Assembly (NCBI GenBank): GCA_025454875.1
Contig: JALONP010000007.1
Location: 28,733-92,732, forward strand
Length of the DNA: 64,000 nucleotides
Direction of reading: 5' to 3'
Source of the DNA: Bacteroidia bacterium
Lineage (GTDB): Bacteria > Bacteroidota > Bacteroidia > UKL13-3
Positions 1 to 64,000 of this stretch are shown here, piece by piece. Position numbers and translations under genes: made by a program. Each line of letters starts with the position of its first letter. Position 1 is the first letter of the stretch. The notes beneath the pieces were generated by a model, which was given only the letters and a program-made list of their open reading frames with translations, ran no database searches and had not been told where the DNA came from.

Positions 1-744
1 TACGAGGAGGCCGCTTGTCAAGGTTTGATAGCGGGCATTAACGCCCACTTAAATGTTAAAAACCAGGAACCTTTTGTATTAAGCAGATCTGAAGCGTATA
101 TAGGAGTGTTAATTGATGATTTGGTGAACAAAGGAACAGATGAGCCTTACCGTATGTTTACATCAAGGGCAGAATACCGTATTTTATTACGTCAAGATAA
201 TGCTGATATTCGGTTAACAGAAAAGGGCTATAAACTTGGGTTAGCTTCGCAATCAAGAATGGATGCAGTTGCCAAAAAAATTGAAGATACAAATACCCTT
301 GTAAGTGCGTTCAAAAAGACCTCTATCACACCCAAAGAGGTTAATCCCCTTTTAGAAAAAATGGGCACAGCATCTATCAGCCAAAACTATAAACTAGATG
401 CTATTTTAGCAAGACCGCAACTTACCATGAATGATATGATTGCTCAATTAAACACCGTTCAACAATTGGTTTCGGGATACGATGAAGATTGTTTGTTGCA
501 GTCAGAAATTGTTATGAAATATGAGGGCTACTTGGAGAAAGAAAAGCTGTTGGCAGACAAAATGAACCGCCTTGAAGATATTAAAATCAATCCTGAATTT
601 GATTATATGCCAATTCAGAGCATGAGTAAAGAAGCTCGGGAAAAGTTAAGCAAGCAACGGCCACAGACACTTGGGCAAGCATCTCGCATAAGTGGTATTT
701 CGCCTGCAGACATCAGTGTTTTATTGATTCACTTGGGAAGATAA
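1..744 (+). CDS. mnmG: tRNA uridine-5-carboxymethylaminomethyl modification enzyme MnmG, C-terminal part
   Basis: The reading frame is open from base 1, so only the C-terminal 247 residues are present; the gene begins outside the window. The visible part has the conserved segment RMFTSRAEYRILLRQDNAD and the C-terminal GidA-associated helical domain ending in a QRPQTLGQASRISGISPAD-like block. In the family this domain helps bind tRNA and the partner MnmE; together they install the cmnm5 or nm5 group on the wobble uridine of certain tRNAs, using FAD and a folate. The ATG at 25 is internal, not a start. The methyltransferase gene follows after 28 bases on the same strand. Confidence 0.96.
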   Translation, partial: YEEAACQGLIAGINAHLNVKNQEPFVLSRSEAYIGVLIDDLVNKGTDEPYRMFTSRAEYRILLRQDNADIRLTEKGYKLGLASQSRMDAVAKKIEDTNTLVSAFKKTSITPKEVNPLLEKMGTASISQNYKLDAILARPQLTMNDMIAQLNTVQQLVSGYDEDCLLQSEIVMKYEGYLEKEKLLADKMNRLEDIKINPEFDYMPIQSMSKEAREKLSKQRPQTLGQASRISGISPADISVLLIHLGR

Positions 745-772
745 TTTGTAATAATTGCTTTTATTTGCTTCT

Positions 773-1663
773 ATGGAAACCTTGATTTATTGTCCCATTT
801 GTAATAGCGAGCGTCTAACAAATGAGCTTTCTTGTAAAGATTTTGTTGCATCGGGAGAAACCTTTATGTTATCAAGGTGCAGTCAATGTTCTTTTTTATT
901 TACCAACCCGAGACCTGCATTAAGCAATATTGGTAAATACTATCAAAGCGATCGCTATGTTTCGCATGCGGCCAACAAGTCTGGGCTTTCATTTATGTAT
1001 CGTATATATGATTGGGTGCGAAACTACTCAATAGGGCAAAAAATTCGCCTTATCCGAAAATACAACCAATCAGGGAAATTGATGGATTTAGGGTGTGGCT
1101 TAGGTCACTTTCTAAATGGTGTGGTTCAATCAAATTATTTTGACGCCATTGGTGTTGATATTAGTGACGATGCGATACAGTACGTAAAAAAAACATTTGG
1201 CTATACGGTATTGCCGGAGTCTTCATTGAGCAACCAACCCTCTGCATCGCTTGATGTAATTACTCAGTGGCATGTATTAGAGCATGTTCATCTATTAAAC
1301 GACCGTATGGCAACTCTCAAAAGAATATTAAACCCGGAGGGTACCATGTTTATTGCAGTACCCAATAGCAATAGTTGGGACGCTAAATATTATCAATCTT
1401 TTTGGGACGGATATGATGTACCTCGACATTTATACCATTTTAACCAACAAAGCTTTACTCAATTAATAGAAAAACACGGCTTTAAAGTTGTTCAAGTATT
1501 GCCTATGGTTTTTGATGCTCCATACATCAGTATGCGTAGTGAAGTACATCAACATAACTCTATTCCTTTTATTAAGGGGGCTTTCTTCGGCAGTGTTTCA
1601 ACTATAAAGGCTCTTTTTTCAAAAGAATACTCCAGTTTATTATTTGTTGTTAAACATCAATAA
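773..1663 (+). CDS. class I SAM-dependent methyltransferase with N-terminal zinc-ribbon-like motif
   Basis: A protein of 296 residues. The N-terminus carries two CxxC pairs (CPIC near residue 6 and CSQC near residue 35) like the zinc-binding module of C-methyltransferase/Methyltransf_23-type proteins. The SAM-binding motif I is seen as LMDLGCGLGHFL (about residue 100), followed by an acidic GVDISDDA segment and a WHVLEHV motif. The substrate cannot be read from the sequence. I prefer the ATG at 773 over the TTG at 755, because the zinc motif follows directly. It sits between mnmG and an Ig-like lipoprotein on the same strand and nearly abuts the latter. Confidence 0.85.
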   Translation: METLIYCPICNSERLTNELSCKDFVASGETFMLSRCSQCSFLFTNPRPALSNIGKYYQSDRYVSHAANKSGLSFMYRIYDWVRNYSIGQKIRLIRKYNQSGKLMDLGCGLGHFLNGVVQSNYFDAIGVDISDDAIQYVKKTFGYTVLPESSLSNQPSASLDVITQWHVLEHVHLLNDRMATLKRILNPEGTMFIAVPNSNSWDAKYYQSFWDGYDVPRHLYHFNQQSFTQLIEKHGFKVVQVLPMVFDAPYISMRSEVHQHNSIPFIKGAFFGSVSTIKALFSKEYSSLLFVVKHQ

Positions 1664-1664
1664 A

Positions 1665-3266
1665 ATGGATTGGCAAAAATGGTTGCTTTTATTTGTTATC
1701 CTCTCTTTACACGTGGGTTGTGCGCAAATGGTTGCTCCTACAGGGGGTATAAAAGATACAACACCTCCAGAAGTACTATCTTCTAAACCAGCTTCAAGAA
1801 GCCATTCGTTTGAAGCAACGGAGATAGCTATTCGTTTTGATGAATATATCCAAGTTTCTAATATCGAAGAACAACTGATTATATCTCCTCCTTTTAATGA
1901 AAAACCAGAAGTTATCGTTGATGGTAAACAGTTAAAAATTCGTAACATTCCTTCGTTGCAGCCCAATACTACTTACACACTCAATTTTGGAAATAGTATT
2001 TCGGATGTTCATGAGAAAAATGTTTTATCTAATTTTTCGTATGTTTTTTCAACAGGATCGCAACTTGATAGTTTATCTATCAATGGGAATATTGTAAATG
2101 GTTTTACACTAAAACCTGAATCTTCTTATACGATTGGGCTTTATCTTGATTCTAGTTTTAATGATTCGACCGTATATTTGAAAAAACCCTTGTATTTAAC
2201 CAAGACTGATGCATCGGGTTTGTTTCAGTTAAACAATTTGCCCCAAACACGATTTAAACTATTTGCTTTTAAAGATGAAAACAAAAACTTGCTTTACAAT
2301 TCGAACGAGCCGTTTTGTATTTATGATGATTCTGTTCGCCTATCAGATTCATTAGCTTTCATTCGTTTGTCTTCAAGTGAAGGTAATAAGTACCCAATTA
2401 ATCATATTCTTGATACATTTAGTTTTGAAAAGGGCAAGTATACCTTTGTAGTATATAAACCTCAAGATTTAATTATTAAGCCCCAGTATTCTGATTCCTT
2501 TATTCAATGGACAAAGGCTGGATTATTAGGTGTAGATACCCTATTTTTTTTCCATAAGTTTGGTATAAGTGATACCTTTCAATTCTCCATTAAATCAACA
2601 AGTATAGATACTACAATACTAATTAAACCGAAACGCGCATACAAACCTGCAAAACCACAATTGGCTATTCCGAAAATTGTACAACTGAACCAGCCACTTA
2701 AAATTGAATCAAATTATCCTATTGCTAAAATCAACATGGATACATCGTTTATACAACTCACGGAAGATAGTCTATTAATTTATCCTGAAATAAAGATTGA
2801 TTCGATTCAAAAATCTGTAATTATCGATTATACATGGAAAGAAGGTAAAACGTATAGGTTAAAAATTGCAGATTCATGCATACAAGACATTCATAAACAA
2901 TACCACTCTAAGAACCAACTAACTTGGACTTCACCAAAAGTTCAAGACTATAGTATATTAACATTAAATATCAATATTGGTGAATCCAACTATCCCTATT
3001 TAGTTGAGTTATGGGATGATGCAGAAAAAGAAATTTACCAGACTTATTATATCCAATATTCACAACAAGTTACTTCAGAGTATATGCTTCCTGGAAAGTA
3101 TAAAATAAAGATAGTAGAAGATTTGAATAAAAATAAAAGATGGGATTCTGGCTCTATTTTAAAGCAAACAATACCTGAAAAAGTTGCTTACTATTCTGAT
3201 ATTATTTCACTTAAGGCAAATTGGGATTTAGAACAAACTATTGATATCCGCCAACTTGTGAATTAG
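1665..3266 (+). CDS. Ig-like domain lipoprotein
   Basis: A 533-residue exported protein. It has a hydrophobic signal with lipobox LHVGC (Cys about residue 19), then a TGGIKDTTPPEV segment. This begins an SbsA-type Ig-like domain (about residues 30-130, including the block PNTTYTLNFGNSISD). The rest is beta-rich, with a DENKNLLYNSNEP stretch and a later DLNKNKRWDSG stretch. Such Bacteroidota lipoproteins are probably cell-envelope proteins; a precise role is unknown. The start ATG at 1665 lies 1 base after the methyltransferase stop and places the lipobox properly. Co-transcription with the upstream gene is inferred from spacing. Confidence 0.82.
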   Translation: MDWQKWLLLFVILSLHVGCAQMVAPTGGIKDTTPPEVLSSKPASRSHSFEATEIAIRFDEYIQVSNIEEQLIISPPFNEKPEVIVDGKQLKIRNIPSLQPNTTYTLNFGNSISDVHEKNVLSNFSYVFSTGSQLDSLSINGNIVNGFTLKPESSYTIGLYLDSSFNDSTVYLKKPLYLTKTDASGLFQLNNLPQTRFKLFAFKDENKNLLYNSNEPFCIYDDSVRLSDSLAFIRLSSSEGNKYPINHILDTFSFEKGKYTFVVYKPQDLIIKPQYSDSFIQWTKAGLLGVDTLFFFHKFGISDTFQFSIKSTSIDTTILIKPKRAYKPAKPQLAIPKIVQLNQPLKIESNYPIAKINMDTSFIQLTEDSLLIYPEIKIDSIQKSVIIDYTWKEGKTYRLKIADSCIQDIHKQYHSKNQLTWTSPKVQDYSILTLNINIGESNYPYLVELWDDAEKEIYQTYYIQYSQQVTSEYMLPGKYKIKIVEDLNKNKRWDSGSILKQTIPEKVAYYSDIISLKANWDLEQTIDIRQLVN

Positions 3267-3663
3267 TGTGTACAAGGTGTACATATCTATCTTTTTAACC
3301 ACATTTCAAAGCATCTTATCAATCACATGTGGATGAAGCAATACTTATCCATCAGTTAAGCGCTTATAATACACTCTATCTATTCATAATTTTTATTCAG
3401 AATTATAAGTTAATATCAATACTAACAACGTGTATAATAGTACTTAATGTAATGAAAAACAATTAGTTAAAATGTTAATTTAATGTGTATCAAATCTGAA
3501 TAATGAAAACATCACTAAGTTTAGTAATTGATTATCCTCAAATTCACAGCACCAATAACAATAACAATTTATTTAAAAGGATTAAGAAGAATAGTATTCG
3601 TGGATTCCTCCTTTTATCAAATTAGTGTATGTTTGAACAGTAAACATTCCGATTTTTAAATCA
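3267..3663. other. 397-base intergenic stretch before pheS, no clear gene
   Basis: Very AT-rich. The only open frame with an ATG of note is 3503-3625 (40 codons, Asn-rich middle), which I do not consider supported. No hairpin followed by a T-run was found, and no tRNA-like fold. It presumably holds the end of the lipoprotein transcript and the pheS promoter, but I cannot point to convincing promoter boxes. Confidence 0.4.
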
Positions 3664-4677
3664 ATGATTGAGCAATTACATCAATTACATTCAACAATAG
3701 AATCGACCGAATTACATTCAGCTGAAGATGCGGAACAATTTAGGTTAACCTATCTATCTAGAAAAGGCTTGTTAAATGATCTTTTTGAACAATTTAAGCT
3801 TGTTTCAAATACAGAAAAAAAAGAAATAGGAAAACTGCTAAATACGGTTAAAAAACTTGCAGAGCAAAAGTTGGATGATGCACAAATAAAATTTATCCAA
3901 AAGACACATCAATCAAATAAAGATATTGATTTAAGTTTACCAAGTGAACTATCAGATTTAGGAAGTAGGCATCCATTGATGATAGTACAAAATAAAATTG
4001 TTTCTATCTTCACGAAGCTTGGTTTTTCGGTAGCAGAAGGACCAGAAATAGAGGATGATTGGCATAATTTTTCTGCGCTAAATTTTCCTGAAAATCACCC
4101 TGCAAGGGATATGCAGGATACTTTTTTTATAAACGATTCTTTATCACTCAGAACTCATTGTACAAGTGTACAGGTTCGTTTAATGGAAGAAAAGAGAATT
4201 CCATTAAGAGCAATTATGCCAGGTAGGGTATACCGAAATGAAGCAATATCTGCAAGAGCTCATTGTTTCTTTCACCAAATCGATGCAGTCTATATTGATC
4301 AAAATGTATCGTTTGCTGATTTAAAACAAACACTTTATTTATTCGTGCAAGAGATGTTTGGTTCCGATTTTAAAGTTCGTTTTAGGCCAAGTTTTTTTCC
4401 ATTTACAGAACCATCAGCCGAAATGGATATATCCTGTATGATTTGTAAAGGAAGTGGTTGTAATGTCTGTAAACATAGTGGATGGGTTGAAATATTAGGG
4501 TGTGGTATGGTGGATCCAAATGTGTTAACATTAAACGGAATTGATCCAGAAGTTTACAGCGGTTTTGCTTTTGGTATGGGAGTGGAGCGCATTACGATGT
4601 TGTTGTATGAAGTAAAAGATTTGCGCATGTTTAGCACAAATGATAGCAGGTTTTTAAAACAGTTTGAGAGCGCTTAA
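3664..4677 (+). CDS. pheS: phenylalanine--tRNA ligase alpha subunit
   Basis: A full-length protein of 337 residues, the usual length. It charges tRNA-Phe with phenylalanine as the alpha2beta2 enzyme in the cytoplasm. Seen: an N-terminal coiled-coil tRNA-binding arm (residues 1-90), the class II motif 2 region RNEAISARAHCFFHQIDAVY, and motif 3 GFAFGMGVERITMLLY near the C-terminus. A Cys-rich CMICKGSGCNVCKHSGW insert precedes the last active-site segment; the same type of CxxC pair is known in many bacterial PheS proteins and may bind metal. pheT is not adjacent here. The stop overlaps, tail to tail, the last 4 bases of a minus-strand lipoprotein gene. Confidence 0.97.
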   Translation: MIEQLHQLHSTIESTELHSAEDAEQFRLTYLSRKGLLNDLFEQFKLVSNTEKKEIGKLLNTVKKLAEQKLDDAQIKFIQKTHQSNKDIDLSLPSELSDLGSRHPLMIVQNKIVSIFTKLGFSVAEGPEIEDDWHNFSALNFPENHPARDMQDTFFINDSLSLRTHCTSVQVRLMEEKRIPLRAIMPGRVYRNEAISARAHCFFHQIDAVYIDQNVSFADLKQTLYLFVQEMFGSDFKVRFRPSFFPFTEPSAEMDISCMICKGSGCNVCKHSGWVEILGCGMVDPNVLTLNGIDPEVYSGFAFGMGVERITMLLYEVKDLRMFSTNDSRFLKQFESA

Positions 4678-4871
4678 TGCTCAATATTTGCTAGTGAATC
4701 ATCAGAAACAGCTTCTATTTGTGCTTTAATTGCTTTTTCCATTGAGTCCATTGCCGCATTGTCTTTTACAACTTGTTCATGAGCTTGCTTTTCGTCTTTT
4801 GAAAGTTGTTTTGGTTCATTAGAACAGGCAATAAGCGTGATTATTATAATAACATAAAACAGTGATTTCAT
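4674..4871 (-). CDS. small lipoprotein
   Basis: A 65-residue protein with a signal peptide and lipobox LIAC (Cys about residue 16), followed by a charged, helix-prone tail rich in Glu, Lys, Asp and Ala. It should be lipidated and anchored in the envelope. No family is recognised. It is convergent with pheS (4-base overlap) and lies 38 bases downstream of lptB on the same strand, so it may be the last gene of the purF-like/lptB transcript. Confidence 0.6.
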   Translation of the reverse strand: MKSLFYVIIIITLIACSNEPKQLSKDEKQAHEQVVKDNAAMDSMEKAIKAQIEAVSDDSLANIEH

Positions 4872-4909
4872 AGATACTTGTTTTTATAAATTATGAATAA
4901 TTGAATTGA

Positions 4910-5635
4910 TTAGCTCCGTAAAACAAAATTTTGTCCAAGGTATACTTTTCGAACCATTTCATCATCAGCTAATTCTTGGGCTGTTCCACCCTTTAGTAAT
5001 TTACCTTCAAAAAGAAGGTAGGCCCTGTCTACAATTGAAAGGGTTTCATGTACATTGTGGTCGGTGATTAAAATACCAATATTTCGGTGCTTTAATTGTG
5101 CTACAATTTGCTGAATATCCTCTACAGCAATCGGATCAACACCGGCAAAAGGCTCGTCTAATAAAACAAAACTGGGGTTAACAGCCAATGCACGTGCAAT
5201 TTCAGTTCTGCGTCTTTCACCACCAGATAAAACGCCACCTAAGTTTTTGCGCACACGGTTTAAACTAAACTCATCTAATAAACGCTCAAGTGTTTCGGCT
5301 TGGTCTTGCTTCGATAATTTAGTCATTTCGAGTACGGCTCTTATATTGTCTTCAACCGATAATGTTCTAAAAACAGAAGCCTCTTGAGGTAAATAACCAA
5401 TACCCTTTTGGGCACGTTTATACATTGGTAGTTGGGTGATATCTTCATTATCCAGTAGCACCTTACCCTGATCTGGTTTAACAATACCGACCGTCATGTA
5501 AAAAGTGGTAGTTTTTCCAGCACCATTTGGACCCAACAATCCAACACATTCTCCTTGATTCACGTAAATTGAAACGTTATTAACAACAGTTCGCTTTTTG
5601 TATTTTTTAACAAGGTTTTCTGTGCGTAGTATCAT
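4910..5635 (-). CDS. lptB: LPS export ABC transporter ATP-binding protein LptB
   Basis: A 241-residue ATPase that powers extraction of lipopolysaccharide from the inner membrane together with LptF, LptG and LptC. Seen: Walker [10 protein letters not shown] (about residue 35), the Q-loop [10 protein letters not shown], the ABC signature LSGGERRR, Walker [14 protein letters not shown] and the H-loop ITDHN. The IAVEDIQ and RAYLLFEG segments are typical of LptB rather than amino-acid importers. Length is normal. It starts 11 bases after the amidophosphoribosyltransferase stop, suggesting one transcript, although the two functions are not obviously linked. Confidence 0.93.
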
Positions 5636-5646
5636 CTCAAGTAAAA

Positions 5647-7542
5647 TTAATAAGCTCTAGCAGAGCTTCCTTCCATGAAGTTAATAAACGCTTTATTAAC
5701 CACCTTATTTCCTCCAGGGGTTGGATAATTTCCAGTAAAATACCAATCTCCTTTATGGTCTGGGCATGCCTCATGCAAATTATTTACGGATTGGTATAAT
5801 ACGCTTACCTCAGCATTTAAGTCTGAAGGTTTAATTATTTGCGCAATTTTCTCACTTATTTGGTCATCAGTGAAGGGCACGTACAGCTTTTTCACATGAT
5901 TTGTTACTTCTTCTTTAGGAAGGTTTTCCTGTGCTTTACATAATGCATATACTTCATGCAGTAAGTTTTCTTGTTTGTTGTCTTTTAGCAGAGCGAGCAT
6001 TGCTTGAAAAGCAACAAAGTCTTTTAATCGACTCATATCAATGCCATAACAATCAGGATAACGAATTTGTGGTGCGGAAGAAACAACAACAATGCGTTTT
6101 GGGTGAAGCCTGTCCAATATTCGCAAAATACTCGATCGAAGCGTGGTTCCTCTAACAATTGAATCATCAATTACTACAAGGGTATCTTGATCGTTACGCA
6201 CCAACCCATATGTAACATCGTATACGTGTGCCACCATATCTTCACGGTGTTCATCATCGGTAATAAAGGTTCGAAGTTTGGCGTCTTTAACGGCCATTTT
6301 CTCCCTTCTGGGCTTTAATGAAATAAGTTTTTTAAGAGCGTCTTTATCTGGATTGGGCCCAAGCTTTAAAATTTCGTTGGCTTTGTATTCGCTTAAATAA
6401 TCCAATACGCCATCAATCATTCCATAAAAGGCTGTAGCTGCAGTATTTGGTATGTATGAAAAAACGGTATTTTCAATGTCATAATTAATAGTTTCAAGCA
6501 CCTTAGGGCTTAATAAATAGCCTAGTTTTTTACGCTCTTTATAAATATCGCGGTCGTTTCCTCTTGAAAAGTAGATACGCTCAAAGGTGCATGCTTTTTT
6601 CTCGAGAGGTTGGATAATATTAACCTCCTTAACAGCTCCATCTTTTTTAACAATTAAAGCGTTTCCAGCTCCAAGCTCTTTAATTGACCCGATAGGAACA
6701 TTAAATCCAGTTTGAATTGCTGGACGTTCGCTTGTTGCCACCACAATTTCATCATCTTGGTAATAAAAACAAGGCCTGATACCAGCAGGGTCTCTTAATA
6801 TGAAAGCGTCTCCATGACCAATCATTCCGGCCATTACATAACCACCATCTACTTCACGCATAGCTCTTTTAAGGATAGAGTCAACGCTCATATTTTTGGC
6901 AATTAGTGAAGTAATTTCTTTATTGGTATAGCCTTCTCGCTTGAAATGCGCAAATTGAATTTGGTTTTCTTCATCCAGAAAATGACCAATCTTTTCAAGC
7001 ATCGTAACGGTATCGGCTCGCTCGACAGGGTGTTGTCCTAAATCAACCAAAATGTCAAAAAGTTCATCAACATTGGTCATGTTAAAATTGCCGGCCAACA
7101 TTAAGTTTCGGGTCATCCAATTGTTTTCTCTGATAAATGGGTGGCATAAATCAGCAGCACTCCCTCCGTAGGTTCCATAACGTAAGTGACCAAGCATTAC
7201 CTCTCCAACAAAAGGGGCCGCGGCTTTCATAAAATCAGGATTCTTCAGATTTTCTTTTGAGGCAACCTTGTTTATTTTAGCGCTTATTTTACCGAATATT
7301 TGCGAGATGGCGCCACTACCACTCTCCCGTTTTCTAAATATAAAAGGAGAACCAGGTTCTGGATCTAACTTAATTACACCAACCCCGGCTCCATCTTGGC
7401 CACGATTGTGTTGTTTTTCCATTAATAGGTAGAGCTTTTTTAAGCCATACAAACTCGAACCATATTTTTCCTGGTAATATTCAAGAGGCTTCAGCAGTCG
7501 AATAAAGGCAATGCCACATTCGTGTTTTATAGGATCACTCAT
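5647..7542 (-). CDS. amidophosphoribosyltransferase family protein, long Bacteroidota form
   Basis: A 631-residue class II glutamine amidotransferase fused to a phosphoribosyltransferase. The predicted nucleophile Cys9 follows a short propeptide-like N-terminus (KHECGIAF). [10 protein letters not shown] block and [10 protein letters not shown] segment mark the glutaminase half. The PRPP-binding loop is [15 protein letters not shown] (about residue 455). PurF performs the first committed step of purine synthesis, PRPP plus glutamine to phosphoribosylamine. This protein is about 130-160 residues longer than classical PurF; long homologues are common in Bacteroidota and may coexist with a standard PurF, so I do not assign the symbol. 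It is transcribed leftward with lptB and divergently from the ECF sigma gene. Confidence 0.85.
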
Positions 7543-7783
7543 AAATGAGCTACAAAGTTACACAATAATTTTAAGCTTTGGTATTTGTAGCAATACCATA
7601 TAACCTGGATTGAGAGATAACTAAAGGGTTGGCCAACAAAACCTGATTGTTTAATTTAAATGCAATTAATCCAACAAACCATAAAACAAGATTTGATAAC
7701 ACTTGTTTTTCAATGGATACGCTTAATATAACCCATTTAAACGTTTTTTAAATGGTGCCGAACAAAAAAATATTCAATATGAA

Positions 7784-7810
7784 GCAACCCTTTTAAGCTT
7801 TGTGGTCTAA
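7784..7810 (+). promoter_or_regulatory. possible ECF-type promoter of the sigma-factor operon
   Basis: GCAACC at 7784-7789 and GTCTAA at 7805-7810, separated by 15 bases, lie 16 bases before the sigma-factor ATG. The pair resembles ECF promoters with AAC in the -35 box and GTC/TCTAA in the -10 box. ECF genes are often autoregulated, so this is the natural candidate. It is a single occurrence in the window and remains an inference. Confidence 0.35.
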
Positions 7811-7826
7811 TTGAACAGAAACAGAA

Positions 7827-8390
7827 ATGAACGCGGCATTAGCAGAACAATATATTATTGATGGATGCATCAAAGGCAATGCCGAGTGTCAGCGAATGTT
7901 GTTTGAAAAACTGTACTCAAAAATGTTGGCTTTGTGTAAAAGATATACCGGTAACACTGATGAGGCAAAAGACATGTTGCAAGACGGGTTCATTAAAGTT
8001 TTCGAAAATTTACATAAATACAGGGGAGAGAGTTCTTTGCAAACATGGGTAAGCCGCATTATGATTAATAATGCGATTAATCAGCTAAAAAAAAACCAAC
8101 GATTATCCTTGGTAAGTCTTGAAAACGAAGGCCACTTTGACCGAGCAGACGAGACGGATGCTGAAGCTGTTGATGTTATTGGCGACTTGAATCCAGAAAA
8201 GGTAATAGAGCTAATACAGCAACTGCCAACTGGTTATCGCACAATATTAAACTTGTATGCAATAGAAGGATTTACCCATAAACAAATTGCCATTGCGCTT
8301 GGAATTGCAGAAGGAACATCCAAATCTCAATTATCGAAGGCGCGCCAATTGTTAAAGCAAGAACTGTTAAACCACAAAAAAAATGCATAA
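7827..8390 (+). CDS. RNA polymerase sigma-70 factor, ECF subfamily
   Basis: A 187-residue protein with the two ECF regions. Region 2 (about residues 25-90) has the core-binding and -10-recognition helices (AKDMLQDGFIKVFENLHKYR, then SLQTWVSRIMINNAINQL). Region 4 (about residues 128-180) has a helix-turn-helix with the segment GFTHKQIAIALGIAEGTSKS. It should direct RNA polymerase to an envelope-related regulon. Its last 8 bases overlap the next gene, which has a cytoplasmic N-terminus and one membrane helix, the expected layout for a sigma/anti-sigma pair. Confidence 0.93.
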   Translation: MNAALAEQYIIDGCIKGNAECQRMLFEKLYSKMLALCKRYTGNTDEAKDMLQDGFIKVFENLHKYRGESSLQTWVSRIMINNAINQLKKNQRLSLVSLENEGHFDRADETDAEAVDVIGDLNPEKVIELIQQLPTGYRTILNLYAIEGFTHKQIAIALGIAEGTSKSQLSKARQLLKQELLNHKKNA

Positions 8391-9729
8391 CGAGCAAAAA
8401 GACATATTACTGGATAGGTTATCTGCAAAACTTGCGGATTATGAATCGACAAGCCCGACCGATGCTGATTGGAATTCGTTTGCTCACTCATACAACAAAC
8501 GCAAGCGTAACGCGATCTGGTTCAAAATGGCCTTGTTTCTATTGGGGTTGGTTGCTGTTTTTGCGGTTACAGCTATCATATTCAACAACCAGCAAGCCAA
8601 TAATGGACAAGAGCTACAGAAGCAAGAAGCACCTGTAGGAAATGACTCAAAAGAAGTAGACCCTAAAGCACCAGTTAAAGCGGATCAAGATATTCAGAAC
8701 CCAATATTAATTCAGACAAAGTTAACTAAGGAGCTATCTAGTGATGATTTAAAAGGAAATCTGTTGTCTGATAAACAAGAAACCAAGAGCACTGAAAACT
8801 TGAAACAGGAGAAAATGACAACCAACAAGTCAGTATACAACTCTCAATCAACCAACAATCAGCAGCAAGTGGGGGATGAGGAATATACAGCATTTAATGA
8901 AGAATTGGCTGCAGAACAACAACAAATTGTTACGCATACACAACAACCAACAATATTGGCTCCACACAAAATGGCTGTTATTGGTTATAGAAAAAAAGAT
9001 TGGCAACCACTTTTGCAAACAATACCGATCCCGCGGGATTCAACCAAATATGACATCAAAACACAACCGAAGTCTAAGTTTTTTATTGAGTCTGGCGCAT
9101 TGTTTACGAGCACACCACATTTAAAGGGTATCTATCCTTCAAACATGGGGTACAATGGATTGTTGGTTCAGGCAGGTTATCGCATTGCTCCAAAATGGCA
9201 TATTGTATCAGGAATCCAGTGGGGCAAACTTATCAGTTATGATCGCTATGAGGAGTCTCAAACGGAGTCGAGAACTACGATAGCGCGGGTTGACACAACA
9301 CTCAAGTACCATTCGGGTTATAACCGAATAATGATGAATATTGATACCGTAACACATACTACCACAAACAATGTGCAAAACAGTTATTCGTTAAATACCG
9401 AGCGCGTGTGGCTTGCAATACCAATATTGGCACAATTTGAACTAGGCAACAATAAGCGTTTTATAGGATTGAGCGCAGGAGTCGTTTCGACACAAATTTC
9501 GTCTACAACTAATACATTGGTTGTGAACGAAACAGGCGGACAACAACGGGTTTCTAACAACACTAAAGAGTGGTTGTTCGCCCCTACGGTAGGCGTGTTT
9601 GGATACCATCGAATTTATAAACAAGTAGGAGCAGTAGCAGGCGCTTCATATTTAACCTACTTGCCAAATCAACTATTAAATCATAACCACTCATTTCAAC
9701 TAAGCGCGGGTTTACGCGTTCAATTTTAA
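8383..9729 (+). CDS. single-TM protein with C-terminal outer-membrane beta-barrel-like domain, putative anti-sigma
   Basis: A 448-residue protein. Residues 1-47 are hydrophilic (likely cytoplasmic), residues 48-68 form one hydrophobic helix, and residues 70-225 are a low-complexity Gln/Asn/Lys linker. Residues about 230-448 resemble a PorT-like outer-membrane barrel with alternating strands and a terminal RVQF. There is no cleavable signal peptide. Overlap with the ECF sigma gene suggests that the N-terminus controls the sigma factor. The combination is odd, because barrels normally enter the periplasm with a cleaved signal; the C-terminus may instead be a periplasmic beta-domain. Translational coupling with the sigma gene is likely. 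Confidence 0.7.
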   Translation: MHNEQKDILLDRLSAKLADYESTSPTDADWNSFAHSYNKRKRNAIWFKMALFLLGLVAVFAVTAIIFNNQQANNGQELQKQEAPVGNDSKEVDPKAPVKADQDIQNPILIQTKLTKELSSDDLKGNLLSDKQETKSTENLKQEKMTTNKSVYNSQSTNNQQQVGDEEYTAFNEELAAEQQQIVTHTQQPTILAPHKMAVIGYRKKDWQPLLQTIPIPRDSTKYDIKTQPKSKFFIESGALFTSTPHLKGIYPSNMGYNGLLVQAGYRIAPKWHIVSGIQWGKLISYDRYEESQTESRTTIARVDTTLKYHSGYNRIMMNIDTVTHTTTNNVQNSYSLNTERVWLAIPILAQFELGNNKRFIGLSAGVVSTQISSTTNTLVVNETGGQQRVSNNTKEWLFAPTVGVFGYHRIYKQVGAVAGASYLTYLPNQLLNHNHSFQLSAGLRVQF

Positions 9730-9753
9730 TCACAACTATCAATTAATTATTAT

Positions 9754-11997
9754 ATGAAATCAACAATGAACAACCGACTAAAACGACCAATTGGGGTGTT
9801 GATTGCGCTTGTTTTGGGGCTTATTTCCCAATTAGCCAACGCCCAAAATCCGTGCGACTTGGACTTTATATATGCCAAACAAGGAACACAATTGTATGTT
9901 CAAAACACAACAGACAATCCGCTTTTTATCTCCTATTATTTATGGGATTTTGGAGATGGATCTCCAGCGCGATACCAAAACCCTCATGAATCACTTGAGC
10001 ATGTATATGCTGCACCGGGCACATACAATGTTTGTTTAACGGATAGCTTTTGCCCAGGAAGCATGGTTTGTAAACTTGTGACTATTGACACAACAGCGGC
10101 TATTGTTCCTGGAATAAAAGACACATTAATCGGAGATGGTTTGTATACATTTAATCCAGAAGGAATTGACTCTGCGGCTATCCAATTTATTTATTGGGAT
10201 TTCGGAGATGGTTTCTATGCATATGAATATTCACCAACACATGGTTATGAATATTCAGGGTTATTCACCGTGTGTTTAGCGGTGATTGACACACAAAACA
10301 ACTTGAGCCAAAATTGCAAAGAGCTTGATGTGGTTGTTTTAAACAATTGTAGAGCACAGTTTTCGACCCGCACCATCAATGGGGCCGTTCAATTTGACAA
10401 TTTTAGCTATGGGCTTGATAGTGCCACCGTTTTTGAATGGGATTTTGGAGATGGAAACTCGAGTACAGAGAAAAGCCCTCTTCATGCTTATGCAACACCA
10501 GGTTTGTATGAGGTAAAGTTAATAGTAAGGGGTGTTTGTGTTGACAGTATTACGCAGCACGTAATTGCACCAGATACTACAAACTGTTACTTCACATTTA
10601 CATCTACAATTAATAACCAACGCGTACGATTTGATATAGTAAATAACGACACAACATTGTTACCGGGTAATCAATACCACTTTGATTTTGGAGATGGAAA
10701 TTTTGCCGGATCTTACGGGAATCCTGTTGAAAACATTTACCATGATACAGGAGCATATGTTGTGTGCGTGAGCATGTTTGCTCCAAGCTGCGGGTCCTTT
10801 ATTTACCGTTGTGATACAATTCGAATTACTTCTCTTGTTCCGATATGCAAAGCAGATTTCGATGTTTACCCTTGGGACTATTATGCCAATGTGGTGAACA
10901 AATCGCAAGTATTTGGAACTCAAAACCAATATGAAGTGAGCATTAACTGGGGAGATGGTTATACAATGCCATTTACCCAAGATAGTATTGGATACACCCA
11001 TGAATATGATAGCGCTGGTTTTTATCCAATTACTCTAACCGTAATGAGTATAGCAGGTTGCAGCGATTCGATTACAAAAATCGTAGGTGTTGGACCTAAG
11101 TATACGCTTTCAGGAAATGTATCTGCTGGAGGGTCAGCAGCTCCGTATGTATCCGTTTATATTTATGCTTTTGAACCGATTTCTGGACAGCTAAGCTTGT
11201 ATGGGGCAACCTCAACAAATGACTCAGGGTTTTATGAAATTAACCTTCCAATAGGTTATTATTTGGTGCAAGCCGACTTTTTGTTTGACCCAACACAAAC
11301 AGGTTTTTACCTGCCAACCTATTACCAAAACAAACTCAATTGGGATTTAGCGGATCTTATCACCTTAACAAGCGACCGTTCAAGTATTAATATTGATTTG
11401 ATACCTTACTCATATTATGGTTCAGGCTACGGAACAGTATCAGGAATGGTTATGTTTGGAGAAGGCAACAAAAGCCAAAATGGGCCAATTACACCAGGAA
11501 CACCAGCGGATAAAATGTTGATTTATTTGTTAGATGGACTAGGAAACCCAGTAGCTTATACACATACTCACAATGATGGATCGTTCAATTTTGGATACTT
11601 ACCTGAAGGAAATTACCAATTGTGGGCAGAGATGGCTGGCAAAGTAACAGAGCCAGCTTTGGTATCGATATCTGAAACCAACAATACCGTAAATGATGTT
11701 AGAATTGTGATTGGGCAAAACAGAATAACTACAAGTGTTGCTCAGCGGATGGCATCGAATACCTTATCGTATTCCTTGTATCCGAATCCTGGAACCGACA
11801 AGGTATTTTTGGAGGCTGAAGGATTGGATAGGGCTATGGTTTATGATATTATGGGAAAAGAAATTACCAATTTACAGCAAACGGTTAGCGCAAACGCGAT
11901 TATGCTTGATATCGCATCGTTGAAGGCAGGGGTATACTTAGTACAGGTTGTTGGTAAACAAGGACAAACAAGCACCACACGGTTAATGAAACAATAA
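9754..11997 (+). CDS. PKD-repeat surface protein with T9SS type A sorting domain
   Basis: A 747-residue secreted protein. It has a signal peptide ending near LANAQ and about five PKD-type repeats, each with a WDFGDG or WGDG core (about residues 65, 148, 227, 308 and 403). These are followed by two carboxypeptidase-regulatory-like beta-sandwich segments (starting YTLSGNVS and GTVSGMVM). The T9SS C-terminal domain starts at SYSLYPNPGTDKVFLEA and ends GVYLVQVVGKQG..LMKQ. It should be exported by Sec, then moved to the surface by the type IX system. It begins 24 bases after the barrel gene and is probably in the ECF operon, which ends at the strong terminator downstream. Confidence 0.88.
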   Translation: MKSTMNNRLKRPIGVLIALVLGLISQLANAQNPCDLDFIYAKQGTQLYVQNTTDNPLFISYYLWDFGDGSPARYQNPHESLEHVYAAPGTYNVCLTDSFCPGSMVCKLVTIDTTAAIVPGIKDTLIGDGLYTFNPEGIDSAAIQFIYWDFGDGFYAYEYSPTHGYEYSGLFTVCLAVIDTQNNLSQNCKELDVVVLNNCRAQFSTRTINGAVQFDNFSYGLDSATVFEWDFGDGNSSTEKSPLHAYATPGLYEVKLIVRGVCVDSITQHVIAPDTTNCYFTFTSTINNQRVRFDIVNNDTTLLPGNQYHFDFGDGNFAGSYGNPVENIYHDTGAYVVCVSMFAPSCGSFIYRCDTIRITSLVPICKADFDVYPWDYYANVVNKSQVFGTQNQYEVSINWGDGYTMPFTQDSIGYTHEYDSAGFYPITLTVMSIAGCSDSITKIVGVGPKYTLSGNVSAGGSAAPYVSVYIYAFEPISGQLSLYGATSTNDSGFYEINLPIGYYLVQADFLFDPTQTGFYLPTYYQNKLNWDLADLITLTSDRSSINIDLIPYSYYGSGYGTVSGMVMFGEGNKSQNGPITPGTPADKMLIYLLDGLGNPVAYTHTHNDGSFNFGYLPEGNYQLWAEMAGKVTEPALVSISETNNTVNDVRIVIGQNRITTSVAQRMASNTLSYSLYPNPGTDKVFLEAEGLDRAMVYDIMGKEITNLQQTVSANAIMLDIASLKAGVYLVQVVGKQGQTSTTRLMKQ

Positions 11998-12025
11998 TTA
12001 TTAGGCCAATAGTTAGGTTTCGCAT

Positions 12026-12055
12026 GCGGCCGCGGGTTTACCCGCGGCCGCTTTT
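12026..12055 (+). terminator. strong intrinsic terminator after the PKD gene
   Basis: An 11-bp perfect GC-only stem (12026-12036 with 12041-12051) with a TTTA loop, followed by TTTTT from 12052. It lies 28 bases after the PKD gene stop and closes the sigma-factor operon. The stem is strikingly GC-rich for this AT-rich genome. Confidence 0.9.
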
Positions 12056-12107
12056 TGTTTAATAATTAACCAAATACAAAACAGATGATTTAGTATATTC
12101 GAACCTT

Positions 12108-15100
12108 GTGAATTTAGGTGTTCAAGAATACAGTAAGCTTATAAATAGGCTTGACGACTTTATTCGGAAATATTACGTTAACCGAATGATTAAGGGCGGA
12201 ATTTACCTTATCATCACATGTTTGTTTTTGTTTTTGGCTTTAAGTATAGCTGAGTATTTTGGAAGATACAGCCCTACTATTAGAGCGGGCCTCTTTTTTA
12301 CATTCATTGGAACTACGCTTTTTTTATTGGTATATTGGGTAGTACTGCCGTTGGCACAATTATCAAAAATTGGAAAGCAAATCACGCATGAACAAGCATC
12401 GGCCATTATTGGAGAACACTTTACAGAGGTAGCAGATAAGCTTTTGAATGTACTTCAACTAAAACAACTAGGCACAAACCAAAATGAGCTTTTGGATGCA
12501 GCTATTGCACAAAAAGCAAAACAGCTTGAACCCATCCCTTTTGTAGCAGCATTAAAGCGTCATCATACGATTCGTTTTATGAGGTGGTTGCTTTTTCCAG
12601 TTGGCGTTTATGTGTTTATATATTTGGTAGCACCAGGAATGATTACTGACGCAGGCGAGCGGGTTATTAATTACCAAGAAAACTATAAGCCAAAGGCCCC
12701 CTTTACATTTATTATCAAGAACAAAACACTAACAGTAGAACAATTTGCTGACTACGAATTGCTTTTGGAAACAAAAGGAGAGACGCTTCCAAATGAGGTG
12801 TATGTAGAGTCAAGCGAAGGAAGGTTTAAAATGGTTAAAAAGGACAAGCAAACATTTGCTTTTTTATTTACCAATGTTTCAAAAAGCACCTCATTCATTC
12901 TAAGTGCATCAGGGTTTGAGTCGGACAAATATTTGCTTAAAACCATTGCGAAACCGCTATTGGTTTCTTTTACGGCCCAGCTTAACTATCCCCCTTATAC
13001 TCAAAAGGTGCCTGAAAAAATTCAAAACCCTGGTGATTTAACGATTCCGCAAGGAACAATAGTTAAGTGGGAGTTTGATACCAAACAGGCAAACCAACTG
13101 ATGGTTATTTCTGGAAAGCAAAAAATTGAGGGATTGTTATTGCGTGAAGGTGTTTTTTCTGCAACAAAGAGGGCCATGGCAACCGGACCTTATTGGATTA
13201 GGCTTGCAAATTTGGAGCAAGACCTTAATGATTCGGTCCAGTTTCAAATGTGGGTTGTACCTGACGCGTATCCACAGATTACAGTTGATGAAAAGAGGGA
13301 TTCAGCGCAGCAACAGGTTGCGTTTATGGTTGGCGATGTTGCTGACGACTATGGCGTAACGCGATTGGCTTTTTATTACCAAGTAAGAGGAGAAGGAGCA
13401 AAGCAGCCCCAACCAAGGGTTATTCAATGGATAGATATTCCAACTAAAAGTAAAGCACACCGTTTTTACCACCAGCTAAATGTATCGCAACTTCAACTCA
13501 AGCCAGGAGATGTTTTAACATACTATTTTGAGGTATGGGATAACGATGGGGTTAACGGAACCAAATCGACCAAAACGCAAATACGCGAATGGAAAATGGA
13601 GTCGTTGGCAGAACTTGAAACTAAGCAAAACCAAGGAAGTACAAGGCTTAAAGAGAAAATGCAAGAGGCGCTTAACCAAGCAACAAATTTGCAAAAAGAA
13701 TTAAGGTTGCTTGAAAGAGATATGGTGGATAAAAAAGAATTGAGTTGGGAGGAAAAAAAGAAACTTGAAAAGCTTTTGGAAAAGCAAAAACAACTTGCCA
13801 AACAACTTGCTGAAATTAAACAAGAAAACGAACAATTAAACAAGCAGGAAGAATCGATACGCAAACAAGAGCAACAGTTGCTTGAGAAACAACAACAGCT
13901 AGAAAAGATGTTCAATGAGTTGATGGACGAAGAAATGAAAAAACTAATTCGAGAGATGGAGAAATTATTGCAACAGCAACAAAAAGATCAGCTCAAGCAA
14001 GAGTTGGATAAACTTCAGCTAAATAATAAAGACGTGGAGAAGGAGTTGGATCGAATGTTGGAACAATACAAAAAGCTTGAAGTTGAAAAGAAGCTTGATC
14101 AGGTTACCCAAAAGTTAGAAGAGTTAGCAAACAAGCAAGAGGAGTTAAGCAACAAAACCAGAGAAACCCCAAAGGAAAATAATATTAGCAAAGAGGAACA
14201 AAAAAAGGAGTTGCTAAGTGAACAACAAAAACTTACAAATGAGTTTAAAGAAATTAATGAACAACTCGACAAATTAGAGCAAGAGAACAAAAACCTTGAA
14301 GATCCATCATCAATAGAAGAAACAGACGAGCTCGAAAAAGAAATTGAGCAACAGCAACAGGAGAGCGAACAAGAACTGAACAAAGGCCAGCAAAAAAAAG
14401 CTGGAGAAAAGCAGCAGAAAGCAGCAGACCAAATGAAAAAAATGAGTCAGCAACTGAAGCAAAAACAAGCCGAGCAAGAACAGGAAGAGTTTGAGCTTGA
14501 TGCGCAAGCCTTGCGTGAAATTTTGGAGAATACCATACAACTCTCAAAAGACCAAGAATTGTTAATGGACCGAATGAAATCCATCAATGGATACAACCCA
14601 CAGTTTGTTGAAGCAGCTCAAGAACAACAAAAAATAAAGGACAACGCAAGAATTATTGAAGACAGTCTTCAAGCACTAAGTAAAAGGGTGGTAGAGATTA
14701 GCGCCTTTGTAAACCGAGAGGTTTCCAAGATGAACGACAATCTCGAAAAAAGTGTAAGTGGGTATGGAAGCCGCAATTTTTGGGAAATCAGAACACGGCA
14801 GCAATCTACCATGATGCACGCAAATAATTTAGCAGTGATGTTGAGTGATTTGTTAAAACAAATGCAAGATAAAATGAATGGAGAAGGGGAGTCGAGCGGA
14901 AAGTCAGGAAAACCACAAAAAGGAGGAAAAGGGAAAGGAGGCAAAGGCTCATCAAAAGGAAAATCGATGAGTGAGCTTAAAAAGGCACAAGAAGAACTTA
15001 ACAAGCAATTAAGAGAAGGCCTAAACAAACAACAACAGCCAAATGGAAAAGAGCCGGGTGGAGAAGGCAAACCCCAACCTGGAAAAGGAGGACAAATGGG

Positions 15101-15542
15101 CTCGGAGGAGTTTGCTAAATTGGCAGCTCAACAACAAGCTATTCGTCAACAGATGCAAATGCTGATGCAGCAGCTTGGAAGCAAAGAAAAGGAAGGGTTA
15201 GGTGGCCAAAAGCAATTACAAGAAATGCAGCGTTTAATGGAGCAAACCGAAAAGGAGCTTTATAACAAAAAGCTTAGTTCAGAACTGTTAATGCGCCAAC
15301 AAGATATTTTAACCAGAATGCTAGAGTCAGAAAAGGCCGAACGAAAACAAGAGCAAGACCAGAAACGGGAGGCTGAACAGGCAAAGCAGATTCCACCCCC
15401 AAACCCGCCCTCTTTTGATTATTATTTGAAACAAAAGCAAAAAGAGCAAGAGCTTTTGGAAACCATTCCAATCGAATTGCAACCCTATTATAAAGATAAG
15501 GCCAAGGAGTATTTTAATAAGATTGGAACAAAAGCCGATTAA
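12108..15542 (+). CDS. DUF4175 family large coiled-coil membrane protein
   Basis: A 1144-residue protein. Two N-terminal membrane helices (about residues 28-52 and 57-83) and a third near 158-180 are followed by a beta-rich part (about 200-490). A very long Gln/Glu/Lys coiled coil covers about 500-860, then come a Gly/Lys-rich hinge (about 925-970) and a second Gln-rich helical part. The layout matches DUF4175 proteins of Bacteroidota, whose function is not established. The GTG at 12108 is used as start; the ATG at 12186 would remove upstream helix-forming residues. Several long minus-strand frames inside it are by-products of its Gln/Lys-rich codons. Confidence 0.83.
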   Translation: MNLGVQEYSKLINRLDDFIRKYYVNRMIKGGIYLIITCLFLFLALSIAEYFGRYSPTIRAGLFFTFIGTTLFLLVYWVVLPLAQLSKIGKQITHEQASAIIGEHFTEVADKLLNVLQLKQLGTNQNELLDAAIAQKAKQLEPIPFVAALKRHHTIRFMRWLLFPVGVYVFIYLVAPGMITDAGERVINYQENYKPKAPFTFIIKNKTLTVEQFADYELLLETKGETLPNEVYVESSEGRFKMVKKDKQTFAFLFTNVSKSTSFILSASGFESDKYLLKTIAKPLLVSFTAQLNYPPYTQKVPEKIQNPGDLTIPQGTIVKWEFDTKQANQLMVISGKQKIEGLLLREGVFSATKRAMATGPYWIRLANLEQDLNDSVQFQMWVVPDAYPQITVDEKRDSAQQQVAFMVGDVADDYGVTRLAFYYQVRGEGAKQPQPRVIQWIDIPTKSKAHRFYHQLNVSQLQLKPGDVLTYYFEVWDNDGVNGTKSTKTQIREWKMESLAELETKQNQGSTRLKEKMQEALNQATNLQKELRLLERDMVDKKELSWEEKKKLEKLLEKQKQLAKQLAEIKQENEQLNKQEESIRKQEQQLLEKQQQLEKMFNELMDEEMKKLIREMEKLLQQQQKDQLKQELDKLQLNNKDVEKELDRMLEQYKKLEVEKKLDQVTQKLEELANKQEELSNKTRETPKENNISKEEQKKELLSEQQKLTNEFKEINEQLDKLEQENKNLEDPSSIEETDELEKEIEQQQQESEQELNKGQQKKAGEKQQKAADQMKKMSQQLKQKQAEQEQEEFELDAQALREILENTIQLSKDQELLMDRMKSINGYNPQFVEAAQEQQKIKDNARIIEDSLQALSKRVVEISAFVNREVSKMNDNLEKSVSGYGSRNFWEIRTRQQSTMMHANNLAVMLSDLLKQMQDKMNGEGESSGKSGKPQKGGKGKGGKGSSKGKSMSELKKAQEELNKQLREGLNKQQQPNGKEPGGEGKPQPGKGGQMGSEEFAKLAAQQQAIRQQMQMLMQQLGSKEKEGLGGQKQLQEMQRLMEQTEKELYNKKLSSELLMRQQDILTRMLESEKAERKQEQDQKREAEQAKQIPPPNPPSFDYYLKQKQKEQELLETIPIELQPYYKDKAKEYFNKIGTKAD

Positions 15543-15772
15543 TAACAATTTAATGAATAGTTGCCTTTCACAGGGATAACTCTTATTGGTTAAAAATACT
15601 TAATGATTCGTTATTGTAAAAACAAGGCTGTTTAACTAACGACTATTATCCTTAAAAGGCTAAAGTCATCATAGATAATGAATTAAAAAACCACTTCGTA
15701 GAAATGGTATTTGAGGGTGTATTGTAGCTCAAAGGATTTGGGGAGGCTCCCCGATGCAAAATAGCTAAAACA

Positions 15773-15797
15773 AAAAAGCAGCTAATTGCTGCTTTTT
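15773..15797. terminator. bidirectional terminator between DUF4175 gene and tRNA-Phe
   Basis: GCAGC/GCTGC stem flanked by A and T runs (AAAAA before, TTTTT after). It can terminate the minus-strand tRNA transcript, which ends 10 bases away, and rightward transcripts from the DUF4175 gene. Confidence 0.7.
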
Positions 15798-15806
15798 GTA
15801 AAGAAG

Positions 15807-15879
15807 TGGTATGGGAGGGAATCGAACCCCCGACACAAGGATTTTCAGTCCTTTGCTCTACCAACTGAGCTACCGTACC
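15807..15879 (-). tRNA. tRNA-Phe (GAA)
   Basis: The minus strand folds as a full cloverleaf of 73 bases. The D arm is GCTC/GAGC, the anticodon stem AAGGA/TCCTT has loop CTGAAAA (anticodon GAA), and the T arm GGGGG/CCCTC has loop TTCGATT. The discriminator is A; CCA is not encoded, as is common in this phylum. The acceptor stem GGTACGG pairs with CCATACC except for a C-A mismatch at position 5:68. The terminator follows 10 bases downstream. Confidence 0.95.
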
Positions 15880-16013
15880 ATTTGTTTGTTGGGGATGCAA
15901 AAGTATGATTTTTCACAAACGATGCAAATCATTTTAAAAAATTCTAATTTCTGTTATCCAAATTGGTGAGCCATTAAAAAGTATTAATATTGTGAATACA
16001 CTTGATAAATAAG

Positions 16014-17321
16014 ATGATTTCACAATTGTTGTTCCTATTGGTTGCGGCTGTGGCCGTATACTTATTTGCCAAAAATTTGGGCAAAATTCGCAGAAACATA
16101 CTTTTAGGTAAGGATGTTAACCTATCAGATAACAAGCCAGAACGATGGAAAACTATGCTCAAAGTTGCATTTGGGCAAACAAAAATGGCAGCGCGGCCAG
16201 TGCCATTTGTTTTGCACTTTTTTGTTTATGTAGGTTTTGTGTTAATCAATATTGAGGTTCTTGAAATTTTGATTGATGGCGTTTTTGGAACGCACCGTGT
16301 ACTCTCTTTTCTTGGCCCCGTTTACAATGCTGCAATCGGCTTTTTTGAAGTACTCGCTTTTGCGGTATTGGTTGCTTGTGTGGTGTTTTTATGCCGCAGG
16401 TATGTGGTTAAAGTCGCGCGTTTCCAAAGTGCCGAGTTGCAAGGATTTCCGAACAAAGACGCAGCTACAATTTTGTTTGTAGAAATCGTATTAATGGCCG
16501 CATTGCTCAAAATGAATGCAGCAGATCAGTTGTTGCAAGCCCGCGGGGCAGAACATTATATCAATGCTGGAAGCTTTCCGATTAGCAGCTGGTTGGTTGT
16601 TCCTTTTATTAGTTCTTTGAGTGACGGGGCGTTAATCATGCTAGAAAGAGCGGCTTGGTGGTTTCATATATTGGGCATCTTTGCTTTTATGAACTACTTG
16701 CCTTTCAGCAAGCATTTTCACATCATCATGGCATTTCCAAATACTTTTTACAGCAACCTTAAACCTAAGGGAGACTTGAACAATATGACGAGCGTAACAC
16801 AAGAGGCTAAGTTAATGCTTGATCCAGGTGCCGTAACTCCCGAAGGATATACGCCACCTACGAGTTTTGGGGTAAAAGACATACAAGATCTTACTTGGAA
16901 AAACTTAATGGACGCATATACTTGCACCGAATGTGGAAGATGCACCAGCAGCTGCCCACAAAATATTACGGGAAAGCTCTTATCACCGCGAAAAATTGTA
17001 ATGGATGTACGTGACAGGTTGGAAGAGGTTGGAAAAAATATTGATGCAAACAATGGAATTTTTGTTGAAGACGGGAAGAACCTACACAGCTATATCAGTG
17101 AAGCAGAATTATGGGCTTGTAATACCTGTAACGCTTGCGTTGAAGCATGCCCTGTGAATATTAATCCGATGGAAGTAATTGTAGAAATGCGCAGGTATAA
17201 GGTGATGGAACAATCATCAGCACCAAGTTCGTTGAATAATATGTTTAACAACCTTGAGAACAACCAAGCGCCTTGGCAGTTTAGCCCAATGGATAGGGCT
17301 AATTGGACACAGGAGGTGTAA
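16014..17321 (+). CDS. (Fe-S)-binding membrane oxidoreductase subunit, heterodisulfide-reductase-like
   Basis: A 435-residue protein with about five membrane helices in the first 230 residues, followed by a cytoplasmic domain with two 4Fe-4S motifs, CTECGRCTSSCP (about residue 304) and CNTCNACVEACP (about residue 370). This matches the HdrC/GlpC-like, NarI-like fusions common in Bacteroidota. It should pass electrons between a membrane pool and a soluble partner. The usual partner, a CCG-domain protein, normally follows directly; here it lies at 27909-28697, about 10.6 kb away. The ATG at 16014 is preferred over the TTG at 16002. It abuts the downstream lipoprotein gene with no gap. Confidence 0.88.
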   Translation: MISQLLFLLVAAVAVYLFAKNLGKIRRNILLGKDVNLSDNKPERWKTMLKVAFGQTKMAARPVPFVLHFFVYVGFVLINIEVLEILIDGVFGTHRVLSFLGPVYNAAIGFFEVLAFAVLVACVVFLCRRYVVKVARFQSAELQGFPNKDAATILFVEIVLMAALLKMNAADQLLQARGAEHYINAGSFPISSWLVVPFISSLSDGALIMLERAAWWFHILGIFAFMNYLPFSKHFHIIMAFPNTFYSNLKPKGDLNNMTSVTQEAKLMLDPGAVTPEGYTPPTSFGVKDIQDLTWKNLMDAYTCTECGRCTSSCPQNITGKLLSPRKIVMDVRDRLEEVGKNIDANNGIFVEDGKNLHSYISEAELWACNTCNACVEACPVNINPMEVIVEMRRYKVMEQSSAPSSLNNMFNNLENNQAPWQFSPMDRANWTQEV

Positions 17322-17837
17322 ATGAAGTTGGTTAACCGCCTATACATCATTACTATTTTAGCAACAATAACTGGATGCGGTTGTTATTCCACCTGTGATT
17401 GTTTTGACGAGAACGATGCAAGTATTTCGATAAAATTAAACACAGATACTACAACCACTAATTATTGGAGGCAATCAGATCTTATAGGAGTAACATTAAT
17501 CGAAGTAGACTCTGCGAAGAATACACAAAAAGCAATAGATTTTATTGACGATACAGGTAAAGCAAGCCATTTTAAAGGAATGGCCTTAACAATACCTAAC
17601 AGTAAGGGCTTGGATTCAGAAAACGAGTATGTAAACCCATTGGTATACAAAATTGAAAAGGATTCTATAAAGCTGAGCGTTAAAATCAGCAATATCAAAA
17701 CGAAAGGTGCTTTATCAAAGAGCATGTGTTGCAAATGTTATTCGAACGAATACATTGAGTTCAGTATTAATGGTTCTTTAAAAAGACTTTCCGGAGTTGA
17801 TGGTTTTGGTGTTTCTTACACGATTGTGAGACCGTAA
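17322..17837 (+). CDS. lipoprotein of unknown function
   Basis: A 171-residue protein with signal peptide and lipobox ITGC (Cys about residue 19). The mature part starts with a Cys-rich GCYSTCDCF segment and has a later MCCKCYS segment, so disulfides or metal binding are possible. The remainder looks beta-rich. No family is recognised. Its ATG directly follows the Fe-S gene stop, the place normally taken by the CCG-domain partner gene. Confidence 0.7.
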   Translation: MKLVNRLYIITILATITGCGCYSTCDCFDENDASISIKLNTDTTTTNYWRQSDLIGVTLIEVDSAKNTQKAIDFIDDTGKASHFKGMALTIPNSKGLDSENEYVNPLVYKIEKDSIKLSVKISNIKTKGALSKSMCCKCYSNEYIEFSINGSLKRLSGVDGFGVSYTIVRP

Positions 17838-17904
17838 AAGGTTTGCACCATAACCAATTATTAAAATAGCAGACTTGTTATGGTGCAATTTTAAAATGGG
17901 CTGG

Positions 17905-18921
17905 CTAAGGTTGTATAACCAATTTGTATATAGAAGATTCAATTACTATATAATATACTCCATTTCCAAATTCAGATAATGCAATTTCTTCTTCATTGCT
18001 TTCTGCAATGGAAGATTGAACCAATACTCCTAATGTATTGTAGAGTTCATACTTTTTGCTTTTAGCATTTTTTATAACACAAAAGGAAGATGCAGGATTG
18101 GGAAAAACGGTTATTGCCCGTTGTTGTATGGTTTCGTCAATGGCAGTTTTGATACCACATACTTTTGTTAGGGTATCAATCTGCTTCGCAATAAAATCTG
18201 TGGCTCTATCTCGGTCGCCATCTCTATACACCCGAATACAACTTGGGGCTCCGTTGTGGCAACCACTCCAAAACGAAGGGAGATTATTTTTTGAGTAAAG
18301 AGAGTCTGGTATCGGAAAACTGTAACTTGAAAAACCATCTCCGGGCAAACCAATAAGATACCAGCGCCCATCATCACATTTGTGTAGTTGAAAATAATGT
18401 GCAATTAAACTTTCGAACCACATTGTCCATGTTTCACCACCATCAAACGACCGAATTAAAGAAGAAGTGTAGTATCCATCAAACAATACAAATAAGCTGT
18501 CGTTTAACAACTGCATTTGGTTGATGCTTTTTCTTTCGGAAGCGTTAAAGTAAGAAGAATCAATTGTCCAGGTAGTTCCTGCATCGAGGGTTTTATATAA
18601 ATACGTTTGCCCACCTATGTACATCCGACCAACTAAAACGTAACCCTTTTGTTCATTAACAAAATCTACATCACGTATATAATAGGTTGTATCTCCAATA
18701 ATTGTAAAGTCTTTGATAGGGATGATTGAGCTTGTGTTTTGCTTATACAACACCCTTTTACCCGCAATATAAGTGGCGTTTGCGCTTATGGGATAAAAGG
18801 TCGAGTCTCTAAAGAAATAATCTCGTTGTGCAGAAGTGTTTTTACAAAAGCAAAAGGTTAGCAACAGAATGAGTAAACCCCATCGTTTTTGAAAGTAATG
18901 GAAACAAGCAGTGTTATTCAT
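17905..18921 (-). CDS. secreted BNR-like protein with T9SS sorting domain
   Basis: A 338-residue protein with a signal peptide ending near NTSAQ. The middle has sialidase/BNR-like repeats: TYLYKTLDAGTTWTIDSS and LIRSFDGGETWTMWF are typical Asp-box motifs, found in photosystem-II-stability-factor-like propellers. The C-terminal sorting domain begins ITVFPNPASSFCVIKN and ends IESSIYKLVIQP. It probably ends up on the cell surface through T9SS. Its start overlaps by 4 bases the stop of the upstream lipoprotein gene, so the two are translationally coupled. Confidence 0.82.
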   Translation of the reverse strand: MNNTACFHYFQKRWGLLILLLTFCFCKNTSAQRDYFFRDSTFYPISANATYIAGKRVLYKQNTSSIIPIKDFTIIGDTTYYIRDVDFVNEQKGYVLVGRMYIGGQTYLYKTLDAGTTWTIDSSYFNASERKSINQMQLLNDSLFVLFDGYYTSSLIRSFDGGETWTMWFESLIAHYFQLHKCDDGRWYLIGLPGDGFSSYSFPIPDSLYSKNNLPSFWSGCHNGAPSCIRVYRDGDRDRATDFIAKQIDTLTKVCGIKTAIDETIQQRAITVFPNPASSFCVIKNAKSKKYELYNTLGVLVQSSIAESNEEEIALSEFGNGVYYIVIESSIYKLVIQP

Positions 18922-19526
18922 TCTAAAAACAGATTATCGGCATTTATATAAATAATGTTCACTTGGTTTTGTCCACGGCTTTGTGCATTTCTGTTTACTT
19001 CTTTTAAAAACCGTTTGGTTTGTCTTTTCATGAACTTGGTCCAAAAGACCAACACCATTGGTTTTGAAGCATTTGCATATGTTTTTTCGTTCGCTGGCTG
19101 GATACAATTTTTGATATCATATAAGGAGATAGCACTATCTATTGGTGCTTGTTCACGTGGTGGAAACACATCCATATTGCCATTGCGGTTCCATTTTAAA
19201 TTGGGAAAACCACCGGCATAACAATTGATTTGAAAAGAAACCGGATAACTGCTGTTCGTAAAATAAAGGGCTTGGAGCGGTTGGGCATGGTTATTTTTTT
19301 GTGCATCTGATTGAATTCCTCGCAACGTATTTTTGTAACATCCTGTATCAAGGATAAAAGACGACCCGTTCGGAATTCCCCATTTTTGGGCAAGGGCATT
19401 TATTTCTTGTGGGGTGATGGGTTTTGGGTTTCGTATGCCAACAACTCCATAATAGATTGATGAGCATGATTGCAGCAACGCAATCGGTATAACCAAAAAA
19501 GCAAAACGAAAGGTTATATTCATCAA
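18918..19526 (-). CDS. lipoprotein with possible thioredoxin-like C-terminus
   Basis: A 202-residue lipoprotein with lipobox LQSC (Cys about residue 21). The C-terminal part (about residues 150-200) reads like a thioredoxin-like beta-alpha-beta segment: PMVLVFWTKFMKRQTKRFL, then VNIIYINAD. The usual CxxC is absent, so a redox role is unlikely if the fold is right. The middle resembles nothing I recognise. It overlaps the BNR/T9SS gene by 4 bases, and the pair probably forms one transcript. Confidence 0.65.
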   Translation of the reverse strand: MMNITFRFAFLVIPIALLQSCSSIYYGVVGIRNPKPITPQEINALAQKWGIPNGSSFILDTGCYKNTLRGIQSDAQKNNHAQPLQALYFTNSSYPVSFQINCYAGGFPNLKWNRNGNMDVFPPREQAPIDSAISLYDIKNCIQPANEKTYANASKPMVLVFWTKFMKRQTKRFLKEVNRNAQSRGQNQVNIIYINADNLFLE

Positions 19527-19608
19527 ACTAAGGTAGCCAAATTTATCTATAAATAAGAAGTTGCACCCAAGTTTGAAACTAATGCTAGGGTTGATTGAGT
19601 GTTTGTTA

Positions 19609-20262
19609 TTACATCATCATAAACCACTTGTTTTTTACAGCAAGCATCACAGCTTGGGTTTTACTGCTTACATGAAGTTTTTGGTATATTTTGGTAATAT
19701 GTGTACGAACGGTGTGTGGGCTGATGAATAGCTTGTCGGCAACACCTTTGTAATCTAATCCTTCTACTAGTCCTTTAAGGATATCCATTTCCCTGGCAGA
19801 AAGAACGGTTTCTTCTTTTTGCTTTGCTTCTACTTTGGCGTTCATTAATAATTGCAAAGCTTTGCGCGCAATACGTGGACTCATGGGCGAACCACCAAAT
19901 TCAACAATTTGCCAAAGTGCGTCTACAATTTTATCTACATTTTCATCTTTAAGTAAATACCCTATTGCACCAGCCTTAATGGCTTCAAAAATTTTATCAT
20001 CATCATCAAAAACGGTAAGCATTAAAAACTTGGTTTCAGGATAGAGGCTTGCGGCAATATTTACAGCCTCTATTCCATTCATAATAGGCATGTCAATATC
20101 CATCAGCACAACATCAACCAATTGTTTTTCTGCTTTTATTTTATTTAAAAAGTCTTCACCATTTGCAGCTAAAAAGGCCACATCGATATCTTTTAAAAAA
20201 CTCAATTTTTCTTGTAACGAAACCCTGTTGGGTTGTTTATCGTCAACAATTGCAATGCGCAT
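19609..20262 (-). CDS. response regulator, NarL/LuxR family
   Basis: A 217-residue two-component regulator. The receiver domain (residues 1-120) has the acidic pair in AIVDD, the phospho-acceptor Asp in VVLMDIDMP and the Lys in GYLLKDE. The C-terminal LuxR-type helix-turn-helix (about residues 150-212) has LSAREMDILKGLVEG and SPHTVRTHITKIYQKL. The start at 20262 (MRIAIVDD) is chosen over the ATG at 20283, because a -7 box (20284-20291) ends directly before 20283, so 20283 should not be transcribed. It lies 65 bases downstream of the histidine-kinase gene on the same strand and is the obvious partner of that kinase. Confidence 0.9.
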   Translation of the reverse strand: MRIAIVDDKQPNRVSLQEKLSFLKDIDVAFLAANGEDFLNKIKAEKQLVDVVLMDIDMPIMNGIEAVNIAASLYPETKFLMLTVFDDDDKIFEAIKAGAIGYLLKDENVDKIVDALWQIVEFGGSPMSPRIARKALQLLMNAKVEAKQKEETVLSAREMDILKGLVEGLDYKGVADKLFISPHTVRTHITKIYQKLHVSSKTQAVMLAVKNKWFMMM

Positions 20263-20283
20263 AATCTGTTTAATTGTTTCCAT

Positions 20284-20332
20284 CAAAAGTGCTGTTATGT
20301 TGGATGGCTATCAATACTGCAAATGCGCTATT
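20284..20332 (-). promoter_or_regulatory. palindrome/promoter site D, upstream of response regulator
   Basis: Read on the minus strand: a 20-bp imperfect palindrome AATAGCGCATTTGCAGTATT (20332-20313), then exactly 21 bases, then the -7 box CACTTTTG (20291-20284). The same arrangement occurs at three other promoters in this region (sites A, B and C). The TTG of GTATTG can act as the -33 element. It overlaps the last bases of the kinase gene, giving the regulator its own, probably autoregulated, promoter. Confidence 0.65.
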
Positions 20333-23315
20333 TTAGTACAATAGTTAATACTGTCCCTTTTCCAGGTTCAGAAGCTACAATAAGCTCTGCATTTGTTTCT
20401 TTTGCTCGAGCTTCCATGTTTATTAAGCCATAATGGCCTTTTTGTTTGGCTTGTTCCCAATCAAATCCAATCCCATCATCTTTAATAGAAAAAGCAAGGA
20501 GTGCTTTTTCATCGGATTGAAAGTGGATATGAACATTTTTACTTTGGGCGTGTTTCAAACAATTGTTAAACGCTTCTTGGCATACACGAAACACATTAAG
20601 CGCAACTGCTGGAGACAATACCTTATTGGGTAATATCTGTTCCGTAAAATGTACGTGAATTGTTCGATCAAACTCCAACATTTTAAGTGCAAATTGCTTA
20701 AAGCGATCAGCAAAATCATCAACCTTTAAGCTGGTATTACTAATGGCCCAAATGGTTTGTCGTAGTGTTAAAATTGCATTTCGTCCGGCTTCGCTCATGG
20801 CTTGTAGGCGTTGTTGTTCATCTTGTTCCGTTAATCTATCGGGGTGTTGCAACATCCACTCTACATTGGTAATCAAATAGCTTAATTGGGCACCCACATT
20901 ATCATGCAAATCGCGCGAAATGCGTAAACGCTCCTGCTCCAGCTTTTGTTGCAATTCTAATTCGCGCTGTAACTTGCGCTGTTGGCGCAAATTGTATGCA
21001 TAAAACGCGCCACCTACTGCTACAAAACCAAGCAAGCCCATTAGCCAATAAAACCAAGTACGTTTCCAAAATGGGGGGATAATTGAAATGAAAATATTGC
21101 GAGGTTGTTTATTCCAAAAGCCATCGGCATTGGCAGCCATCACTTCAAATACATAATTACCCGGAGGCAAATTGGCGTAACGAGCAAAATGCTTTGTTCC
21201 GCTTTGAATCCAGTTATTATCATAACCAGCTAGTCGGTATTGATAGATATTGTTTTCGGGTTGGCTGAATTCCAATGCCGAAAAATCGAACGACAGCGTG
21301 TTTTCTAAATAAGACAATGTGAGCGATGTGATTTCATTGTAAGCAGTATCGCTTTTGTAGGGCATGTCGCCCAATAGTATTTCGTTGATGGAAATTTGTG
21401 GGGCATTTTTATTTTCAATTACATGGCTTGGGTCAATTACATTAATTCCGTTTACACCCCCAAAGTACAATAAGCCCTTTTCATCTTTATAATACGCTCC
21501 TGTGTTAAATTCGTTGCTTTGTAACCCATCTTTAACGCCATAGTGTTTAAAGGTTTGGGTTAATGGATTATAAACAGATAAGCCTTTGTTATGGCTCATC
21601 CAAATCTTTCCGTTGTTATCTTCTAAAATGCCATAAATAAAATCATCGGGTAAATCTTGTGGTGCTTCATAGCGTTTTATTACGGAACCATTGGGTTTCA
21701 AATGATACAAACCACTGTTACCACCAAGCCATAATGATTGCTTATTGTGTGTAAGACAAATGGATTTTACTGTTAGCGAATAAGGAAGTTGTTTAATGCG
21801 CTTTGTAATGGGATTGAACTGAAGAAGATGCTGCGTTGTTCCTACCCACCAAACACTATCATTTGCAATTTGAAAGGTAGTAAGGTAGTGTTTGCTCAAC
21901 TCAAATTGATGAATGGTTTTTAATTTAAATTCTTGTTGAATTTCAAATAAATAAGCATCAGCCGACAAATACACTTTTCCTTTATTGATTCTCAATACAG
22001 GGTATCCAATACCGCGTTGCTTTTGGGCCTTATAAATTTTTTCGGTGTAAACAACTTTTTGGGTGCGCAAGTTCATCACCATTAAATTCTCGTTTTGCAC
22101 GAAATATAAATGGTTATTAAAAGTAATAAGCCCAAGGATATTGGTGGATATTTTATTTGGTAATTTAAAATGAGGTGTTTGTCCATTGTTGAGATACCAA
22201 ACCATTCCCCCTTCATATAAGCCTGAAAAAACAGTGCCAACAGTATCGGTGCTAATGGCTTTAACCAAGCTGCTTCCTCCTGCTATTACGGGCAAATGTT
22301 TAAACTTATTATTTTGTGGTGACAAACATTTTGCTCCATCACCATTGGTGCATATCCACAGGTTGTTCGAATGGTCTATGTATAAATTTTGAACATAATA
22401 AAATCCAACTTTTTGCTTTTTATCGAATGATACAATATGCTCTTCGAACCGATTGGTGACGGTATCAAATACAAAAAGGCCGGTATTATTTCCCATCCAA
22501 ATTTTTCCTTGCCACCAAACCATTGAGGTAAAGTTACTTTTTTCAGTAGGGAATAAAGAGCCTTGTAAAGGCTTATATTTTATAGTATTCGAATTCACAT
22601 CGTAATAGGTCATTTGCTTATCTGCATAAATACAAATAGTACTATCATTGTAAAGCATGATGCTATTAGTGTGTTTACTTCGGCCATAAACCAAATTCAC
22701 TTCTTTGGTGTCAATATTTAACCTAAACCAACTGCTGGTGCTATCATTAAAATACCCAACAATGTATTTGCCTACAATAAAACCCTTGCGGAAAGAAGAT
22801 ACTTGAAACGTGCTTTTAGAAATATTGATGGTATGAAGCAATTGCAAGGTATTGTTAGAAAAGCATTGCAATTGTTGGGTATTGGTAATGCACCACATAT
22901 TGCCATCATGGTCCTGGCCTATGAGTGTGGCATAGCTATCGCCATTATTAAAGCTGTCGGGAAAAATGTGTACGTTGTAAAAATTATTTTTTGCACGGTT
23001 GTAAACACTTATCCCTTTATTGTGCGAAATCCATAACTGATGATTTTTAGTTTCGAGGAAGTGAAATGCAGAGTTGCCTAAAATAGATGCCGTATCAAAT
23101 TGGCTAAATTTATAATGGTGCATTTTATATCCATCAAATCGGTCAATACCATCGGCTGTGCCAAACCACATAAAGCCTTTATAATCTTGAAAAACATCCC
23201 AAACGGTATTTTGGGCAAGGCCATTATCAACTGTGTATGAGGTGTAATTACGCTGCAATTGCGCAAAGCAAGCAACAGAAAAGGCAAGCAGCAGATAAGT
23301 AAATACAAACTTCAT
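20328..23315 (-). CDS. two-component sensor histidine kinase with periplasmic propeller
   Basis: A 995-residue kinase with a signal peptide (FSVACFAQ). A long periplasmic seven-bladed-type propeller follows, with repeats such as WDVFQDYKGFMWFGTADGIDRF and ILEDNNGKIWMSHNKGLSVYN (about 25-640). Next come a Y_Y_Y domain (about 670-735) and one membrane helix (WFYWLMGLLGFVAVGGAF). The cytoplasmic part has a HisKA_3 dimerisation domain (RISRDLHDNVGAQLSYL, the phosphorylated His) and a HATPase domain (NCLKHAQSKNVHIHF). The ligand is unknown; propeller sensors of Bacteroidota often sense glycans or envelope cues. The start at 23315 gives a clean signal peptide, unlike the upstream codon at 23354. 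It is followed by its NarL-type regulator. Confidence 0.92.
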   Translation of the reverse strand: MKFVFTYLLLAFSVACFAQLQRNYTSYTVDNGLAQNTVWDVFQDYKGFMWFGTADGIDRFDGYKMHHYKFSQFDTASILGNSAFHFLETKNHQLWISHNKGISVYNRAKNNFYNVHIFPDSFNNGDSYATLIGQDHDGNMWCITNTQQLQCFSNNTLQLLHTINISKSTFQVSSFRKGFIVGKYIVGYFNDSTSSWFRLNIDTKEVNLVYGRSKHTNSIMLYNDSTICIYADKQMTYYDVNSNTIKYKPLQGSLFPTEKSNFTSMVWWQGKIWMGNNTGLFVFDTVTNRFEEHIVSFDKKQKVGFYYVQNLYIDHSNNLWICTNGDGAKCLSPQNNKFKHLPVIAGGSSLVKAISTDTVGTVFSGLYEGGMVWYLNNGQTPHFKLPNKISTNILGLITFNNHLYFVQNENLMVMNLRTQKVVYTEKIYKAQKQRGIGYPVLRINKGKVYLSADAYLFEIQQEFKLKTIHQFELSKHYLTTFQIANDSVWWVGTTQHLLQFNPITKRIKQLPYSLTVKSICLTHNKQSLWLGGNSGLYHLKPNGSVIKRYEAPQDLPDDFIYGILEDNNGKIWMSHNKGLSVYNPLTQTFKHYGVKDGLQSNEFNTGAYYKDEKGLLYFGGVNGINVIDPSHVIENKNAPQISINEILLGDMPYKSDTAYNEITSLTLSYLENTLSFDFSALEFSQPENNIYQYRLAGYDNNWIQSGTKHFARYANLPPGNYVFEVMAANADGFWNKQPRNIFISIIPPFWKRTWFYWLMGLLGFVAVGGAFYAYNLRQQRKLQRELELQQKLEQERLRISRDLHDNVGAQLSYLITNVEWMLQHPDRLTEQDEQQRLQAMSEAGRNAILTLRQTIWAISNTSLKVDDFADRFKQFALKMLEFDRTIHVHFTEQILPNKVLSPAVALNVFRVCQEAFNNCLKHAQSKNVHIHFQSDEKALLAFSIKDDGIGFDWEQAKQKGHYGLINMEARAKETNAELIVASEPGKGTVLTIVLK

Positions 23316-23328
23316 TGGCAGGGTTAAA

Positions 23329-23377
23329 AATACAGCATATGACGTATTTCCCAAATTTTGATTTTAAAAGTTCTTTG
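23329..23377 (+). promoter_or_regulatory. palindrome/promoter site A
   Basis: AATACAGCATATGACGTATT (23329-23348; 8 of 10 positions symmetric), then 21 bases, then the -7-like box GTTCTTTG (23370-23377), 28 bases before the ATG at 23406. It also lies 13 bases upstream of the divergent histidine-kinase start, where a bound regulator could act as an operator for the kinase gene. Confidence 0.65.
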
Positions 23378-23405
23378 CCGTATCACAATCTATAAAACAA
23401 ACATT

Positions 23406-24431
23406 ATGAAAAAACAACTACTTACAATTACGAGTATGCTATTATTTACAGTAGGAGCATTTGCTCAATTTAACGCAGCACAAATTTGGAACTTAAATCG
23501 CTATGTAGATCCAATGCCGCACAACGCCATTAACATAGCGGGAATCACAATGGGCGGTATCATCTATAATCAAGCAGGAGTTCCAACCGCAGGATTAACA
23601 ACCAACCCTGCACCTTTTCCAAAATTTCGTATTACTAGCACTGTAACAGGTAATAAATTAGTATGCATTTCGGCTGAACAAGAAGATAACGACCCATGGG
23701 AAGAAAAAGAACGTGCCACTTTTGAAAGTGATGGAACCAATGATACTACCGTTACAGTTGAAGAAAGCAATAATGGATCGGCATTTACAAATACAGCAAA
23801 AGTAGTTATTGAGCGCGGCTCAAATCCCAATCAATATACCATACTGCAATATAGATTTAGAAACAACGATACTTGGGTTTTAGATAGTAAATTGTTTCAT
23901 TATTTAACCAACGGACGAATTGATTCCCTTGTAAGCTATAGATACACTGGGACAGACTCAACTAAGAATGCTGTTAGAACGTTTTACTACTCGAATGGAT
24001 TAGACTCTGTATTAGATAATTCATTAAATGTGATTTCAGGTCAATTTGTAGTAAATGGGAGATTTTTGGTATTGCAAAAAGAAAACGGAAAGACGAAACA
24101 ATGGGCGCTTGAAAGTCGCCAAACTGAAACTGAACCATTTCAACGCGGTGGCACTATTTTATATAGCAACGGCCCTGCATCTTCTTTAAGTGAGGTTACA
24201 AAAGGAAATCAGTTTTCAATTTACCCCAACCCTTCCACATCAACTATCAAATTGAATTTTACCGAAAACGCATCGGTTCAAAACATCGTTATTTTAAACA
24301 GTAATGGTCAAAAATTAATTGAACAAAAAGAAGCAACCGGTATTGATGTAAGCGAACTTTCTGCAGGTTTATATTTTGTACAAGTAACAACAAACAAAGG
24401 AGTCTCTACTCAAAAATTCATCAAAAACTAA
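23406..24431 (+). CDS. secreted protein with T9SS type A sorting domain
   Basis: A 341-residue protein starting MKKQLLTITSMLLFTVGAFAQ, a clear signal peptide, which is why the ATG at 23406 is used instead of 23358. The body (about residues 20-260) is beta-rich and of no recognised family; it contains YRFRNNDTWVLDSKLFHY and a run of Asp/Asn turns. The C-terminal sorting domain starts QFSIYPNPSTSTIKLNF and ends GLYFVQVTTNKGVSTQKFIKN. It has site A upstream and a terminator downstream, so it is a single-gene unit, probably controlled by the adjacent kinase/regulator pair. Confidence 0.82.
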   Translation: MKKQLLTITSMLLFTVGAFAQFNAAQIWNLNRYVDPMPHNAINIAGITMGGIIYNQAGVPTAGLTTNPAPFPKFRITSTVTGNKLVCISAEQEDNDPWEEKERATFESDGTNDTTVTVEESNNGSAFTNTAKVVIERGSNPNQYTILQYRFRNNDTWVLDSKLFHYLTNGRIDSLVSYRYTGTDSTKNAVRTFYYSNGLDSVLDNSLNVISGQFVVNGRFLVLQKENGKTKQWALESRQTETEPFQRGGTILYSNGPASSLSEVTKGNQFSIYPNPSTSTIKLNFTENASVQNIVILNSNGQKLIEQKEATGIDVSELSAGLYFVQVTTNKGVSTQKFIKN

Positions 24432-24493
24432 TCGAGCCTGTATTACTGCTTGTATGAAAATGCAGTAGTAACGTAGCGTTAGATTTGTGTAAG

Positions 24494-24523
24494 GCCGTAT
24501 CATTAAAATGATGCGGCTTTTTT
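24494..24523 (+). terminator. intrinsic terminator after the T9SS gene
   Basis: Stem 24494-24504 with 24507-24517 (one G-T wobble), with a T-run from 24518. It ends the monocistronic unit starting at 23406 and separates it from site B. Confidence 0.8.
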
Positions 24524-24645
24524 ATGTAATACTTTTATGGTGCCACTTGCACAGATATTCAATCCATTCTGTTCGTCAGCGGCATTATGCCATCTAAGAT
24601 TTACACCCAACACAGACGCCTACTTTGTAAATCAAGATGGTATAA

Positions 24646-24694
24646 AATACAGCATTTGTCGTATTGATAGGCAGAGTAAATACAAACATTTTTG
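24646..24694 (+). promoter_or_regulatory. palindrome/promoter site B
   Basis: AATACAGCATTTGTCGTATT (24646-24665), then 21 bases, then the -7 box CATTTTTG (24687-24694), 28 bases before the ATG at 24723. It has the same layout as sites A, C and D; the TTG overlapping the right half-site is spaced 20 bases from the -7 box. Confidence 0.68.
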
Positions 24695-24722
24695 TACCGT
24701 ACAAACTAACAAACACAATCAA

Positions 24723-25175
24723 ATGAAAAAACTAATCATCCCAATACTTTTGCTCGCAATGGTTGCTTGCAAAAAAGAAGAAGATAAAAAGGAAGAGGTA
24801 AAACCAGATCCGAATGCACCAGTTGCGTTTACTAAAGAGGCAGCGGTTGGAACATGGCAAATCAACAAATTTGAGGAGTATGCTATTCCAAGCGACACAA
24901 TTAAGTTTACCTTTAATGTTCCAGCAGGGCAAGGTACTTTTACATTAGGTAGTGATAATTCTTATTCTACTGTTTTGCCTCTTGGATCAGATAATGGAAC
25001 ATACATTATTGGAAAACTCAATGGAAAGGATTTATTAATTTTATTAGAAACTGGAAAACAGCCAGACACTAATGAAGTTGTGTTATTCACTAAGTCTTCA
25101 TTTGTAATCAGTAATAAAGATGCTGAAACAAGAAAAGGAAGTAATGATTACTCAAAAGGATATTTAAGCAGATAG
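24723..25175 (+). CDS. small lipoprotein
   Basis: A 150-residue protein with signal peptide and lipobox MVAC (Cys about residue 14), then a Lys/Glu-rich linker and a compact beta-domain starting AAVGTWQINKFEEY, reminiscent of lipocalin-like Bacteroidota lipoproteins. The ATG at 24723 is chosen; the longer frame from 24537 has no signal peptide and would run across the promoter. It carries site B upstream and a terminator just downstream, so it is a single-gene unit. Function unknown. Confidence 0.75.
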   Translation: MKKLIIPILLLAMVACKKEEDKKEEVKPDPNAPVAFTKEAAVGTWQINKFEEYAIPSDTIKFTFNVPAGQGTFTLGSDNSYSTVLPLGSDNGTYIIGKLNGKDLLILLETGKQPDTNEVVLFTKSSFVISNKDAETRKGSNDYSKGYLSR

Positions 25176-25194
25176 AGTTTTGCCAATTCAAACG

Positions 25195-25220
25195 AAAAGC
25201 CACCATTGTGTGGCTTTTTT
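25195..25220 (+). terminator. intrinsic terminator after the 24723 lipoprotein gene
   Basis: Perfect 9-bp stem 25195-25203 with 25210-25218, extending into a T-run to 25220. It isolates the lipoprotein unit from site C, which begins 12 bases later. Confidence 0.8.
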
Positions 25221-25231
25221 ATGCTTACCAA

Positions 25232-25280
25232 AATACAGCATTTGCTGTATTGCCAGCCAAGCATTGCAAATCCAATTTTG
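25232..25280 (+). promoter_or_regulatory. palindrome/promoter site C
   Basis: AATACAGCATTTGCTGTATT (25232-25251; 9 of 10 positions symmetric, the best copy), then 21 bases, then the -7 box CAATTTTG (25273-25280), 27 bases before the ATG at 25308. It probably drives the two-gene unit 25308-27658. Confidence 0.7.
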
Positions 25281-25307
25281 TCTCACACAAATTAAACAAC
25301 ACTACAT

Positions 25308-26960
25308 ATGAAAAAAATTATCTTAGCATCCTTACTGGTCTCACTAAATATTGGATTGCAAGCTCAGGTAGAACTCACGTCTAAGAGTTTTGACCTCGAA
25401 TCACAGAACAAGCACAAAAACTGGTTTATAAAAGGCGCTGGTATGGACTCAATAACCGGAAAGGCCTATATCAACTTTGTTCAAGCACAATGTGTTTCGA
25501 GCAGTACCTCAGACGCATCCTATGTGTACACCACATATTATGGCTTTAGATATAAGGTAGATAAACTCGTTTTTGATGATAAATTTAACTATATCGAAAC
25601 AATAAATAAAAGCTATGAGTCAACGAAAGAAGCGTTACTCAACAACGAATTAATTTTTGGAGCAAAGTACAATACGTATTATGATCCATTCTTCCCTTAC
25701 CAAATAGATAATTCCTACATGTTCACCACTACTGTTAGTTATGGATTTACGGCTGGTAAAGATGTTGTGGCTTCATACCTTGGATTAAAGGTGCAAGGTT
25801 GCACTGAATATCCAAAACGTTACGAAGAGAATGGAGCAGCAAACAGACAATCAAAGGGAGAAAAGTGGTATCCTATTTACAGTAACCCTATCCCCAATGG
25901 TGGAAACATACTTTACAGTACTGTTGGTGTGCTAAAAGAAGAAAAACAACATTACATATTCAGAAAATTTGATAAGGATTTGAACTTGGTTAAAGAGCAA
26001 ACATTTACGTTTGATCATCAGTGCTTAATAACCGCCAAATCCATAGAAAAGGCACCTGGCAAATTTGACTATGTTTTTATCGCTATCCCAATTGATTACA
26101 AGAAATCGAAAATAAAAACCACCGAAGCAAACAAGTATGAGTATTTTTATATTGATGGTGATAGCTATGAAATAAAGGAGCATGTAAAATTTAATGCATC
26201 AAATACGCGTTGGGTTATTGATCAAGTAATACACAAGGACAATGCAACTTATTTAATAGGGGGTTGTGGTAATAACAACAAAGAATACTCTGATGTTAAA
26301 GGAGCAGTGGAAGAGGATTTCAATAATCTGCAGGTAGCCAAGTTCGAGAATAATAAATTGGTATACATAAATGGCATCTTAAACAAAGATTTTCAAGGTT
26401 TCCTAAAAACCAATGAGGGTTTTGAGAGTAACTCGAAAGTAAGTTTAAAAATGGTAAGTACAAGCCTAACCTTGGTCAATAACAAACTTGTTTATCAGGG
26501 AAGACAATTTAAAGGAGGACCTTCAGGATACGCAGTGATGGGACAATCTTTGGGTGGTGTAACTTATGTGGGTTTACAGGCATTCGTTATAAACGAGAAA
26601 GGTGCTCTAGATGCGATGCTATCAAAGAAGGGTGAAGATTTAGGATCGTCTGTTTCATTCTCAAAAGACGGAAAAAAAATGTTCTGGTTTGCATATGATA
26701 TTGGTAAATATAATAAGTTCAAAGACGGTACGATATACGCAAACAAATCAAAGTTTTTAATTACCAGTCTATCTGTTATCACCTATAATTTTGACTCAAA
26801 AGAAATCTCTACTTATCAGAATTTAGAAAACGATGATTGGGCTATAAGTTATACCAACCCTTTCTTATATGAAGATGAAAATAAACTCATAATGCTTGGC
26901 CACAAAATTACTAAAAAGGCAAAAGAGAGCGAGGTTGTTTTTATTACCATTAAGAAGTAG
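25308..26960 (+). CDS. secreted protein of unknown function
   Basis: A 550-residue protein with a signal peptide (LNIGLQAQ). The mature part is rich in Asp, Lys, Tyr and beta-strand patterns, with segments that resemble propeller blades (SVSFSKDGKKMFWFAYD, NNKLVYQGRQFKGG). No lipobox and no T9SS sorting domain were found, so it probably stays in the periplasm or is attached to an outer-membrane partner. The gene at 26969 starts 8 bases after its stop, so the two are co-transcribed from site C. Confidence 0.65.
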   Translation: MKKIILASLLVSLNIGLQAQVELTSKSFDLESQNKHKNWFIKGAGMDSITGKAYINFVQAQCVSSSTSDASYVYTTYYGFRYKVDKLVFDDKFNYIETINKSYESTKEALLNNELIFGAKYNTYYDPFFPYQIDNSYMFTTTVSYGFTAGKDVVASYLGLKVQGCTEYPKRYEENGAANRQSKGEKWYPIYSNPIPNGGNILYSTVGVLKEEKQHYIFRKFDKDLNLVKEQTFTFDHQCLITAKSIEKAPGKFDYVFIAIPIDYKKSKIKTTEANKYEYFYIDGDSYEIKEHVKFNASNTRWVIDQVIHKDNATYLIGGCGNNNKEYSDVKGAVEEDFNNLQVAKFENNKLVYINGILNKDFQGFLKTNEGFESNSKVSLKMVSTSLTLVNNKLVYQGRQFKGGPSGYAVMGQSLGGVTYVGLQAFVINEKGALDAMLSKKGEDLGSSVSFSKDGKKMFWFAYDIGKYNKFKDGTIYANKSKFLITSLSVITYNFDSKEISTYQNLENDDWAISYTNPFLYEDENKLIMLGHKITKKAKESEVVFITIKK

Positions 26961-26968
26961 GATACCTG

Positions 26969-27658
26969 ATGAAATTCGCCAAACACTTAGCTCTTGTTGC
27001 CTGTTTCTGCTGTACTTACATAGTTTCAATTGCCCAAGATGATCAGTTTCATTTGGCATTCTATCAATTTTCAAAAGGGAATGCTGATTTGGCAACTAAC
27101 AGTAACTATACATTTACCGTAAAAAACCCAATGCTTAAGTTTGATTGGGTAACATCAGATTTTGGATGGGTAACAGGTGACTTTTCCTTAGTGCCGAACA
27201 TTGATTGGGGAGGTACGGTAAATCCACCAGATGACATTCATGGTGCGCTTGCGGATATTGACTTCGGATTTTACGTGAATCCAGGCAAACCTATTAAAAT
27301 ACTTGGATCGGAAACACGAATAGGATTGGGTCTGATTGGAGGTTTTGAAACGGCAGGTTTCAGAAGTGCGGGTATTACTTTTCCGGGAGCAAGCTTTTCG
27401 ATATTGACTCATCTGAACGACAGGTTCATTGTGAATACACGTTATCACTACAGTTTTTTCTATAACAATAATGATTCGGGTAATTATGGAAAGAATACTA
27501 AACTACAGTTTAATATAACCTGCAAGTTGCTGAGGTGGTTGGGAATAACACTAACACCTAATATTGAAACATATAAGCTAGCCGAGAGACCACCAGGTGC
27601 AGCTGCAAACGGAGCCAAATATCACTCGTTAGATTTAGGTATCTCGTTTTTTTGGTAA
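26969..27658 (+). CDS. putative outer-membrane beta-barrel protein
   Basis: A 229-residue protein with a signal peptide ending near VSIAQ. The mature part shows alternating amphipathic strands (FDWVTSDFGWVTGDFSLV, RLGLIGGF-like strands, RFIVNTRYHYSFFY), and the chain ends in an aromatic residue (LGISFFW), the usual signal for barrel assembly. It should be an outer-membrane protein; no substrate is evident. It is coupled to the upstream secreted-protein gene and closes before a terminator. Confidence 0.7.
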   Translation: MKFAKHLALVACFCCTYIVSIAQDDQFHLAFYQFSKGNADLATNSNYTFTVKNPMLKFDWVTSDFGWVTGDFSLVPNIDWGGTVNPPDDIHGALADIDFGFYVNPGKPIKILGSETRIGLGLIGGFETAGFRSAGITFPGASFSILTHLNDRFIVNTRYHYSFFYNNNDSGNYGKNTKLQFNITCKLLRWLGITLTPNIETYKLAERPPGAAANGAKYHSLDLGISFFW

Positions 27659-27831
27659 AACAATTCCAGTTACAAAGCATTACTAAAGTATGGCTATTAA
27701 ATAAAACAACAAACCATTTTCACGGTAACAAAGGATTTAAGTTAACTATTATTTTGAAATATTCAGACACAAATCCAATAAGGTAAAGGCTAAAACTCTA
27801 TTCTAAAAAAGGAAAGTCCTCCATTAAATAA

Positions 27832-27862
27832 GGCCGTATCAATATTTGGTACGGCCCTTTTT
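27832..27862 (+). terminator. intrinsic terminator after the 25308-27658 unit
   Basis: Stem 27832-27840 with 27848-27856 (one wobble), then a CTTTTT tail. It lies 47 bases before the ATG of the CCG-domain gene, which therefore needs its own promoter here. Confidence 0.75.
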
Positions 27863-27908
27863 GTTTAGGTAGTTTTTGCTAAATTGCCTAGGAAAACAAC
27901 ATTTTGAT

Positions 27909-28697
27909 ATGAGCGAATTCAAAGTACGCACCATGGCCGAAGTGGCCGCATCAGGGGAAGAAGCGGAGATTTTATTTTGGGTAGGATGTGCAGGTAGTTT
28001 TGATGAACGGGCACAAAAAATAACCAAAGCAGTAGCTAAAATATTGCATGCCGCAGGAATTAACTTTGCCATTTTAGGAACGGAAGAAGCGTGTACTGGT
28101 GATCCAGCTAAACGGGCAGGGAACGAATTTTTGTTTCAAATGATGGCTATGCAAAACATCACTACGCTAAACATGTATGGCGTTAAAAAGATTGTAACTG
28201 GTTGTCCGCACTGTTTTAACACCCTCAAAAATGAATATCCCGAACTGGGAGGAAATTATGAGGTATTGCATCATACGACACTCATTAACCAACTACTCAA
28301 TGAAGGCAAGATTGCCATTAAAGGAGGTGCGTTTGCTGGCAAACGCATTACCTACCATGATAGTTGTTATTTAGGCAGGGCCAATAATATTTACGAAGCA
28401 CCGCGTGAAGTAATTGAAAAGTTAGATGCAGCATTAATTGAAATGAAACGCAGCAAAGCCAATGGATTGTGCTGTGGTGCAGGTGGTGCACAAATGTTTA
28501 AAGATGCCGAAGAAGGGAAAAAAGAGGTGAACTTGGAACGAGCCGATGATATGCTTGAAACGCAGCCAAATGTAGTTGCGGCAGCTTGCCCGTTTTGCAT
28601 GACCATGTTGCGTGATGGTGTAAAACACCACAACAAAGAGCAAGAAATAGAAGTGAAAGATATTGCTGAACTAGTAGCGAGTGCAATGGAGCTATAA
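27909..28697 (+). CDS. (Fe-S)-binding CCG-domain protein, heterodisulfide reductase subunit-B-like
   Basis: A 262-residue soluble protein with two cysteine-rich CCG domains. The first has WVGCAGSFDE and later GCPHCFNTL; the second has YHDSCYLGR and LCCGAGGAQMF, with a final CPFCMTML. These bind an unusual iron-sulfur cluster in HdrB-like and GlpC-like proteins. The expected partner is the membrane Fe-S protein at 16014, normally adjacent in this phylum. The ATG at 27909 (MSEFKVRTM) is chosen over 27876, which lies too close to the terminator. Confidence 0.88.
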   Translation: MSEFKVRTMAEVAASGEEAEILFWVGCAGSFDERAQKITKAVAKILHAAGINFAILGTEEACTGDPAKRAGNEFLFQMMAMQNITTLNMYGVKKIVTGCPHCFNTLKNEYPELGGNYEVLHHTTLINQLLNEGKIAIKGGAFAGKRITYHDSCYLGRANNIYEAPREVIEKLDAALIEMKRSKANGLCCGAGGAQMFKDAEEGKKEVNLERADDMLETQPNVVAAACPFCMTMLRDGVKHHNKEQEIEVKDIAELVASAMEL

Positions 28698-28824
28698 TGT
28701 GCGAAAGAGTACCAGGATGCATAATTGCCAAATTATTTGTAAAGCAAGGAGACACCAATAGTTAAGCTGTATCCTCGGGTAACGGCAGTTAACTTTTAAG
28801 GAAAGCCCAATATTAGTTGTTGAA

Positions 28825-29421
28825 ATGAAGATGTTTTCCAGTACCAATATTTTGTTTCCAACTTTGTTTTTTGGACTATTATTTTACTCGATACTATGTG
28901 GCTGCTCGCCTCAGAAATTTAAAAAATTTTCATACACAACAGTCAAGTATGATACGATTTCAAATTCAGATTTAATCGGTAAAACAACATTACTTGTAAT
29001 GGGACATATCTCTTGTCCTGCTACAATCAAAATGCTAAAGGATATACAGAAGGCAGACATTGATACGGTACAATACTTACTATTTTTAGAAAACACAAAC
29101 ACACAAATTCAAGCATACAATTCAGCAGATACATTAAATAATATATGGTCACAGATAAGGCTTGCTTTTAAAGCAGATACCCTATACATACCTTCGGTGG
29201 CATTTTGTACTAAAGAGCGAGTTGTTAAAAAACCAAATGGAACAGTTTTGATTAAAAATCAATGCAACGCATTAAAGTTTCGGTATAGAGCCTTTAACAG
29301 TCCTACTTGGTTTGTAACCAATCACTCTGGGAAAATTATTGCTAAAAGTACAGGTTGGTATGTGAACGTAAACAACCCGAAAGAAAAGCTACTATGCGTT
29401 TTAAAGGGAGAAATCAATTGA
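28825..29421 (+). CDS. lipoprotein with thioredoxin-like fold, no CxxC
   Basis: A 198-residue protein with a signal peptide and lipobox LCGC (Cys about residue 27). The segment TTLLVMGHISCPATIKMLKDIQ looks like the first strand and active-site helix of a thioredoxin fold, with a single Cys. A later SPTWFVTNHSGKIIAKSTGWY matches the cis-Pro loop and final strands. Together they suggest a TlpA/AhpC-like domain that has lost the resolving Cys. It probably acts in the periplasm. No operon partner within 70 bases. Confidence 0.65.
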   Translation: MKMFSSTNILFPTLFFGLLFYSILCGCSPQKFKKFSYTTVKYDTISNSDLIGKTTLLVMGHISCPATIKMLKDIQKADIDTVQYLLFLENTNTQIQAYNSADTLNNIWSQIRLAFKADTLYIPSVAFCTKERVVKKPNGTVLIKNQCNALKFRYRAFNSPTWFVTNHSGKIIAKSTGWYVNVNNPKEKLLCVLKGEIN

Positions 29422-29494
29422 AAGAGCTTACTTAAGGTAATCTATTTGTGTTATTTAATCAATTTATTTTTGAAACAGTGTAGATTTGGAATCA

Positions 29495-30622
29495 ATGAAA
29501 AAGGCTGTATGCGTATTTTTGCTATCCATTGGTTGTTCCGTTGTTTCCAACGCCCAACTCAACAATACTTTTTTGAGTGATAAAATTGTTGTAACATCAA
29601 AAGATAGTAATACATGGGGTTTTTCGGTTTCTAACTTCAATTACTTGCGCAATACTGAATACTTTAATGTGATTGAGTCGGGCCGCACGTTGTTTGGCTA
29701 CCAATTGCATCCGCAATTATTCGTGCAACCTTTTGAGCGGGTGAGACTGCAAGCTGGAGTTTTTGTTCAAAGCGATTTTGGCGCTACGCCCGTTATCAAT
29801 AAAGTATTACCAACGTTCACCATTAAATTTTTAAGCAAAAACCAAACAGAATCATTCACCTTTGGAACATTGGAAGGAGCATTGGCTCATCGGCTTATTG
29901 AGCCATTGTGGGATATTAATTCTGCAATAGAACGCAGAATAGAAAATGGGGCTCAGTTTAAAAGTGAACGCAATAAATTGTTTGTAGATGCTTGGATAAA
30001 TTGGGAACAATTTATTGAACGAGGCTCGCCTTACAAGGAACAATTTACTTCAGGATTGAATTTTACGCCAACACTTTTCAAAAGCGCAAAAGGACTTTTT
30101 ATCAATACACCATTGCAAGCAACAGCTTTTCACCGTGGCGGACAAATTGATTCCGATACCTCAAACATGATAATGCAAGTAAACGCAGCTTTGGGTTTGC
30201 AAATAGGAAACCAAGAAGTTAACAATGCATGGAAATGGCAAACAGAATTGTATTACACGCATTACCAAGAAAATTCAAACTCAGGATATTTTCCCTATCG
30301 AAATGGAAATGGTTTGTTTGCCAATGCGGCCATTACCCGAAACCATTTCACCCTTATGGGAAGTTATTGGCAAGGCAGCCAATGGATGGCACCACGTGGA
30401 ACAGTTTTGTACCAATCTGTTTCAATAGATAAACCAGGAGTTGTTGAGGCCAATAGGCAATTGTTTTTTTTGCGGTTACTGTATGCCAAAGAGTTGCGCA
30501 AAAGCCTTACTTTATCGGCACGTGTTGAGCCAGTGTATGATGTAAAAGCTTCGTTGCTCGACTTTAGTTATTCGCTTTATATTTCGTATAGGCTGGATAA
30601 GGTTATTGGTAGAATCAATTAA
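29495..30622 (+). CDS. putative outer-membrane protein
   Basis: A 375-residue protein with signal peptide MKKAVCVFLLSIGCSVVSNAQ, which is why the ATG at 29495 is used and not the TTG at 29486. The rest shows repeated aromatic, amphipathic strands (WGFSVSNFNYLRNTEYF, LGLQIGNQEVNNAWKWQTELYY, FTLMGSYWQGSQWMAP) consistent with a beta-barrel. No lipobox and no T9SS domain. It is a single-gene unit between the lipoprotein and carB. Function unknown. Confidence 0.6.
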   Translation: MKKAVCVFLLSIGCSVVSNAQLNNTFLSDKIVVTSKDSNTWGFSVSNFNYLRNTEYFNVIESGRTLFGYQLHPQLFVQPFERVRLQAGVFVQSDFGATPVINKVLPTFTIKFLSKNQTESFTFGTLEGALAHRLIEPLWDINSAIERRIENGAQFKSERNKLFVDAWINWEQFIERGSPYKEQFTSGLNFTPTLFKSAKGLFINTPLQATAFHRGGQIDSDTSNMIMQVNAALGLQIGNQEVNNAWKWQTELYYTHYQENSNSGYFPYRNGNGLFANAAITRNHFTLMGSYWQGSQWMAPRGTVLYQSVSIDKPGVVEANRQLFFLRLLYAKELRKSLTLSARVEPVYDVKASLLDFSYSLYISYRLDKVIGRIN

Positions 30623-30756
30623 AAACTTTCCACACGCTAAGGTACTTTCATCTATTCGCTTAAATTTGCCCAATTTTTAGGTGTTGCAATGCCTACTGCC
30701 TGATGGCAATGCTTTGGATCATCTCATTATCAAATTAGCTCATTATCACATCAGAT

Positions 30757-33576
30757 ATGCCAAAAGACAGCAGCATTAAATCAGTACTCATTATCGGTAG
30801 CGGTCCTATTATTATTGGTCAGGCCTGCGAGTTCGACTATTCAGGGAGTCAGGCAGCACGCTCATTGCGTGAGGAGGGAATACAGGTTTCGTTAATTAAC
30901 TCCAACCCAGCCACCATTATGACCGACCCCGTTACTGCTGAGCATGTTTATTTGTGGCCATTGGAACCGGCTAGCATTGAAAGAATCTTGCAAGAGCGCA
31001 AAATAGATGCAGTATTGCCAACCATGGGTGGTCAAACGGCATTGAACCTTGCAATTGAATGCGAAGAGCTGGGCATTTGGGAAAAATATGGAGTGCGTAT
31101 GATTGGGGTAGACACCAAGGCCATTGAAACGACTGAAAACCGTGAAGCGTTTCGTCAAAAAATGATTGAAATTGGGGTGGGCGTAGCGCCAAGTCGTACA
31201 GCCAATTCTTTTTTAGAAGGAAAAGAAATTGCCCAGGAAATAGGCTTTCCCTTGGTTATTCGTCCTTCCTATACATTGGGCGGAACCGGAGGTGGTTTTG
31301 TTTGGAAAAAGGAGGAATTAGACGCGGCTCTTCAACGTGGGCTTTCGGCATCACCTACTCATGAAGTGTTGGTTGAAAAAGCGGTGTTCGGCTGGAAAGA
31401 ATATGAGTTGGAATTGTTGCGCGATGCCAATAACAATGTTACGGTTATTTGTGTAATTGAAAACTTTGACCCAATGGGTATTCATACAGGCGACTCTATT
31501 ACGGTGGCTCCAGCTATGACGTTGAGTGATACTTGCTACCAAAAAATGAGGGATATGGCCATTCACATGATGCGCAGTATTGGTAATTTTAATGGAGGGT
31601 GCAATGTGCAGTTTTCGGTAAATCCAGAAAACGAAGACATCATCGCCATTGAAATTAACCCACGCGTTTCTCGTTCATCCGCATTGGCATCAAAAGCTAC
31701 AGGATATCCGATTGCTAAAATTGCTTCAAAATTAGCGATTGGTTATACTCTGGATGAATTAAAAAATCCAGTAACACAAACTACTTCTGCATTTTTTGAG
31801 CCGGCATTGGATTATGTGATTGTGAAAATTCCACGCTTTAATTTTGATAAATTTAAAGGTGCCGACAAAACGTTGGGCTTGCAAATGAAATCGGTTGGAG
31901 AAGTAATGGGCATTGGCCGCACGTTTATTGAAGCGTTGCAAAAAGCTTGTCAGAGCTTGGAAATTAAACGCAATGGTTTGGGTGCAGATGGCTACCAAAA
32001 TCGAAATCTCGAAGAGATTGTAGAAAAACTAAAATACCCAAGTTGGGACAGGCTGTTTGCAGTAAAAGACGCATTGAGTTTGGGCGTTCCAATTTCATCT
32101 GTAGAAAAAATCACTAAAATTGATCGTTGGTTTCTAACACAAATCAATGATATGGTTCGAGTAGAAACCGACACCAGAAGATTTAATTTGAAAAATATGC
32201 CGCGTGAGCTGATGCTTGAGTTAAAGCAAAAAGGCTACAGCGATGTGCAAATTGCTTGGTTGCTTGGAGCCGATACTACTGAAGAAGAAGTACGTGCATT
32301 GCGCAAAGAAATGGGAATTGTGCGCACGTACAAAACAGTTGATACGTGTGCAGCTGAGTTCTCATCGCCTACCAATTATTTTTACTCAACCTATGATGGC
32401 GCAAATGAAAGTAAGGTAAGTGACAAGAAAAAAATTGTGGTATTGGGTTCAGGTCCAAACCGCATTGGGCAGGGGATTGAGTTTGATTACAGTTGTGTTC
32501 ATGGATTGTTAGCAGCTAAAGAATGTGGCTATGAAACCATCATGATTAATTGCAACCCAGAAACGGTAAGTACGGATTTTACCACAGCCGATAAATTGTA
32601 TTTTGAACCGGTATTTTGGGAACACTTATTGGATATCGTAGAGCATGAAAAGCCGGAAGGGGTTATCGTGCAACTGGGAGGTCAAACGGCATTAAAGCTT
32701 GCTAAAAAACTCAAAGAACATGGCATTAAGATCATAGGAACTGATTATGAAAGCATGGACCTATCAGAAGACCGTGGTTCGTTTTCTGATTTGTTGAAGG
32801 AGTTAAACATTCCATACCCTATGTATGGTGTTGCCGAAGATGCTGAAGAAGCAATTAAAGTTGCCAATCAAGTGGGTTACCCGGTGCTTGTGAGGCCAAG
32901 TTACGTTCTGGGTGGACAAGGAATGAAAATCGTAATCAATGATGAAGAGCTGGAAAAAGCAGTAATTGAGTTGTTGGGCGATTTACCTGGTAATCGTGTA
33001 TTGATTGACCACTTTTTAGATAGAGCAGAAGAAGCAGAAATTGATTTGATATGCGATGGAACGGATGTACAAGTTGTAGGCATGATGGAACATATTGAAC
33101 CAGCCGGAATTCACTCAGGCGATTCGAGCGCTGTGTTACCACCATTTAGCTTAAGCTCGACTGTGAAAGAACAAATGCAAGATTACGCGCTTAAGCTTGC
33201 AACCAGCATGAATATTTTAGGCTTACTCAATATTCAATTCGCTATTAAAAACGAAAAAGTGTATGTGATTGAAGCCAATCCACGCGCTTCGCGTACAGTT
33301 CCTTTTATTGCCAAGGCGCACCAAATTCCTTACATTAATATTGCTACTAAAGTAATGTTGGGAGCTAATAAATTAAAGGACTTCACCTTTGAACCAAAGC
33401 TTGTGGGCTATGCGATTAAAGAACCCGTTTTTTCGTTCAACAAGTTTGAAGGAGTAAACAAAGAATTAGGACCAGAAATGAAATCAACAGGTGAAGCTAT
33501 TCGTTTTATCAAAGACCTGCAAGATCCAATTTTTAGAACTTGGATTAAGGAAAAGAGTATGTACTTAAGTAGGTAA
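30757..33576 (+). CDS. carB: carbamoyl-phosphate synthase large subunit
   Basis: A 939-residue enzyme that makes carbamoyl phosphate from bicarbonate, ATP and ammonia supplied by CarA, for pyrimidine and arginine synthesis. Both synthetase halves with ATP-grasp folds are seen: the first begins SVLIIGSGPIIIGQACEFDY, the second KIVVLGSGPNRIGQGIEFDY. Metal and ATP residues lie in EINPRVSRSSALASKATGYP and VIEANPRASRTVPFIAKAHQ. Compared with E. coli CarB (about 1073 residues) the C-terminal MGS-like allosteric domain is missing, as is common in Bacteroidota. The 3' end (33322-33576) recurs, diverged, at 35604-35858. carA is not adjacent. Confidence 0.96.
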   Translation: MPKDSSIKSVLIIGSGPIIIGQACEFDYSGSQAARSLREEGIQVSLINSNPATIMTDPVTAEHVYLWPLEPASIERILQERKIDAVLPTMGGQTALNLAIECEELGIWEKYGVRMIGVDTKAIETTENREAFRQKMIEIGVGVAPSRTANSFLEGKEIAQEIGFPLVIRPSYTLGGTGGGFVWKKEELDAALQRGLSASPTHEVLVEKAVFGWKEYELELLRDANNNVTVICVIENFDPMGIHTGDSITVAPAMTLSDTCYQKMRDMAIHMMRSIGNFNGGCNVQFSVNPENEDIIAIEINPRVSRSSALASKATGYPIAKIASKLAIGYTLDELKNPVTQTTSAFFEPALDYVIVKIPRFNFDKFKGADKTLGLQMKSVGEVMGIGRTFIEALQKACQSLEIKRNGLGADGYQNRNLEEIVEKLKYPSWDRLFAVKDALSLGVPISSVEKITKIDRWFLTQINDMVRVETDTRRFNLKNMPRELMLELKQKGYSDVQIAWLLGADTTEEEVRALRKEMGIVRTYKTVDTCAAEFSSPTNYFYSTYDGANESKVSDKKKIVVLGSGPNRIGQGIEFDYSCVHGLLAAKECGYETIMINCNPETVSTDFTTADKLYFEPVFWEHLLDIVEHEKPEGVIVQLGGQTALKLAKKLKEHGIKIIGTDYESMDLSEDRGSFSDLLKELNIPYPMYGVAEDAEEAIKVANQVGYPVLVRPSYVLGGQGMKIVINDEELEKAVIELLGDLPGNRVLIDHFLDRAEEAEIDLICDGTDVQVVGMMEHIEPAGIHSGDSSAVLPPFSLSSTVKEQMQDYALKLATSMNILGLLNIQFAIKNEKVYVIEANPRASRTVPFIAKAHQIPYINIATKVMLGANKLKDFTFEPKLVGYAIKEPVFSFNKFEGVNKELGPEMKSTGEAIRFIKDLQDPIFRTWIKEKSMYLSR

Positions 33577-33630
33577 TAATTCCAAATTTTCTTACCTTGC
33601 ATTAAATTCAACTATTTTAGCATCAACAAC

Positions 33631-33801
33631 ATGAAAACACATACAATTAGCGAAACCGTTGTAAAGCTTTCAAAAATTGGAAGAACAAGAGACATACTAG
33701 AAGCAATTACCAAAGAAAGAGAAAGTGGAGGGAGAGGAACGGGCAAAAGTTCAGACGGCAAAGTTGTTGTTGTGAGGGTTGGGGCTTCAAGTAGAAAATA
33801 G
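33631..33801 (+). CDS. small hypothetical protein
   Basis: A 56-residue ORF with ATG start at 33631. It starts MKTHTISETVVKLSKIGRT and continues with a charged helix (RDILEAITKERESGG) and a Gly/Ser/Val-rich tail (VVVVRVGASSRK). No signal peptide. It sits 54 bases after carB and 18 bases before the membrane-protein gene, on the same strand and inside the cargo between the two carB ends. No family recognised; coding nature is moderately supported by codon pattern and position. Confidence 0.5.
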   Translation: MKTHTISETVVKLSKIGRTRDILEAITKERESGGRGTGKSSDGKVVVVRVGASSRK

Positions 33802-33819
33802 CGTTCATCAATAAACCCC

Positions 33820-34596
33820 ATGAATATTGCCCTAACTACTATTACCCTATTTTCAATACTATCTCCAGGGATAATTTTCAGAAGGTTTTATTATACAGAA
33901 GAGTTTTCAAAAGAATATTTCAAACAATCTTATGTAGATTTATTTTTTGCTAGTTTTCTTCCTTCTTTTTCAATGCATTTTATAGGGGTCACTTTCATTC
34001 ATTTTTTAGGAAATGAGATTCAAATTGAAACAATTTCAATTTTATTAAGCGGAAACGACAATCCTGATTTTGTTACAAAGGCATTTTCAAATATACACTC
34101 TAGCGGTTCGCGGATTATGCTATACTTTTTTGTGTTAGCAATTTTTTCTGCGATGTTCGGATATGCATGCAAATTAGCTGTCAGACACTTTAGGTTAGAT
34201 AGAAAATACAAGCTGTTTAGGTTTCAAAATGAATGGCATTATTTATTTACTGGCGAAATACTAGATTTTCCTCGGGTTCTAGGCAAATCAGAAAATATTT
34301 CTTTTCGCTTTGTAGATGTCTTAGTAAATACCTCTGAAGGGAGTATACTTTATATGGGAATACTAGCGGACTATCTCCTATCCAACGAAGGAGGACTGGA
34401 TAGAATTATTTTACGAGATGTGAAAAGAAGATTCTTAAAAGAAGACAATCATAATAATGCCAATGTGTATTACAATTTACCTGGAGAGTTTTTAACGATT
34501 GAATCAAGCAAAATTGAAAATATCCATATTACTTATTACTCTCTTCAAATTGAAGAAGAGCTCGAAAGGCAAATACGGGATATTGAAATTGATTAA
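33820..34596 (+). CDS. three-TM membrane protein, DUF6338-like
   Basis: A 258-residue protein with three likely membrane helices (about residues 4-22, 42-66 and 97-120), followed by a cytoplasmic C-terminal domain of about 135 residues. That part has NEWHYLFTGEILDFP, FVDVLV, SILYMGILADYLLSNEGGLDRIIL and a final YNLPGEFL segment. The pattern (short hydrophobic N-terminus, then WxYLFxGE and LYxGIxxDYxLxxxGxLDRIxL) recalls DUF6338 proteins, of unknown function; the match is from memory only. It is the largest gene of the carB-bounded cargo and could be a standalone accessory gene. Confidence 0.6.
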   Translation: MNIALTTITLFSILSPGIIFRRFYYTEEFSKEYFKQSYVDLFFASFLPSFSMHFIGVTFIHFLGNEIQIETISILLSGNDNPDFVTKAFSNIHSSGSRIMLYFFVLAIFSAMFGYACKLAVRHFRLDRKYKLFRFQNEWHYLFTGEILDFPRVLGKSENISFRFVDVLVNTSEGSILYMGILADYLLSNEGGLDRIILRDVKRRFLKEDNHNNANVYYNLPGEFLTIESSKIENIHITYYSLQIEEELERQIRDIEID

Positions 34597-34635
34597 AAAC
34601 GCTCTCGACCTAAGCCACTGGGATTAACACCGATA

Positions 34636-34691
34636 CTGTCCAAAAAAGGGTGTAAAGTTTAAATACGGGGGTCTAAACAATTTTAGACAGG
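34636..34691. repeat. short inverted-repeat remnant, possibly from an insertion element
   Basis: The left end reads CTGTCCAAAAAAGG and the right end, reverse complemented, reads CTGTCTAAAATTG: ten of the first twelve bases match as terminal inverted repeats, 56 bases apart. A second inverted repeat (GTCTAAA/TTTAGAC) lies inside the right end. The TGTCCAAAAAA-type end resembles tips of several IS families. No transposase is left. It sits between two cargo genes. Confidence 0.35.
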
Positions 34692-34731
34692 GAAACGTAA
34701 GATTTGTTGTTAAAAAAACGAGTACCAAAAA

Positions 34732-35016
34732 ATGAAAAGAGAAAGCCTAATAGGAACATGGATTCACCCTGAATCTAATTCAATAATGGAAATTTCTTCA
34801 ATGAAGTATGCTATCGTTAGTTTAAAAATAAATGGGGAAGAGACCCTTAACTCCCCCAAAGAAGAGGTAATAGTCTTTGAAAAAATATTTGGCTATTATT
34901 CTAATCGGATTGGGATCATTTTTAATACTAAAGATTCTATATCCATATATAGATTTGATAATCCTTGGGAGTTGGATAAAGCCAAATCATTAGGAATATT
35001 TATCAAAAACGATTAA
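34732..35016 (+). CDS. small hypothetical protein, lipocalin-like start
   Basis: A 94-residue cytoplasmic-looking protein without signal peptide. It opens with SLIGTWIHPESNSIMEIS, like small lipocalin-type beta-barrel domains, and continues with alternating strands (YAIVSLKING, RIGIIFNTKDSISIYRF). No family assigned. It lies 14 bases before the next lipoprotein gene on the same strand and may be co-transcribed with it. Part of the cargo between the two carB 3' ends. Confidence 0.55.
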   Translation: MKRESLIGTWIHPESNSIMEISSMKYAIVSLKINGEETLNSPKEEVIVFEKIFGYYSNRIGIIFNTKDSISIYRFDNPWELDKAKSLGIFIKND

Positions 35017-35030
35017 CCAATTTTTATTAT

Positions 35031-35438
35031 ATGAAGAATATATTAGTTACGCTTGTCTTAATTATTGGATTAGTAGCCTGTAAAAAGGCACCACCAAAAG
35101 ATGACCCCAAAACTACAACAAGTACAACAGCCTCAACAACTGGCTATTTAAAAGATTCAGACATAAAAGGTGATTGGATAAGGGCTTATACTTCTCAATG
35201 GGTCGAGTTAAGAGGAATAAATCCTGCTACTAAAATAGGGTTAGCTTTAACTGATTTTAGCAGTGTGGTTGGCACTTATACCTTAGACAGCAACTCCTTT
35301 AGTATTGATTTACCCGCAGTACCTTCAAAAAGTATTCTGATTTTAAAGTACACTGCTGATAGTTGTTTTATTAGAAACGACAGTTTTTTTGGTATTTATC
35401 GTAATGATAATCGGGTTAGCTTATTATTTACAAAGTAG
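35031..35438 (+). CDS. small lipoprotein
   Basis: A 135-residue protein with signal peptide and lipobox LVAC (Cys about residue 17), then a Lys/Thr/Ser-rich linker and a compact beta-domain (about residues 45-135; DIKGDWIRAYTSQWVELRG, later KSILILKYTADSCFIRND). The layout resembles the lipoprotein at 24723 (lipobox, charged linker, GxW beta-domain), though I see no clear residue-level similarity. It is the last cargo gene before the carB fragment. Confidence 0.65.
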   Translation: MKNILVTLVLIIGLVACKKAPPKDDPKTTTSTTASTTGYLKDSDIKGDWIRAYTSQWVELRGINPATKIGLALTDFSSVVGTYTLDSNSFSIDLPAVPSKSILILKYTADSCFIRNDSFFGIYRNDNRVSLLFTK

Positions 35439-35603
35439 CGTTTAAACAGTCACATTTGATTAAATAGAACTGTATGGATTCGTTAAATTCCAAGTCAAAT
35501 TGGTGAACGAATTGAGTAATTTGAACTAAATTAAATATCTAATTTTGCTAAACGTAATTCTCTCATTAATGATTAGCTAAAATATATAGAGCATTTAACA
35601 CAT

Positions 35604-35858
35604 CAAATTCCGTATATCAATATTGCTACCAAGGTAATGTTGGGAGCCCAAAAGCTAAAAGACTTCACCTTTGAACCAAAGCTTGTAGGATATGCGATTA
35701 AAGAACCCGTTTTTTCGTTCAATAAGTTTGAAGGAGTAAACAAAGAATTGGGCCCAGAAATGAAATCAACAGGAGAGGCTATTCGTTTTATCAAAGACTT
35801 GCAAGATCCTTTGTTCCGCCAATGGACAAAAGAGAAGAGCATGTATTTGAGTAGGTAG
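35604..35858 (+). pseudogene. duplicated 3' end of carB
   Basis: 255 bases align without gaps to carB 33322-33576. By hand count there are about 36 base differences (about 86% identical), and only 4 of 84 residues differ: N to Q, I to L, T to Q and I to T. Most base changes are silent, so both copies were under selection as functional carB ends before one was cut off. The fragment has no start or upstream homology; the match stops at about 35600. It marks the far boundary of the cargo. Confidence 0.9.
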
Positions 35859-36210
35859 TGCCCTAAATGCACTTCAAAAAGGAGGAATGGTCCAATCTTA
35901 TACTAATGGGCAATTTTACACTAAAACAATAACGGGAGTAGGCAACAGTTATTCATTTTGGCAGGATTGCAACGAGTGTTTGAACTTACTAAGCGGTTTG
36001 ACCTTGCTCTTTTTCGGAGCATGAACAAGCTACCCAATCGGTTTCGTACCGTTCATTTTTTGACAATAGTAGCGTTGAAATTCCGCAATACGAGCCTAAC
36101 GTCAAACTTCGGCCTGCGAATTTGCGGTTGGGCACATGCATTCTTTTTAAGGCAACTGTAAAAACTTAAGGCAGCATTGTTTATTTGTTGATTTAGTGAT
36201 ATTTGTATAC
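35859..36210. other. 352-base stretch with no supported gene
   Basis: Directly after the carB fragment there is an open frame without a start (35851-36024), reading ALNALQKGGMVQ and later GVGNSYSFWQDCNECLNLL, which looks like the tail of some protein but has no recognisable family. The rest, up to the ATG at 36211, shows no tRNA, hairpin terminator or clear promoter. It may hold debris of the original carB downstream region. Confidence 0.4.
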
Positions 36211-37041
36211 ATGACAAAAAACATCATCAAGATTGTAATGGGCACAGTGATTTGCATGATGGCCGCCAACTTATACTCACTATCCGATGGAGGTTTTAAT
36301 GTAACTGGAGCACCAGGAGAAGGCGACTGTACTGGTTGTCACAATGCGAGCACAACCAACAGTGATCCTAATGGAAGTATTGCCATTGCCATTGACAGCG
36401 CTAATGGATTTTATGAGCCAGGGAAAACGTATCCGGTAAAGGTAACGATTGGTTATGCTGGTAAAACACGTTTTGGGTTTGCGTTTACTTCTCGGCAAAC
36501 AGGTTCAGGCACCTATGTTGGATCATTTACCGCCAACCCACAAAGTGGTGTTGTAAATCGAACAGAGTATGTTGCGCACACACAGTTAGGGTCGTTTGCA
36601 AACAATGAACAAACATGGCAGTTTACTTGGACGGCCCCAGATACAATTGAAGGTGATGTTCAATTTTACGTTGCGGGTGTAGCAGCCAATGCGGATAATG
36701 GAAATACAGGGGACTTGGTATACACCCAAAGTTTAACGCTTAAAAAGGCAGGAACAACAAGTCTTAAACAAATACAGCTTCCTCATGCGCAAATCACTCT
36801 TTTCCCCAACCCTGCGACAGATATAGTATATGTTCAACAGCTACAAAAGGAAGCCATAAAAGAGGCAATATTGGTGAATGCAAATGGTAAAATGGTTCTT
36901 CGATTTACAAGAACAGCAATTGAAGAATCAGGTAGCAATACAATTTTACATCTCACCGATAAACTTCCATCAGGTGTTTATTTTCTTCAAATCAAACAAT
37001 CTCACACCAGCGGTTATTACAAGCTTTACATTGGGCATTAA
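36211..37041 (+). CDS. choice-of-anchor V domain protein with T9SS sorting domain
   Basis: A 276-residue exported protein with an N-terminal hydrophobic signal (TVICMMAANLYS). The motif CTGCH near residue 43 is a possible haem c attachment site and typical of the choice-of-anchor V/Reelin-like family. A beta-sandwich follows (RFGFAFTSRQTGSGTYVG, WQFTWTAPDTIEGDVQFYVAG). The C-terminal sorting domain starts ITLFPNPATDIVYVQQ and ends SGVYFLQIKQSHTSGYYKLYIGH. It is probably displayed on the surface. The ATG at 36211 is chosen over the GTG at 36196. Single-gene unit. Confidence 0.8.
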   Translation: MTKNIIKIVMGTVICMMAANLYSLSDGGFNVTGAPGEGDCTGCHNASTTNSDPNGSIAIAIDSANGFYEPGKTYPVKVTIGYAGKTRFGFAFTSRQTGSGTYVGSFTANPQSGVVNRTEYVAHTQLGSFANNEQTWQFTWTAPDTIEGDVQFYVAGVAANADNGNTGDLVYTQSLTLKKAGTTSLKQIQLPHAQITLFPNPATDIVYVQQLQKEAIKEAILVNANGKMVLRFTRTAIEESGSNTILHLTDKLPSGVYFLQIKQSHTSGYYKLYIGH

Positions 37042-37116
37042 GGAGAGTTCTTGTTTTATTGAAGCAGCTATTATTTTATTAGCAGATGCAGCAGATTTAA
37101 AGGGGCTCTGAAATAT

Positions 37117-37147
37117 TTTGTAAGTTGAGATAAGGTTGGTATCTTTA
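37117..37147 (+). promoter_or_regulatory. candidate Bacteroidota-type promoter for the lamin-tail gene
   Basis: TTTG at 37117-37120, 19 bases, then TATCTTTA at 37140-37147. This matches the consensus TTTG-N19-TAnnTTTG except for the last base. It ends only 4 bases before the ATG at 37152, so a transcript would start at or inside the annotated start, giving a leaderless mRNA or pointing to a later start codon. Confidence 0.35.
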
Positions 37148-37151
37148 CCTT

Positions 37152-40100
37152 ATGAAACCCCTATTTGTTACCCTAGCATTGCTATGCCTATCACGTTTGG
37201 TTAGTGCACAACTTTACGAATCCTTTACTGATTTAAACCACACAACCAATCCCGAATGGTTTGGTGATGATAGCCTTTTTATAGTAAATACAAATTTGCA
37301 ACTACAAAGCAAGGCGTCTATTTCCAAAACAATAAGTCTTACAACGGCAATTCCAACTGATGCAAATGAGTGGCGCTTTTGGTGTAGGTTTCGGTTTAGC
37401 CCCAGCACATCCAACTTTATGAGGGTGTATTTAGCAAGCGATACAAACAATGTTACTGGAGCAGTAACTGGTTATTATGTGCAACTTGGAGGTGTTAGCG
37501 GAAGTTCGGATTCAATTACCTTGTATAAACAAGAAGGTACCACACACAAACGACTTATTGGTGGAAGGCCATCAACTGTAAGCAAAAGCGATAATATTGT
37601 TAGAATAAAAGTAGTATACAACAAAACGAATGAGTGGCAATTGTATGCAGATACATCTGGTGGTTTTCAATATGTGTTAGAAGGTGAAGCTTCCGATATG
37701 CAAAAAGAGACTGGTGCCCACATGGGCGTATTTGCCAAATTAACAAGCAGCAATGGCAGTGGGTTTTATTGGGATGAATTTTATGCAGTACCTATTCAGT
37801 TAGACACAGTGTCCCCGCAACTTGAGTCTATTGAAGTGTTATCGAATACCCAATTGCGACTTGTGTTTAATGAGCCAATTTTACTCACATCAGCAATGGC
37901 AACAGATAACTATTGGGTAAATGAACAAGTAGGAGAACCGCAACAAGTACAACTGAGAGGAGCAAAGCAAAATGAAATTCTATTATCGTACCTCACACCT
38001 ATTGCCAATGGCAGGCACACGATAGTTGTGCAAGGTGTTTGCGACATTGCAGGCAATCCAATGAAGAATGAACAAAAGCCTTTTCTGGTTTCCCTTTACC
38101 AAGCAAACCGAGGTGATGTACTTATTTCAGAAATTTTTCCTGACCCCACTCCTGTGGTTGATTTACCAGAGGCAGAATTTGTGGAATTGTATAACCGTAG
38201 CGATAAACCTATTCAATTAAAGGGATGGCGAATAAGTGATGGTAATACTGTTGGAGTATTACCCGAAGTATTGTTGCTGCCTGATAGTTTTCTATTGTTA
38301 TGTGGATTGTCTTCGGTTGTATTATTTAACAGAAACGTTGTAGGTATCAGTCCTTGGCCATCTTTAAACAACGGTGAAGACATCATTACCATAACCGACT
38401 CGTTGGGAAAGCTGATTGATGAACTTCACTACGATATAACCTGGTACAACAATGCCCAAAAGGCTGATGGTGGTTTTACTATTGAAATGGATAATCCATT
38501 GTTATTGTGTAAAGGCAAAAGCAATTATGCAGCCAGCGATGCGGCAATTGGGGGAACACCCGGAAGTAAGAACTCGCGTTGGAACAAAATGCCTGATGTA
38601 TTATCGCCTCAAGTAAAGAGCATTCGTGTGCTGAACGCCAACCAACTGGAGCTTGTTTTTAATGAGTCCATGGATAGCCTATCGTTGCTTTTAGCTAAAC
38701 TGGATCTGGTTCCGCCCAATAATATTCGCGCAAAAGAAACAATCGGATCAGACACGTTGATTGTGACGCTTGCGTTTGAAATGCTGCCCAACCAACTAAA
38801 CACGTTGCATATTTGCGAAGCGAAGGACTGCTCGTTAAATCCAATAGACTCAGTTCTTGGGTATAACTTTACAAGACTTGTTTTTGATACTGCCCAGCAG
38901 TTTGATATTCTGATTACCGAAATTATGAGCGATCCAGACCCTGCAGTTGGCCTACCCGCCATAGAGTATGTTGAGCTTTACAACAAATCAAACAGGTGGA
39001 TAACATTAAACAATTGGTTGCTTGAGTGCAATAATAAAAAAGCAGCCATGCCGAATATTTACCTAAAGCCAGAAACATATTTGCTTGTTGCTCTTTCAAA
39101 TGAGGAGAGTGCGTATGATACCTTGGCGAATTTTTGCAAACTTCCCACTCTTTCCGCACTAAGCAATGATGGTGCAAAACTGGTTTTGCGTGATGATAGA
39201 GGGCAGGTTATTCATGCGATCGAGTATGCATCAGATTGGCATACAAAAGAAGAAAAAAAAGCCGGAGGTTGGAGCCTAGAAATGATTGACAGCAAAAACC
39301 CTTGTAGTGGAAAAAGCAATTGGGAGTCAAGTATAAGTGAAAATGGAGGCACTCCTGGTATTGCAAACTCCGTGGCTCGAACGCATTCGGATGAAATTGC
39401 CCCTAATCTTGTTCGTGTTTACCCGATTGATTCCATGCATTTAGAACTGCATTTTTCTGAGCCAATGGATAGCACGTCTATTCAGGAGGGTGTAATTGTT
39501 TTTACCCCGAATAATATCTCAGTCTCTTCTGTTCAATTTGAAGACCCAATGCACACCAATTGTGTGCTGGGTTTAAACAAGCCAATCAAGATACCTGAAA
39601 AGTATTGGGTAACGGTTAACCAAGGACATGATTGTGTAAAGAATCGAATTGCGCCTATGCGCATTGAATTTGGTTTGCCAGAAGTTGCCGATTCTGGAGA
39701 TTGGGTTGTGAATGAAATACTTTTTAACCCTAGGCCGGGTGAAAATGATTTTGTAGAACTTTTGAATCGTTCGTCAAAAGTGCTTGATGCAAAAGAATTA
39801 TGGATAAGCAATGCGCAGGTAACAACCAATATGCAAGTAGCACCTCAAGGGTGGTTGGTTTTACCACAACAATACCTTGTAGTAACAGCAGATGCCGCGT
39901 CTCTTGTTACCCATTACACTGTGCAAAATCCACAATGTATTGTTGAGCAAACCTTGCCAACGTTTAATGATGATGAAGGAACATGCATTGTTCGCAATAA
40001 CCAGCAAAAGATTTTGGACCAACTTGATTATACCCATAAAATGCAATTTGCATTATTAGCGAATGAGGAGGGCGTAAGCTTAGAACGAATTCACCCAAAC

Positions 40101-40517
40101 AGACCCACGTTCGATATCACCAATTGGACATCTGCGGCATCAACAGCAGGATATGCAACGCCAACAGCCAGTAATTCTCAATTTGCTGATGCAAGTGTTG
40201 CTGGTATTTTTACTGTTACTCCAGAGCTTATTTCTCCTGATGGAGATGGATACAATGATTTTGCAACGTTCGGCTACCAATTGCAAACACCTGGTTATAC
40301 AGCCAACTTAAACATATACAATAGCAGCGGCCAATTGGTGAAACAATTGTTACGTAATCAATTATTTGGCGCTGACGGGGCATTTAGCTGGGATGGATTA
40401 ACCGATAATGGAAACAAAGCACCAATGGGTTTGTATGTTTGCGTTTTGGAACTATTTAACCTGCAGGGACAATCAAAACAATACAAGCAAGTGTTGGCGG
40501 TTGGTGGTCGTCTATAA
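37152..40517 (+). CDS. lamin-tail-domain surface protein with FlgD-like/T9SS C-terminus
   Basis: A 1121-residue protein with a signal peptide (LSRLVSAQ). After an N-terminal beta-sandwich of LamG/concanavalin type (about 20-210) come alternating SbsA-like Ig segments and lamin-tail domains. Three LTDs are clear: from RGDVLISEIFPDPTP (about 320), FDILITEIMSDPDP (about 580) and GDWVVNEILFNPRPGE (about 850). The C-terminus (about 1015-1121; LISPDGDGYNDFATFGYQL, then GLYVCVLELFNLQGQSKQYKQ) is a FlgD-like/T9SS sorting module. Probably a surface or extracellular protein; substrate unknown. It is followed by the LytTR operon on the same strand. Confidence 0.83.
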   Translation: MKPLFVTLALLCLSRLVSAQLYESFTDLNHTTNPEWFGDDSLFIVNTNLQLQSKASISKTISLTTAIPTDANEWRFWCRFRFSPSTSNFMRVYLASDTNNVTGAVTGYYVQLGGVSGSSDSITLYKQEGTTHKRLIGGRPSTVSKSDNIVRIKVVYNKTNEWQLYADTSGGFQYVLEGEASDMQKETGAHMGVFAKLTSSNGSGFYWDEFYAVPIQLDTVSPQLESIEVLSNTQLRLVFNEPILLTSAMATDNYWVNEQVGEPQQVQLRGAKQNEILLSYLTPIANGRHTIVVQGVCDIAGNPMKNEQKPFLVSLYQANRGDVLISEIFPDPTPVVDLPEAEFVELYNRSDKPIQLKGWRISDGNTVGVLPEVLLLPDSFLLLCGLSSVVLFNRNVVGISPWPSLNNGEDIITITDSLGKLIDELHYDITWYNNAQKADGGFTIEMDNPLLLCKGKSNYAASDAAIGGTPGSKNSRWNKMPDVLSPQVKSIRVLNANQLELVFNESMDSLSLLLAKLDLVPPNNIRAKETIGSDTLIVTLAFEMLPNQLNTLHICEAKDCSLNPIDSVLGYNFTRLVFDTAQQFDILITEIMSDPDPAVGLPAIEYVELYNKSNRWITLNNWLLECNNKKAAMPNIYLKPETYLLVALSNEESAYDTLANFCKLPTLSALSNDGAKLVLRDDRGQVIHAIEYASDWHTKEEKKAGGWSLEMIDSKNPCSGKSNWESSISENGGTPGIANSVARTHSDEIAPNLVRVYPIDSMHLELHFSEPMDSTSIQEGVIVFTPNNISVSSVQFEDPMHTNCVLGLNKPIKIPEKYWVTVNQGHDCVKNRIAPMRIEFGLPEVADSGDWVVNEILFNPRPGENDFVELLNRSSKVLDAKELWISNAQVTTNMQVAPQGWLVLPQQYLVVTADAASLVTHYTVQNPQCIVEQTLPTFNDDEGTCIVRNNQQKILDQLDYTHKMQFALLANEEGVSLERIHPNRPTFDITNWTSAASTAGYATPTASNSQFADASVAGIFTVTPELISPDGDGYNDFATFGYQLQTPGYTANLNIYNSSGQLVKQLLRNQLFGADGAFSWDGLTDNGNKAPMGLYVCVLELFNLQGQSKQYKQVLAVGGRL

Positions 40518-40550
40518 AAACAAGCCTTCTAAGTTGCCTTCGGCAATATA

Positions 40551-40580
40551 ACAGTTCACCCAACTGATTTAACAGTTCAC
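40551..40580 (+). promoter_or_regulatory. LytTR-type direct-repeat operator upstream of the LytS/LytTR operon
   Basis: Two identical ACAGTTCAC units (40551-40559 and 40572-40580) separated by 12 bases, within a 15-base exact direct repeat with 21-base period. The LytTR binding consensus is a 9-base direct repeat of type [TA][AC][CA]GTTN[AG][TG] with a 12-13 base spacer (AgrA recognises ACAGTTAAG). Eight of nine positions match here. The distance to the first gene of the operon (40644) is 63 bases. Confidence 0.65.
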
Positions 40581-40643
40581 CCAATTTGTATATGAGAAGC
40601 AATAGGGGTAACACACCTTTGAATGGTTATTCAGTTAAACATT

Positions 40644-41018
40644 ATGAAAACAATTCTTTTATCAATTGCAATGTCTGTTGTTTTTGGGGCAGCAGCATCA
40701 GGAGGCGAGCGTCCTTCTATACAAAGCCAGCAGCAAGTTACCACATTGGTGCTTCCACAAATGGAAGCTGTTGTTTCATATACGGGAGGTGATACATTGT
40801 TTGTTTGGCTCGAAAATGAATCAGCAGACCGTGTTCAAATTAAACTTTTGGCAGAAGGAGTGACCTTATTAAGCGACCGCATGGTAGGTGAAGGAAAATA
40901 CCAGCGGGCTTACATTTTAAGCGAACTCCCTGTGGGTAACTATGAAATCCAATTCAAAAGAGGTACCTATGTGGTTGATAAAGCTATTATCAAAAGAACG
41001 TCAACCACTGCCGAATAA
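40644..41018 (+). CDS. small secreted protein, first gene of the LytTR operon
   Basis: A 124-residue protein with signal peptide (MSVVFGAAASGGE). The mature domain is beta-rich with the core ENESADRVQIKLLAEGVTLLSD and GNYEIQFKRGTYVVDKAIIKRT, resembling small secreted domains (DUF3244-like, with a T9SS-tail-like GNYEIQF... strand). The ATG at 40644 is used because the signal peptide follows directly, instead of the in-frame ATG at 40623. The LytS gene starts 5 bases after its stop. It could be an accessory sensor or an output; I cannot tell which. Confidence 0.65.
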   Translation: MKTILLSIAMSVVFGAAASGGERPSIQSQQQVTTLVLPQMEAVVSYTGGDTLFVWLENESADRVQIKLLAEGVTLLSDRMVGEGKYQRAYILSELPVGNYEIQFKRGTYVVDKAIIKRTSTTAE

Positions 41019-41023
41019 CGCGA

Positions 41024-42061
41024 ATGAATTGGACAAAAAAGCAACAACGAATTTTGTTTTGGAGCCAAGTGTTCATTTATTATACACTGCACGAGGTGGT
41101 GTATGGATTGCTTGGCTTTAGGTTCTTTTTTGATACAACCATATTGGTTTTTGGTGAAGCGGTTGTTTTGTTCTGGGTTTTAAAACAAGTTCATAAACCG
41201 ATTCAAAAACGATTGGAGTCTCAAAATCCTTGGCACGAAAACCCTTTAAAAAGATTAGCGGTTCAATCATTGATGTTTTCGGTTGTAGGTTGTGGATTGG
41301 TATTGCTCGCTCGCACTGCTTGGAGTTATTTTCAGTGGGTGTTTGATGGCTTTTTATTTGTAAGTATGCAATCGTTGCTTATTGATTTTAGCTTGTTTGC
41401 AATCACAACTGAGATATTGGTGCTTATTGAATTTGGTCGTTATTTATTGCAAAAATGGAATACCTCGCGAATTGAAATGGCAACCTTTCAAAAAGAAAAG
41501 GCACAATTTAACCTTGAGTTGTTGCGCACCCAAATCAATCCGCACTTTTTGTTTAACAACCTCAATACGTTAAGCGCACTCATTTATACCGACCAAGATA
41601 AGGCGGCCGCTTTCTTGCGAAAATTATCGGGTGTATACCGAAGCATTTTGGAGTACAGAAACAAAGAGCAAATTACCTTGCGCGAAGAGCTTTCGTTTTT
41701 TGAACAATACAGTGAATTATTGGAGATTAGATTCGAGAAAATGCTGTTTTTGTCGGTTCATATTCAAGAGCATGTATTAGACCAAAAGATTATTCCTTTA
41801 ACCCTACAAATGTTGGTTGAAAACGCAATCAAGCATAATATTTTATCTCAGCAGCAACCCTTAACCATTACCGTTACAACAAATGCAGATTATATTTGGG
41901 TTGCAAACAATTACCAACCTAAACCCACCCCTGAATATTCAAGTGGTTTGGGCCTAAAAATGATTGAAAGCAGGTATGCATATCTTACCAAGTTTCCAGT
42001 AATGATTGAGCCAACACCTACCCAATTTTTGGTCAAAATTCCATTAATTAGCAACGAATGA
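41024..42061 (+). CDS. sensor histidine kinase, LytS/YpdA type
   Basis: A 345-residue kinase with four N-terminal membrane helices (about residues 10-32, 36-58, 80-105 and 115-145). The His_kinase domain has QINPHFLFNNLNTLSAL (phospho-accepting His about residue 185), followed by a HATPase domain (MLVENAIKHNIL, SSGLGLKMIESRY). It phosphorylates the LytTR regulator encoded next, whose start overlaps the kinase stop by 4 bases. No periplasmic sensor domain is visible, so the membrane region itself is likely the sensor. Confidence 0.9.
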   Translation: MNWTKKQQRILFWSQVFIYYTLHEVVYGLLGFRFFFDTTILVFGEAVVLFWVLKQVHKPIQKRLESQNPWHENPLKRLAVQSLMFSVVGCGLVLLARTAWSYFQWVFDGFLFVSMQSLLIDFSLFAITTEILVLIEFGRYLLQKWNTSRIEMATFQKEKAQFNLELLRTQINPHFLFNNLNTLSALIYTDQDKAAAFLRKLSGVYRSILEYRNKEQITLREELSFFEQYSELLEIRFEKMLFLSVHIQEHVLDQKIIPLTLQMLVENAIKHNILSQQQPLTITVTTNADYIWVANNYQPKPTPEYSSGLGLKMIESRYAYLTKFPVMIEPTPTQFLVKIPLISNE

Positions 42062-42822
42062 ATGCAGTAATTATTGAAGATGAACCTCATGCCAGGATGG
42101 AGTTAAAGCGGCTCCTCGCCAAAGTGTGGCCGAACCTAAATGTGGTTGGCGAAGCAGATTCGGTCAGTAGCGCTATTATGTTGTTGAGGTCTGATATAGC
42201 GTTTGATTTGATTTTTGCAGATATTCAATTGGCCGATGGATTGAGCTTTGGCATATTTAACCAAGTGCCCGTAATAAAGCCCATTATTTTTACAACTGCT
42301 TACAACGAATTTGCCATTCAAGCATTTGAATTAAACAGCATAGATTATTTGCTAAAGCCTATCGAAGAACAGGCATTGGCAAAAGCCATGCACAAGTTAA
42401 ACAATGTTACAGCGGCTTATACCAGCCATTCCATAGCGTTAACAGCTCAAAAGTTAAGCAGCTTGTTTACTCCTGTCAAAGAATACAAAACAAGGTTTGT
42501 AGTAAAAATAGGTGATCAGTTTAAGTATATTGCGGCCGATGATATTGCCCATTTTGAGGCAGACGATAATGTGGTATATGCCTATTCTTTTGATGGAAAC
42601 AAATCGTTGGTTGATTACAAAATGGAGGTATTGGAAACAGTGCTGAATCCTGCTGTCTTTTTCAGAATCAACAGGGGAAGCATTGTTCACATACGTGCGA
42701 TTCAGAAAGTACATAAATATTTTAACAGCCGGTTGCGTATTGATTTGGCTCCACAATCAGAGGAGCCATTATTGGTTAGCAGGTTAAAAGTTGATGATTT
42801 TATAAAATGGTTAGATCAGTAA
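42058..42822 (+). CDS. response regulator, LytTR family
   Basis: A 254-residue regulator. The receiver domain (1-115) has VIIEDEPHARMELKRLL, the phospho-acceptor Asp in LIFADIQLADG, and YLLKPI. The LytTR DNA-binding domain (about 145-250) has FVVKIGDQFKYIAADDIAHFEADDNVVYAY, NRGSIVHIRAIQKVHK and LLVSRLKVDDFIKWL. It overlaps the kinase gene by 4 bases and the downstream lipoprotein gene by 16 bases. Its direct-repeat operator candidate lies 1.5 kb upstream, in front of the operon. Confidence 0.92.
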   Translation: MNAVIIEDEPHARMELKRLLAKVWPNLNVVGEADSVSSAIMLLRSDIAFDLIFADIQLADGLSFGIFNQVPVIKPIIFTTAYNEFAIQAFELNSIDYLLKPIEEQALAKAMHKLNNVTAAYTSHSIALTAQKLSSLFTPVKEYKTRFVVKIGDQFKYIAADDIAHFEADDNVVYAYSFDGNKSLVDYKMEVLETVLNPAVFFRINRGSIVHIRAIQKVHKYFNSRLRIDLAPQSEEPLLVSRLKVDDFIKWLDQ

Positions 42823-44585
42823 ATAAACAACCCCTTATTTGGCTTGCCTTGTTATTGTTGATGGTAAGCAGTTGCAGAAAAGCAGTATTGGAAGTAAGCA
42901 AGGTTCCGAACAATACACCCAAAGGGGCTCAATTATACATTACCGGAAGTTTCAACAATTGGAATCCAGGCGACCCCAATTATGTGATGCGGCTAAACGA
43001 AGCAACGGGAGCATATGAGGTAGAATTACCAATAGGTTTTGGCAATATTGAATACAAATTTACCAGAGGCGATTGGACTACTGTAGAAACCGATGCCTGC
43101 GGAGGTGAGCGGCCAAACAGAACATTGAGTTATGATTCGGAAGCCTTTCCATCAGATACGATTATGGGGTGGAGTGATTTGAATCCAGAGAATTGCAACC
43201 AAGTAACCATTGTTGTAGAATCAGTTCCACCTAACACTCCGCAAAAGGATGTATTGTATTTGGGCGGAGATATTAACGGCTGGCAATGTGACCAGGCCCG
43301 CTTTAAATTTACCAAAACCAAAGATGGAAAATGGACATTAACCATACCACGTAATGGAGATAAGTTGGAGTATAAAATTTGCAGGGGAAGTTGGGAGTCG
43401 GCCGAAATGAATGAAGCAGGTAGCGAACCATTGCAACGAGAATTACGTTTTGGCGAACAAGACAGCGTATTTGTTGCTATTCACTCATGGTCCGACTTGC
43501 CACTTGCACCTCAATTTACCAAAACCATTGTTATTGAAAATTTACCAGCAAATACGCCTGCTAACAGTTTAATTTATTTGGCAAGCAGCGCTAACAATTG
43601 GAACCCATTTGACTCGAAACAACAGTTTGTAAAGTTAGCGAATGGAAAAAGGGCAATAACGGTTCGTTTGGGCGAAGAAGGCTTTCAATACAAAGTAACT
43701 AGAGGTGGTTGGCCTAAAGTAGAAAACAATGAATCGTATGGAGAAATTCAAAACAGGTTCATTACGCCAAAATCAAAAGATACTGTTTACATTTCAGTAG
43801 CTGCATGGGCTGATATGGCACCATCTGTTGTAAAACTGCGGAAGCAAGCAGAACTCATTGCGCCAAAAAAGGAAGCACAAGCGGAAGCCAAACGAATAGA
43901 AGTTCCTGCTCCAACACCAGCTCCTAAAACCCTCGACAAAGAATTGGATAAACGCAAGAAGGTGTTTTTAATTATTGACAAATTACCCGAATGGGCTTCG
44001 GAAGAAGAAGTATACTTGGCGGGCGATTTTAACGATTGGGATCCTGGGAATGCAAACTATATCTTTAAAAGATTACCTAATGGCAAAAGGTATATCCTGC
44101 TGCGTCTAACTGATTTTAACCAGCACGAATTTAAAGTTACCCGAGGAGATTGGGATACGGAAGCGGCTACCATCAGCCAAAAGCGGCTCGAGAACGCAGT
44201 TATTCCTGAAGGCTTTGAAGACGATACCATCCACATTAAAGTAGATAAGTGGTATGACTATACACCTAGGCGAAAACTGGTGATGGTGTTGTTTGATGTT
44301 CCTGATAATACTCCCGAAGATGCAGCGATTTATTTGGCAGGTGATTTTAACAATTGGAATATGAACCAAGAGAAGTATCGTTTTAAACAATTGCCTAACG
44401 GGAGGTATGTGTTAAACATTAATGACTTTAGCCGAAAATACAATTATTACAAAATAACAAGGGGAAGCTGGGATACAGAAGCAACTAATAACCGCGGGCG
44501 TGTTCCTGGCAACCAACCTTTCAATTATATTTACCAAGACACCATTAAAATGCGGGTAGATGGTTGGAAAGATCTACTTAGGTAA
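42807..44585 (+). CDS. lipoprotein with five carbohydrate-binding (CBM48/AMPK-type) repeats
   Basis: A 592-residue lipoprotein with lipobox VSSC (Cys about residue 23). It has five tandem repeats of about 95-105 residues, each with a GxFNxWxP-type core (GSFNNWNP, GDINGWQC, SSANNWNP, GDFNDWDP, GDFNNWNM), a middle YK(V/I)TRG(D/G/S)W motif and a final W(S/A/Y/K)D. A Lys/Glu/Ala-rich hinge (about 345-390) separates repeats 3 and 4. The fold is that of glycogen/starch-binding E-set domains; the tryptophans are expected to stack on sugars. Its start overlaps the regulator gene by 16 bases, so it is tightly coupled to the two-component system, possibly as its glycan sensor or output. Confidence 0.85.
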   Translation: MVRSVNKQPLIWLALLLLMVSSCRKAVLEVSKVPNNTPKGAQLYITGSFNNWNPGDPNYVMRLNEATGAYEVELPIGFGNIEYKFTRGDWTTVETDACGGERPNRTLSYDSEAFPSDTIMGWSDLNPENCNQVTIVVESVPPNTPQKDVLYLGGDINGWQCDQARFKFTKTKDGKWTLTIPRNGDKLEYKICRGSWESAEMNEAGSEPLQRELRFGEQDSVFVAIHSWSDLPLAPQFTKTIVIENLPANTPANSLIYLASSANNWNPFDSKQQFVKLANGKRAITVRLGEEGFQYKVTRGGWPKVENNESYGEIQNRFITPKSKDTVYISVAAWADMAPSVVKLRKQAELIAPKKEAQAEAKRIEVPAPTPAPKTLDKELDKRKKVFLIIDKLPEWASEEEVYLAGDFNDWDPGNANYIFKRLPNGKRYILLRLTDFNQHEFKVTRGDWDTEAATISQKRLENAVIPEGFEDDTIHIKVDKWYDYTPRRKLVMVLFDVPDNTPEDAAIYLAGDFNNWNMNQEKYRFKQLPNGRYVLNINDFSRKYNYYKITRGSWDTEATNNRGRVPGNQPFNYIYQDTIKMRVDGWKDLLR

Positions 44586-44589
44586 AAAA

Positions 44590-46074
44590 CTAAACTTCTT
44601 TTCGTAATCGAGCAACTGGAATATTTAATTGCTCGCGGTATTTAGCCACTGTTCTGCGCGCAATCGTGTATCCTTTTTCTTTTAAAATCTCCATCAATCG
44701 TTCATCCGGCAGAGGTTTGCGTTTATCTTCTGCTTCAATCGCATCTTTCAATATCTTTTTAACCTCGCGGCTGCTTACCTCTTCTCCATCTTCTGTGGCA
44801 ATTCCCTCGCTGAAAAAATATTTTAGGGGAATGGTTCCAAAATCAGTTTGAACATACTTGCTGTTGGCAACACGCGAAACCGTTGAAATATCCATTCCGA
44901 TTTGCTCCGCAATATCTTTTAAAATCATGGGCTTCAACTTGGTTTCATCACCCGTTTCGAAATATGCTTTTTGGTGCTTTAAGATGGCGTTCATGGTCAT
45001 CAGCAACGTGTGTTGGCGTTGCTTAATTGAGTCGATGAACCATTTTGCACTATCTAATTTTTGCTTAATAAATTGAACGGTTTGTTTGAGCTCTTTGCTT
45101 GGTTTTGGGTTGTTGTCGTAACCTTTTAGTGTTTCCATATAGCTTCGACTAATGCGCAAGTCAGGTGCATTGCGAGCATTGAGTGCAACCTCCAACTTGC
45201 CTTCGTTATCTACTAAGATAAAATCAGGAGTAATATACTGAGGTCTTGAATCAGAAATGGATTCGCCCGGTTTCGGATTTAAATGGGTGATAACGTAAAT
45301 CGCGTCTTTGAGTTGTTGGTCGGTTATTTTAAGTGAGCGAAGTAGTTTTTCATAATGCTTTTTGGTAAAGTCATCAAAATAATCGCGCATCATGGTTTCT
45401 GCTAACTGCACACCTGGTTTTTGGTGGTCTTTTCGTTTAAGTTGCAACAACAAACATTCTTGCAGGCTGGTTGCAGCAATTCCTGCTGGTTCCAACGCTT
45501 GAATCTTATGCAAGCAATGTTTCATTTCATCAAGCGTAGCCTCAAGGTTTTGGGAAAAGGCCAAATCGTTTTGGATGGCTTCAAGAGGCCTTCTCAAGTA
45601 TCCATCATCATCAATCGTTCCAATAATTTGATTGCCGATTTGTTGTTCTCTTTCATTTTCGGCTATGGCAGCAAATTGTTCCATTACTAGTTCGTGAAAA
45701 CTTGTGGTTTCGGCTAGTGGCATCTCTTTTTTGTCTTCTTCGGGCGAGCCTTCATCACTTAGGTGGAAACCTTCTGAGTCATAATCATCGTTTACGTATT
45801 CTTTTACATCAATCGTTTCGTCAGTTAGGTAATCTTCAACCGAAATGTTTTCTTCTTGTTCAACCTCAATGGTTTCGGCTTCGTTGGTCGTTTCTTCTTT
45901 TAATGGAGGAGCTGCGTCATCATCTTCGGACTTCACCAAAGCTGGGTTTTCAATCAGTTCATCATCAATGCGTTGTTGCAAGTCGACTGTATTGAGTTGC
46001 AGCAATTTGATGAACTGAATTTGCTGTGGTGACAGCTTTTGTAGCAATTTTTGTTGTAGACCTTGTTTAAGCAT
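44590..46074 (-). CDS. rpoN: RNA polymerase sigma-54 factor
   Basis: A 494-residue sigma factor with the N-terminal activator-interaction region (LLQKLSPQQIQFIKLLQLNT), a long acidic linker (about 50-115), the core-binding domain and the C-terminal RpoN box ARRTVAKYREQL. It allows transcription from -24/-12 promoters by enhancer-dependent activators. The gene is convergent with the CBM lipoprotein gene (4-base gap). The acidic linker is longer than in proteobacterial RpoN but is typical of Bacteroidota. No activator gene of the NtrC type was found in the window. Confidence 0.95.
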   Translation of the reverse strand: MLKQGLQQKLLQKLSPQQIQFIKLLQLNTVDLQQRIDDELIENPALVKSEDDDAAPPLKEETTNEAETIEVEQEENISVEDYLTDETIDVKEYVNDDYDSEGFHLSDEGSPEEDKKEMPLAETTSFHELVMEQFAAIAENEREQQIGNQIIGTIDDDGYLRRPLEAIQNDLAFSQNLEATLDEMKHCLHKIQALEPAGIAATSLQECLLLQLKRKDHQKPGVQLAETMMRDYFDDFTKKHYEKLLRSLKITDQQLKDAIYVITHLNPKPGESISDSRPQYITPDFILVDNEGKLEVALNARNAPDLRISRSYMETLKGYDNNPKPSKELKQTVQFIKQKLDSAKWFIDSIKQRQHTLLMTMNAILKHQKAYFETGDETKLKPMILKDIAEQIGMDISTVSRVANSKYVQTDFGTIPLKYFFSEGIATEDGEEVSSREVKKILKDAIEAEDKRKPLPDERLMEILKEKGYTIARRTVAKYREQLNIPVARLRKEV

Positions 46075-46167
46075 TATTGTGGGTTGGCTAAAAATTATGC
46101 CAAAGTCAGTATAGGTTGGTTATAATTCTTATTTTCGCGCATTATTATCTGCTAACAAAAGTACAAA

Positions 46168-47682
46168 ATGTATATTAAAGATTTGCGCTTGCATGAAGGC
46201 AAGAGTGTTACCCTAAAGGGATGGGCGGCAAATAAACGCGAAAGCAAAGGATTGGTTTTTGTGATTTTACGTGACGGAACAGGATTGTGCCAATGTGTTG
46301 TGGACGCCAGTAAAGTTTCAGAAGACACGTTTACATCTGCACAACAAATTAGTTTGGAAACATCCGTGTCTATTACCGGCATGGTGGTAAAAGATGATCG
46401 GCAAGTGGGCGGATATGAACTTCAGGCGGAAGCTGTTTCCATTATTGGCCAGTCGGTTGATTACCCAATTGCTAAAAAGGAACATGGTGTTGAGTTTTTA
46501 ATGGACCACCGCCATTTATGGTTGCGCAGCCAGCGCCAATGGGCAATCATGAAAATTAGAAACCGCATTATTTATGCGATTCATCAATTTTTTCAAGAAC
46601 AAGGATACGTGCAAATGGACGCGCCATTGTTCACGGCAAATGCGGTTGAGGGAACATCAACATTGTTCGAAACCGACTTTTATGGAGATCCAGCTTATTT
46701 ATCTCAATCAGGGCAATTGTACGGAGAAGCCATGGCCATGGCCATGGGTAAAATTTACACGTTTGGCCCCACGTTTAGGGCCGAGAAGTCAAAAACACGG
46801 AGGCATTTGTCAGAGTTTTGGATGATTGAGCCAGAAATGGCCTTTCACGATATTTTTCAAAACATGAATGTAATTGAAGCCTTTTTACGCCATGTGGTAC
46901 TTGCAGTTATTGCTGATTGCAAATCAGAACTCGAATCTATTGGACGTGATGTTTCAAAACTGGAACACGTTACAAAGCCATTTCCGCGCTTAACTTATGA
47001 TGAGGCAGTGCGCATTATTAAAGGCGAGCAGGATGTAAACGGCCAAAACGCTATCACCTCGCTTGAGCAAGAATTGGAGCAAGTGATTGCCCGCACAAAA
47101 GAAGTAGAGGCAGAAATAGCCGAGCGTGAAGAAAAGATGAAGGTGCCTGGAATGAAAAAAGGCGAAATCGGATTTAACCAAGCCAAAATTGATAAGCTCA
47201 AACAAGAGTTGGGTGATTTGGAAGAAGCGCAGCGCAATATTCCGAACTGGTTAAACAGTGCACGCAATTTTGAATATGGAAATGATTTTGGTGGCAGTGA
47301 CGAAACAGTAATCACTCGATTGTTCGATTTGCCTATCATGGTTTATAACTGGCCACATGAGGTAAAAGCATTTTACCTAAAACGTGATCCAGGCCAAAGC
47401 CAATTTGCAAGAGGCGTTGACGTGTTAGCTCCTGAAGGATATGGTGAGATTGTAGGTGGTGGTGAGCGTGAAACAGATTTAACGTTGTTAATTGCAAAAA
47501 TTAATGAGCACCAATTGCCAATGGATGCTTTTGAATGGTATTTAGATTTACGGAGGTTTGGGTCTGTTCCGCATGCTGGTTTTGGTTTGGGTCTAGAGCG
47601 CTTGGTAACTTGGATATGTAAATTGCCTCACGTTCGCGAAAGCATTCCGTTTCCGCGCATGTATGGCCGATTAAAGCCATAA
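46168..47682 (+). CDS. asnS: asparagine--tRNA ligase
   Basis: A 504-residue class II enzyme that charges tRNA-Asn. Seen: an N-terminal OB-fold anticodon-binding domain (about 1-105; VTLKGWAANKRESKGLVFVIL), motif 2 (FRAEKSKTRRHLSEFWMIEPEM) and motif 3 (GFGLGLERLVTWI). A coiled-coil insertion of about 75 residues (about 285-360; VIARTKEVEAEIAEREEK to LGDLEEAQRN) interrupts the catalytic domain, as is seen in Bacteroidota AsnS, explaining its length over the usual about 465. Intact. The Omp85-type gene starts 1 base after its stop. Confidence 0.96.
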   Translation: MYIKDLRLHEGKSVTLKGWAANKRESKGLVFVILRDGTGLCQCVVDASKVSEDTFTSAQQISLETSVSITGMVVKDDRQVGGYELQAEAVSIIGQSVDYPIAKKEHGVEFLMDHRHLWLRSQRQWAIMKIRNRIIYAIHQFFQEQGYVQMDAPLFTANAVEGTSTLFETDFYGDPAYLSQSGQLYGEAMAMAMGKIYTFGPTFRAEKSKTRRHLSEFWMIEPEMAFHDIFQNMNVIEAFLRHVVLAVIADCKSELESIGRDVSKLEHVTKPFPRLTYDEAVRIIKGEQDVNGQNAITSLEQELEQVIARTKEVEAEIAEREEKMKVPGMKKGEIGFNQAKIDKLKQELGDLEEAQRNIPNWLNSARNFEYGNDFGGSDETVITRLFDLPIMVYNWPHEVKAFYLKRDPGQSQFARGVDVLAPEGYGEIVGGGERETDLTLLIAKINEHQLPMDAFEWYLDLRRFGSVPHAGFGLGLERLVTWICKLPHVRESIPFPRMYGRLKP

Positions 47683-47683
47683 G

Positions 47684-48877
47684 GTGCAATTGAGGGTCAC
47701 AAAAAATTTGTTTGTCGTTTTGAGGGTTGTTGCTGCAACCGCTTCACTACTTTGTTTTACAACGAGCACGATTTATGCGCAACCTATTCCTGAACCTTCA
47801 TTATCGCAAAAACCAAACTTTATTCAGCGCTCAATCAATTACACGTATCGTATTATTGAGGGCGACTCTGCGCACCCGCGCAAACGATTGATTGTTGTAT
47901 TACCCATTATTGCATATAAACCAGAAACCCGCTGGCTTTTTGGAGCATCAATTACACAAATTTTTAGGCTCGCCAATGATAGCATCACCCGGCCGTCCTA
48001 TATTCGACTCAATATCTCGTATTCCCAAAACAGGCAGTTCTCGACGTTGCCAATGTTTGATGTGTTTACCAAAAACAACAAATGGAATATTAGGGGAAGC
48101 TATAATTATACTAATTTCGGTGAGTTTTATTATGGCATCGGATACAAAACCCCCCAAACCAACGAAGAGTTTTATACTTTTGATATGCATGATGCAAATG
48201 TGAAAGTAGCTTACCGGTTTTTACCCAATTTATATGCTGGAATTCAATACAATTTCGAGCAAATGTACAATGTAGTTCAACAACCAGGAGGTTTACTCGA
48301 ACAGTCAAAAATTAACGGTTATGATGGATACCGAGCATCAGGTTTGGGATTGACATTGTATTATGATAGCCGCGATCATGTTTATTTCCCTCACAGAGGT
48401 AGTTTGGTTGAAATATCAAATGTGTTTCATGAGCGTTACTTAGGCAGTGAGTATAAGTTTGTAAATATCATGTTGGATGCGCGCACCTATATTCACCTTT
48501 GGAAAGACAATGTGTTAGCCTTGCAAGGAACAATGAACTTTAATGAAGGACAAATTCCGTTTAGGATGATGGGCGTAATGGGTAGTTATACAATTATGAG
48601 GGGGTACTATAATGGACGCTACCGAGACAACCATTCGATGGCTTTTCAGGCTGAATTGCGCAAAACGATTTGGGGGCCAGTAGGTATTGTAGCGTTTGGT
48701 GGAGGAGGAACTGTGAGTGGAACGGAGTTGGGTTTGTTTAATCACATTCAACCAAATTACGGAGTTGGTTTAAGGCTTAAAGCGGTTCCTAAAGAGCGTG
48801 TAAACGCCCGCATCGATTTAGGAATGGGCTCAAAAGGAACCAGGGCGGTTTATATTACGCTAAACGAGGCCTTTTAA
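47684..48877 (+). CDS. BamA/TamA-like outer-membrane protein
   Basis: A 397-residue protein with a signal peptide (TSTIYAQ). The body is a 16-strand-type barrel of the D15/Omp85 superfamily; the segment MRGYYNGRYRDN matches the conserved RGY/F loop motif, and the protein ends in F. The front has PIPEPSLSQKPNFIQRS and then YKPETRWLFGASITQIF strands; POTRA domains are absent or minimal. GTG is used as start at 47684. It may assist outer-membrane export or act as a channel. It nearly overlaps asnS, but a functional link is not implied. Confidence 0.75.
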   Translation: MQLRVTKNLFVVLRVVAATASLLCFTTSTIYAQPIPEPSLSQKPNFIQRSINYTYRIIEGDSAHPRKRLIVVLPIIAYKPETRWLFGASITQIFRLANDSITRPSYIRLNISYSQNRQFSTLPMFDVFTKNNKWNIRGSYNYTNFGEFYYGIGYKTPQTNEEFYTFDMHDANVKVAYRFLPNLYAGIQYNFEQMYNVVQQPGGLLEQSKINGYDGYRASGLGLTLYYDSRDHVYFPHRGSLVEISNVFHERYLGSEYKFVNIMLDARTYIHLWKDNVLALQGTMNFNEGQIPFRMMGVMGSYTIMRGYYNGRYRDNHSMAFQAELRKTIWGPVGIVAFGGGGTVSGTELGLFNHIQPNYGVGLRLKAVPKERVNARIDLGMGSKGTRAVYITLNEAF

Positions 48878-48953
48878 TGGCAATTATTCTTTTCACACAC
48901 ACTATTTTATCTGATAAAAAAAAAGCACATTTGCACCGCTTAAAAACTCAACC

Positions 48954-49973
48954 TTGTTAAACAATATTCTTGATATAAAGCCGCTGCTTTTTGCCTCTCA
49001 GGCGCCACAAATTGTGATTACAACACACCACAAACCAGATGCGGATGCATTGGGATCATCATTGGGTTTGTATCATTTTTTGAAGCAGTTAGGGATTGCG
49101 TCAACAGTTGTTTCGCCAACGGATTATGGCGATTTCTTAAAGTGGATGCCAGACGAGCACTTGGTTGTAAATTTTGAAGCTGAAACAGCAGGAGCCACTC
49201 AATTGGTAGCGGGAGCAGACCTTATTTTTTGCCTCGATTTTAATGCATTGAAACGTATCAACGCATTAGGTGAGCTTGTTTTAGCAGCTCGCGCGCAAAA
49301 GGTGATGATTGATCACCACCTAGAACCAGAGTCGTTCGCAAATTATACGCTTTGGACAACCCAAGTGAGTTCTACCTGTGAATTGGTTTTTCAACTCATT
49401 GAGATTTTCGGCAAAACGGAATTGATTAACGAAGCGATTGCCTCATGTTTGTACGCAGGAATAATGACTGATACAGGGGGATTTCGCCACCCTACAACTT
49501 TTCCCAGCACACACCGTGCAGTAGCTATTTTACTTGAAAAAGGTGCGCAACCCAACGCCATCGTAGAAGCAATTTACGACAATTACTCTGAAAGCAGAAT
49601 GCGTTTTATTGGTTATTGCCTCAACGATAAAATGCAAATATTAAGAGACATCAATACTGCATTAATTTGTGTGACTGCTGAAGAGCTAAAGCGGTTTAAT
49701 GTAATTACAGGAGATAGCGAAGGGCTCGTTAATTATGGCCTTTCGATTAAAGGAATTAAGCTCTCGGTGCTAATCATAGACCGAACTGTTTTGCGTAAAA
49801 TGTCGTTTAGGAGCAAAGGTGCTTTCCCCGCCAACGAGTTTGCAAGAAACCATTTTAACGGGGGTGGTCATTTTAATGCCGCAGGAGGCGAAAGCATTGA
49901 TCCCATTGAAAAAGTAGAACAACAATTTAAAGAAACAATTAAACAATATGCCCATTTATTGGGCTCAAATTAA
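48954..49973 (+). CDS. nrnA: bifunctional oligoribonuclease/PAP phosphatase NrnA-like
   Basis: A 339-residue DHH-family phosphoesterase. Seen: HHKPDADALGSSLGLYH (motif I), a Asp in LIFCLDFN, DHHLEPESF (motif III, the DHH triad), TDTGGF and the DHHA1 motif GGGHFNAAGG. In this family NrnA cleaves short oligonucleotides and 3'-phosphoadenosine 5'-phosphate. Start is TTG at 48954; an internal start would cut the first strand. It is followed after 2 bases by an FKBP lipoprotein gene, and a third gene follows after 1 base, so all three look co-transcribed. Confidence 0.92.
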   Translation: MLNNILDIKPLLFASQAPQIVITTHHKPDADALGSSLGLYHFLKQLGIASTVVSPTDYGDFLKWMPDEHLVVNFEAETAGATQLVAGADLIFCLDFNALKRINALGELVLAARAQKVMIDHHLEPESFANYTLWTTQVSSTCELVFQLIEIFGKTELINEAIASCLYAGIMTDTGGFRHPTTFPSTHRAVAILLEKGAQPNAIVEAIYDNYSESRMRFIGYCLNDKMQILRDINTALICVTAEELKRFNVITGDSEGLVNYGLSIKGIKLSVLIIDRTVLRKMSFRSKGAFPANEFARNHFNGGGHFNAAGGESIDPIEKVEQQFKETIKQYAHLLGSN

Positions 49974-49975
49974 CC

Positions 49976-50827
49976 ATGAAAAAAACCATTTTAGCATTAA
50001 GCGTTGCGGCTGTTGCACTTGCGTTTACAAGCAGTTGCAATAAAACAAAAACCACTGAAGCAGGAATTGAATACACCATTATCGAACATGAAGACGATAG
50101 CAGGATGATTGATTCGGCAGATATTGTATTGGTAAACCTCAAAATTACAACTGAAAAAACAGATTCATTAATCATGGAATCATACAGTGATAGTGCTGGC
50201 GGGCCAAGATACATTCCGGCATACGAGCCTGTTTTGAAAACAGTATTTGCAGAACTAAGCAAAGGCGACAGTGCGGAGTTTTGGGTAAATGCCGACACGC
50301 TGTTTCAAAAAAGTTTTGGCGTTCCTCGCCCATCAAATATGGCAGAAGGTGAGCGTGTAAAGTTTGTTGTAACCATTGTGGATGTGTTTAGCCAAGCTGA
50401 ACTGCAACAAAAACAAATGCAACAAATGAGTGGCATGATTGCCCAAGATTCGGTTGCCTTGCAAGCGTTCTTAGCAACGCAACAAAACGTACAAACAACA
50501 GCGAGTGGATTGCATTATATTGTGAAGAAAAAAACAAACGGAAAACAAACCAAGGCTGGAAACAAAGTACAGGTGATGTATGAAGGCAGATTGCTTTCGG
50601 GCGATGTATTTGATGGAAACATGGATGGAAGCCGACCTCCTCAAGAGTTTGCTATTGGTTTAGGCCAAGTAATTCCGGGATGGGACGAGGGTGTTCAATT
50701 AATGCGTGAAGGAGAAGAGTATACCTTTATTATTCCTTGGAAATTGGCTTATGGCGACAGAGGTGCTGGTCCTATTCCGCCATTTTCTTCATTAGTATTC
50801 GATGTAAAACTTGTAAAAATTCAATAA
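49976..50827 (+). CDS. FKBP-type peptidyl-prolyl isomerase, lipoprotein
   Basis: A 283-residue lipoprotein with lipobox SSC (Cys about residue 22). The first FKBP-like region (about 27-135) is degenerate; the second (about 170-283) is canonical, with TASGLHYIVKKKTNGKQ, VQVMYEGRLLSGDVFDGN, IPGWDEGVQLM and GDRGAGPIPPFSSLVFDVKLVKI. It should help fold periplasmic or outer-membrane proteins. It lies 2 bases after nrnA and 1 base before the second FKBP gene, which suggests a folding unit. Confidence 0.9.
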   Translation: MKKTILALSVAAVALAFTSSCNKTKTTEAGIEYTIIEHEDDSRMIDSADIVLVNLKITTEKTDSLIMESYSDSAGGPRYIPAYEPVLKTVFAELSKGDSAEFWVNADTLFQKSFGVPRPSNMAEGERVKFVVTIVDVFSQAELQQKQMQQMSGMIAQDSVALQAFLATQQNVQTTASGLHYIVKKKTNGKQTKAGNKVQVMYEGRLLSGDVFDGNMDGSRPPQEFAIGLGQVIPGWDEGVQLMREGEEYTFIIPWKLAYGDRGAGPIPPFSSLVFDVKLVKIQ

Positions 50828-50828
50828 C

Positions 50829-51656
50829 ATGAAAACAACGTTAATGATGCTTGTAGGTGTCGTGTTTTTTAGCACAAGCCTTTACGCTCAACAACCCAAG
50901 CAGCCTGCACCTAAAAAATTGAAACTAAATATGGAACAAACAACTCAAAGCGGACTCAAAATTAAATTGATTAAAGAAGGAAGTGGTGAAAAAGCCACCA
51001 ACGGAAGCACAGTAATGGTTCACTACACTGGAACTTTGCTAGATGGCAAAAAATTCGATTCTTCTATTGATCGTGGACAGCCGATTTCGTTTAAGCTAGG
51101 TCAAGGACGCGTAATTAAAGGCTGGGATGAAGGTATTGCGATGCTTAAGGTGGGTGACAAAGCCATTTTAACCATTCCTCCTAGCATTGGTTACGGAAGC
51201 CAAGATGTTGGTAATGGGTTAATTCCTGCAAACTCAACATTGGTGTTCGAAGTTGAATTGGTTGGTGTGGTAGCTCCACCAAAACCATTTGATGTAAAGG
51301 GGAAAGATACGCTTACAACAGCTAGCGGATTAAAATACATTGTAGTTGAAAAAACCCAAAAGGCAGATGCACCAAAGGCAGAAGCAGGCAAAACGGTGCA
51401 AGTGCATTATACAGGAATGCTTACAGACGGACGTATTTTTGATTCGTCAGTTGAAAGAGGTACACCATTGCCATTCGCATTAGGTCAAGGCCAAGTGATT
51501 CCGGGATGGGATGAAGGTATTGCACTAATGAATGTGGGTGATAAACTGCGTTTAATTATTCCACCAAATTTAGGCTACGGAGCCAATGGCGCAGGCGGAG
51601 TGATACCCCCAAATGCAACATTGATTTTTGATGTTGAATTGATGGGCGTTCAATAA
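50829..51656 (+). CDS. tandem FKBP-type peptidyl-prolyl isomerase
   Basis: A 275-residue periplasmic protein with signal peptide (STSLYAQ) and no lipobox. Two full FKBP domains are seen: residues about 40-150 (VHYTGTLLDGKKFDSSIDRGQPISF; VIKGWDEGIAML; IPANSTLVFEVELVGV) and about 160-275 (VHYTGMLTDGRIFDSSVERG; VIPGWDEGIALM; IPPNATLIFDVELMGV). Both keep the aromatic proline-pocket residues, so both are likely active. It is the last gene of the nrnA operon, which ends at the terminator at 51682-51706. Confidence 0.92.
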   Translation: MKTTLMMLVGVVFFSTSLYAQQPKQPAPKKLKLNMEQTTQSGLKIKLIKEGSGEKATNGSTVMVHYTGTLLDGKKFDSSIDRGQPISFKLGQGRVIKGWDEGIAMLKVGDKAILTIPPSIGYGSQDVGNGLIPANSTLVFEVELVGVVAPPKPFDVKGKDTLTTASGLKYIVVEKTQKADAPKAEAGKTVQVHYTGMLTDGRIFDSSVERGTPLPFALGQGQVIPGWDEGIALMNVGDKLRLIIPPNLGYGANGAGGVIPPNATLIFDVELMGVQ

Positions 51657-51681
51657 TTGCATTAATTATCTTTGATAAAAG

Positions 51682-51706
51682 GCCAATTCGTAAGAGTTGG
51701 CTTTTT
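51682..51706 (+). terminator. intrinsic terminator after the FKBP operon
   Basis: An 8-bp stem 51682-51689 with 51694-51701 (one wobble) and a TTTTTT tail. It ends the nrnA-FKBP-FKBP unit and isolates the downstream TPP-riboswitch leader. Confidence 0.75.
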
Positions 51707-51736
51707 TATTTAAATGAAGTTTTATTACTTCGCAGG

Positions 51737-51828
51737 GTCTTTAGGGGTGGCTTGATTTGCAATACAAATCATGTCTGAGATTAAACCCTTGGAACCTGAT
51801 CGGGATAATGCCCGCGAAGGGATAAGAC
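51737..51828 (+). promoter_or_regulatory. TPP riboswitch (THI element)
   Basis: The conserved aptamer blocks are present in order: a GGGGTGGC segment, the CTGAGA loop (51775-51780), ACCCTTGGAACCTGATC, and GGATAATGCCCGCGAAGGGA. The P1 helix is GTCTT/AAGAC. In this family binding of thiamine pyrophosphate shuts off expression. It lies upstream of the TonB-dependent receptor, as in other Bacteroidota. Confidence 0.94.
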
Positions 51829-51899
51829 GAAGGGCTTTAAGCCCTTTGTAGTGCCTAACAGTTACGGTTAGGCATATTCCAAGTAGGTAAATAATTTTT

Positions 51900-51928
51900 G
51901 ACGGCAACCAACCCTGGTTGTCGTTTTT
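51900..51928 (+). terminator. riboswitch-associated intrinsic terminator
   Basis: An 11-bp stem, 51900-51910 with 51915-51925, with a TTTTT tail (51924-51928) and a 4-base loop, located about 70 bases after the aptamer and 41 bases before the receptor ATG. Two other hairpins lie between (about 51831-51847 and 51853-51873, GCCTAAC/GTTAGGC). The layout suggests transcriptional attenuation: ligand binding favours termination. No explicit antiterminator pairing was modelled. Confidence 0.7.
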
Positions 51929-51969
51929 ATTTACATGCTGTACTAGTTGCAGCAACAAATCAATATGCA

Positions 51970-54168
51970 ATGCGCAGGCATTTAAGTTTAACATTAACCA
52001 TGGTAGCCGCAATGGCAAGCTATGCACAAACCGATACCAGTAAGGTATTGGAAACAGTATTTACCACAGGCATTCGTGCCAAAACAAACACGCCCGTTAC
52101 CCAATACAATTTGGGAGCAAACCAATTAAAACAAGTGTATTACGGTGCTGATTTACCGACCTTATTGCAAACAACACCAGCGGTTCATGCCTACAGTGAT
52201 AATGGAACCGGAATTGGTTACAGCTATTTTAGAATAAGGGGCATTGATCAGTCGCGGATTAACGTAACAATTAATGGTGTACCGATGAACGACCCCGAAA
52301 ATCAAGGAACATTTTTTAACAATATTGCTGATTTAACGAGCAGTGCACAATCTGTACAGGTGCAACGTGGTGTGGGAACCTCCGGAAATGGAACAGCTGC
52401 CTTAGGAGGAGCAGTTGCTATCCTAACGCGCAAGCCTACCGATACTGCAGGAGCAGAACTAAATTTAGGCATAGGCTCATTTGGAACATCACGTATAACA
52501 GCAGAAGTGCAAACAGGTGCGTTGAATAAAGGATTGGCAGTGTATGCAAGGCTTTCGCATTTAGCAACCCAAGGTTTCCGAACACACTCAGGATCTTCTA
52601 TTGCTTCTTATTTAATGAGTGTTTCTAAAAAAAGCGAGCGCTCTGTATTGCAGTTTAATATGTGGGGTGGTGATGCCCAATCACAATTGGCCTATGTGGG
52701 TGTAACTCGTGAAACACTTGATACCAATCGTACCTACAATCCATTAGTGAATGGAGAGCGTGATCGTTTTAGGCAGCATTTTTTTCAATTGCAATACCAA
52801 TATCAGCTCAACAACAAAAGCTCTATTCAAACATCTGCTTATTTGGTTAAAGGAACAGCACCACAGTTTCAGGTTTATTTTGCTGCGCAACCGTATTTTC
52901 CATATGCATTTTTTAACATGCCTGATGCTATTTTGGGCAACGATACATTTACCCAAACAGACGCTATGGTTTCATACCGGTTGAACCAAACATTTGCTGG
53001 GGCATTTGCGACATATGCATATGTAACACCTCGTTTCGAATTGTATACCGGTGTGCATGCGAACACATTTACTGCTGATCATTTTATGGAAACACAATGG
53101 ATGCAAATTGTTCCACAAGGTATTGGCCCAAATCACCGAGCGTATTTTAATACTGGATACAAGCAAGAAGTTTCGGCATTTGTAAAAGCTAGTAAAACAG
53201 TTGGTTCTAAACTTAATGTGTTTGCAGATGTTCAAGCGCGGGGAGCGTTTTTTCAATACAAAGCACAGCAACAAGTGTATACACCGCCACCATTTACAGC
53301 CGAAAACATGGAATGGGTTTTTCTAAATCCTAAAGTTGGAGTGCATTACCGAATAACACAGAAAGCAAGCGCTTATGCAATGCTCGGGCAAACAAGCCGC
53401 GAGCCAACAAGGTTTGATTATTTTCAAGATGATTATGCCACGAGCAATACCCTTCAATCGGCAATTAAGCCTGAGCGTGTTACTAACGGAGAGCTGGGTT
53501 TTAGGTTTGTGGGTTCTAAATTAACAATGCAAGCCAATTTATTTTATATGTACTTTTCAAATCCGATTATCAATACAGGAGCACTTAATGCATTTGGGTA
53601 TCCAATTACTACCAATATTAACCAAATGGTGCGGAATGGAATAGAGATAGATGGAACTTGGAAGTTAGGCCAATGGATTTGGTTAACACATTCTTCTATG
53701 CTGAGCCAACATACCATCAACAGGCTTACCCAATATTATACCGATTCGGCATTTGCCAGTGTAGGAGTTGATTACCAAAACACAACACCTTCATTATCTC
53801 CTCAGGTTATTGTGAACCAAGGTGTCCGATTATTGCCATTGCGTTATGCATTTGTGGATGTAAATGCGCGGTATGTGAGCAAGCAATTTGTAGACAACAG
53901 CTCACAAGCAATTGCAGCAATTGATGCATACACTGTTTTGGATGCAAGGTTGAATCTAGATTTGGCACCATTTGTTGGATACAAGGTTCGGTTATCGTTG
54001 CAAGCAACCAATCTTTTAAACAGTGCGTATACTGCTTGGGGCAATGTGGCTGCAGCAAGCAATATTGCAAATTATGATGCAAACGGACAATTGAATGCAA
54101 GTATCACACCGTTGTATTTTGTTGGTCCACCAAGGCAATTGATGTTAACATTGCAATGGCAGTTGTAG
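51970..54168 (+). CDS. TonB-dependent outer-membrane receptor (probably thiamin-related)
   Basis: A 732-residue receptor with signal peptide (MASYAQTD). The plug domain (about 35-150) has LPTLLQTTPAVHAYSDNGTG, RIRGIDQSRINVTINGVPMND and VQVQRGVGTSGNGTAALGGAV; the barrel fills the rest and ends MLTLQWQL. It should import a scarce nutrient across the outer membrane with TonB energy. Because a TPP riboswitch controls its leader, thiamin or a precursor is the likely substrate; this is an inference from context. The ATG at 51970 is chosen over 51898, which lies inside the terminator leader. Confidence 0.9.
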   Translation: MRRHLSLTLTMVAAMASYAQTDTSKVLETVFTTGIRAKTNTPVTQYNLGANQLKQVYYGADLPTLLQTTPAVHAYSDNGTGIGYSYFRIRGIDQSRINVTINGVPMNDPENQGTFFNNIADLTSSAQSVQVQRGVGTSGNGTAALGGAVAILTRKPTDTAGAELNLGIGSFGTSRITAEVQTGALNKGLAVYARLSHLATQGFRTHSGSSIASYLMSVSKKSERSVLQFNMWGGDAQSQLAYVGVTRETLDTNRTYNPLVNGERDRFRQHFFQLQYQYQLNNKSSIQTSAYLVKGTAPQFQVYFAAQPYFPYAFFNMPDAILGNDTFTQTDAMVSYRLNQTFAGAFATYAYVTPRFELYTGVHANTFTADHFMETQWMQIVPQGIGPNHRAYFNTGYKQEVSAFVKASKTVGSKLNVFADVQARGAFFQYKAQQQVYTPPPFTAENMEWVFLNPKVGVHYRITQKASAYAMLGQTSREPTRFDYFQDDYATSNTLQSAIKPERVTNGELGFRFVGSKLTMQANLFYMYFSNPIINTGALNAFGYPITTNINQMVRNGIEIDGTWKLGQWIWLTHSSMLSQHTINRLTQYYTDSAFASVGVDYQNTTPSLSPQVIVNQGVRLLPLRYAFVDVNARYVSKQFVDNSSQAIAAIDAYTVLDARLNLDLAPFVGYKVRLSLQATNLLNSAYTAWGNVAAASNIANYDANGQLNASITPLYFVGPPRQLMLTLQWQL

Positions 54169-54279
54169 GGTGTTCTCTGTATTGCCAAGCAACCAAGCCA
54201 CCTAAACATCAGTTGTATGTATCAATTTTTTTGCGTATCATAGTGCTGAATCAATCAACTTGATTTTGATGACTTGTTT

Positions 54280-54897
54280 ATGAAGCCAATTGTTTGTTTG
54301 CCTTATCAAAGTTTGCTGTTGCAGATGTTATTTGTTGTGGTTGTTAGCATGGTATTTGGTTGCAAAAAGAAACCTGCTTTGCAAACAATTACCGTAAACC
54401 AATTTGAAACATTTGTGAATGCAACGGGGTATGTAACAGATGCCGAAAAATTTGGCTGGTCTATCGTACAAAAGGATGTATACAGTTATGATGGGTACGT
54501 GAAAGGAGCTAATTGGCGTATACCAGACGGAATTCACCCCGTGGTTTCACCTGATTTACCCGTTACACAAGTAAGCTATAACGATGCGATGGCTTATTGT
54601 GATTGGGCGCATACTACACTCCCAACATATGACCAATACTGGGAATTAATTAGAGCAGATCATCGGTTTGTTGTAACAGGTAATGCTGCAGAAATAAAAG
54701 CCGTATCTACAACCAATGTGTTAGGCAATGTTTGGGATATCACATTAATTGAGAAGGAAGATCAGGTTCGCCTAGCGGGTGGATCACTTTTTTGTTCGCC
54801 AACTACTTGCAATGGAACCAGTAGGGCGAAACGGTTATACGTAGATAAACAAACTGGAAATATTCATATTGGATTCAGCGTGATTGTATACGAATAA
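54280..54897 (+). CDS. formylglycine-generating-enzyme-like (SUMF1/FGE) lipoprotein
   Basis: A 205-residue lipoprotein with lipobox VFGC (Cys about residue 28). It has FGE-sulfatase family motifs: VTQVSYNDAMAYCDWA, LPTYDQYWELI, NVLGNVWDI and AGGSLFCSPTTCNG, ending IGFSVIVYE. The Cys pair C172/C177 (C-x4-C) corresponds to the catalytic pair of FGE, which turns the sulfatase Cys or Ser into formylglycine. It is shorter than classical FGE (about 280-370) and probably sits in the envelope, facing the periplasm. It is convergent with a sulfatase gene with a C-S-P-T-R motif. An alternative is an FGE-like, non-enzymatic lipoprotein. Confidence 0.8.
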   Translation: MKPIVCLPYQSLLLQMLFVVVVSMVFGCKKKPALQTITVNQFETFVNATGYVTDAEKFGWSIVQKDVYSYDGYVKGANWRIPDGIHPVVSPDLPVTQVSYNDAMAYCDWAHTTLPTYDQYWELIRADHRFVVTGNAAEIKAVSTTNVLGNVWDITLIEKEDQVRLAGGSLFCSPTTCNGTSRAKRLYVDKQTGNIHIGFSVIVYE

Positions 54898-54955
54898 ACA
54901 TGTGAGTGCATTTTTCTTATCTCATTGTATCCTGATTCAATAGGGGTTATTCATA

Positions 54956-54996
54956 AAATTGGGTAGCTGCAACATGATGTTACAACTACCCAATTT
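54956..54996. terminator. bidirectional terminator between FGE-like and sulfatase genes
   Basis: Stem AAATTGGGTAG (54956-54966) with its exact complement at 54986-54996; an internal hairpin occupies the loop. It lies between convergent genes, so it can end both transcripts. Confidence 0.7.
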
Positions 54997-55014
54997 ATAA
55001 ACCAAAGGTAATCA

Positions 55015-57444
55015 TTATTCTACCCTAAGTGCGCGAGCAGAGGCATTTTCCAATTCAGTAAATGGTTCTTTACCGGTGCTTACTTTTACGTAATGAATCG
55101 TACCACCTGTGAACCTGCCAGGTGTTTTGTATTGCGTGGTAACAGGATCTCCGCTATCATAACCTACACATAAACCATCGCCAACCAATGTGAATTTACC
55201 AACTTGTGCTTTCATAGGTCCGCTTGCAACCATTTTAGAATTAACATAAAGTTTTGCAGTTCCTATCGACTCTTTGTGTTCCCCAGCTTTTTCTTTTATA
55301 AACTCCATTCCAACAGTGTATTTGCCTGGCTTTAACACAGGCCCAACAAGTTGGTAATTATTTATACCTAAGAAGTTATAGATATAGTATAATTTATGGT
55401 CTTTAATAAAGAGTGTATGTCCGCCAAATCTTGACCCATGAGCAAATATAACACCCGAGGCATTTGCACTGGCGATTTCGATGCTTGCAACAATTTTATA
55501 CGACTTGCCACGAATGTTTACGGCAACGGCTTCTGGTACAGCGCTTGTATTTGGATAATAAGTGTATACATCTGTTGGGGCTTCTTCGGTAGGGCGTTCA
55601 ACGGTTAGAATTTCGGTAGCGGTCCGATCATCCAATGGGTATGCAAAGTTTTTTCGTGCTTCTTCATCATAAAGTTTTTTCAGTGCTTCCAACTTTTCCG
55701 GATGTTCGTTCGCTAGGTTTTTTGATTCGGAACGATCAACATCAACATGGTAAAGCTCCCACTTATCTTGGTCAAATTTTCCTTTGCTTGTAAGTGGTGC
55801 ATGCACTGCAACTGCTTTCCATCCTTCGCTCCAAATGGCTCTTGTTCCCAACATGGTATAATACTGTACTTTTTTATGTGTTGGGTCTTCTGGCTTAGCA
55901 TCAAATGAGTATTTCATTGAAACACCTGATAACGGATATTGCTCAACACCGCGGTATACTTTAGGCATTTCCAAGCCACAAATCTCAAGAATGGTTGGAA
56001 CAATATCAACAGCATGGTGGTATTGGTTTCTAACTTCTCCGCGTGCTTTAATGCCTTTTGGCCAACAAATAACCAACGGGCACTCTGTACCACCCGCGTA
56101 GTTTGAGTAACGTTTAAACATTTTAAACGGTGTTGAAAGGGCGGCAGCCCATCCAGTAGGGTAGTGCTCGTATGTATTTGGTCCACCCAATTGATTAATC
56201 AACTTCATGTTTTCTGACAACTCATCAGGGAATCCATTAAAGAACTTATTTTCATTTACTGAGCCACTTGGACTTCCCTCGCCTGATGCACCATTATCAG
56301 AGGCGTACATAATGATGGTGTTTTCGTATTGGCCAGAAGCTTTTAAGTAATCAATGATCCGTCCGATTTGTGCATCGGTATATTCAGAAAAAGCAGCATA
56401 AACTTCACATAAACGCGAGAACAATTTTTTTTCATCAGCAGATAATGTGTTCCATGGACGAACGTAATCGCCACTTGCAGCCATATCTTCTGGCATTGGA
56501 TTAAAATCGGTTAATGTAGTTCCTTTAGGCAAAATACCTTTTTCAATCATTCGAGGTAATACCCATTTCCGGTACGCGTCATATCCATCGTCAAATTTGC
56601 CTTTGTATTTTGCAATATAATCTTCAGGGGCTTGGTGTGGCGCATGGTTTGCACCAGGGCAATACCACATATACCAAGGTTTAGATGGGTTTGCTGATTT
56701 TTGGTCGCTAATCATTTTAATGGCTTGATCAGCTAAATCTTTTGAAAGGTGGTAACCCTCTTCTGGGCCATAGGGTTGTTCGATTGCATGGTTGTCTTCT
56801 ACCAAGTCAGGATAAAATTGATTTGTTTCGCCACCAATGAATCCATAAAAACGATCATATCCTTGTTGCAGTGGCCATTGGCTTTTATTTGCTCCAGCCG
56901 ATAAATCCGTTTCAGGTACATTGTGGTTTTTCCCAAGCCAAAAAGTACTCCAACCATTATCATTTAGTATTTGTGCCATGGTTGTAGCTTGCGGAGGCAA
57001 TTGGCAACTGTATCCCGGAAAACCGTTGGCGCCTTCAGTGATTGCGCCCATGCCATTAAGGTTATGGTTTCTTCCTGTATTAATGCAAGAACGGGTTGGT
57101 GAGCATAAGGCTACAGTATGCCATTGTGTGTAGGTTAACCCATCTGCTGCCAACTTATCCAGCGTGGGCATGTTAATGCGCCCACCGTATGGCGACCAAG
57201 CAGCCAATCCGGTATCATCATAAAGAATGAATAAAATATTTGGTGCTCCTTCGGGCGCTTTTTTTCGAATGTATGGAGTCCAATCTGCTTTTGAATCTCT
57301 AACATCCAATTGAATGTCGCCATTAAATGTTGTGCTTTGAGTTGATTGCTTGTTGCCTGTTTTGGATTTGTTGCAACCAGTGTAAGTGGTTGTGCTTGCA
57401 GCAATCAATATGATTGCCAGTGTGGATTTGATTTTGGTTTTCAT
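55015..57444 (-). CDS. type I sulfatase (arylsulfatase), lipoprotein
   Basis: An 809-residue lipoprotein (lipobox YTGC, Cys about residue 24). The catalytic Cys114 lies in LCSPTRSCINTGRNHN, the C-x-P-x-R motif converted to formylglycine. The metal-binding DD is in NILFILYDDTGLAAWSPYGGRI. Further sulfatase motifs: WLGKNHN, PGANHAPHQ, YASDNGASGEGSPSG. The C-terminal 200 residues form a beta-rich domain. It cleaves sulfate esters, substrate unknown. Its FGE-like neighbour at 54280 could mature it in the periplasm. The small barrel gene 57480 lies 35 bases upstream on the same strand and is likely co-transcribed. Confidence 0.92.
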   Translation of the reverse strand: MKTKIKSTLAIILIAASTTTYTGCNKSKTGNKQSTQSTTFNGDIQLDVRDSKADWTPYIRKKAPEGAPNILFILYDDTGLAAWSPYGGRINMPTLDKLAADGLTYTQWHTVALCSPTRSCINTGRNHNLNGMGAITEGANGFPGYSCQLPPQATTMAQILNDNGWSTFWLGKNHNVPETDLSAGANKSQWPLQQGYDRFYGFIGGETNQFYPDLVEDNHAIEQPYGPEEGYHLSKDLADQAIKMISDQKSANPSKPWYMWYCPGANHAPHQAPEDYIAKYKGKFDDGYDAYRKWVLPRMIEKGILPKGTTLTDFNPMPEDMAASGDYVRPWNTLSADEKKLFSRLCEVYAAFSEYTDAQIGRIIDYLKASGQYENTIIMYASDNGASGEGSPSGSVNENKFFNGFPDELSENMKLINQLGGPNTYEHYPTGWAAALSTPFKMFKRYSNYAGGTECPLVICWPKGIKARGEVRNQYHHAVDIVPTILEICGLEMPKVYRGVEQYPLSGVSMKYSFDAKPEDPTHKKVQYYTMLGTRAIWSEGWKAVAVHAPLTSKGKFDQDKWELYHVDVDRSESKNLANEHPEKLEALKKLYDEEARKNFAYPLDDRTATEILTVERPTEEAPTDVYTYYPNTSAVPEAVAVNIRGKSYKIVASIEIASANASGVIFAHGSRFGGHTLFIKDHKLYYIYNFLGINNYQLVGPVLKPGKYTVGMEFIKEKAGEHKESIGTAKLYVNSKMVASGPMKAQVGKFTLVGDGLCVGYDSGDPVTTQYKTPGRFTGGTIHYVKVSTGKEPFTELENASARALRVE

Positions 57445-57479
57445 AGGCTTGTTTTATTTGAGTAAATGATTGTTTTAGA

Positions 57480-58007
57480 TCAGAATTTTTTGGCAAGCCC
57501 AACTCCCATTGGGATCGCATTGTATGCATTGGGCTTGTAGTCAAACATAATATTAAATGCACATTCCCAATTGTTGGCAAGCGGTAGCGAATAATCGATA
57601 CCCAAGCGAATCACTGCCAAGGTTTCTTCTGCTTTGGCAAATTCGGCACCGCCACCACCCAAAAGAGTTAGGTGCTCATTCAGTTTACGCGAAACAACAA
57701 TGGTTGAAGTTAGTGGTTTTGTTCTGTCTCGGGTAATTTCATTCGATTCATATTTGAAATCTTGAACAACCCAATCGGTATGCAATCCAACACCCCAGTT
57801 TTCGGCCAACTCATAATCATAATCAATACCCCAACTGGGCAATGTAAACCAACTGCGATTGCCCGCACTGTTAACAGCCGTTGGAACCAAGGTGTGTGAT
57901 AAAGCAATTGATAGCCGATGTTGTGCCAAAGCCTCTTCACAAATTGCCAAAGCAACCGATAACAAAAAGGTGTATTGTACTAGTTTTGTATTATGAACCA
58001 TACCCAT
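57480..58007 (-). CDS. putative outer-membrane protein, beta-rich
   Basis: A 175-residue protein with a signal peptide (ALAICEEALAQ). It has alternating strands (HRLSIALSHTLVPTAV, WGVGLHTDWVVQDFKYES, STIVVSRKLNEHLTLLGGGGAEF) and ends in F, consistent with a small barrel or surface protein. It starts the sulfatase unit: the sulfatase gene begins 35 bases after its stop. No family is assigned. Confidence 0.62.
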   Translation of the reverse strand: MGMVHNTKLVQYTFLLSVALAICEEALAQHRLSIALSHTLVPTAVNSAGNRSWFTLPSWGIDYDYELAENWGVGLHTDWVVQDFKYESNEITRDRTKPLTSTIVVSRKLNEHLTLLGGGGAEFAKAEETLAVIRLGIDYSLPLANNWECAFNIMFDYKPNAYNAIPMGVGLAKKF

Positions 58008-58173
58008 CTTTTCACCAATACCAATTGGTGTTTTGTAAATGTATTAAGAAAATTAGATGGTGTTAAAGAGCTTTTCCTATAGGCAATATTCGAATGTACG
58101 AAGTTTTATCTTGATAACAATGTTTAATTTACATCAACGAATAAATGGTGTTGTTTCAATTGTATGGTGAAAG

Positions 58174-58980
58174 CTAGTTTTTAATACAACGAATGGAAAA
58201 ACCACTTTCTTTACTCTCGCCATATCTACGTGCTTCTTCACTAAAATAGGCTACATTGCGAACCCAAGCATCCATTGAACCGAATGTGGTTGAACTCCAC
58301 CAATATGAATAATTTCCAATATCAAGAAATGCTCCATAATTAAAACGGTATCCGCTTGGAAGTGCTGTAAATCCAGATTCGTTGGTGGCTTTATCATTAG
58401 GGCTTGGCCAATGGGCTGTGCCTGTTTCTTTTAATTTGTTTCCTGCAAAGGCCTCACCTCCCAAAAAGGTAATGAGCTGGAGCCATTCAGCATCACTTGG
58501 CAAGTGCCAGCCATTGGGGCAAGCACCTTGAATACCACTAGGGTTGGTTGAAGAACTGTTGGCTCCATTCATAGCTGCAGCCCAAGTATACAAGGCGCCA
58601 TACGGTTCTTTGTTATTGATATTGTCGTTGTACCAACAGTATGCTTTGCTTGTTGTTGTTAAAGCATCCCAGTTGCTATTACCACTTACTAGAGGAATAG
58701 GTGTTCCGTTTGCGTAGTGTGTTGTTTTGAGGTTCTCTTTCATCCAAACCTGTGTTCCAATGATAACGGTATTGTAAACGTTTCCATCAAAATCGGTAAC
58801 CGTTTCGGGGTTATTTGTTGAAGTTGGTTTGTAAAAAATGATGCTATCCAAGTCGCTTGGCTTAATGGCAATTTTTTGGATTACATTTCCATTTTTCATG
58901 ATATACATGGTGTCGTTTTGTGCATTTGCCAACTGGCAAAAGATCAATAGACATACTGTGAAAAGAGTGGTGTTTTTCAT
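58174..58980 (-). CDS. FISUMP-domain secreted protein
   Basis: A 268-residue protein with signal peptide (FCQLANAQ). After a short link comes the Fibrobacter succinogenes major paralogous domain: VTDFDGNVYNTVIIGTQVWMKENLKT, YCWYNDN, PYGALYTWAAAMNG, GWHLPSDAEWLQL, PSGYRFNYGAFLDIGNYSYWWSST and SIRCIKN at the end. The domain is common in Bacteroidota surface proteins; its role is unknown. It begins 5 bases after the preceding T9SS gene (58986-59486), so the pair is a transcriptional unit. Confidence 0.85.
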   Translation of the reverse strand: MKNTTLFTVCLLIFCQLANAQNDTMYIMKNGNVIQKIAIKPSDLDSIIFYKPTSTNNPETVTDFDGNVYNTVIIGTQVWMKENLKTTHYANGTPIPLVSGNSNWDALTTTSKAYCWYNDNINNKEPYGALYTWAAAMNGANSSSTNPSGIQGACPNGWHLPSDAEWLQLITFLGGEAFAGNKLKETGTAHWPSPNDKATNESGFTALPSGYRFNYGAFLDIGNYSYWWSSTTFGSMDAWVRNVAYFSEEARRYGESKESGFSIRCIKN

Positions 58981-58985
58981 CGTAT

Positions 58986-59486
58986 TTAGTATTTAATGAA
59001 TTTAACAACTTTGGATTCTTGGTAATTTGAAAAAGTACATAAATAAAGGCCTGTCGAAAGGTGGCTTAAGTCGATGGTATGTAGACCATTTGTGTTGAAG
59101 GTTCTTGTTTCTATTAGTTTTCCATCAATGCTTAATATGTCAACTGTTCCTTTGTGACTCAGTTCAATATTGAGTATATTGGTTACAGGATTAGGGTACG
59201 TACTAAGGTTAAATAAAGTGGCAGAAGAAGTTGTTTCGGTAAGACCAATGAATAAATCATCAACACTCCAGTACCGCAAGTTATTTAAGGCATAGGAGCT
59301 GGTTTGGTTGCTGGTGTTTTGGATAATAGCATTGCCCGATGCAAACGTAATTTTGCGAATTGCGTTTAAGTTAAAGGGGGTTTGCGTATTACTTTTTTCT
59401 TTCACATAAAGGGTTTGGGCTTGTACAGTGGTGAGTGCAATTGCAAATAAAAAGGCAACACTAATTTTAAGCTGCGCAGGTTTCAT
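58986..59486 (-). CDS. small T9SS type A sorting-domain protein
   Basis: A 166-residue protein with signal peptide (LTTVQAQ). The middle (TLYVKEKSNTQTPFNLNAIRKITF) resembles the short sensor-like stretch at the start of the FISUMP protein (TMYIMKNGNVIQKIAI). The T9SS domain starts STYPNPVTNILNIELSH and ends GLYLCTFSNYQESKVVKFIKY. The start at 59486 is chosen over 59525, because the signal peptide follows it directly. It is likely co-transcribed with the FISUMP gene, and both proteins may share a surface role. Confidence 0.78.
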   Translation of the reverse strand: MKPAQLKISVAFLFAIALTTVQAQTLYVKEKSNTQTPFNLNAIRKITFASGNAIIQNTSNQTSSYALNNLRYWSVDDLFIGLTETTSSATLFNLSTYPNPVTNILNIELSHKGTVDILSIDGKLIETRTFNTNGLHTIDLSHLSTGLYLCTFSNYQESKVVKFIKY

Positions 59487-59685
59487 GGTGGAGTGGTGTT
59501 TAATGTTGTTACGTATTGCAGGCAATCAAATTTAGAACTGAATCAAAAACTGATTGCCATACAATTATGTATTTGTTTTTGGAGCAACTAAAGTAGGTTT
59601 TTAGGCTGAAATATTGCAAGAAGGTGTGTCAAAAAATTGTTGTGTGAGACAATGGATTTCCATTCACAAGCTTCAAATCCACTAG

Positions 59686-60747
59686 TTAATAGATGAGTGC
59701 AAAATTATTGACCACTAGGGTGCTATTGGTGCCACCTTCAAAAAAAGCCCCATTGTAACTAGAAGAAAATACAACTGTGATATGGGTGGCTTTTTCATTT
59801 GAGTTTGCATACAAACCATTCGTGGGTTTTTGGTATGCAGGTACATCGTTTGGTAAAGTGCCATACCATAAATCAACGGTAACAGTTTTGAAGGCATCAA
59901 TCTCTTTTTTACCAGACCTAAACCAACCCGTTGCTACTCTTTTCGCCTCCCCACTTTCTCTGTTTTCAAGAAGCACATAAATATCACACGAGTCTGTTTT
60001 GGATAATACTTGGCCATCTTTGTCGAGGTAAGGTGTACCCGGAGCGTATGCATAATTAACAGAGAATTGTTTAGGTTTTGCCGAATAGCTGATTCCAAAT
60101 TTTGTAGAGTTTAAAGGGTTGGCAATATCCAGTTCAAATTTTCCGGTAAACATGGAGCCTGCTCCCATTCGCTGCCCAACCAATCCTGCTAAACTACCCA
60201 AATCGGCAGTAACCAATTTGGCTGCTCTGTCGATTCCATTGATGGTAAATGGAGTGACATTGGCATCGCCAAGAGTTACTACGCCTGCATTTCCAGTGGC
60301 CCAGATTGAGCTAGCATTTTCACCAGGTTCTTCATATCCCTTGGGTGTTGTATACCACTGATCAAACGAGCTATTTTCGAGTTGCGGATTTGCGCCCTCT
60401 TGCTCTACAACAACCATATATGTTTCGGTTGTGCCATCTTCGGCTGTAACGGTATATGCAACCGGGTTCGAAAAGTCGCGGGTAATATCTATCGCGGGTG
60501 CAATTTTAGCAAATGTGGAAAGCGTAATCTGTGTTGGCTTTAAAGCTGCCAGCATAGCATCAGCACTTACCTTTACGCGGATGGTTTTGGACGCCTCAAT
60601 AATGTTCGTATTTCCTGTTTGATTAGTTAAGGTAAAAGCAAGAATTTTTTTCTCAGCCGAAGCTCCAAAATAATTTTCGTTCACACAGCCTGAAAAAAGC
60701 GCAATGCTTATAATGCCAATAAATTGGTTGACTTTAAATGTGCCCAT
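59686..60747 (-). CDS. PCMD (putative carbohydrate metabolism) domain lipoprotein
   Basis: A 353-residue lipoprotein with lipobox FSGC (Cys about residue 21). The N-terminal part (about 30-115) is a DUF5018-like beta-sandwich (KKILAFTLTNQTGNTNIIEA; PVAYTVTAEDGTTETYMVVV). The PCMD domain follows (LENSSFDQWYTTPKGYEEP, AAKLVTADLGSL, GTPYLDKDGQ, THITVVFSSSYNGAFFEGGTNSTLVVNNFALIY). It probably binds or processes a glycan at the cell surface. It starts 3 bases after the barrel gene 60751 and is the last gene of the minus-strand operon 62729-59686. Confidence 0.83.
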   Translation of the reverse strand: MGTFKVNQFIGIISIALFSGCVNENYFGASAEKKILAFTLTNQTGNTNIIEASKTIRVKVSADAMLAALKPTQITLSTFAKIAPAIDITRDFSNPVAYTVTAEDGTTETYMVVVEQEGANPQLENSSFDQWYTTPKGYEEPGENASSIWATGNAGVVTLGDANVTPFTINGIDRAAKLVTADLGSLAGLVGQRMGAGSMFTGKFELDIANPLNSTKFGISYSAKPKQFSVNYAYAPGTPYLDKDGQVLSKTDSCDIYVLLENRESGEAKRVATGWFRSGKKEIDAFKTVTVDLWYGTLPNDVPAYQKPTNGLYANSNEKATHITVVFSSSYNGAFFEGGTNSTLVVNNFALIY

Positions 60748-60750
60748 TGT

Positions 60751-61467
60751 TTAATTATTTACCCTGAAATAATAATAAAAGCTAATGCTAGCCGAAAGAA
60801 TATCGAGTTTCAAATCAATATCGAGGCGATTCGATTTGGAGTCTTCAACACCATTCACATACACCTTTTTGGCTCCACCAGAAATTCCTGCAATGTTAAC
60901 ACCCAACTCAGTTGCAAATCCATCAATGATAAATACTTGAATACCCGGGCTAAAACCAAGTTGAACCGAATTAATGGTAGTGTACGTTCGGGTAAGCACT
61001 TGTTGTGTGAGTGTTTCATTTAGGTTGTTATCATTTACCCAAGCAACGCCCGCAATATTGTATAAGTTAATTCTTTTACTTGCACCAAGCGGAATAAAAT
61101 ATTTTAAATAAGCAGAAGAGGTAAGAATGGTTCCCGCTTCTTTGATGTCCGAAACAATGCCATCTTGGTCTACAGCAGTTCGGGTCAACCGAGATTGGTC
61201 ATATCTAAAAGCACCACCCACACCAAAATCATTGCCTAAAACATACCCTCCCGAAACAAAAACATTAAAGCCGGATTTTTGCTGCTCCTTGATTCTAAAA
61301 ATAAACAAATCTTGGTTTTCTGTTTCCCTAATACTCGCTCCTCCACTTAACCCAAAAAACACAATTCCTTTTGTTAAAAGCACGTTGGGTTGTTTGGTTG
61401 TTTGTGCAAACAGGAATGTAATGCAAAACATTTGGCAACATAAATAGAGAATGAGATGTTTGTTCAT
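60751..61467 (-). CDS. outer-membrane beta-barrel protein
   Basis: A 238-residue protein with signal peptide (FCITFLFAQ). Repeated amphipathic strands (GIVFFGLSGGASIRET, GFNVFVSGGYVLGNDFGVGGAFRY, VQLGFSPGIQVFI) and a final FYYYFRVNN are typical of PorT/OmpA-type small barrels. It has the PCMD gene 3 bases downstream and the membrane-protein gene 12 bases upstream. Together they look like an envelope operon with the SDR gene. Confidence 0.75.
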   Translation of the reverse strand: MNKHLILYLCCQMFCITFLFAQTTKQPNVLLTKGIVFFGLSGGASIRETENQDLFIFRIKEQQKSGFNVFVSGGYVLGNDFGVGGAFRYDQSRLTRTAVDQDGIVSDIKEAGTILTSSAYLKYFIPLGASKRINLYNIAGVAWVNDNNLNETLTQQVLTRTYTTINSVQLGFSPGIQVFIIDGFATELGVNIAGISGGAKKVYVNGVEDSKSNRLDIDLKLDILSASISFYYYFRVNN

Positions 61468-61479
61468 AGGCTAATTGGT

Positions 61480-61923
61480 TTATGGGAGTAATAATCGGCA
61501 TTTGGTCTCGTAATCAACAACAACAGCTACAATCAAAGCAATAATTCCAGTAACGGTTGCCGAAACAAAACGAGATACTTCAATAGAACCAACGTAGTTT
61601 TGAATGAGCACTCCTGAAATAATGATGAGTCCAAAAGCATAAATGCTGTGTTTGATGGAAAGCGTTAATACCTTTGGAAAATAAGCTGGTTTGTTTGGAT
61701 TTTTAGTAGTAAAGAAAGCAATGGTGGTAAGAATAAATGCAAGCGAAACAGCTAAGCCAACTGAGCTGCCAATAACAGTGTGCTGGGTTGAAGTAATCGA
61801 ATCTTTGGTGAGCAAAATGGATTCTCCATCATTAAGTTGAAACCAATTAATGGTACCATTAATCACTGCATTGATAATACCACCAACCATTGATCCTAAA
61901 AGTATTTTTTGTTTTGGAGTCAT
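61480..61923 (-). CDS. four-helix membrane protein
   Basis: A 147-residue protein with about four hydrophobic helices: residues 7-25 (ILLGSMVGGIINAVINGTI), 48-70 (VIGSSVGLAVSLAFILTTIAFF), 89-108 (HSIYAFGLIIISGVLIQNY) and 118-138 (SATVTGIIALIVAVVVDY). A family is not recognised; the DUF-like small inner-membrane proteins of Bacteroidota are a possibility. The ATG at 61923 (MTPKQK) is chosen over 62010, which would overlap the SDR gene. It lies between the SDR and barrel genes in the operon. Confidence 0.68.
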   Translation of the reverse strand: MTPKQKILLGSMVGGIINAVINGTINWFQLNDGESILLTKDSITSTQHTVIGSSVGLAVSLAFILTTIAFFTTKNPNKPAYFPKVLTLSIKHSIYAFGLIIISGVLIQNYVGSIEVSRFVSATVTGIIALIVAVVVDYETKCRLLLP

Positions 61924-61952
61924 ATGTTTTTTATGAATAATTAGATAACAAT

Positions 61953-62729
61953 TTAATCGAGCGTTTGCACGCCACCCCCATTTACAAACAATACTTGGCC
62001 GCTCACCCATTCTGAGACAGGAGCAGCAAAATAGAGCACGGCACCTGAAATATCTTCTACTTCGCCAAGGCGTTTAATAGGAGTACCAGCCAACATTTTA
62101 GTTTCAATTTCAGGGGTGAGAACACTCGCCAATGCTGCAGTTTTAGTAGCTCCAGGTCCTACACAATTAACACGTATACCTAAAGGGCCATAGTCGTGAG
62201 CAAGGTTTGCCGACATATGGTTTAACGCAGCTTTGGAAGAAGCATAAGCACTCATATTTGGACTTTTATTGATTGAACCCATTGAGGTAATATTAATGAT
62301 AGAGCCATAACCTCCTGCTTTCATGTAAGGAGCACATAACTGAGAGAGGCGCCATGCACTAAAAAGGTTGAGTTGGAATACCCAAGCGAATTTTTATACA
62401 TCGATATGAAATGGGTTTTCACGGCCACCTCCACCACCGCCAGCATTGTTTACGAGGATATGAAGTCCTCCTAATTCTTTCACCGTGCGCTCCACCAAGT
62501 TAACCAAGTGAGAATCGTCCATAACGTTGCACTCTACAGCGATTGCATTACCGCCTGATTGTTTAATTTGATTAACTACGGTTTCAGCATCTGCCAGTTT
62601 GAGGTCGCCAACTGCAATTGAGGCGCCTGCATCTGCGAGCATTAAACAACATGCTTTTCCAATACCGTTTCCGCCACCGGTAACAATAGCTACCTTGTTG
62701 GTAAGGTTAAATAAGTTTTGATTTTTCAT
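61953..62729 (-). pseudogene. short-chain dehydrogenase/reductase interrupted by one stop codon
   Basis: Both parts together make a typical SDR of 258 codons. The upstream part has the Rossmann TGGGNGIG (about residue 18) and NNAGGGGG; the downstream part has the catalytic Ser in NITSMGS, YASSK, and the C-terminus SGQVLFVNGGG. A TAA at 62394-62396 separates them, in frame: HIDV-stop-KFAWVFQLNLFSAWRL. Homologues have a charged or polar residue there, so one base change explains it (for example GAA to TAA). This gives either a dead gene or a sequence error. It is the first gene of the minus-strand operon. Confidence 0.85.
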
Positions 62730-62889
62730 TTGATGTATAAGTGAATGTTGGCTAAAGCGCGCTGTTAAAAATATGAAAATAAATCAAAGTATGTTCCTTA
62801 AAAGTATAATCGCAAAATCGAAATGTCCGAGTTTGTAAATCGAACCGTCCGAAATTAGCTGTTTTTGAAATAAACCTACATATTTGAGT

Positions 62890-63111
62890 ATGAAATTCCA
62901 AATACAAACTGAAAGAGACCTAGAAATTGCTATAATTCAATGCAAGGCTGGCGACTCGTTGGTAATGCCCAAAGCAGTATTCCTGACGCACCAAAGCCGA
63001 ATTAAAGCCAAATCCAATCAACTAAAAGTAGGGTTTCAACAAGTTGAATGGCCAAAAGGTTATTTAGGCCCTGAATCTTCAGCAATTGAAATAACATTCT
63101 ATAAAAAATAA
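62890..63111 (+). CDS. small hypothetical protein
   Basis: A 73-residue protein (start ATG 62890; the TTG at 62884 is a weaker choice). It starts MKFQIQTERDLEIAIIQCKAGD and has a short Lys-rich middle (RIKAKSNQLKVGFQQVEWP) and a strand-like tail (AIEITFYKK). No signal peptide, no family recognised. It lies divergent from the disrupted SDR gene and convergent with the Dam-type gene; a terminator overlaps its stop. Confidence 0.5.
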   Translation: MKFQIQTERDLEIAIIQCKAGDSLVMPKAVFLTHQSRIKAKSNQLKVGFQQVEWPKGYLGPESSAIEITFYKK

Positions 63112-63134
63112 GGCCCTTCAACGGGCCTTTTCTT
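63111..63134. terminator. terminator between the small ORF and the Dam-type gene
   Basis: AAGGCCC (63111-63117) pairs with GGGCCTT (63124-63130), with a T-rich tail on the plus strand and A-rich bases on the other side. It can serve both convergent genes. Confidence 0.65.
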
Positions 63135-63954
63135 TACGTTCTATTTAGGGAAATTGGATAGTTAGCTGTCAGTACCTCTGTTTTCTTTTTGCGAGGCTTT
63201 GGTGATGCATTAGCCACAGTCACATCCATATCCAACTCTATGGTATACCATCCATTTGCTTTGGTGTATTGTTTTAACAATGGACTAGGGTAACTACTCA
63301 ATAGAAACTTACCCTTTAAATTGGCCAAGGTTTGGAGAAGCTGCGCAAAGTCCTCTAACGAGTAACCATCGTAATGACCACAATCGGAATTGTAATAAGG
63401 TGGATCACAATAAAAGAATGCATCTTCAGCGTCTCGACTCTTAATAATCCTTAACGCATCAGTACACTCTATTTGAGCATTCTGTAGCCTAATGGCTAGT
63501 TCAGGAGTAAACCCCTCACGCTTATTTGTGATTTTTTTAGTGGTTGTGGACTTTTTAACGTCATAACCCCATGATCCGTCTATCATAGATGCGAATCCTT
63601 GAGCTGCCAGTGTCCAAACAGCCCATGCTCGCTTTATTTCTGAGAACATATCAGGGTTGTTGTAAATTACTGAGGCCTTTCTGAATAAATCACGACTGTG
63701 GAGGGTAATTTGAATCTCCTTTTCAAGCGAGACAAAATCCTGCTGAACAACTCTGTAGAAATTAATTGTTCCTTGTTGGTATCGTTAATTACCTCAACGT
63801 TGCTTTGCTCTTTTGCAAAGAATATAGCAGCTCCGCCAAGGAATGGTTCACAATACAAATTGTGATCAGGAATTAATTTTAAGATGGTGGATGCCAGCTT
63901 CTGTTTACCGCCATAGTAGCTTATGGGCGTTTTCATTTGTGTTTGTGTTGTCAT
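63134..63954 (-). pseudogene. D12-class N6-adenine DNA methyltransferase (Dam-type), frameshifted
   Basis: The two frames 63954-63667 and 63649-63134 together give a Dam/D12-class enzyme: ISYYGGKQKLA (motif X), NLYCEPFLGGAAIFFAK (motif I), FYCDPPYYNSD (DPPY, motif IV) and the C-terminal AQLLQTLANLKGKFLLSSYPSP. The break lies near 63765-63775 on the minus strand: the natural reading INDTNKEQ-INFYRVVQQDFVSLEKE is restored by one extra base in a short A-run. The total length, 821 bases, is one base short of 274 codons. Such methylases often sit on prophages or genomic islands. It could also be a sequencing error. Confidence 0.85.
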
Positions 63955-64000
63955 ATATTATAAATTTGAAGTGTCTCAAAACGAAAAGGTGAATGCACAC

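Follow-up and report, generated by a model that had tools for sequence, protein, structure and literature searches.

The kinase–regulator locus and its four dyads

The window (the whole 64,000-nucleotide stretch of DNA that was analysed) contains a sensor kinase gene (20328..23315, minus strand) and an adjacent response-regulator gene (19609..20262, minus strand). The 995-aa kinase has a signal peptide predicted by eye and comprises a Reg_prop propeller, a Y_Y_Y domain, HisKA_3 and HATPase_c (Pfam), with His804 lying in the motif RDLHDNVGAQ; this is the domain set of a propeller-type HisKA_3 sensor kinase. The 217-aa regulator, read from ATG 20262, combines a receiver (PF00072, 75.0 bits) with a GerE/LuxR helix-turn-helix DNA-binding domain (PF00196, 66.9 bits), both above cut-off and in the NarL/FixJ-type order. 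Its receiver contains VDDK at the N-terminus, Asp55 within LMDID, and LLKD, which we take to be the acidic pocket, the phosphorylated aspartate and the lysine of an active receiver. Residues R186, T187 and T190 are assigned to the recognition helix by sequence and by solved NarL-type relatives. Against the NCBIfam NarL model NF007935 the regulator scores 105.3 bits (cut-off 250), and it is therefore not a NarL equivalog. Bacteroides hybrid two-component systems unite a propeller sensor and an AraC regulator in one protein; the kinase here resembles them in its Reg_prop and Y_Y_Y sensor with histidine kinase, but the regulator, of GerE type, is encoded by a gene of its own. It also differs from quorum-sensing LuxR proteins in possessing a receiver where these have an autoinducer-binding domain. 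No sugar-utilisation locus was seen beside the kinase and regulator genes.

Four genes on the plus strand encode proteins predicted to be exported. The first (341 aa, 23406..24431), with homologues in other genomes, carries a type IX secretion C-terminal sorting domain (PF18962/TIGR04183). It is followed by a predicted lipoprotein of 150 aa (24723..25175; MKKLIIPILLLAMVAC..., by eye), a 550-aa protein (25308..26960) for which 63 homologues were found, and a 229-aa protein (26969..27658) whose gene begins 8 bp after the 550-aa gene and is probably on the same transcript. No Pfam or NCBIfam family matched the 550-aa protein, the 229-aa protein or the lipoprotein.

Direct reading of the sequence identifies, at four predicted promoters, 20-bp dyads of the type AATACAGCAnnTGCTGTATT, each exactly 21 bp 5' of a TTTG box. 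Site A (dyad AATAGCGCATTTGCAGTATT, 20313..20332; -7-like box CACTTTTG, 20284..20291; both minus strand) lies 5' of the regulator gene, has counterparts at orthologous loci, and is separated from ATG 20262 by 21 nt after the box. An alternative in-frame ATG immediately 3' of this box would give a regulator of 224 aa. On the other side of site A the kinase gene ends, its stop codon TAG (20328–20330) falling within the dyad, and the regulator gene is co-directional. Site B (dyad AATACAGCATATGACGTATT, 23329..23348; box GTTCTTTG, 23370..23377; plus strand) is flanked by the divergent kinase gene and the gene for the type IX-sorted protein, whose ATG (23406) follows the box by 28 nt. Sites C (dyad AATACAGCATTTGTCGTATT, 24646..24665; box CATTTTTG, 24687..24694) and D (dyad AATACAGCATTTGCTGTATT, 25232..25251; box CAATTTTG, 25273..25280), both on the plus strand, precede the lipoprotein gene (28 nt from box to ATG 24723) and the 550-aa gene (27 nt to ATG 25308). 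The initial annotation was thus right about the spacing of exactly 21 at all four sites and about the box-to-start distance of 27–28 nt at three of them; it had, however, assigned the deviating box GTTCTTTG to site A, where the sequence puts it at site B, and the interval that separates the divergent kinase gene from the adjoining gene contains site B, not site A.

Specificity and conservation of the dyads

Chance is excluded as the source of the four-site pattern. Scanning for two 5-bp arms with at most one mismatch, followed at 21 bp by TTTG and a nearby ATG, gave four sites in the window, compared with a mean of 0.02 and a maximum of 1 in 200 dinucleotide shuffles. Across the whole genome (2,981,991 bases), matches to AATACAGCATWTGNNGTATT with zero or one mismatch occur within the window alone; at two mismatches there are three places outside it (contigs C6, C13 and C21), none with a box. 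The C13 and C6 matches were rejected for want of a box, as was that at C21:2005, which has a paralogous propeller kinase and GerE regulator downstream but sits inside an open reading frame. When the pattern AATACAGCANNTGCTGTATT + 25 + TTTG was allowed up to three mismatches, all six strand matches genome-wide fell at the four sites, and the reversed control gave none; the many unrelated copies of dyad, spacing and box that the initial annotation had considered fatal to a local regulon are therefore absent up to this limit. Looser patterns restricted to the arms are common: bare 5-bp arms with at most two mismatches number 84 in the window against 53 expected, arms with spacing and TTTG at up to three mismatches number 1222 in the genome against 747 in the reversed control, and at one mismatch the latter pattern matches eight places beyond the four sites, as a pattern match alone. 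The inner letters of the dyad are thus needed for specificity.

Related arrangements were found in other genomes. Among the seven best other kinase-bearing genomes (identity 40–82%), dyads lie 5' of the divergent gene, the regulator gene or other genes for exported proteins. At 10 regulator loci, the window included, spacing 21 accounts for 16 dyads with at least 8/10 symmetry, and no other spacing between 10 and 40 accounts for more than two. For 26 distinct sites from 14 loci, preselected for TA..TA, TTTG and spacing 21 and including some closely related loci, the dyad holds 30 bits and the spacer 0.30 bit per base, indicating that the length of the spacer is kept and not its letters. Dyad sites with zero or one mismatch are present in 7 of 64 genomes, six of them at the kinase/regulator locus.

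Several genomes depart from this arrangement. The dyad 5' of the regulator gene stands at spacing 20, not 21, in G026 and G010, and two of the 10 genomes with a regulator of at least 64% identity (G057 and G031) have degenerate dyads alone at the locus. Pattern matches at three mismatches (2 in G036 and G061) occur in 12 further genomes without such a regulator. A dyad at +21 precedes a homologue of the 550-aa gene in G055 and G059, two genomes that lack a closely related regulator; the best regulator match is 42% identical in G055, and there is none at E<=1e-25 in G059, where the homologue has an in-frame stop and so may be a decaying remnant. The same-genus genome G001 yielded neither a kinase match (E<=1e-60) nor a regulator match (E<=1e-25).

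Recognition helix, half-site letters and the fixed spacing

Regulators that bear Asn in place of Thr in the recognition helix adjoin TAGTACA dyads, still at 21 bp, and in two genomes these lie on orthologues of the present targets: G006 and G011 each have an orthologue of the 341-aa protein under a TAGTACA dyad, again at 21 bp, and in G011 its neighbours are a homologue of the 550-aa protein and (by eye) the lipoprotein. With few exceptions, an exact site of either dyad type occurs only where the genome also encodes the corresponding type of regulator. TAGTRYA-type sites at zero mismatches occur in 3 of 64 genomes (G006, G011 and G058), each at an Asn-type regulator, and none of these three has a AATACAGCA-type site at up to three mismatches; conversely, the 10 genomes whose close regulator is of Thr type contain no TAGTRYA-type site at up to one mismatch. 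At one mismatch, TAGTRYA appears in six further genomes, compared with three in the reversed control; G048, a fourth genome with an Asn-type regulator, lacks a TAGTRYA site.

More broadly, base 3 of the half-site is G in all nine dyad-bearing clusters with Asn at the position corresponding to NarL 189, and in none of the 25 with Thr or Lys there; dyads in this comparison were assigned to the best regulator at each locus, and some (that of L186, for example) have the look of chance matches. The Asn regulators form nearly a single clade (the tree needs two changes, and one origin is also compatible), so that the nine matches are not nine independent events.

Spacing 21 also stands out at 60 regulators outside the family, where a search without motif input counted 30 against a mean of 4.6; a spacing-21 dyad is present at 24 of the 60 loci. 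On balance, we lean towards the view that a large NarL-type branch in this bacterium's class shares a rigid address, namely a 7-2-7 dyad centred near -42.5 with exactly 21 bp between it and the -7 box, and with dyad letters that follow a protein–DNA code in the recognition helix: Thr with TACAGCA or TACTGCA, Asn with TAGTACA, and Lys..Glu with TACGACA or TAAGGCA.

Proposed mechanism, alternatives and meaning

The consensus of the 26 sites, selected for TA..TA, is TACAGCA-2-TGCTGTA, the 7-2-7 arrangement of NarL-type operators. Promoters of this phylum are described in PMC7366714 as having a -7 box TAnnTTTG and a -33 box TTTG. With the box centred near -7, the dyad would cover about -52 to -33, with its centre near -42.5. 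The lux box of Vibrio fischeri is a 20-bp dyad centred at about the same position, from which LuxR acts as a class II activator in response to an autoinducer; length and centre are alike here, but a phosphoreceiver domain takes the place of autoinducer sensing. The regulator and its sites resemble E. coli NarL (napF, yeaR, ogt1052) in the receiver plus GerE architecture and the inverted heptamers with a 2-bp gap. PMC4549865 and PMC9314961 place activating 7-2-7 sites at -49 to -40 (napF) and -44.5 (ogt), respectively, and the dyads here would occupy a similar position; a single such site suffices at ogt (PMC9314961), and an engineered NarL site, TACCCCTAAAGGGGTA, has TAC...GTA inverted heptamers with a 2-bp gap (PMC4549865). 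The system differs from NarL in its promoter boxes, its half-site letters, its propeller sensor and its local regulon of predicted exported proteins. In Pseudomonas CrbS/CrbR (LuxR-type, ACTU motif), an imperfect inverted repeat at -52 to -36 is needed for activation and is conserved over species with the system, according to PMC5715377; the inverted repeat just upstream of the promoter, conserved with its system, is shared, whereas CrbS/CrbR has a proteobacterial RpoD promoter, an acetate regulon and a symporter-type kinase.

We therefore regard it as probable, judging from the sequence, that the adjacent NarL/LuxR-type regulator, a predicted target of phosphorylation by the propeller kinase, binds the four dyads as a dimer and activates its own gene and those for the predicted exported proteins. 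A dimer on the dyad near -42.5 would lie next to polymerase, as in class II activation, and site A would confer positive autoregulation. Site B could serve two genes, that of the exported protein as a class II operator and that of the kinase as a brake; the latter role is probable from position, since 13 bp separate the end of the dyad from the start codon of the kinase. A [TC]TTG motif beside the dyad on the kinase side is missing at one of eight kinase genes. The initial annotation's proposal of a local two-component regulon is supported by conservation at orthologues, by near-confinement of exact sites to genomes with a matching regulator and by the change of half-site with the recognition helix. 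It had left the mode of action as repressor or class II activator; geometry and the weakness of the -7 box argue for activating the forward genes rather than repressing them. Among 26 dyad promoters the box opens with T in 2; among 64 boxes preceding genes at 11 loci, where some dyad promoters are still included, it does so in 28. Such weak boxes fit dependence on an activator.

It is unlikely, if conceivable, that the regulator instead represses the forward genes, keeping polymerase off the overlapping -33 element until displaced by a signal. The last bases of the dyad, TT (then G at A, C and D), do overlap the expected -33 TTG, and NarL represses frdA through a 7-2-7 site close to the transcription start (PMC4549865). 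No TTG follows the site B dyad, however, the boxes are weak, the dyad position agrees with that of NarL-activated promoters, and the motif-free peak at spacing 21 suits contact with polymerase, while blocking does not require a fixed spacing. Binding by another protein of the genome, with the local regulator merely one more target, seems still less probable. The dyads retained without a close regulator in G055 and G059 and the seven further GerE matches above cut-off in this genome would suit it; yet no AATACAGC-type dyad lies within 1.5 kb of those seven, the layout is NarL-like, and both the near-limitation of each dyad type to genomes with its regulator type and the covariation of half-site and recognition helix point to the local protein. 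That most of the dyad is common to sites A to D might suggest that the palindromes are RNA hairpins or terminators, or else a dispersed repeat multiplied along with copied promoter cassettes, a reading we consider highly improbable: poor spacer conservation between sites makes a copied cassette unlikely, boxed copies are absent elsewhere in the genome up to three mismatches, a 2-nt centre makes a poor hairpin loop, and a dyad upstream of the likely start would be absent from the forward transcript.

A search of titles and abstract openings, with subscription journals and preprints mostly outside its range, returned no literature describing this operator or a fixed 21-bp address in the phylum, and the literature examined gave no rule for the placement of NarL-type regulators on the phylum's unusual -7/-33 promoters. 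A fixed address combined with a private dyad, a pairing that emerged without motif input at divergent regulators of other families, offers a simple means of linking many uncharacterised regulators to their targets. The Thr/Asn difference, accompanied by corresponding dyads at orthologous target genes, lends itself directly to testing DNA specificity in NarL-type proteins. If the broader address and code hold, sequence alone would suffice, throughout the group, to read which regulator is wired to which targets, and rewiring of regulons would proceed by a switch of letters while the address stays unchanged.

Putative dyad promoters around the kinase and regulator genes

Sites A (20313–20332, minus strand), B (23329–23348), C (24646–24665) and D (25232–25251) each comprise a 20-bp dyad followed, after exactly 21 bp, by a box ending in TTTG; direct reading confirmed this arrangement, proposed in the initial annotation, at all four. 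The start codon lies 27–28 nt past the box at B, C and D, as had also been stated, and 21 nt past it at A. Two details required correction: the box GTTCTTTG, assigned to site A, is that of site B, and it is B rather than A that separates the kinase gene (20328–23315, minus strand) from its divergent neighbor, which encodes a type IX secretion (T9SS) protein. The regulator gene (19609–20262, minus strand) is co-directional with the kinase gene; site A falls between the two and overlaps the kinase stop codon. When arms with one mismatch or none are counted together with the spacing, TTTG and an ATG, the window has four occurrences, versus a mean of 0.02 and a maximum of 1 in 200 dinucleotide shuffles. 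The regulator start codon is ambiguous (20262–20283): an in-frame ATG directly after the -7-like box gives 224 aa, and a start there would give a nearly leaderless message.

The regulator contains receiver and GerE domains, both above the Pfam cut-off, and the kinase contains Reg_prop, Y_Y_Y, HisKA_3 and HATPase_c domains (Pfam). Among the predicted targets, the 341-aa protein (23406–24431) bears a T9SS C-terminal sorting domain, the second unit encodes a predicted 150-aa lipoprotein (24723–25175), and the 550-aa and 229-aa pair (25308–26960 and 26969–27658) belongs to no known family in Pfam or NCBIfam.

Genome-wide (2.98 Mb in 37 contigs), the dyad consensus gave 37 strand matches with up to three mismatches, and those with 0 or 1 mismatch were all inside the window. 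No box was present at 21 bp from the two-mismatch places C21:2005, C13:181104 and C6:154042, and the first, inside a reading frame, was rejected as an operator. The initial annotation suggested a genome-wide scan for further copies; with the full dyad, spacing and box at up to three mismatches, six strand matches were returned, all at sites A–D. Bare arms with spacing and box were unspecific (1222 matches with up to three mismatches versus 747 in the reversed control). No AATACAGC-type dyad was found within 1.5 kb on either side of the genome's other seven GerE matches. At 1–250 and 646–1557 of contig C21 (L034), a spacer-bearing series of roughly 46-bp repeats (GTTGTGATTTGCTTTCAGATTTTAAGTAACGATCTTTGAATACACT) adjoins cas2-like and cas1-like genes; labeled by eye, this looks like a CRISPR array.

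Conservation of the dyad with the regulator

A kinase match at E≤1e-60 is present in 19 of the 64 family genomes, own included, and in the best seven others (kinase identity 40–82%) a dyad lies between the kinase and the divergent gene. The dyad before the regulator gene has a spacing of 21 in G037, G038, G039 and G056 and of 20 in G026 and G010; none was found there in G057. Orthologous loci with extended synteny carry dyads before other exported-protein genes as well. In G056 (L112, contig C349) the whole propeller kinase gene is duplicated in tandem (461–3463 and 3547–6534), and each copy has kept a separate dyad, 13 bp ahead of its start codon.

A motif-blind scan of 10 regulator loci (symmetry of at least 8/10, TTTG, start codon) recovered 16 dyads at spacing 21 and no more than two at each of the other spacings between 10 and 40. 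Pooling 14 loci, two of which are from outside the family, and collapsing identical 49-mers gives 26 distinct sites, with 30 bits in the dyad and 0.30 bit per base in the spacer. The Bacteroides -7 box is TAnnTTTG (PMC7366714). Boxes of the 26 dyad promoters are mostly [GC]AnnTTTG, with T first in two. Among 64 boxes preceding genes of 11 loci, where some dyad promoters remain included, T is first in 28.

The pattern AATACAGCANNTGCTGTATT followed by 25 bases and TTTG (up to three mismatches) matched in 24 of 64 genomes, and its reversed control in 2. Sites with 0–1 mismatch occur in seven genomes, at the kinase/regulator locus in six (the own genome G000, G026, G037, G038, G039 and G056), the seventh genome being G059. 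Regulators of at least 64% identity are found in ten genomes (that of G056 is cut by a contig end), eight of which have a pattern match at the locus; in G031 and G057 the matches lie at other places, and the dyads at the locus itself are degenerate. The 14 pattern-match genomes outside the ten include G055 and G059, where the site precedes a homolog of the 550-aa gene; the best regulator match is 42% identical in G055, and none was found at E≤1e-25 in G059. The G059 site (L191, C19 near 12100), an exact dyad 21 bp from its box, precedes a 550-aa homolog that is interrupted by an in-frame stop. As this genome has no close match to the kinase or the regulator, the site looks like what is left of a decaying regulon.

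Half-site letters and the 21-bp spacing

The residue matching NarL 189, one of the DNA contacts of NarL, is Thr187 here. Regulators with Asn at this residue adjoin dyads of the type TAGTACA-2-TGTACTA, again at 21 bp. Of 91 loci scanned, three without a recovered regulator and two without a recognizable helix were dropped; the remaining 86 formed 66 clusters at 75% identity, 34 with a dyad at 21 bp. In these, the third half-site base was G in 9/9 Asn clusters and C in 7/8 Thr clusters (T in one); the 17 Lys clusters split into 13 with C and 4 with A. The dyad at 21 bp was absent from all 12 Ser, Phe, Arg or Ala clusters, 19/36 Lys clusters and 1/10 Asn clusters. Exact TAGTRYA-type sites number six and are limited to three of the 64 family genomes, namely G006, G011 and G058, in every case at the genome's Asn-type regulator; G048, the fourth genome of Asn type, lacks such a site. 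Allowing one mismatch added six further genomes, with control matches in three. A TAGTACA-type dyad lies upstream of the 341-aa orthologue in G006 and G011, and in G011 the regulator gene and another exported-protein gene have such dyads as well. There (L176, contig C249), homologs of the window's 341-aa, 550-aa and, by eye, lipoprotein targets surround the Asn-type regulator, and no kinase gene was found among reading frames of at least 100 aa on the 9-kb contig. Because the Asn state requires two changes on the tree and may have a single origin, the Thr/Asn letter difference is a clade-level one, not many independent switches.

Non-orthologous regulators in the home family showed 10 dyads at spacing 21, seven at 20 and at most three at others (10 to 40). 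Of 81 regulator matches at E≤1e-45 among 395 genomes of the class, 74 lay beyond the home family, and 60 of these 74 loci were fetched (683,704 bases). At symmetry of at least 7/10 before a start codon, 30 dyads lay at spacing 21, versus a mean of 4.6 and a maximum of 10 at 42 other spacings (8 to 50); at 8/10 or more, 17 versus at most three. The nonsense box GTTT gave five at spacing 21. Leaving out one locus without a recovered regulator, 27 spacing-21 dyads fell within 4 kb of the regulator (492 kb) versus two beyond (182 kb), where other spacings average 1.05. A regulator gene was downstream in 10/30. The rule is not universal, since only 24/60 loci show a spacing-21 dyad. In a subfamily comprising G008, G007, G009 and G026 (L180–L183, respectively), one dyad of AATACGCA..TGCGTATT type lies between divergent exported-protein and regulator genes, 21 bp from the box of the former and 20 bp from the latter's TAGCTTTG box, and is a predicted shared bidirectional operator; the exported protein is 310 aa in three and cut by a contig end in L181.

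Predicted binder and mode of action

The dyad sites are real, non-random and conserved. Conservation, co-occurrence and letters that differ with regulator type support the local NarL-type regulator, named as binder in the initial annotation, as the predicted binder that best explains them. That annotation allowed either a repressor or a class II activator. NarL acts as an activator when bound at 7-2-7 sites at -49 to -40 and -44.5, and as a repressor at frdA, from a site near the start (PMC4549865, PMC9314961); an engineered NarL site, TACCCCTAAAGGGGTA, has the 7-2-7 half-site layout (PMC4549865), which NarL sites share with the window's predicted operators. Setting the box at -11 to -4 would place the dyad center at -42.5. 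Given this layout, center and NarL's activating positions, class II activation is the favored reading, in which the regulator would also activate its own gene.

Toward the kinase gene, the dyad stops 12–13 bp short of the start codon at 7/8 kinase genes, and [TC]TTG lies 3 bp outside the dyad at 7/8. Because the dyad would cover the start region of the kinase gene, we infer that repression of the kinase, a negative feedback, is plausible. A 7-2-7 operator acting in class II fashion is a known kind of device; the operator and its geometry appear to be new in this phylum, as far as the literature searched, available in part, shows.
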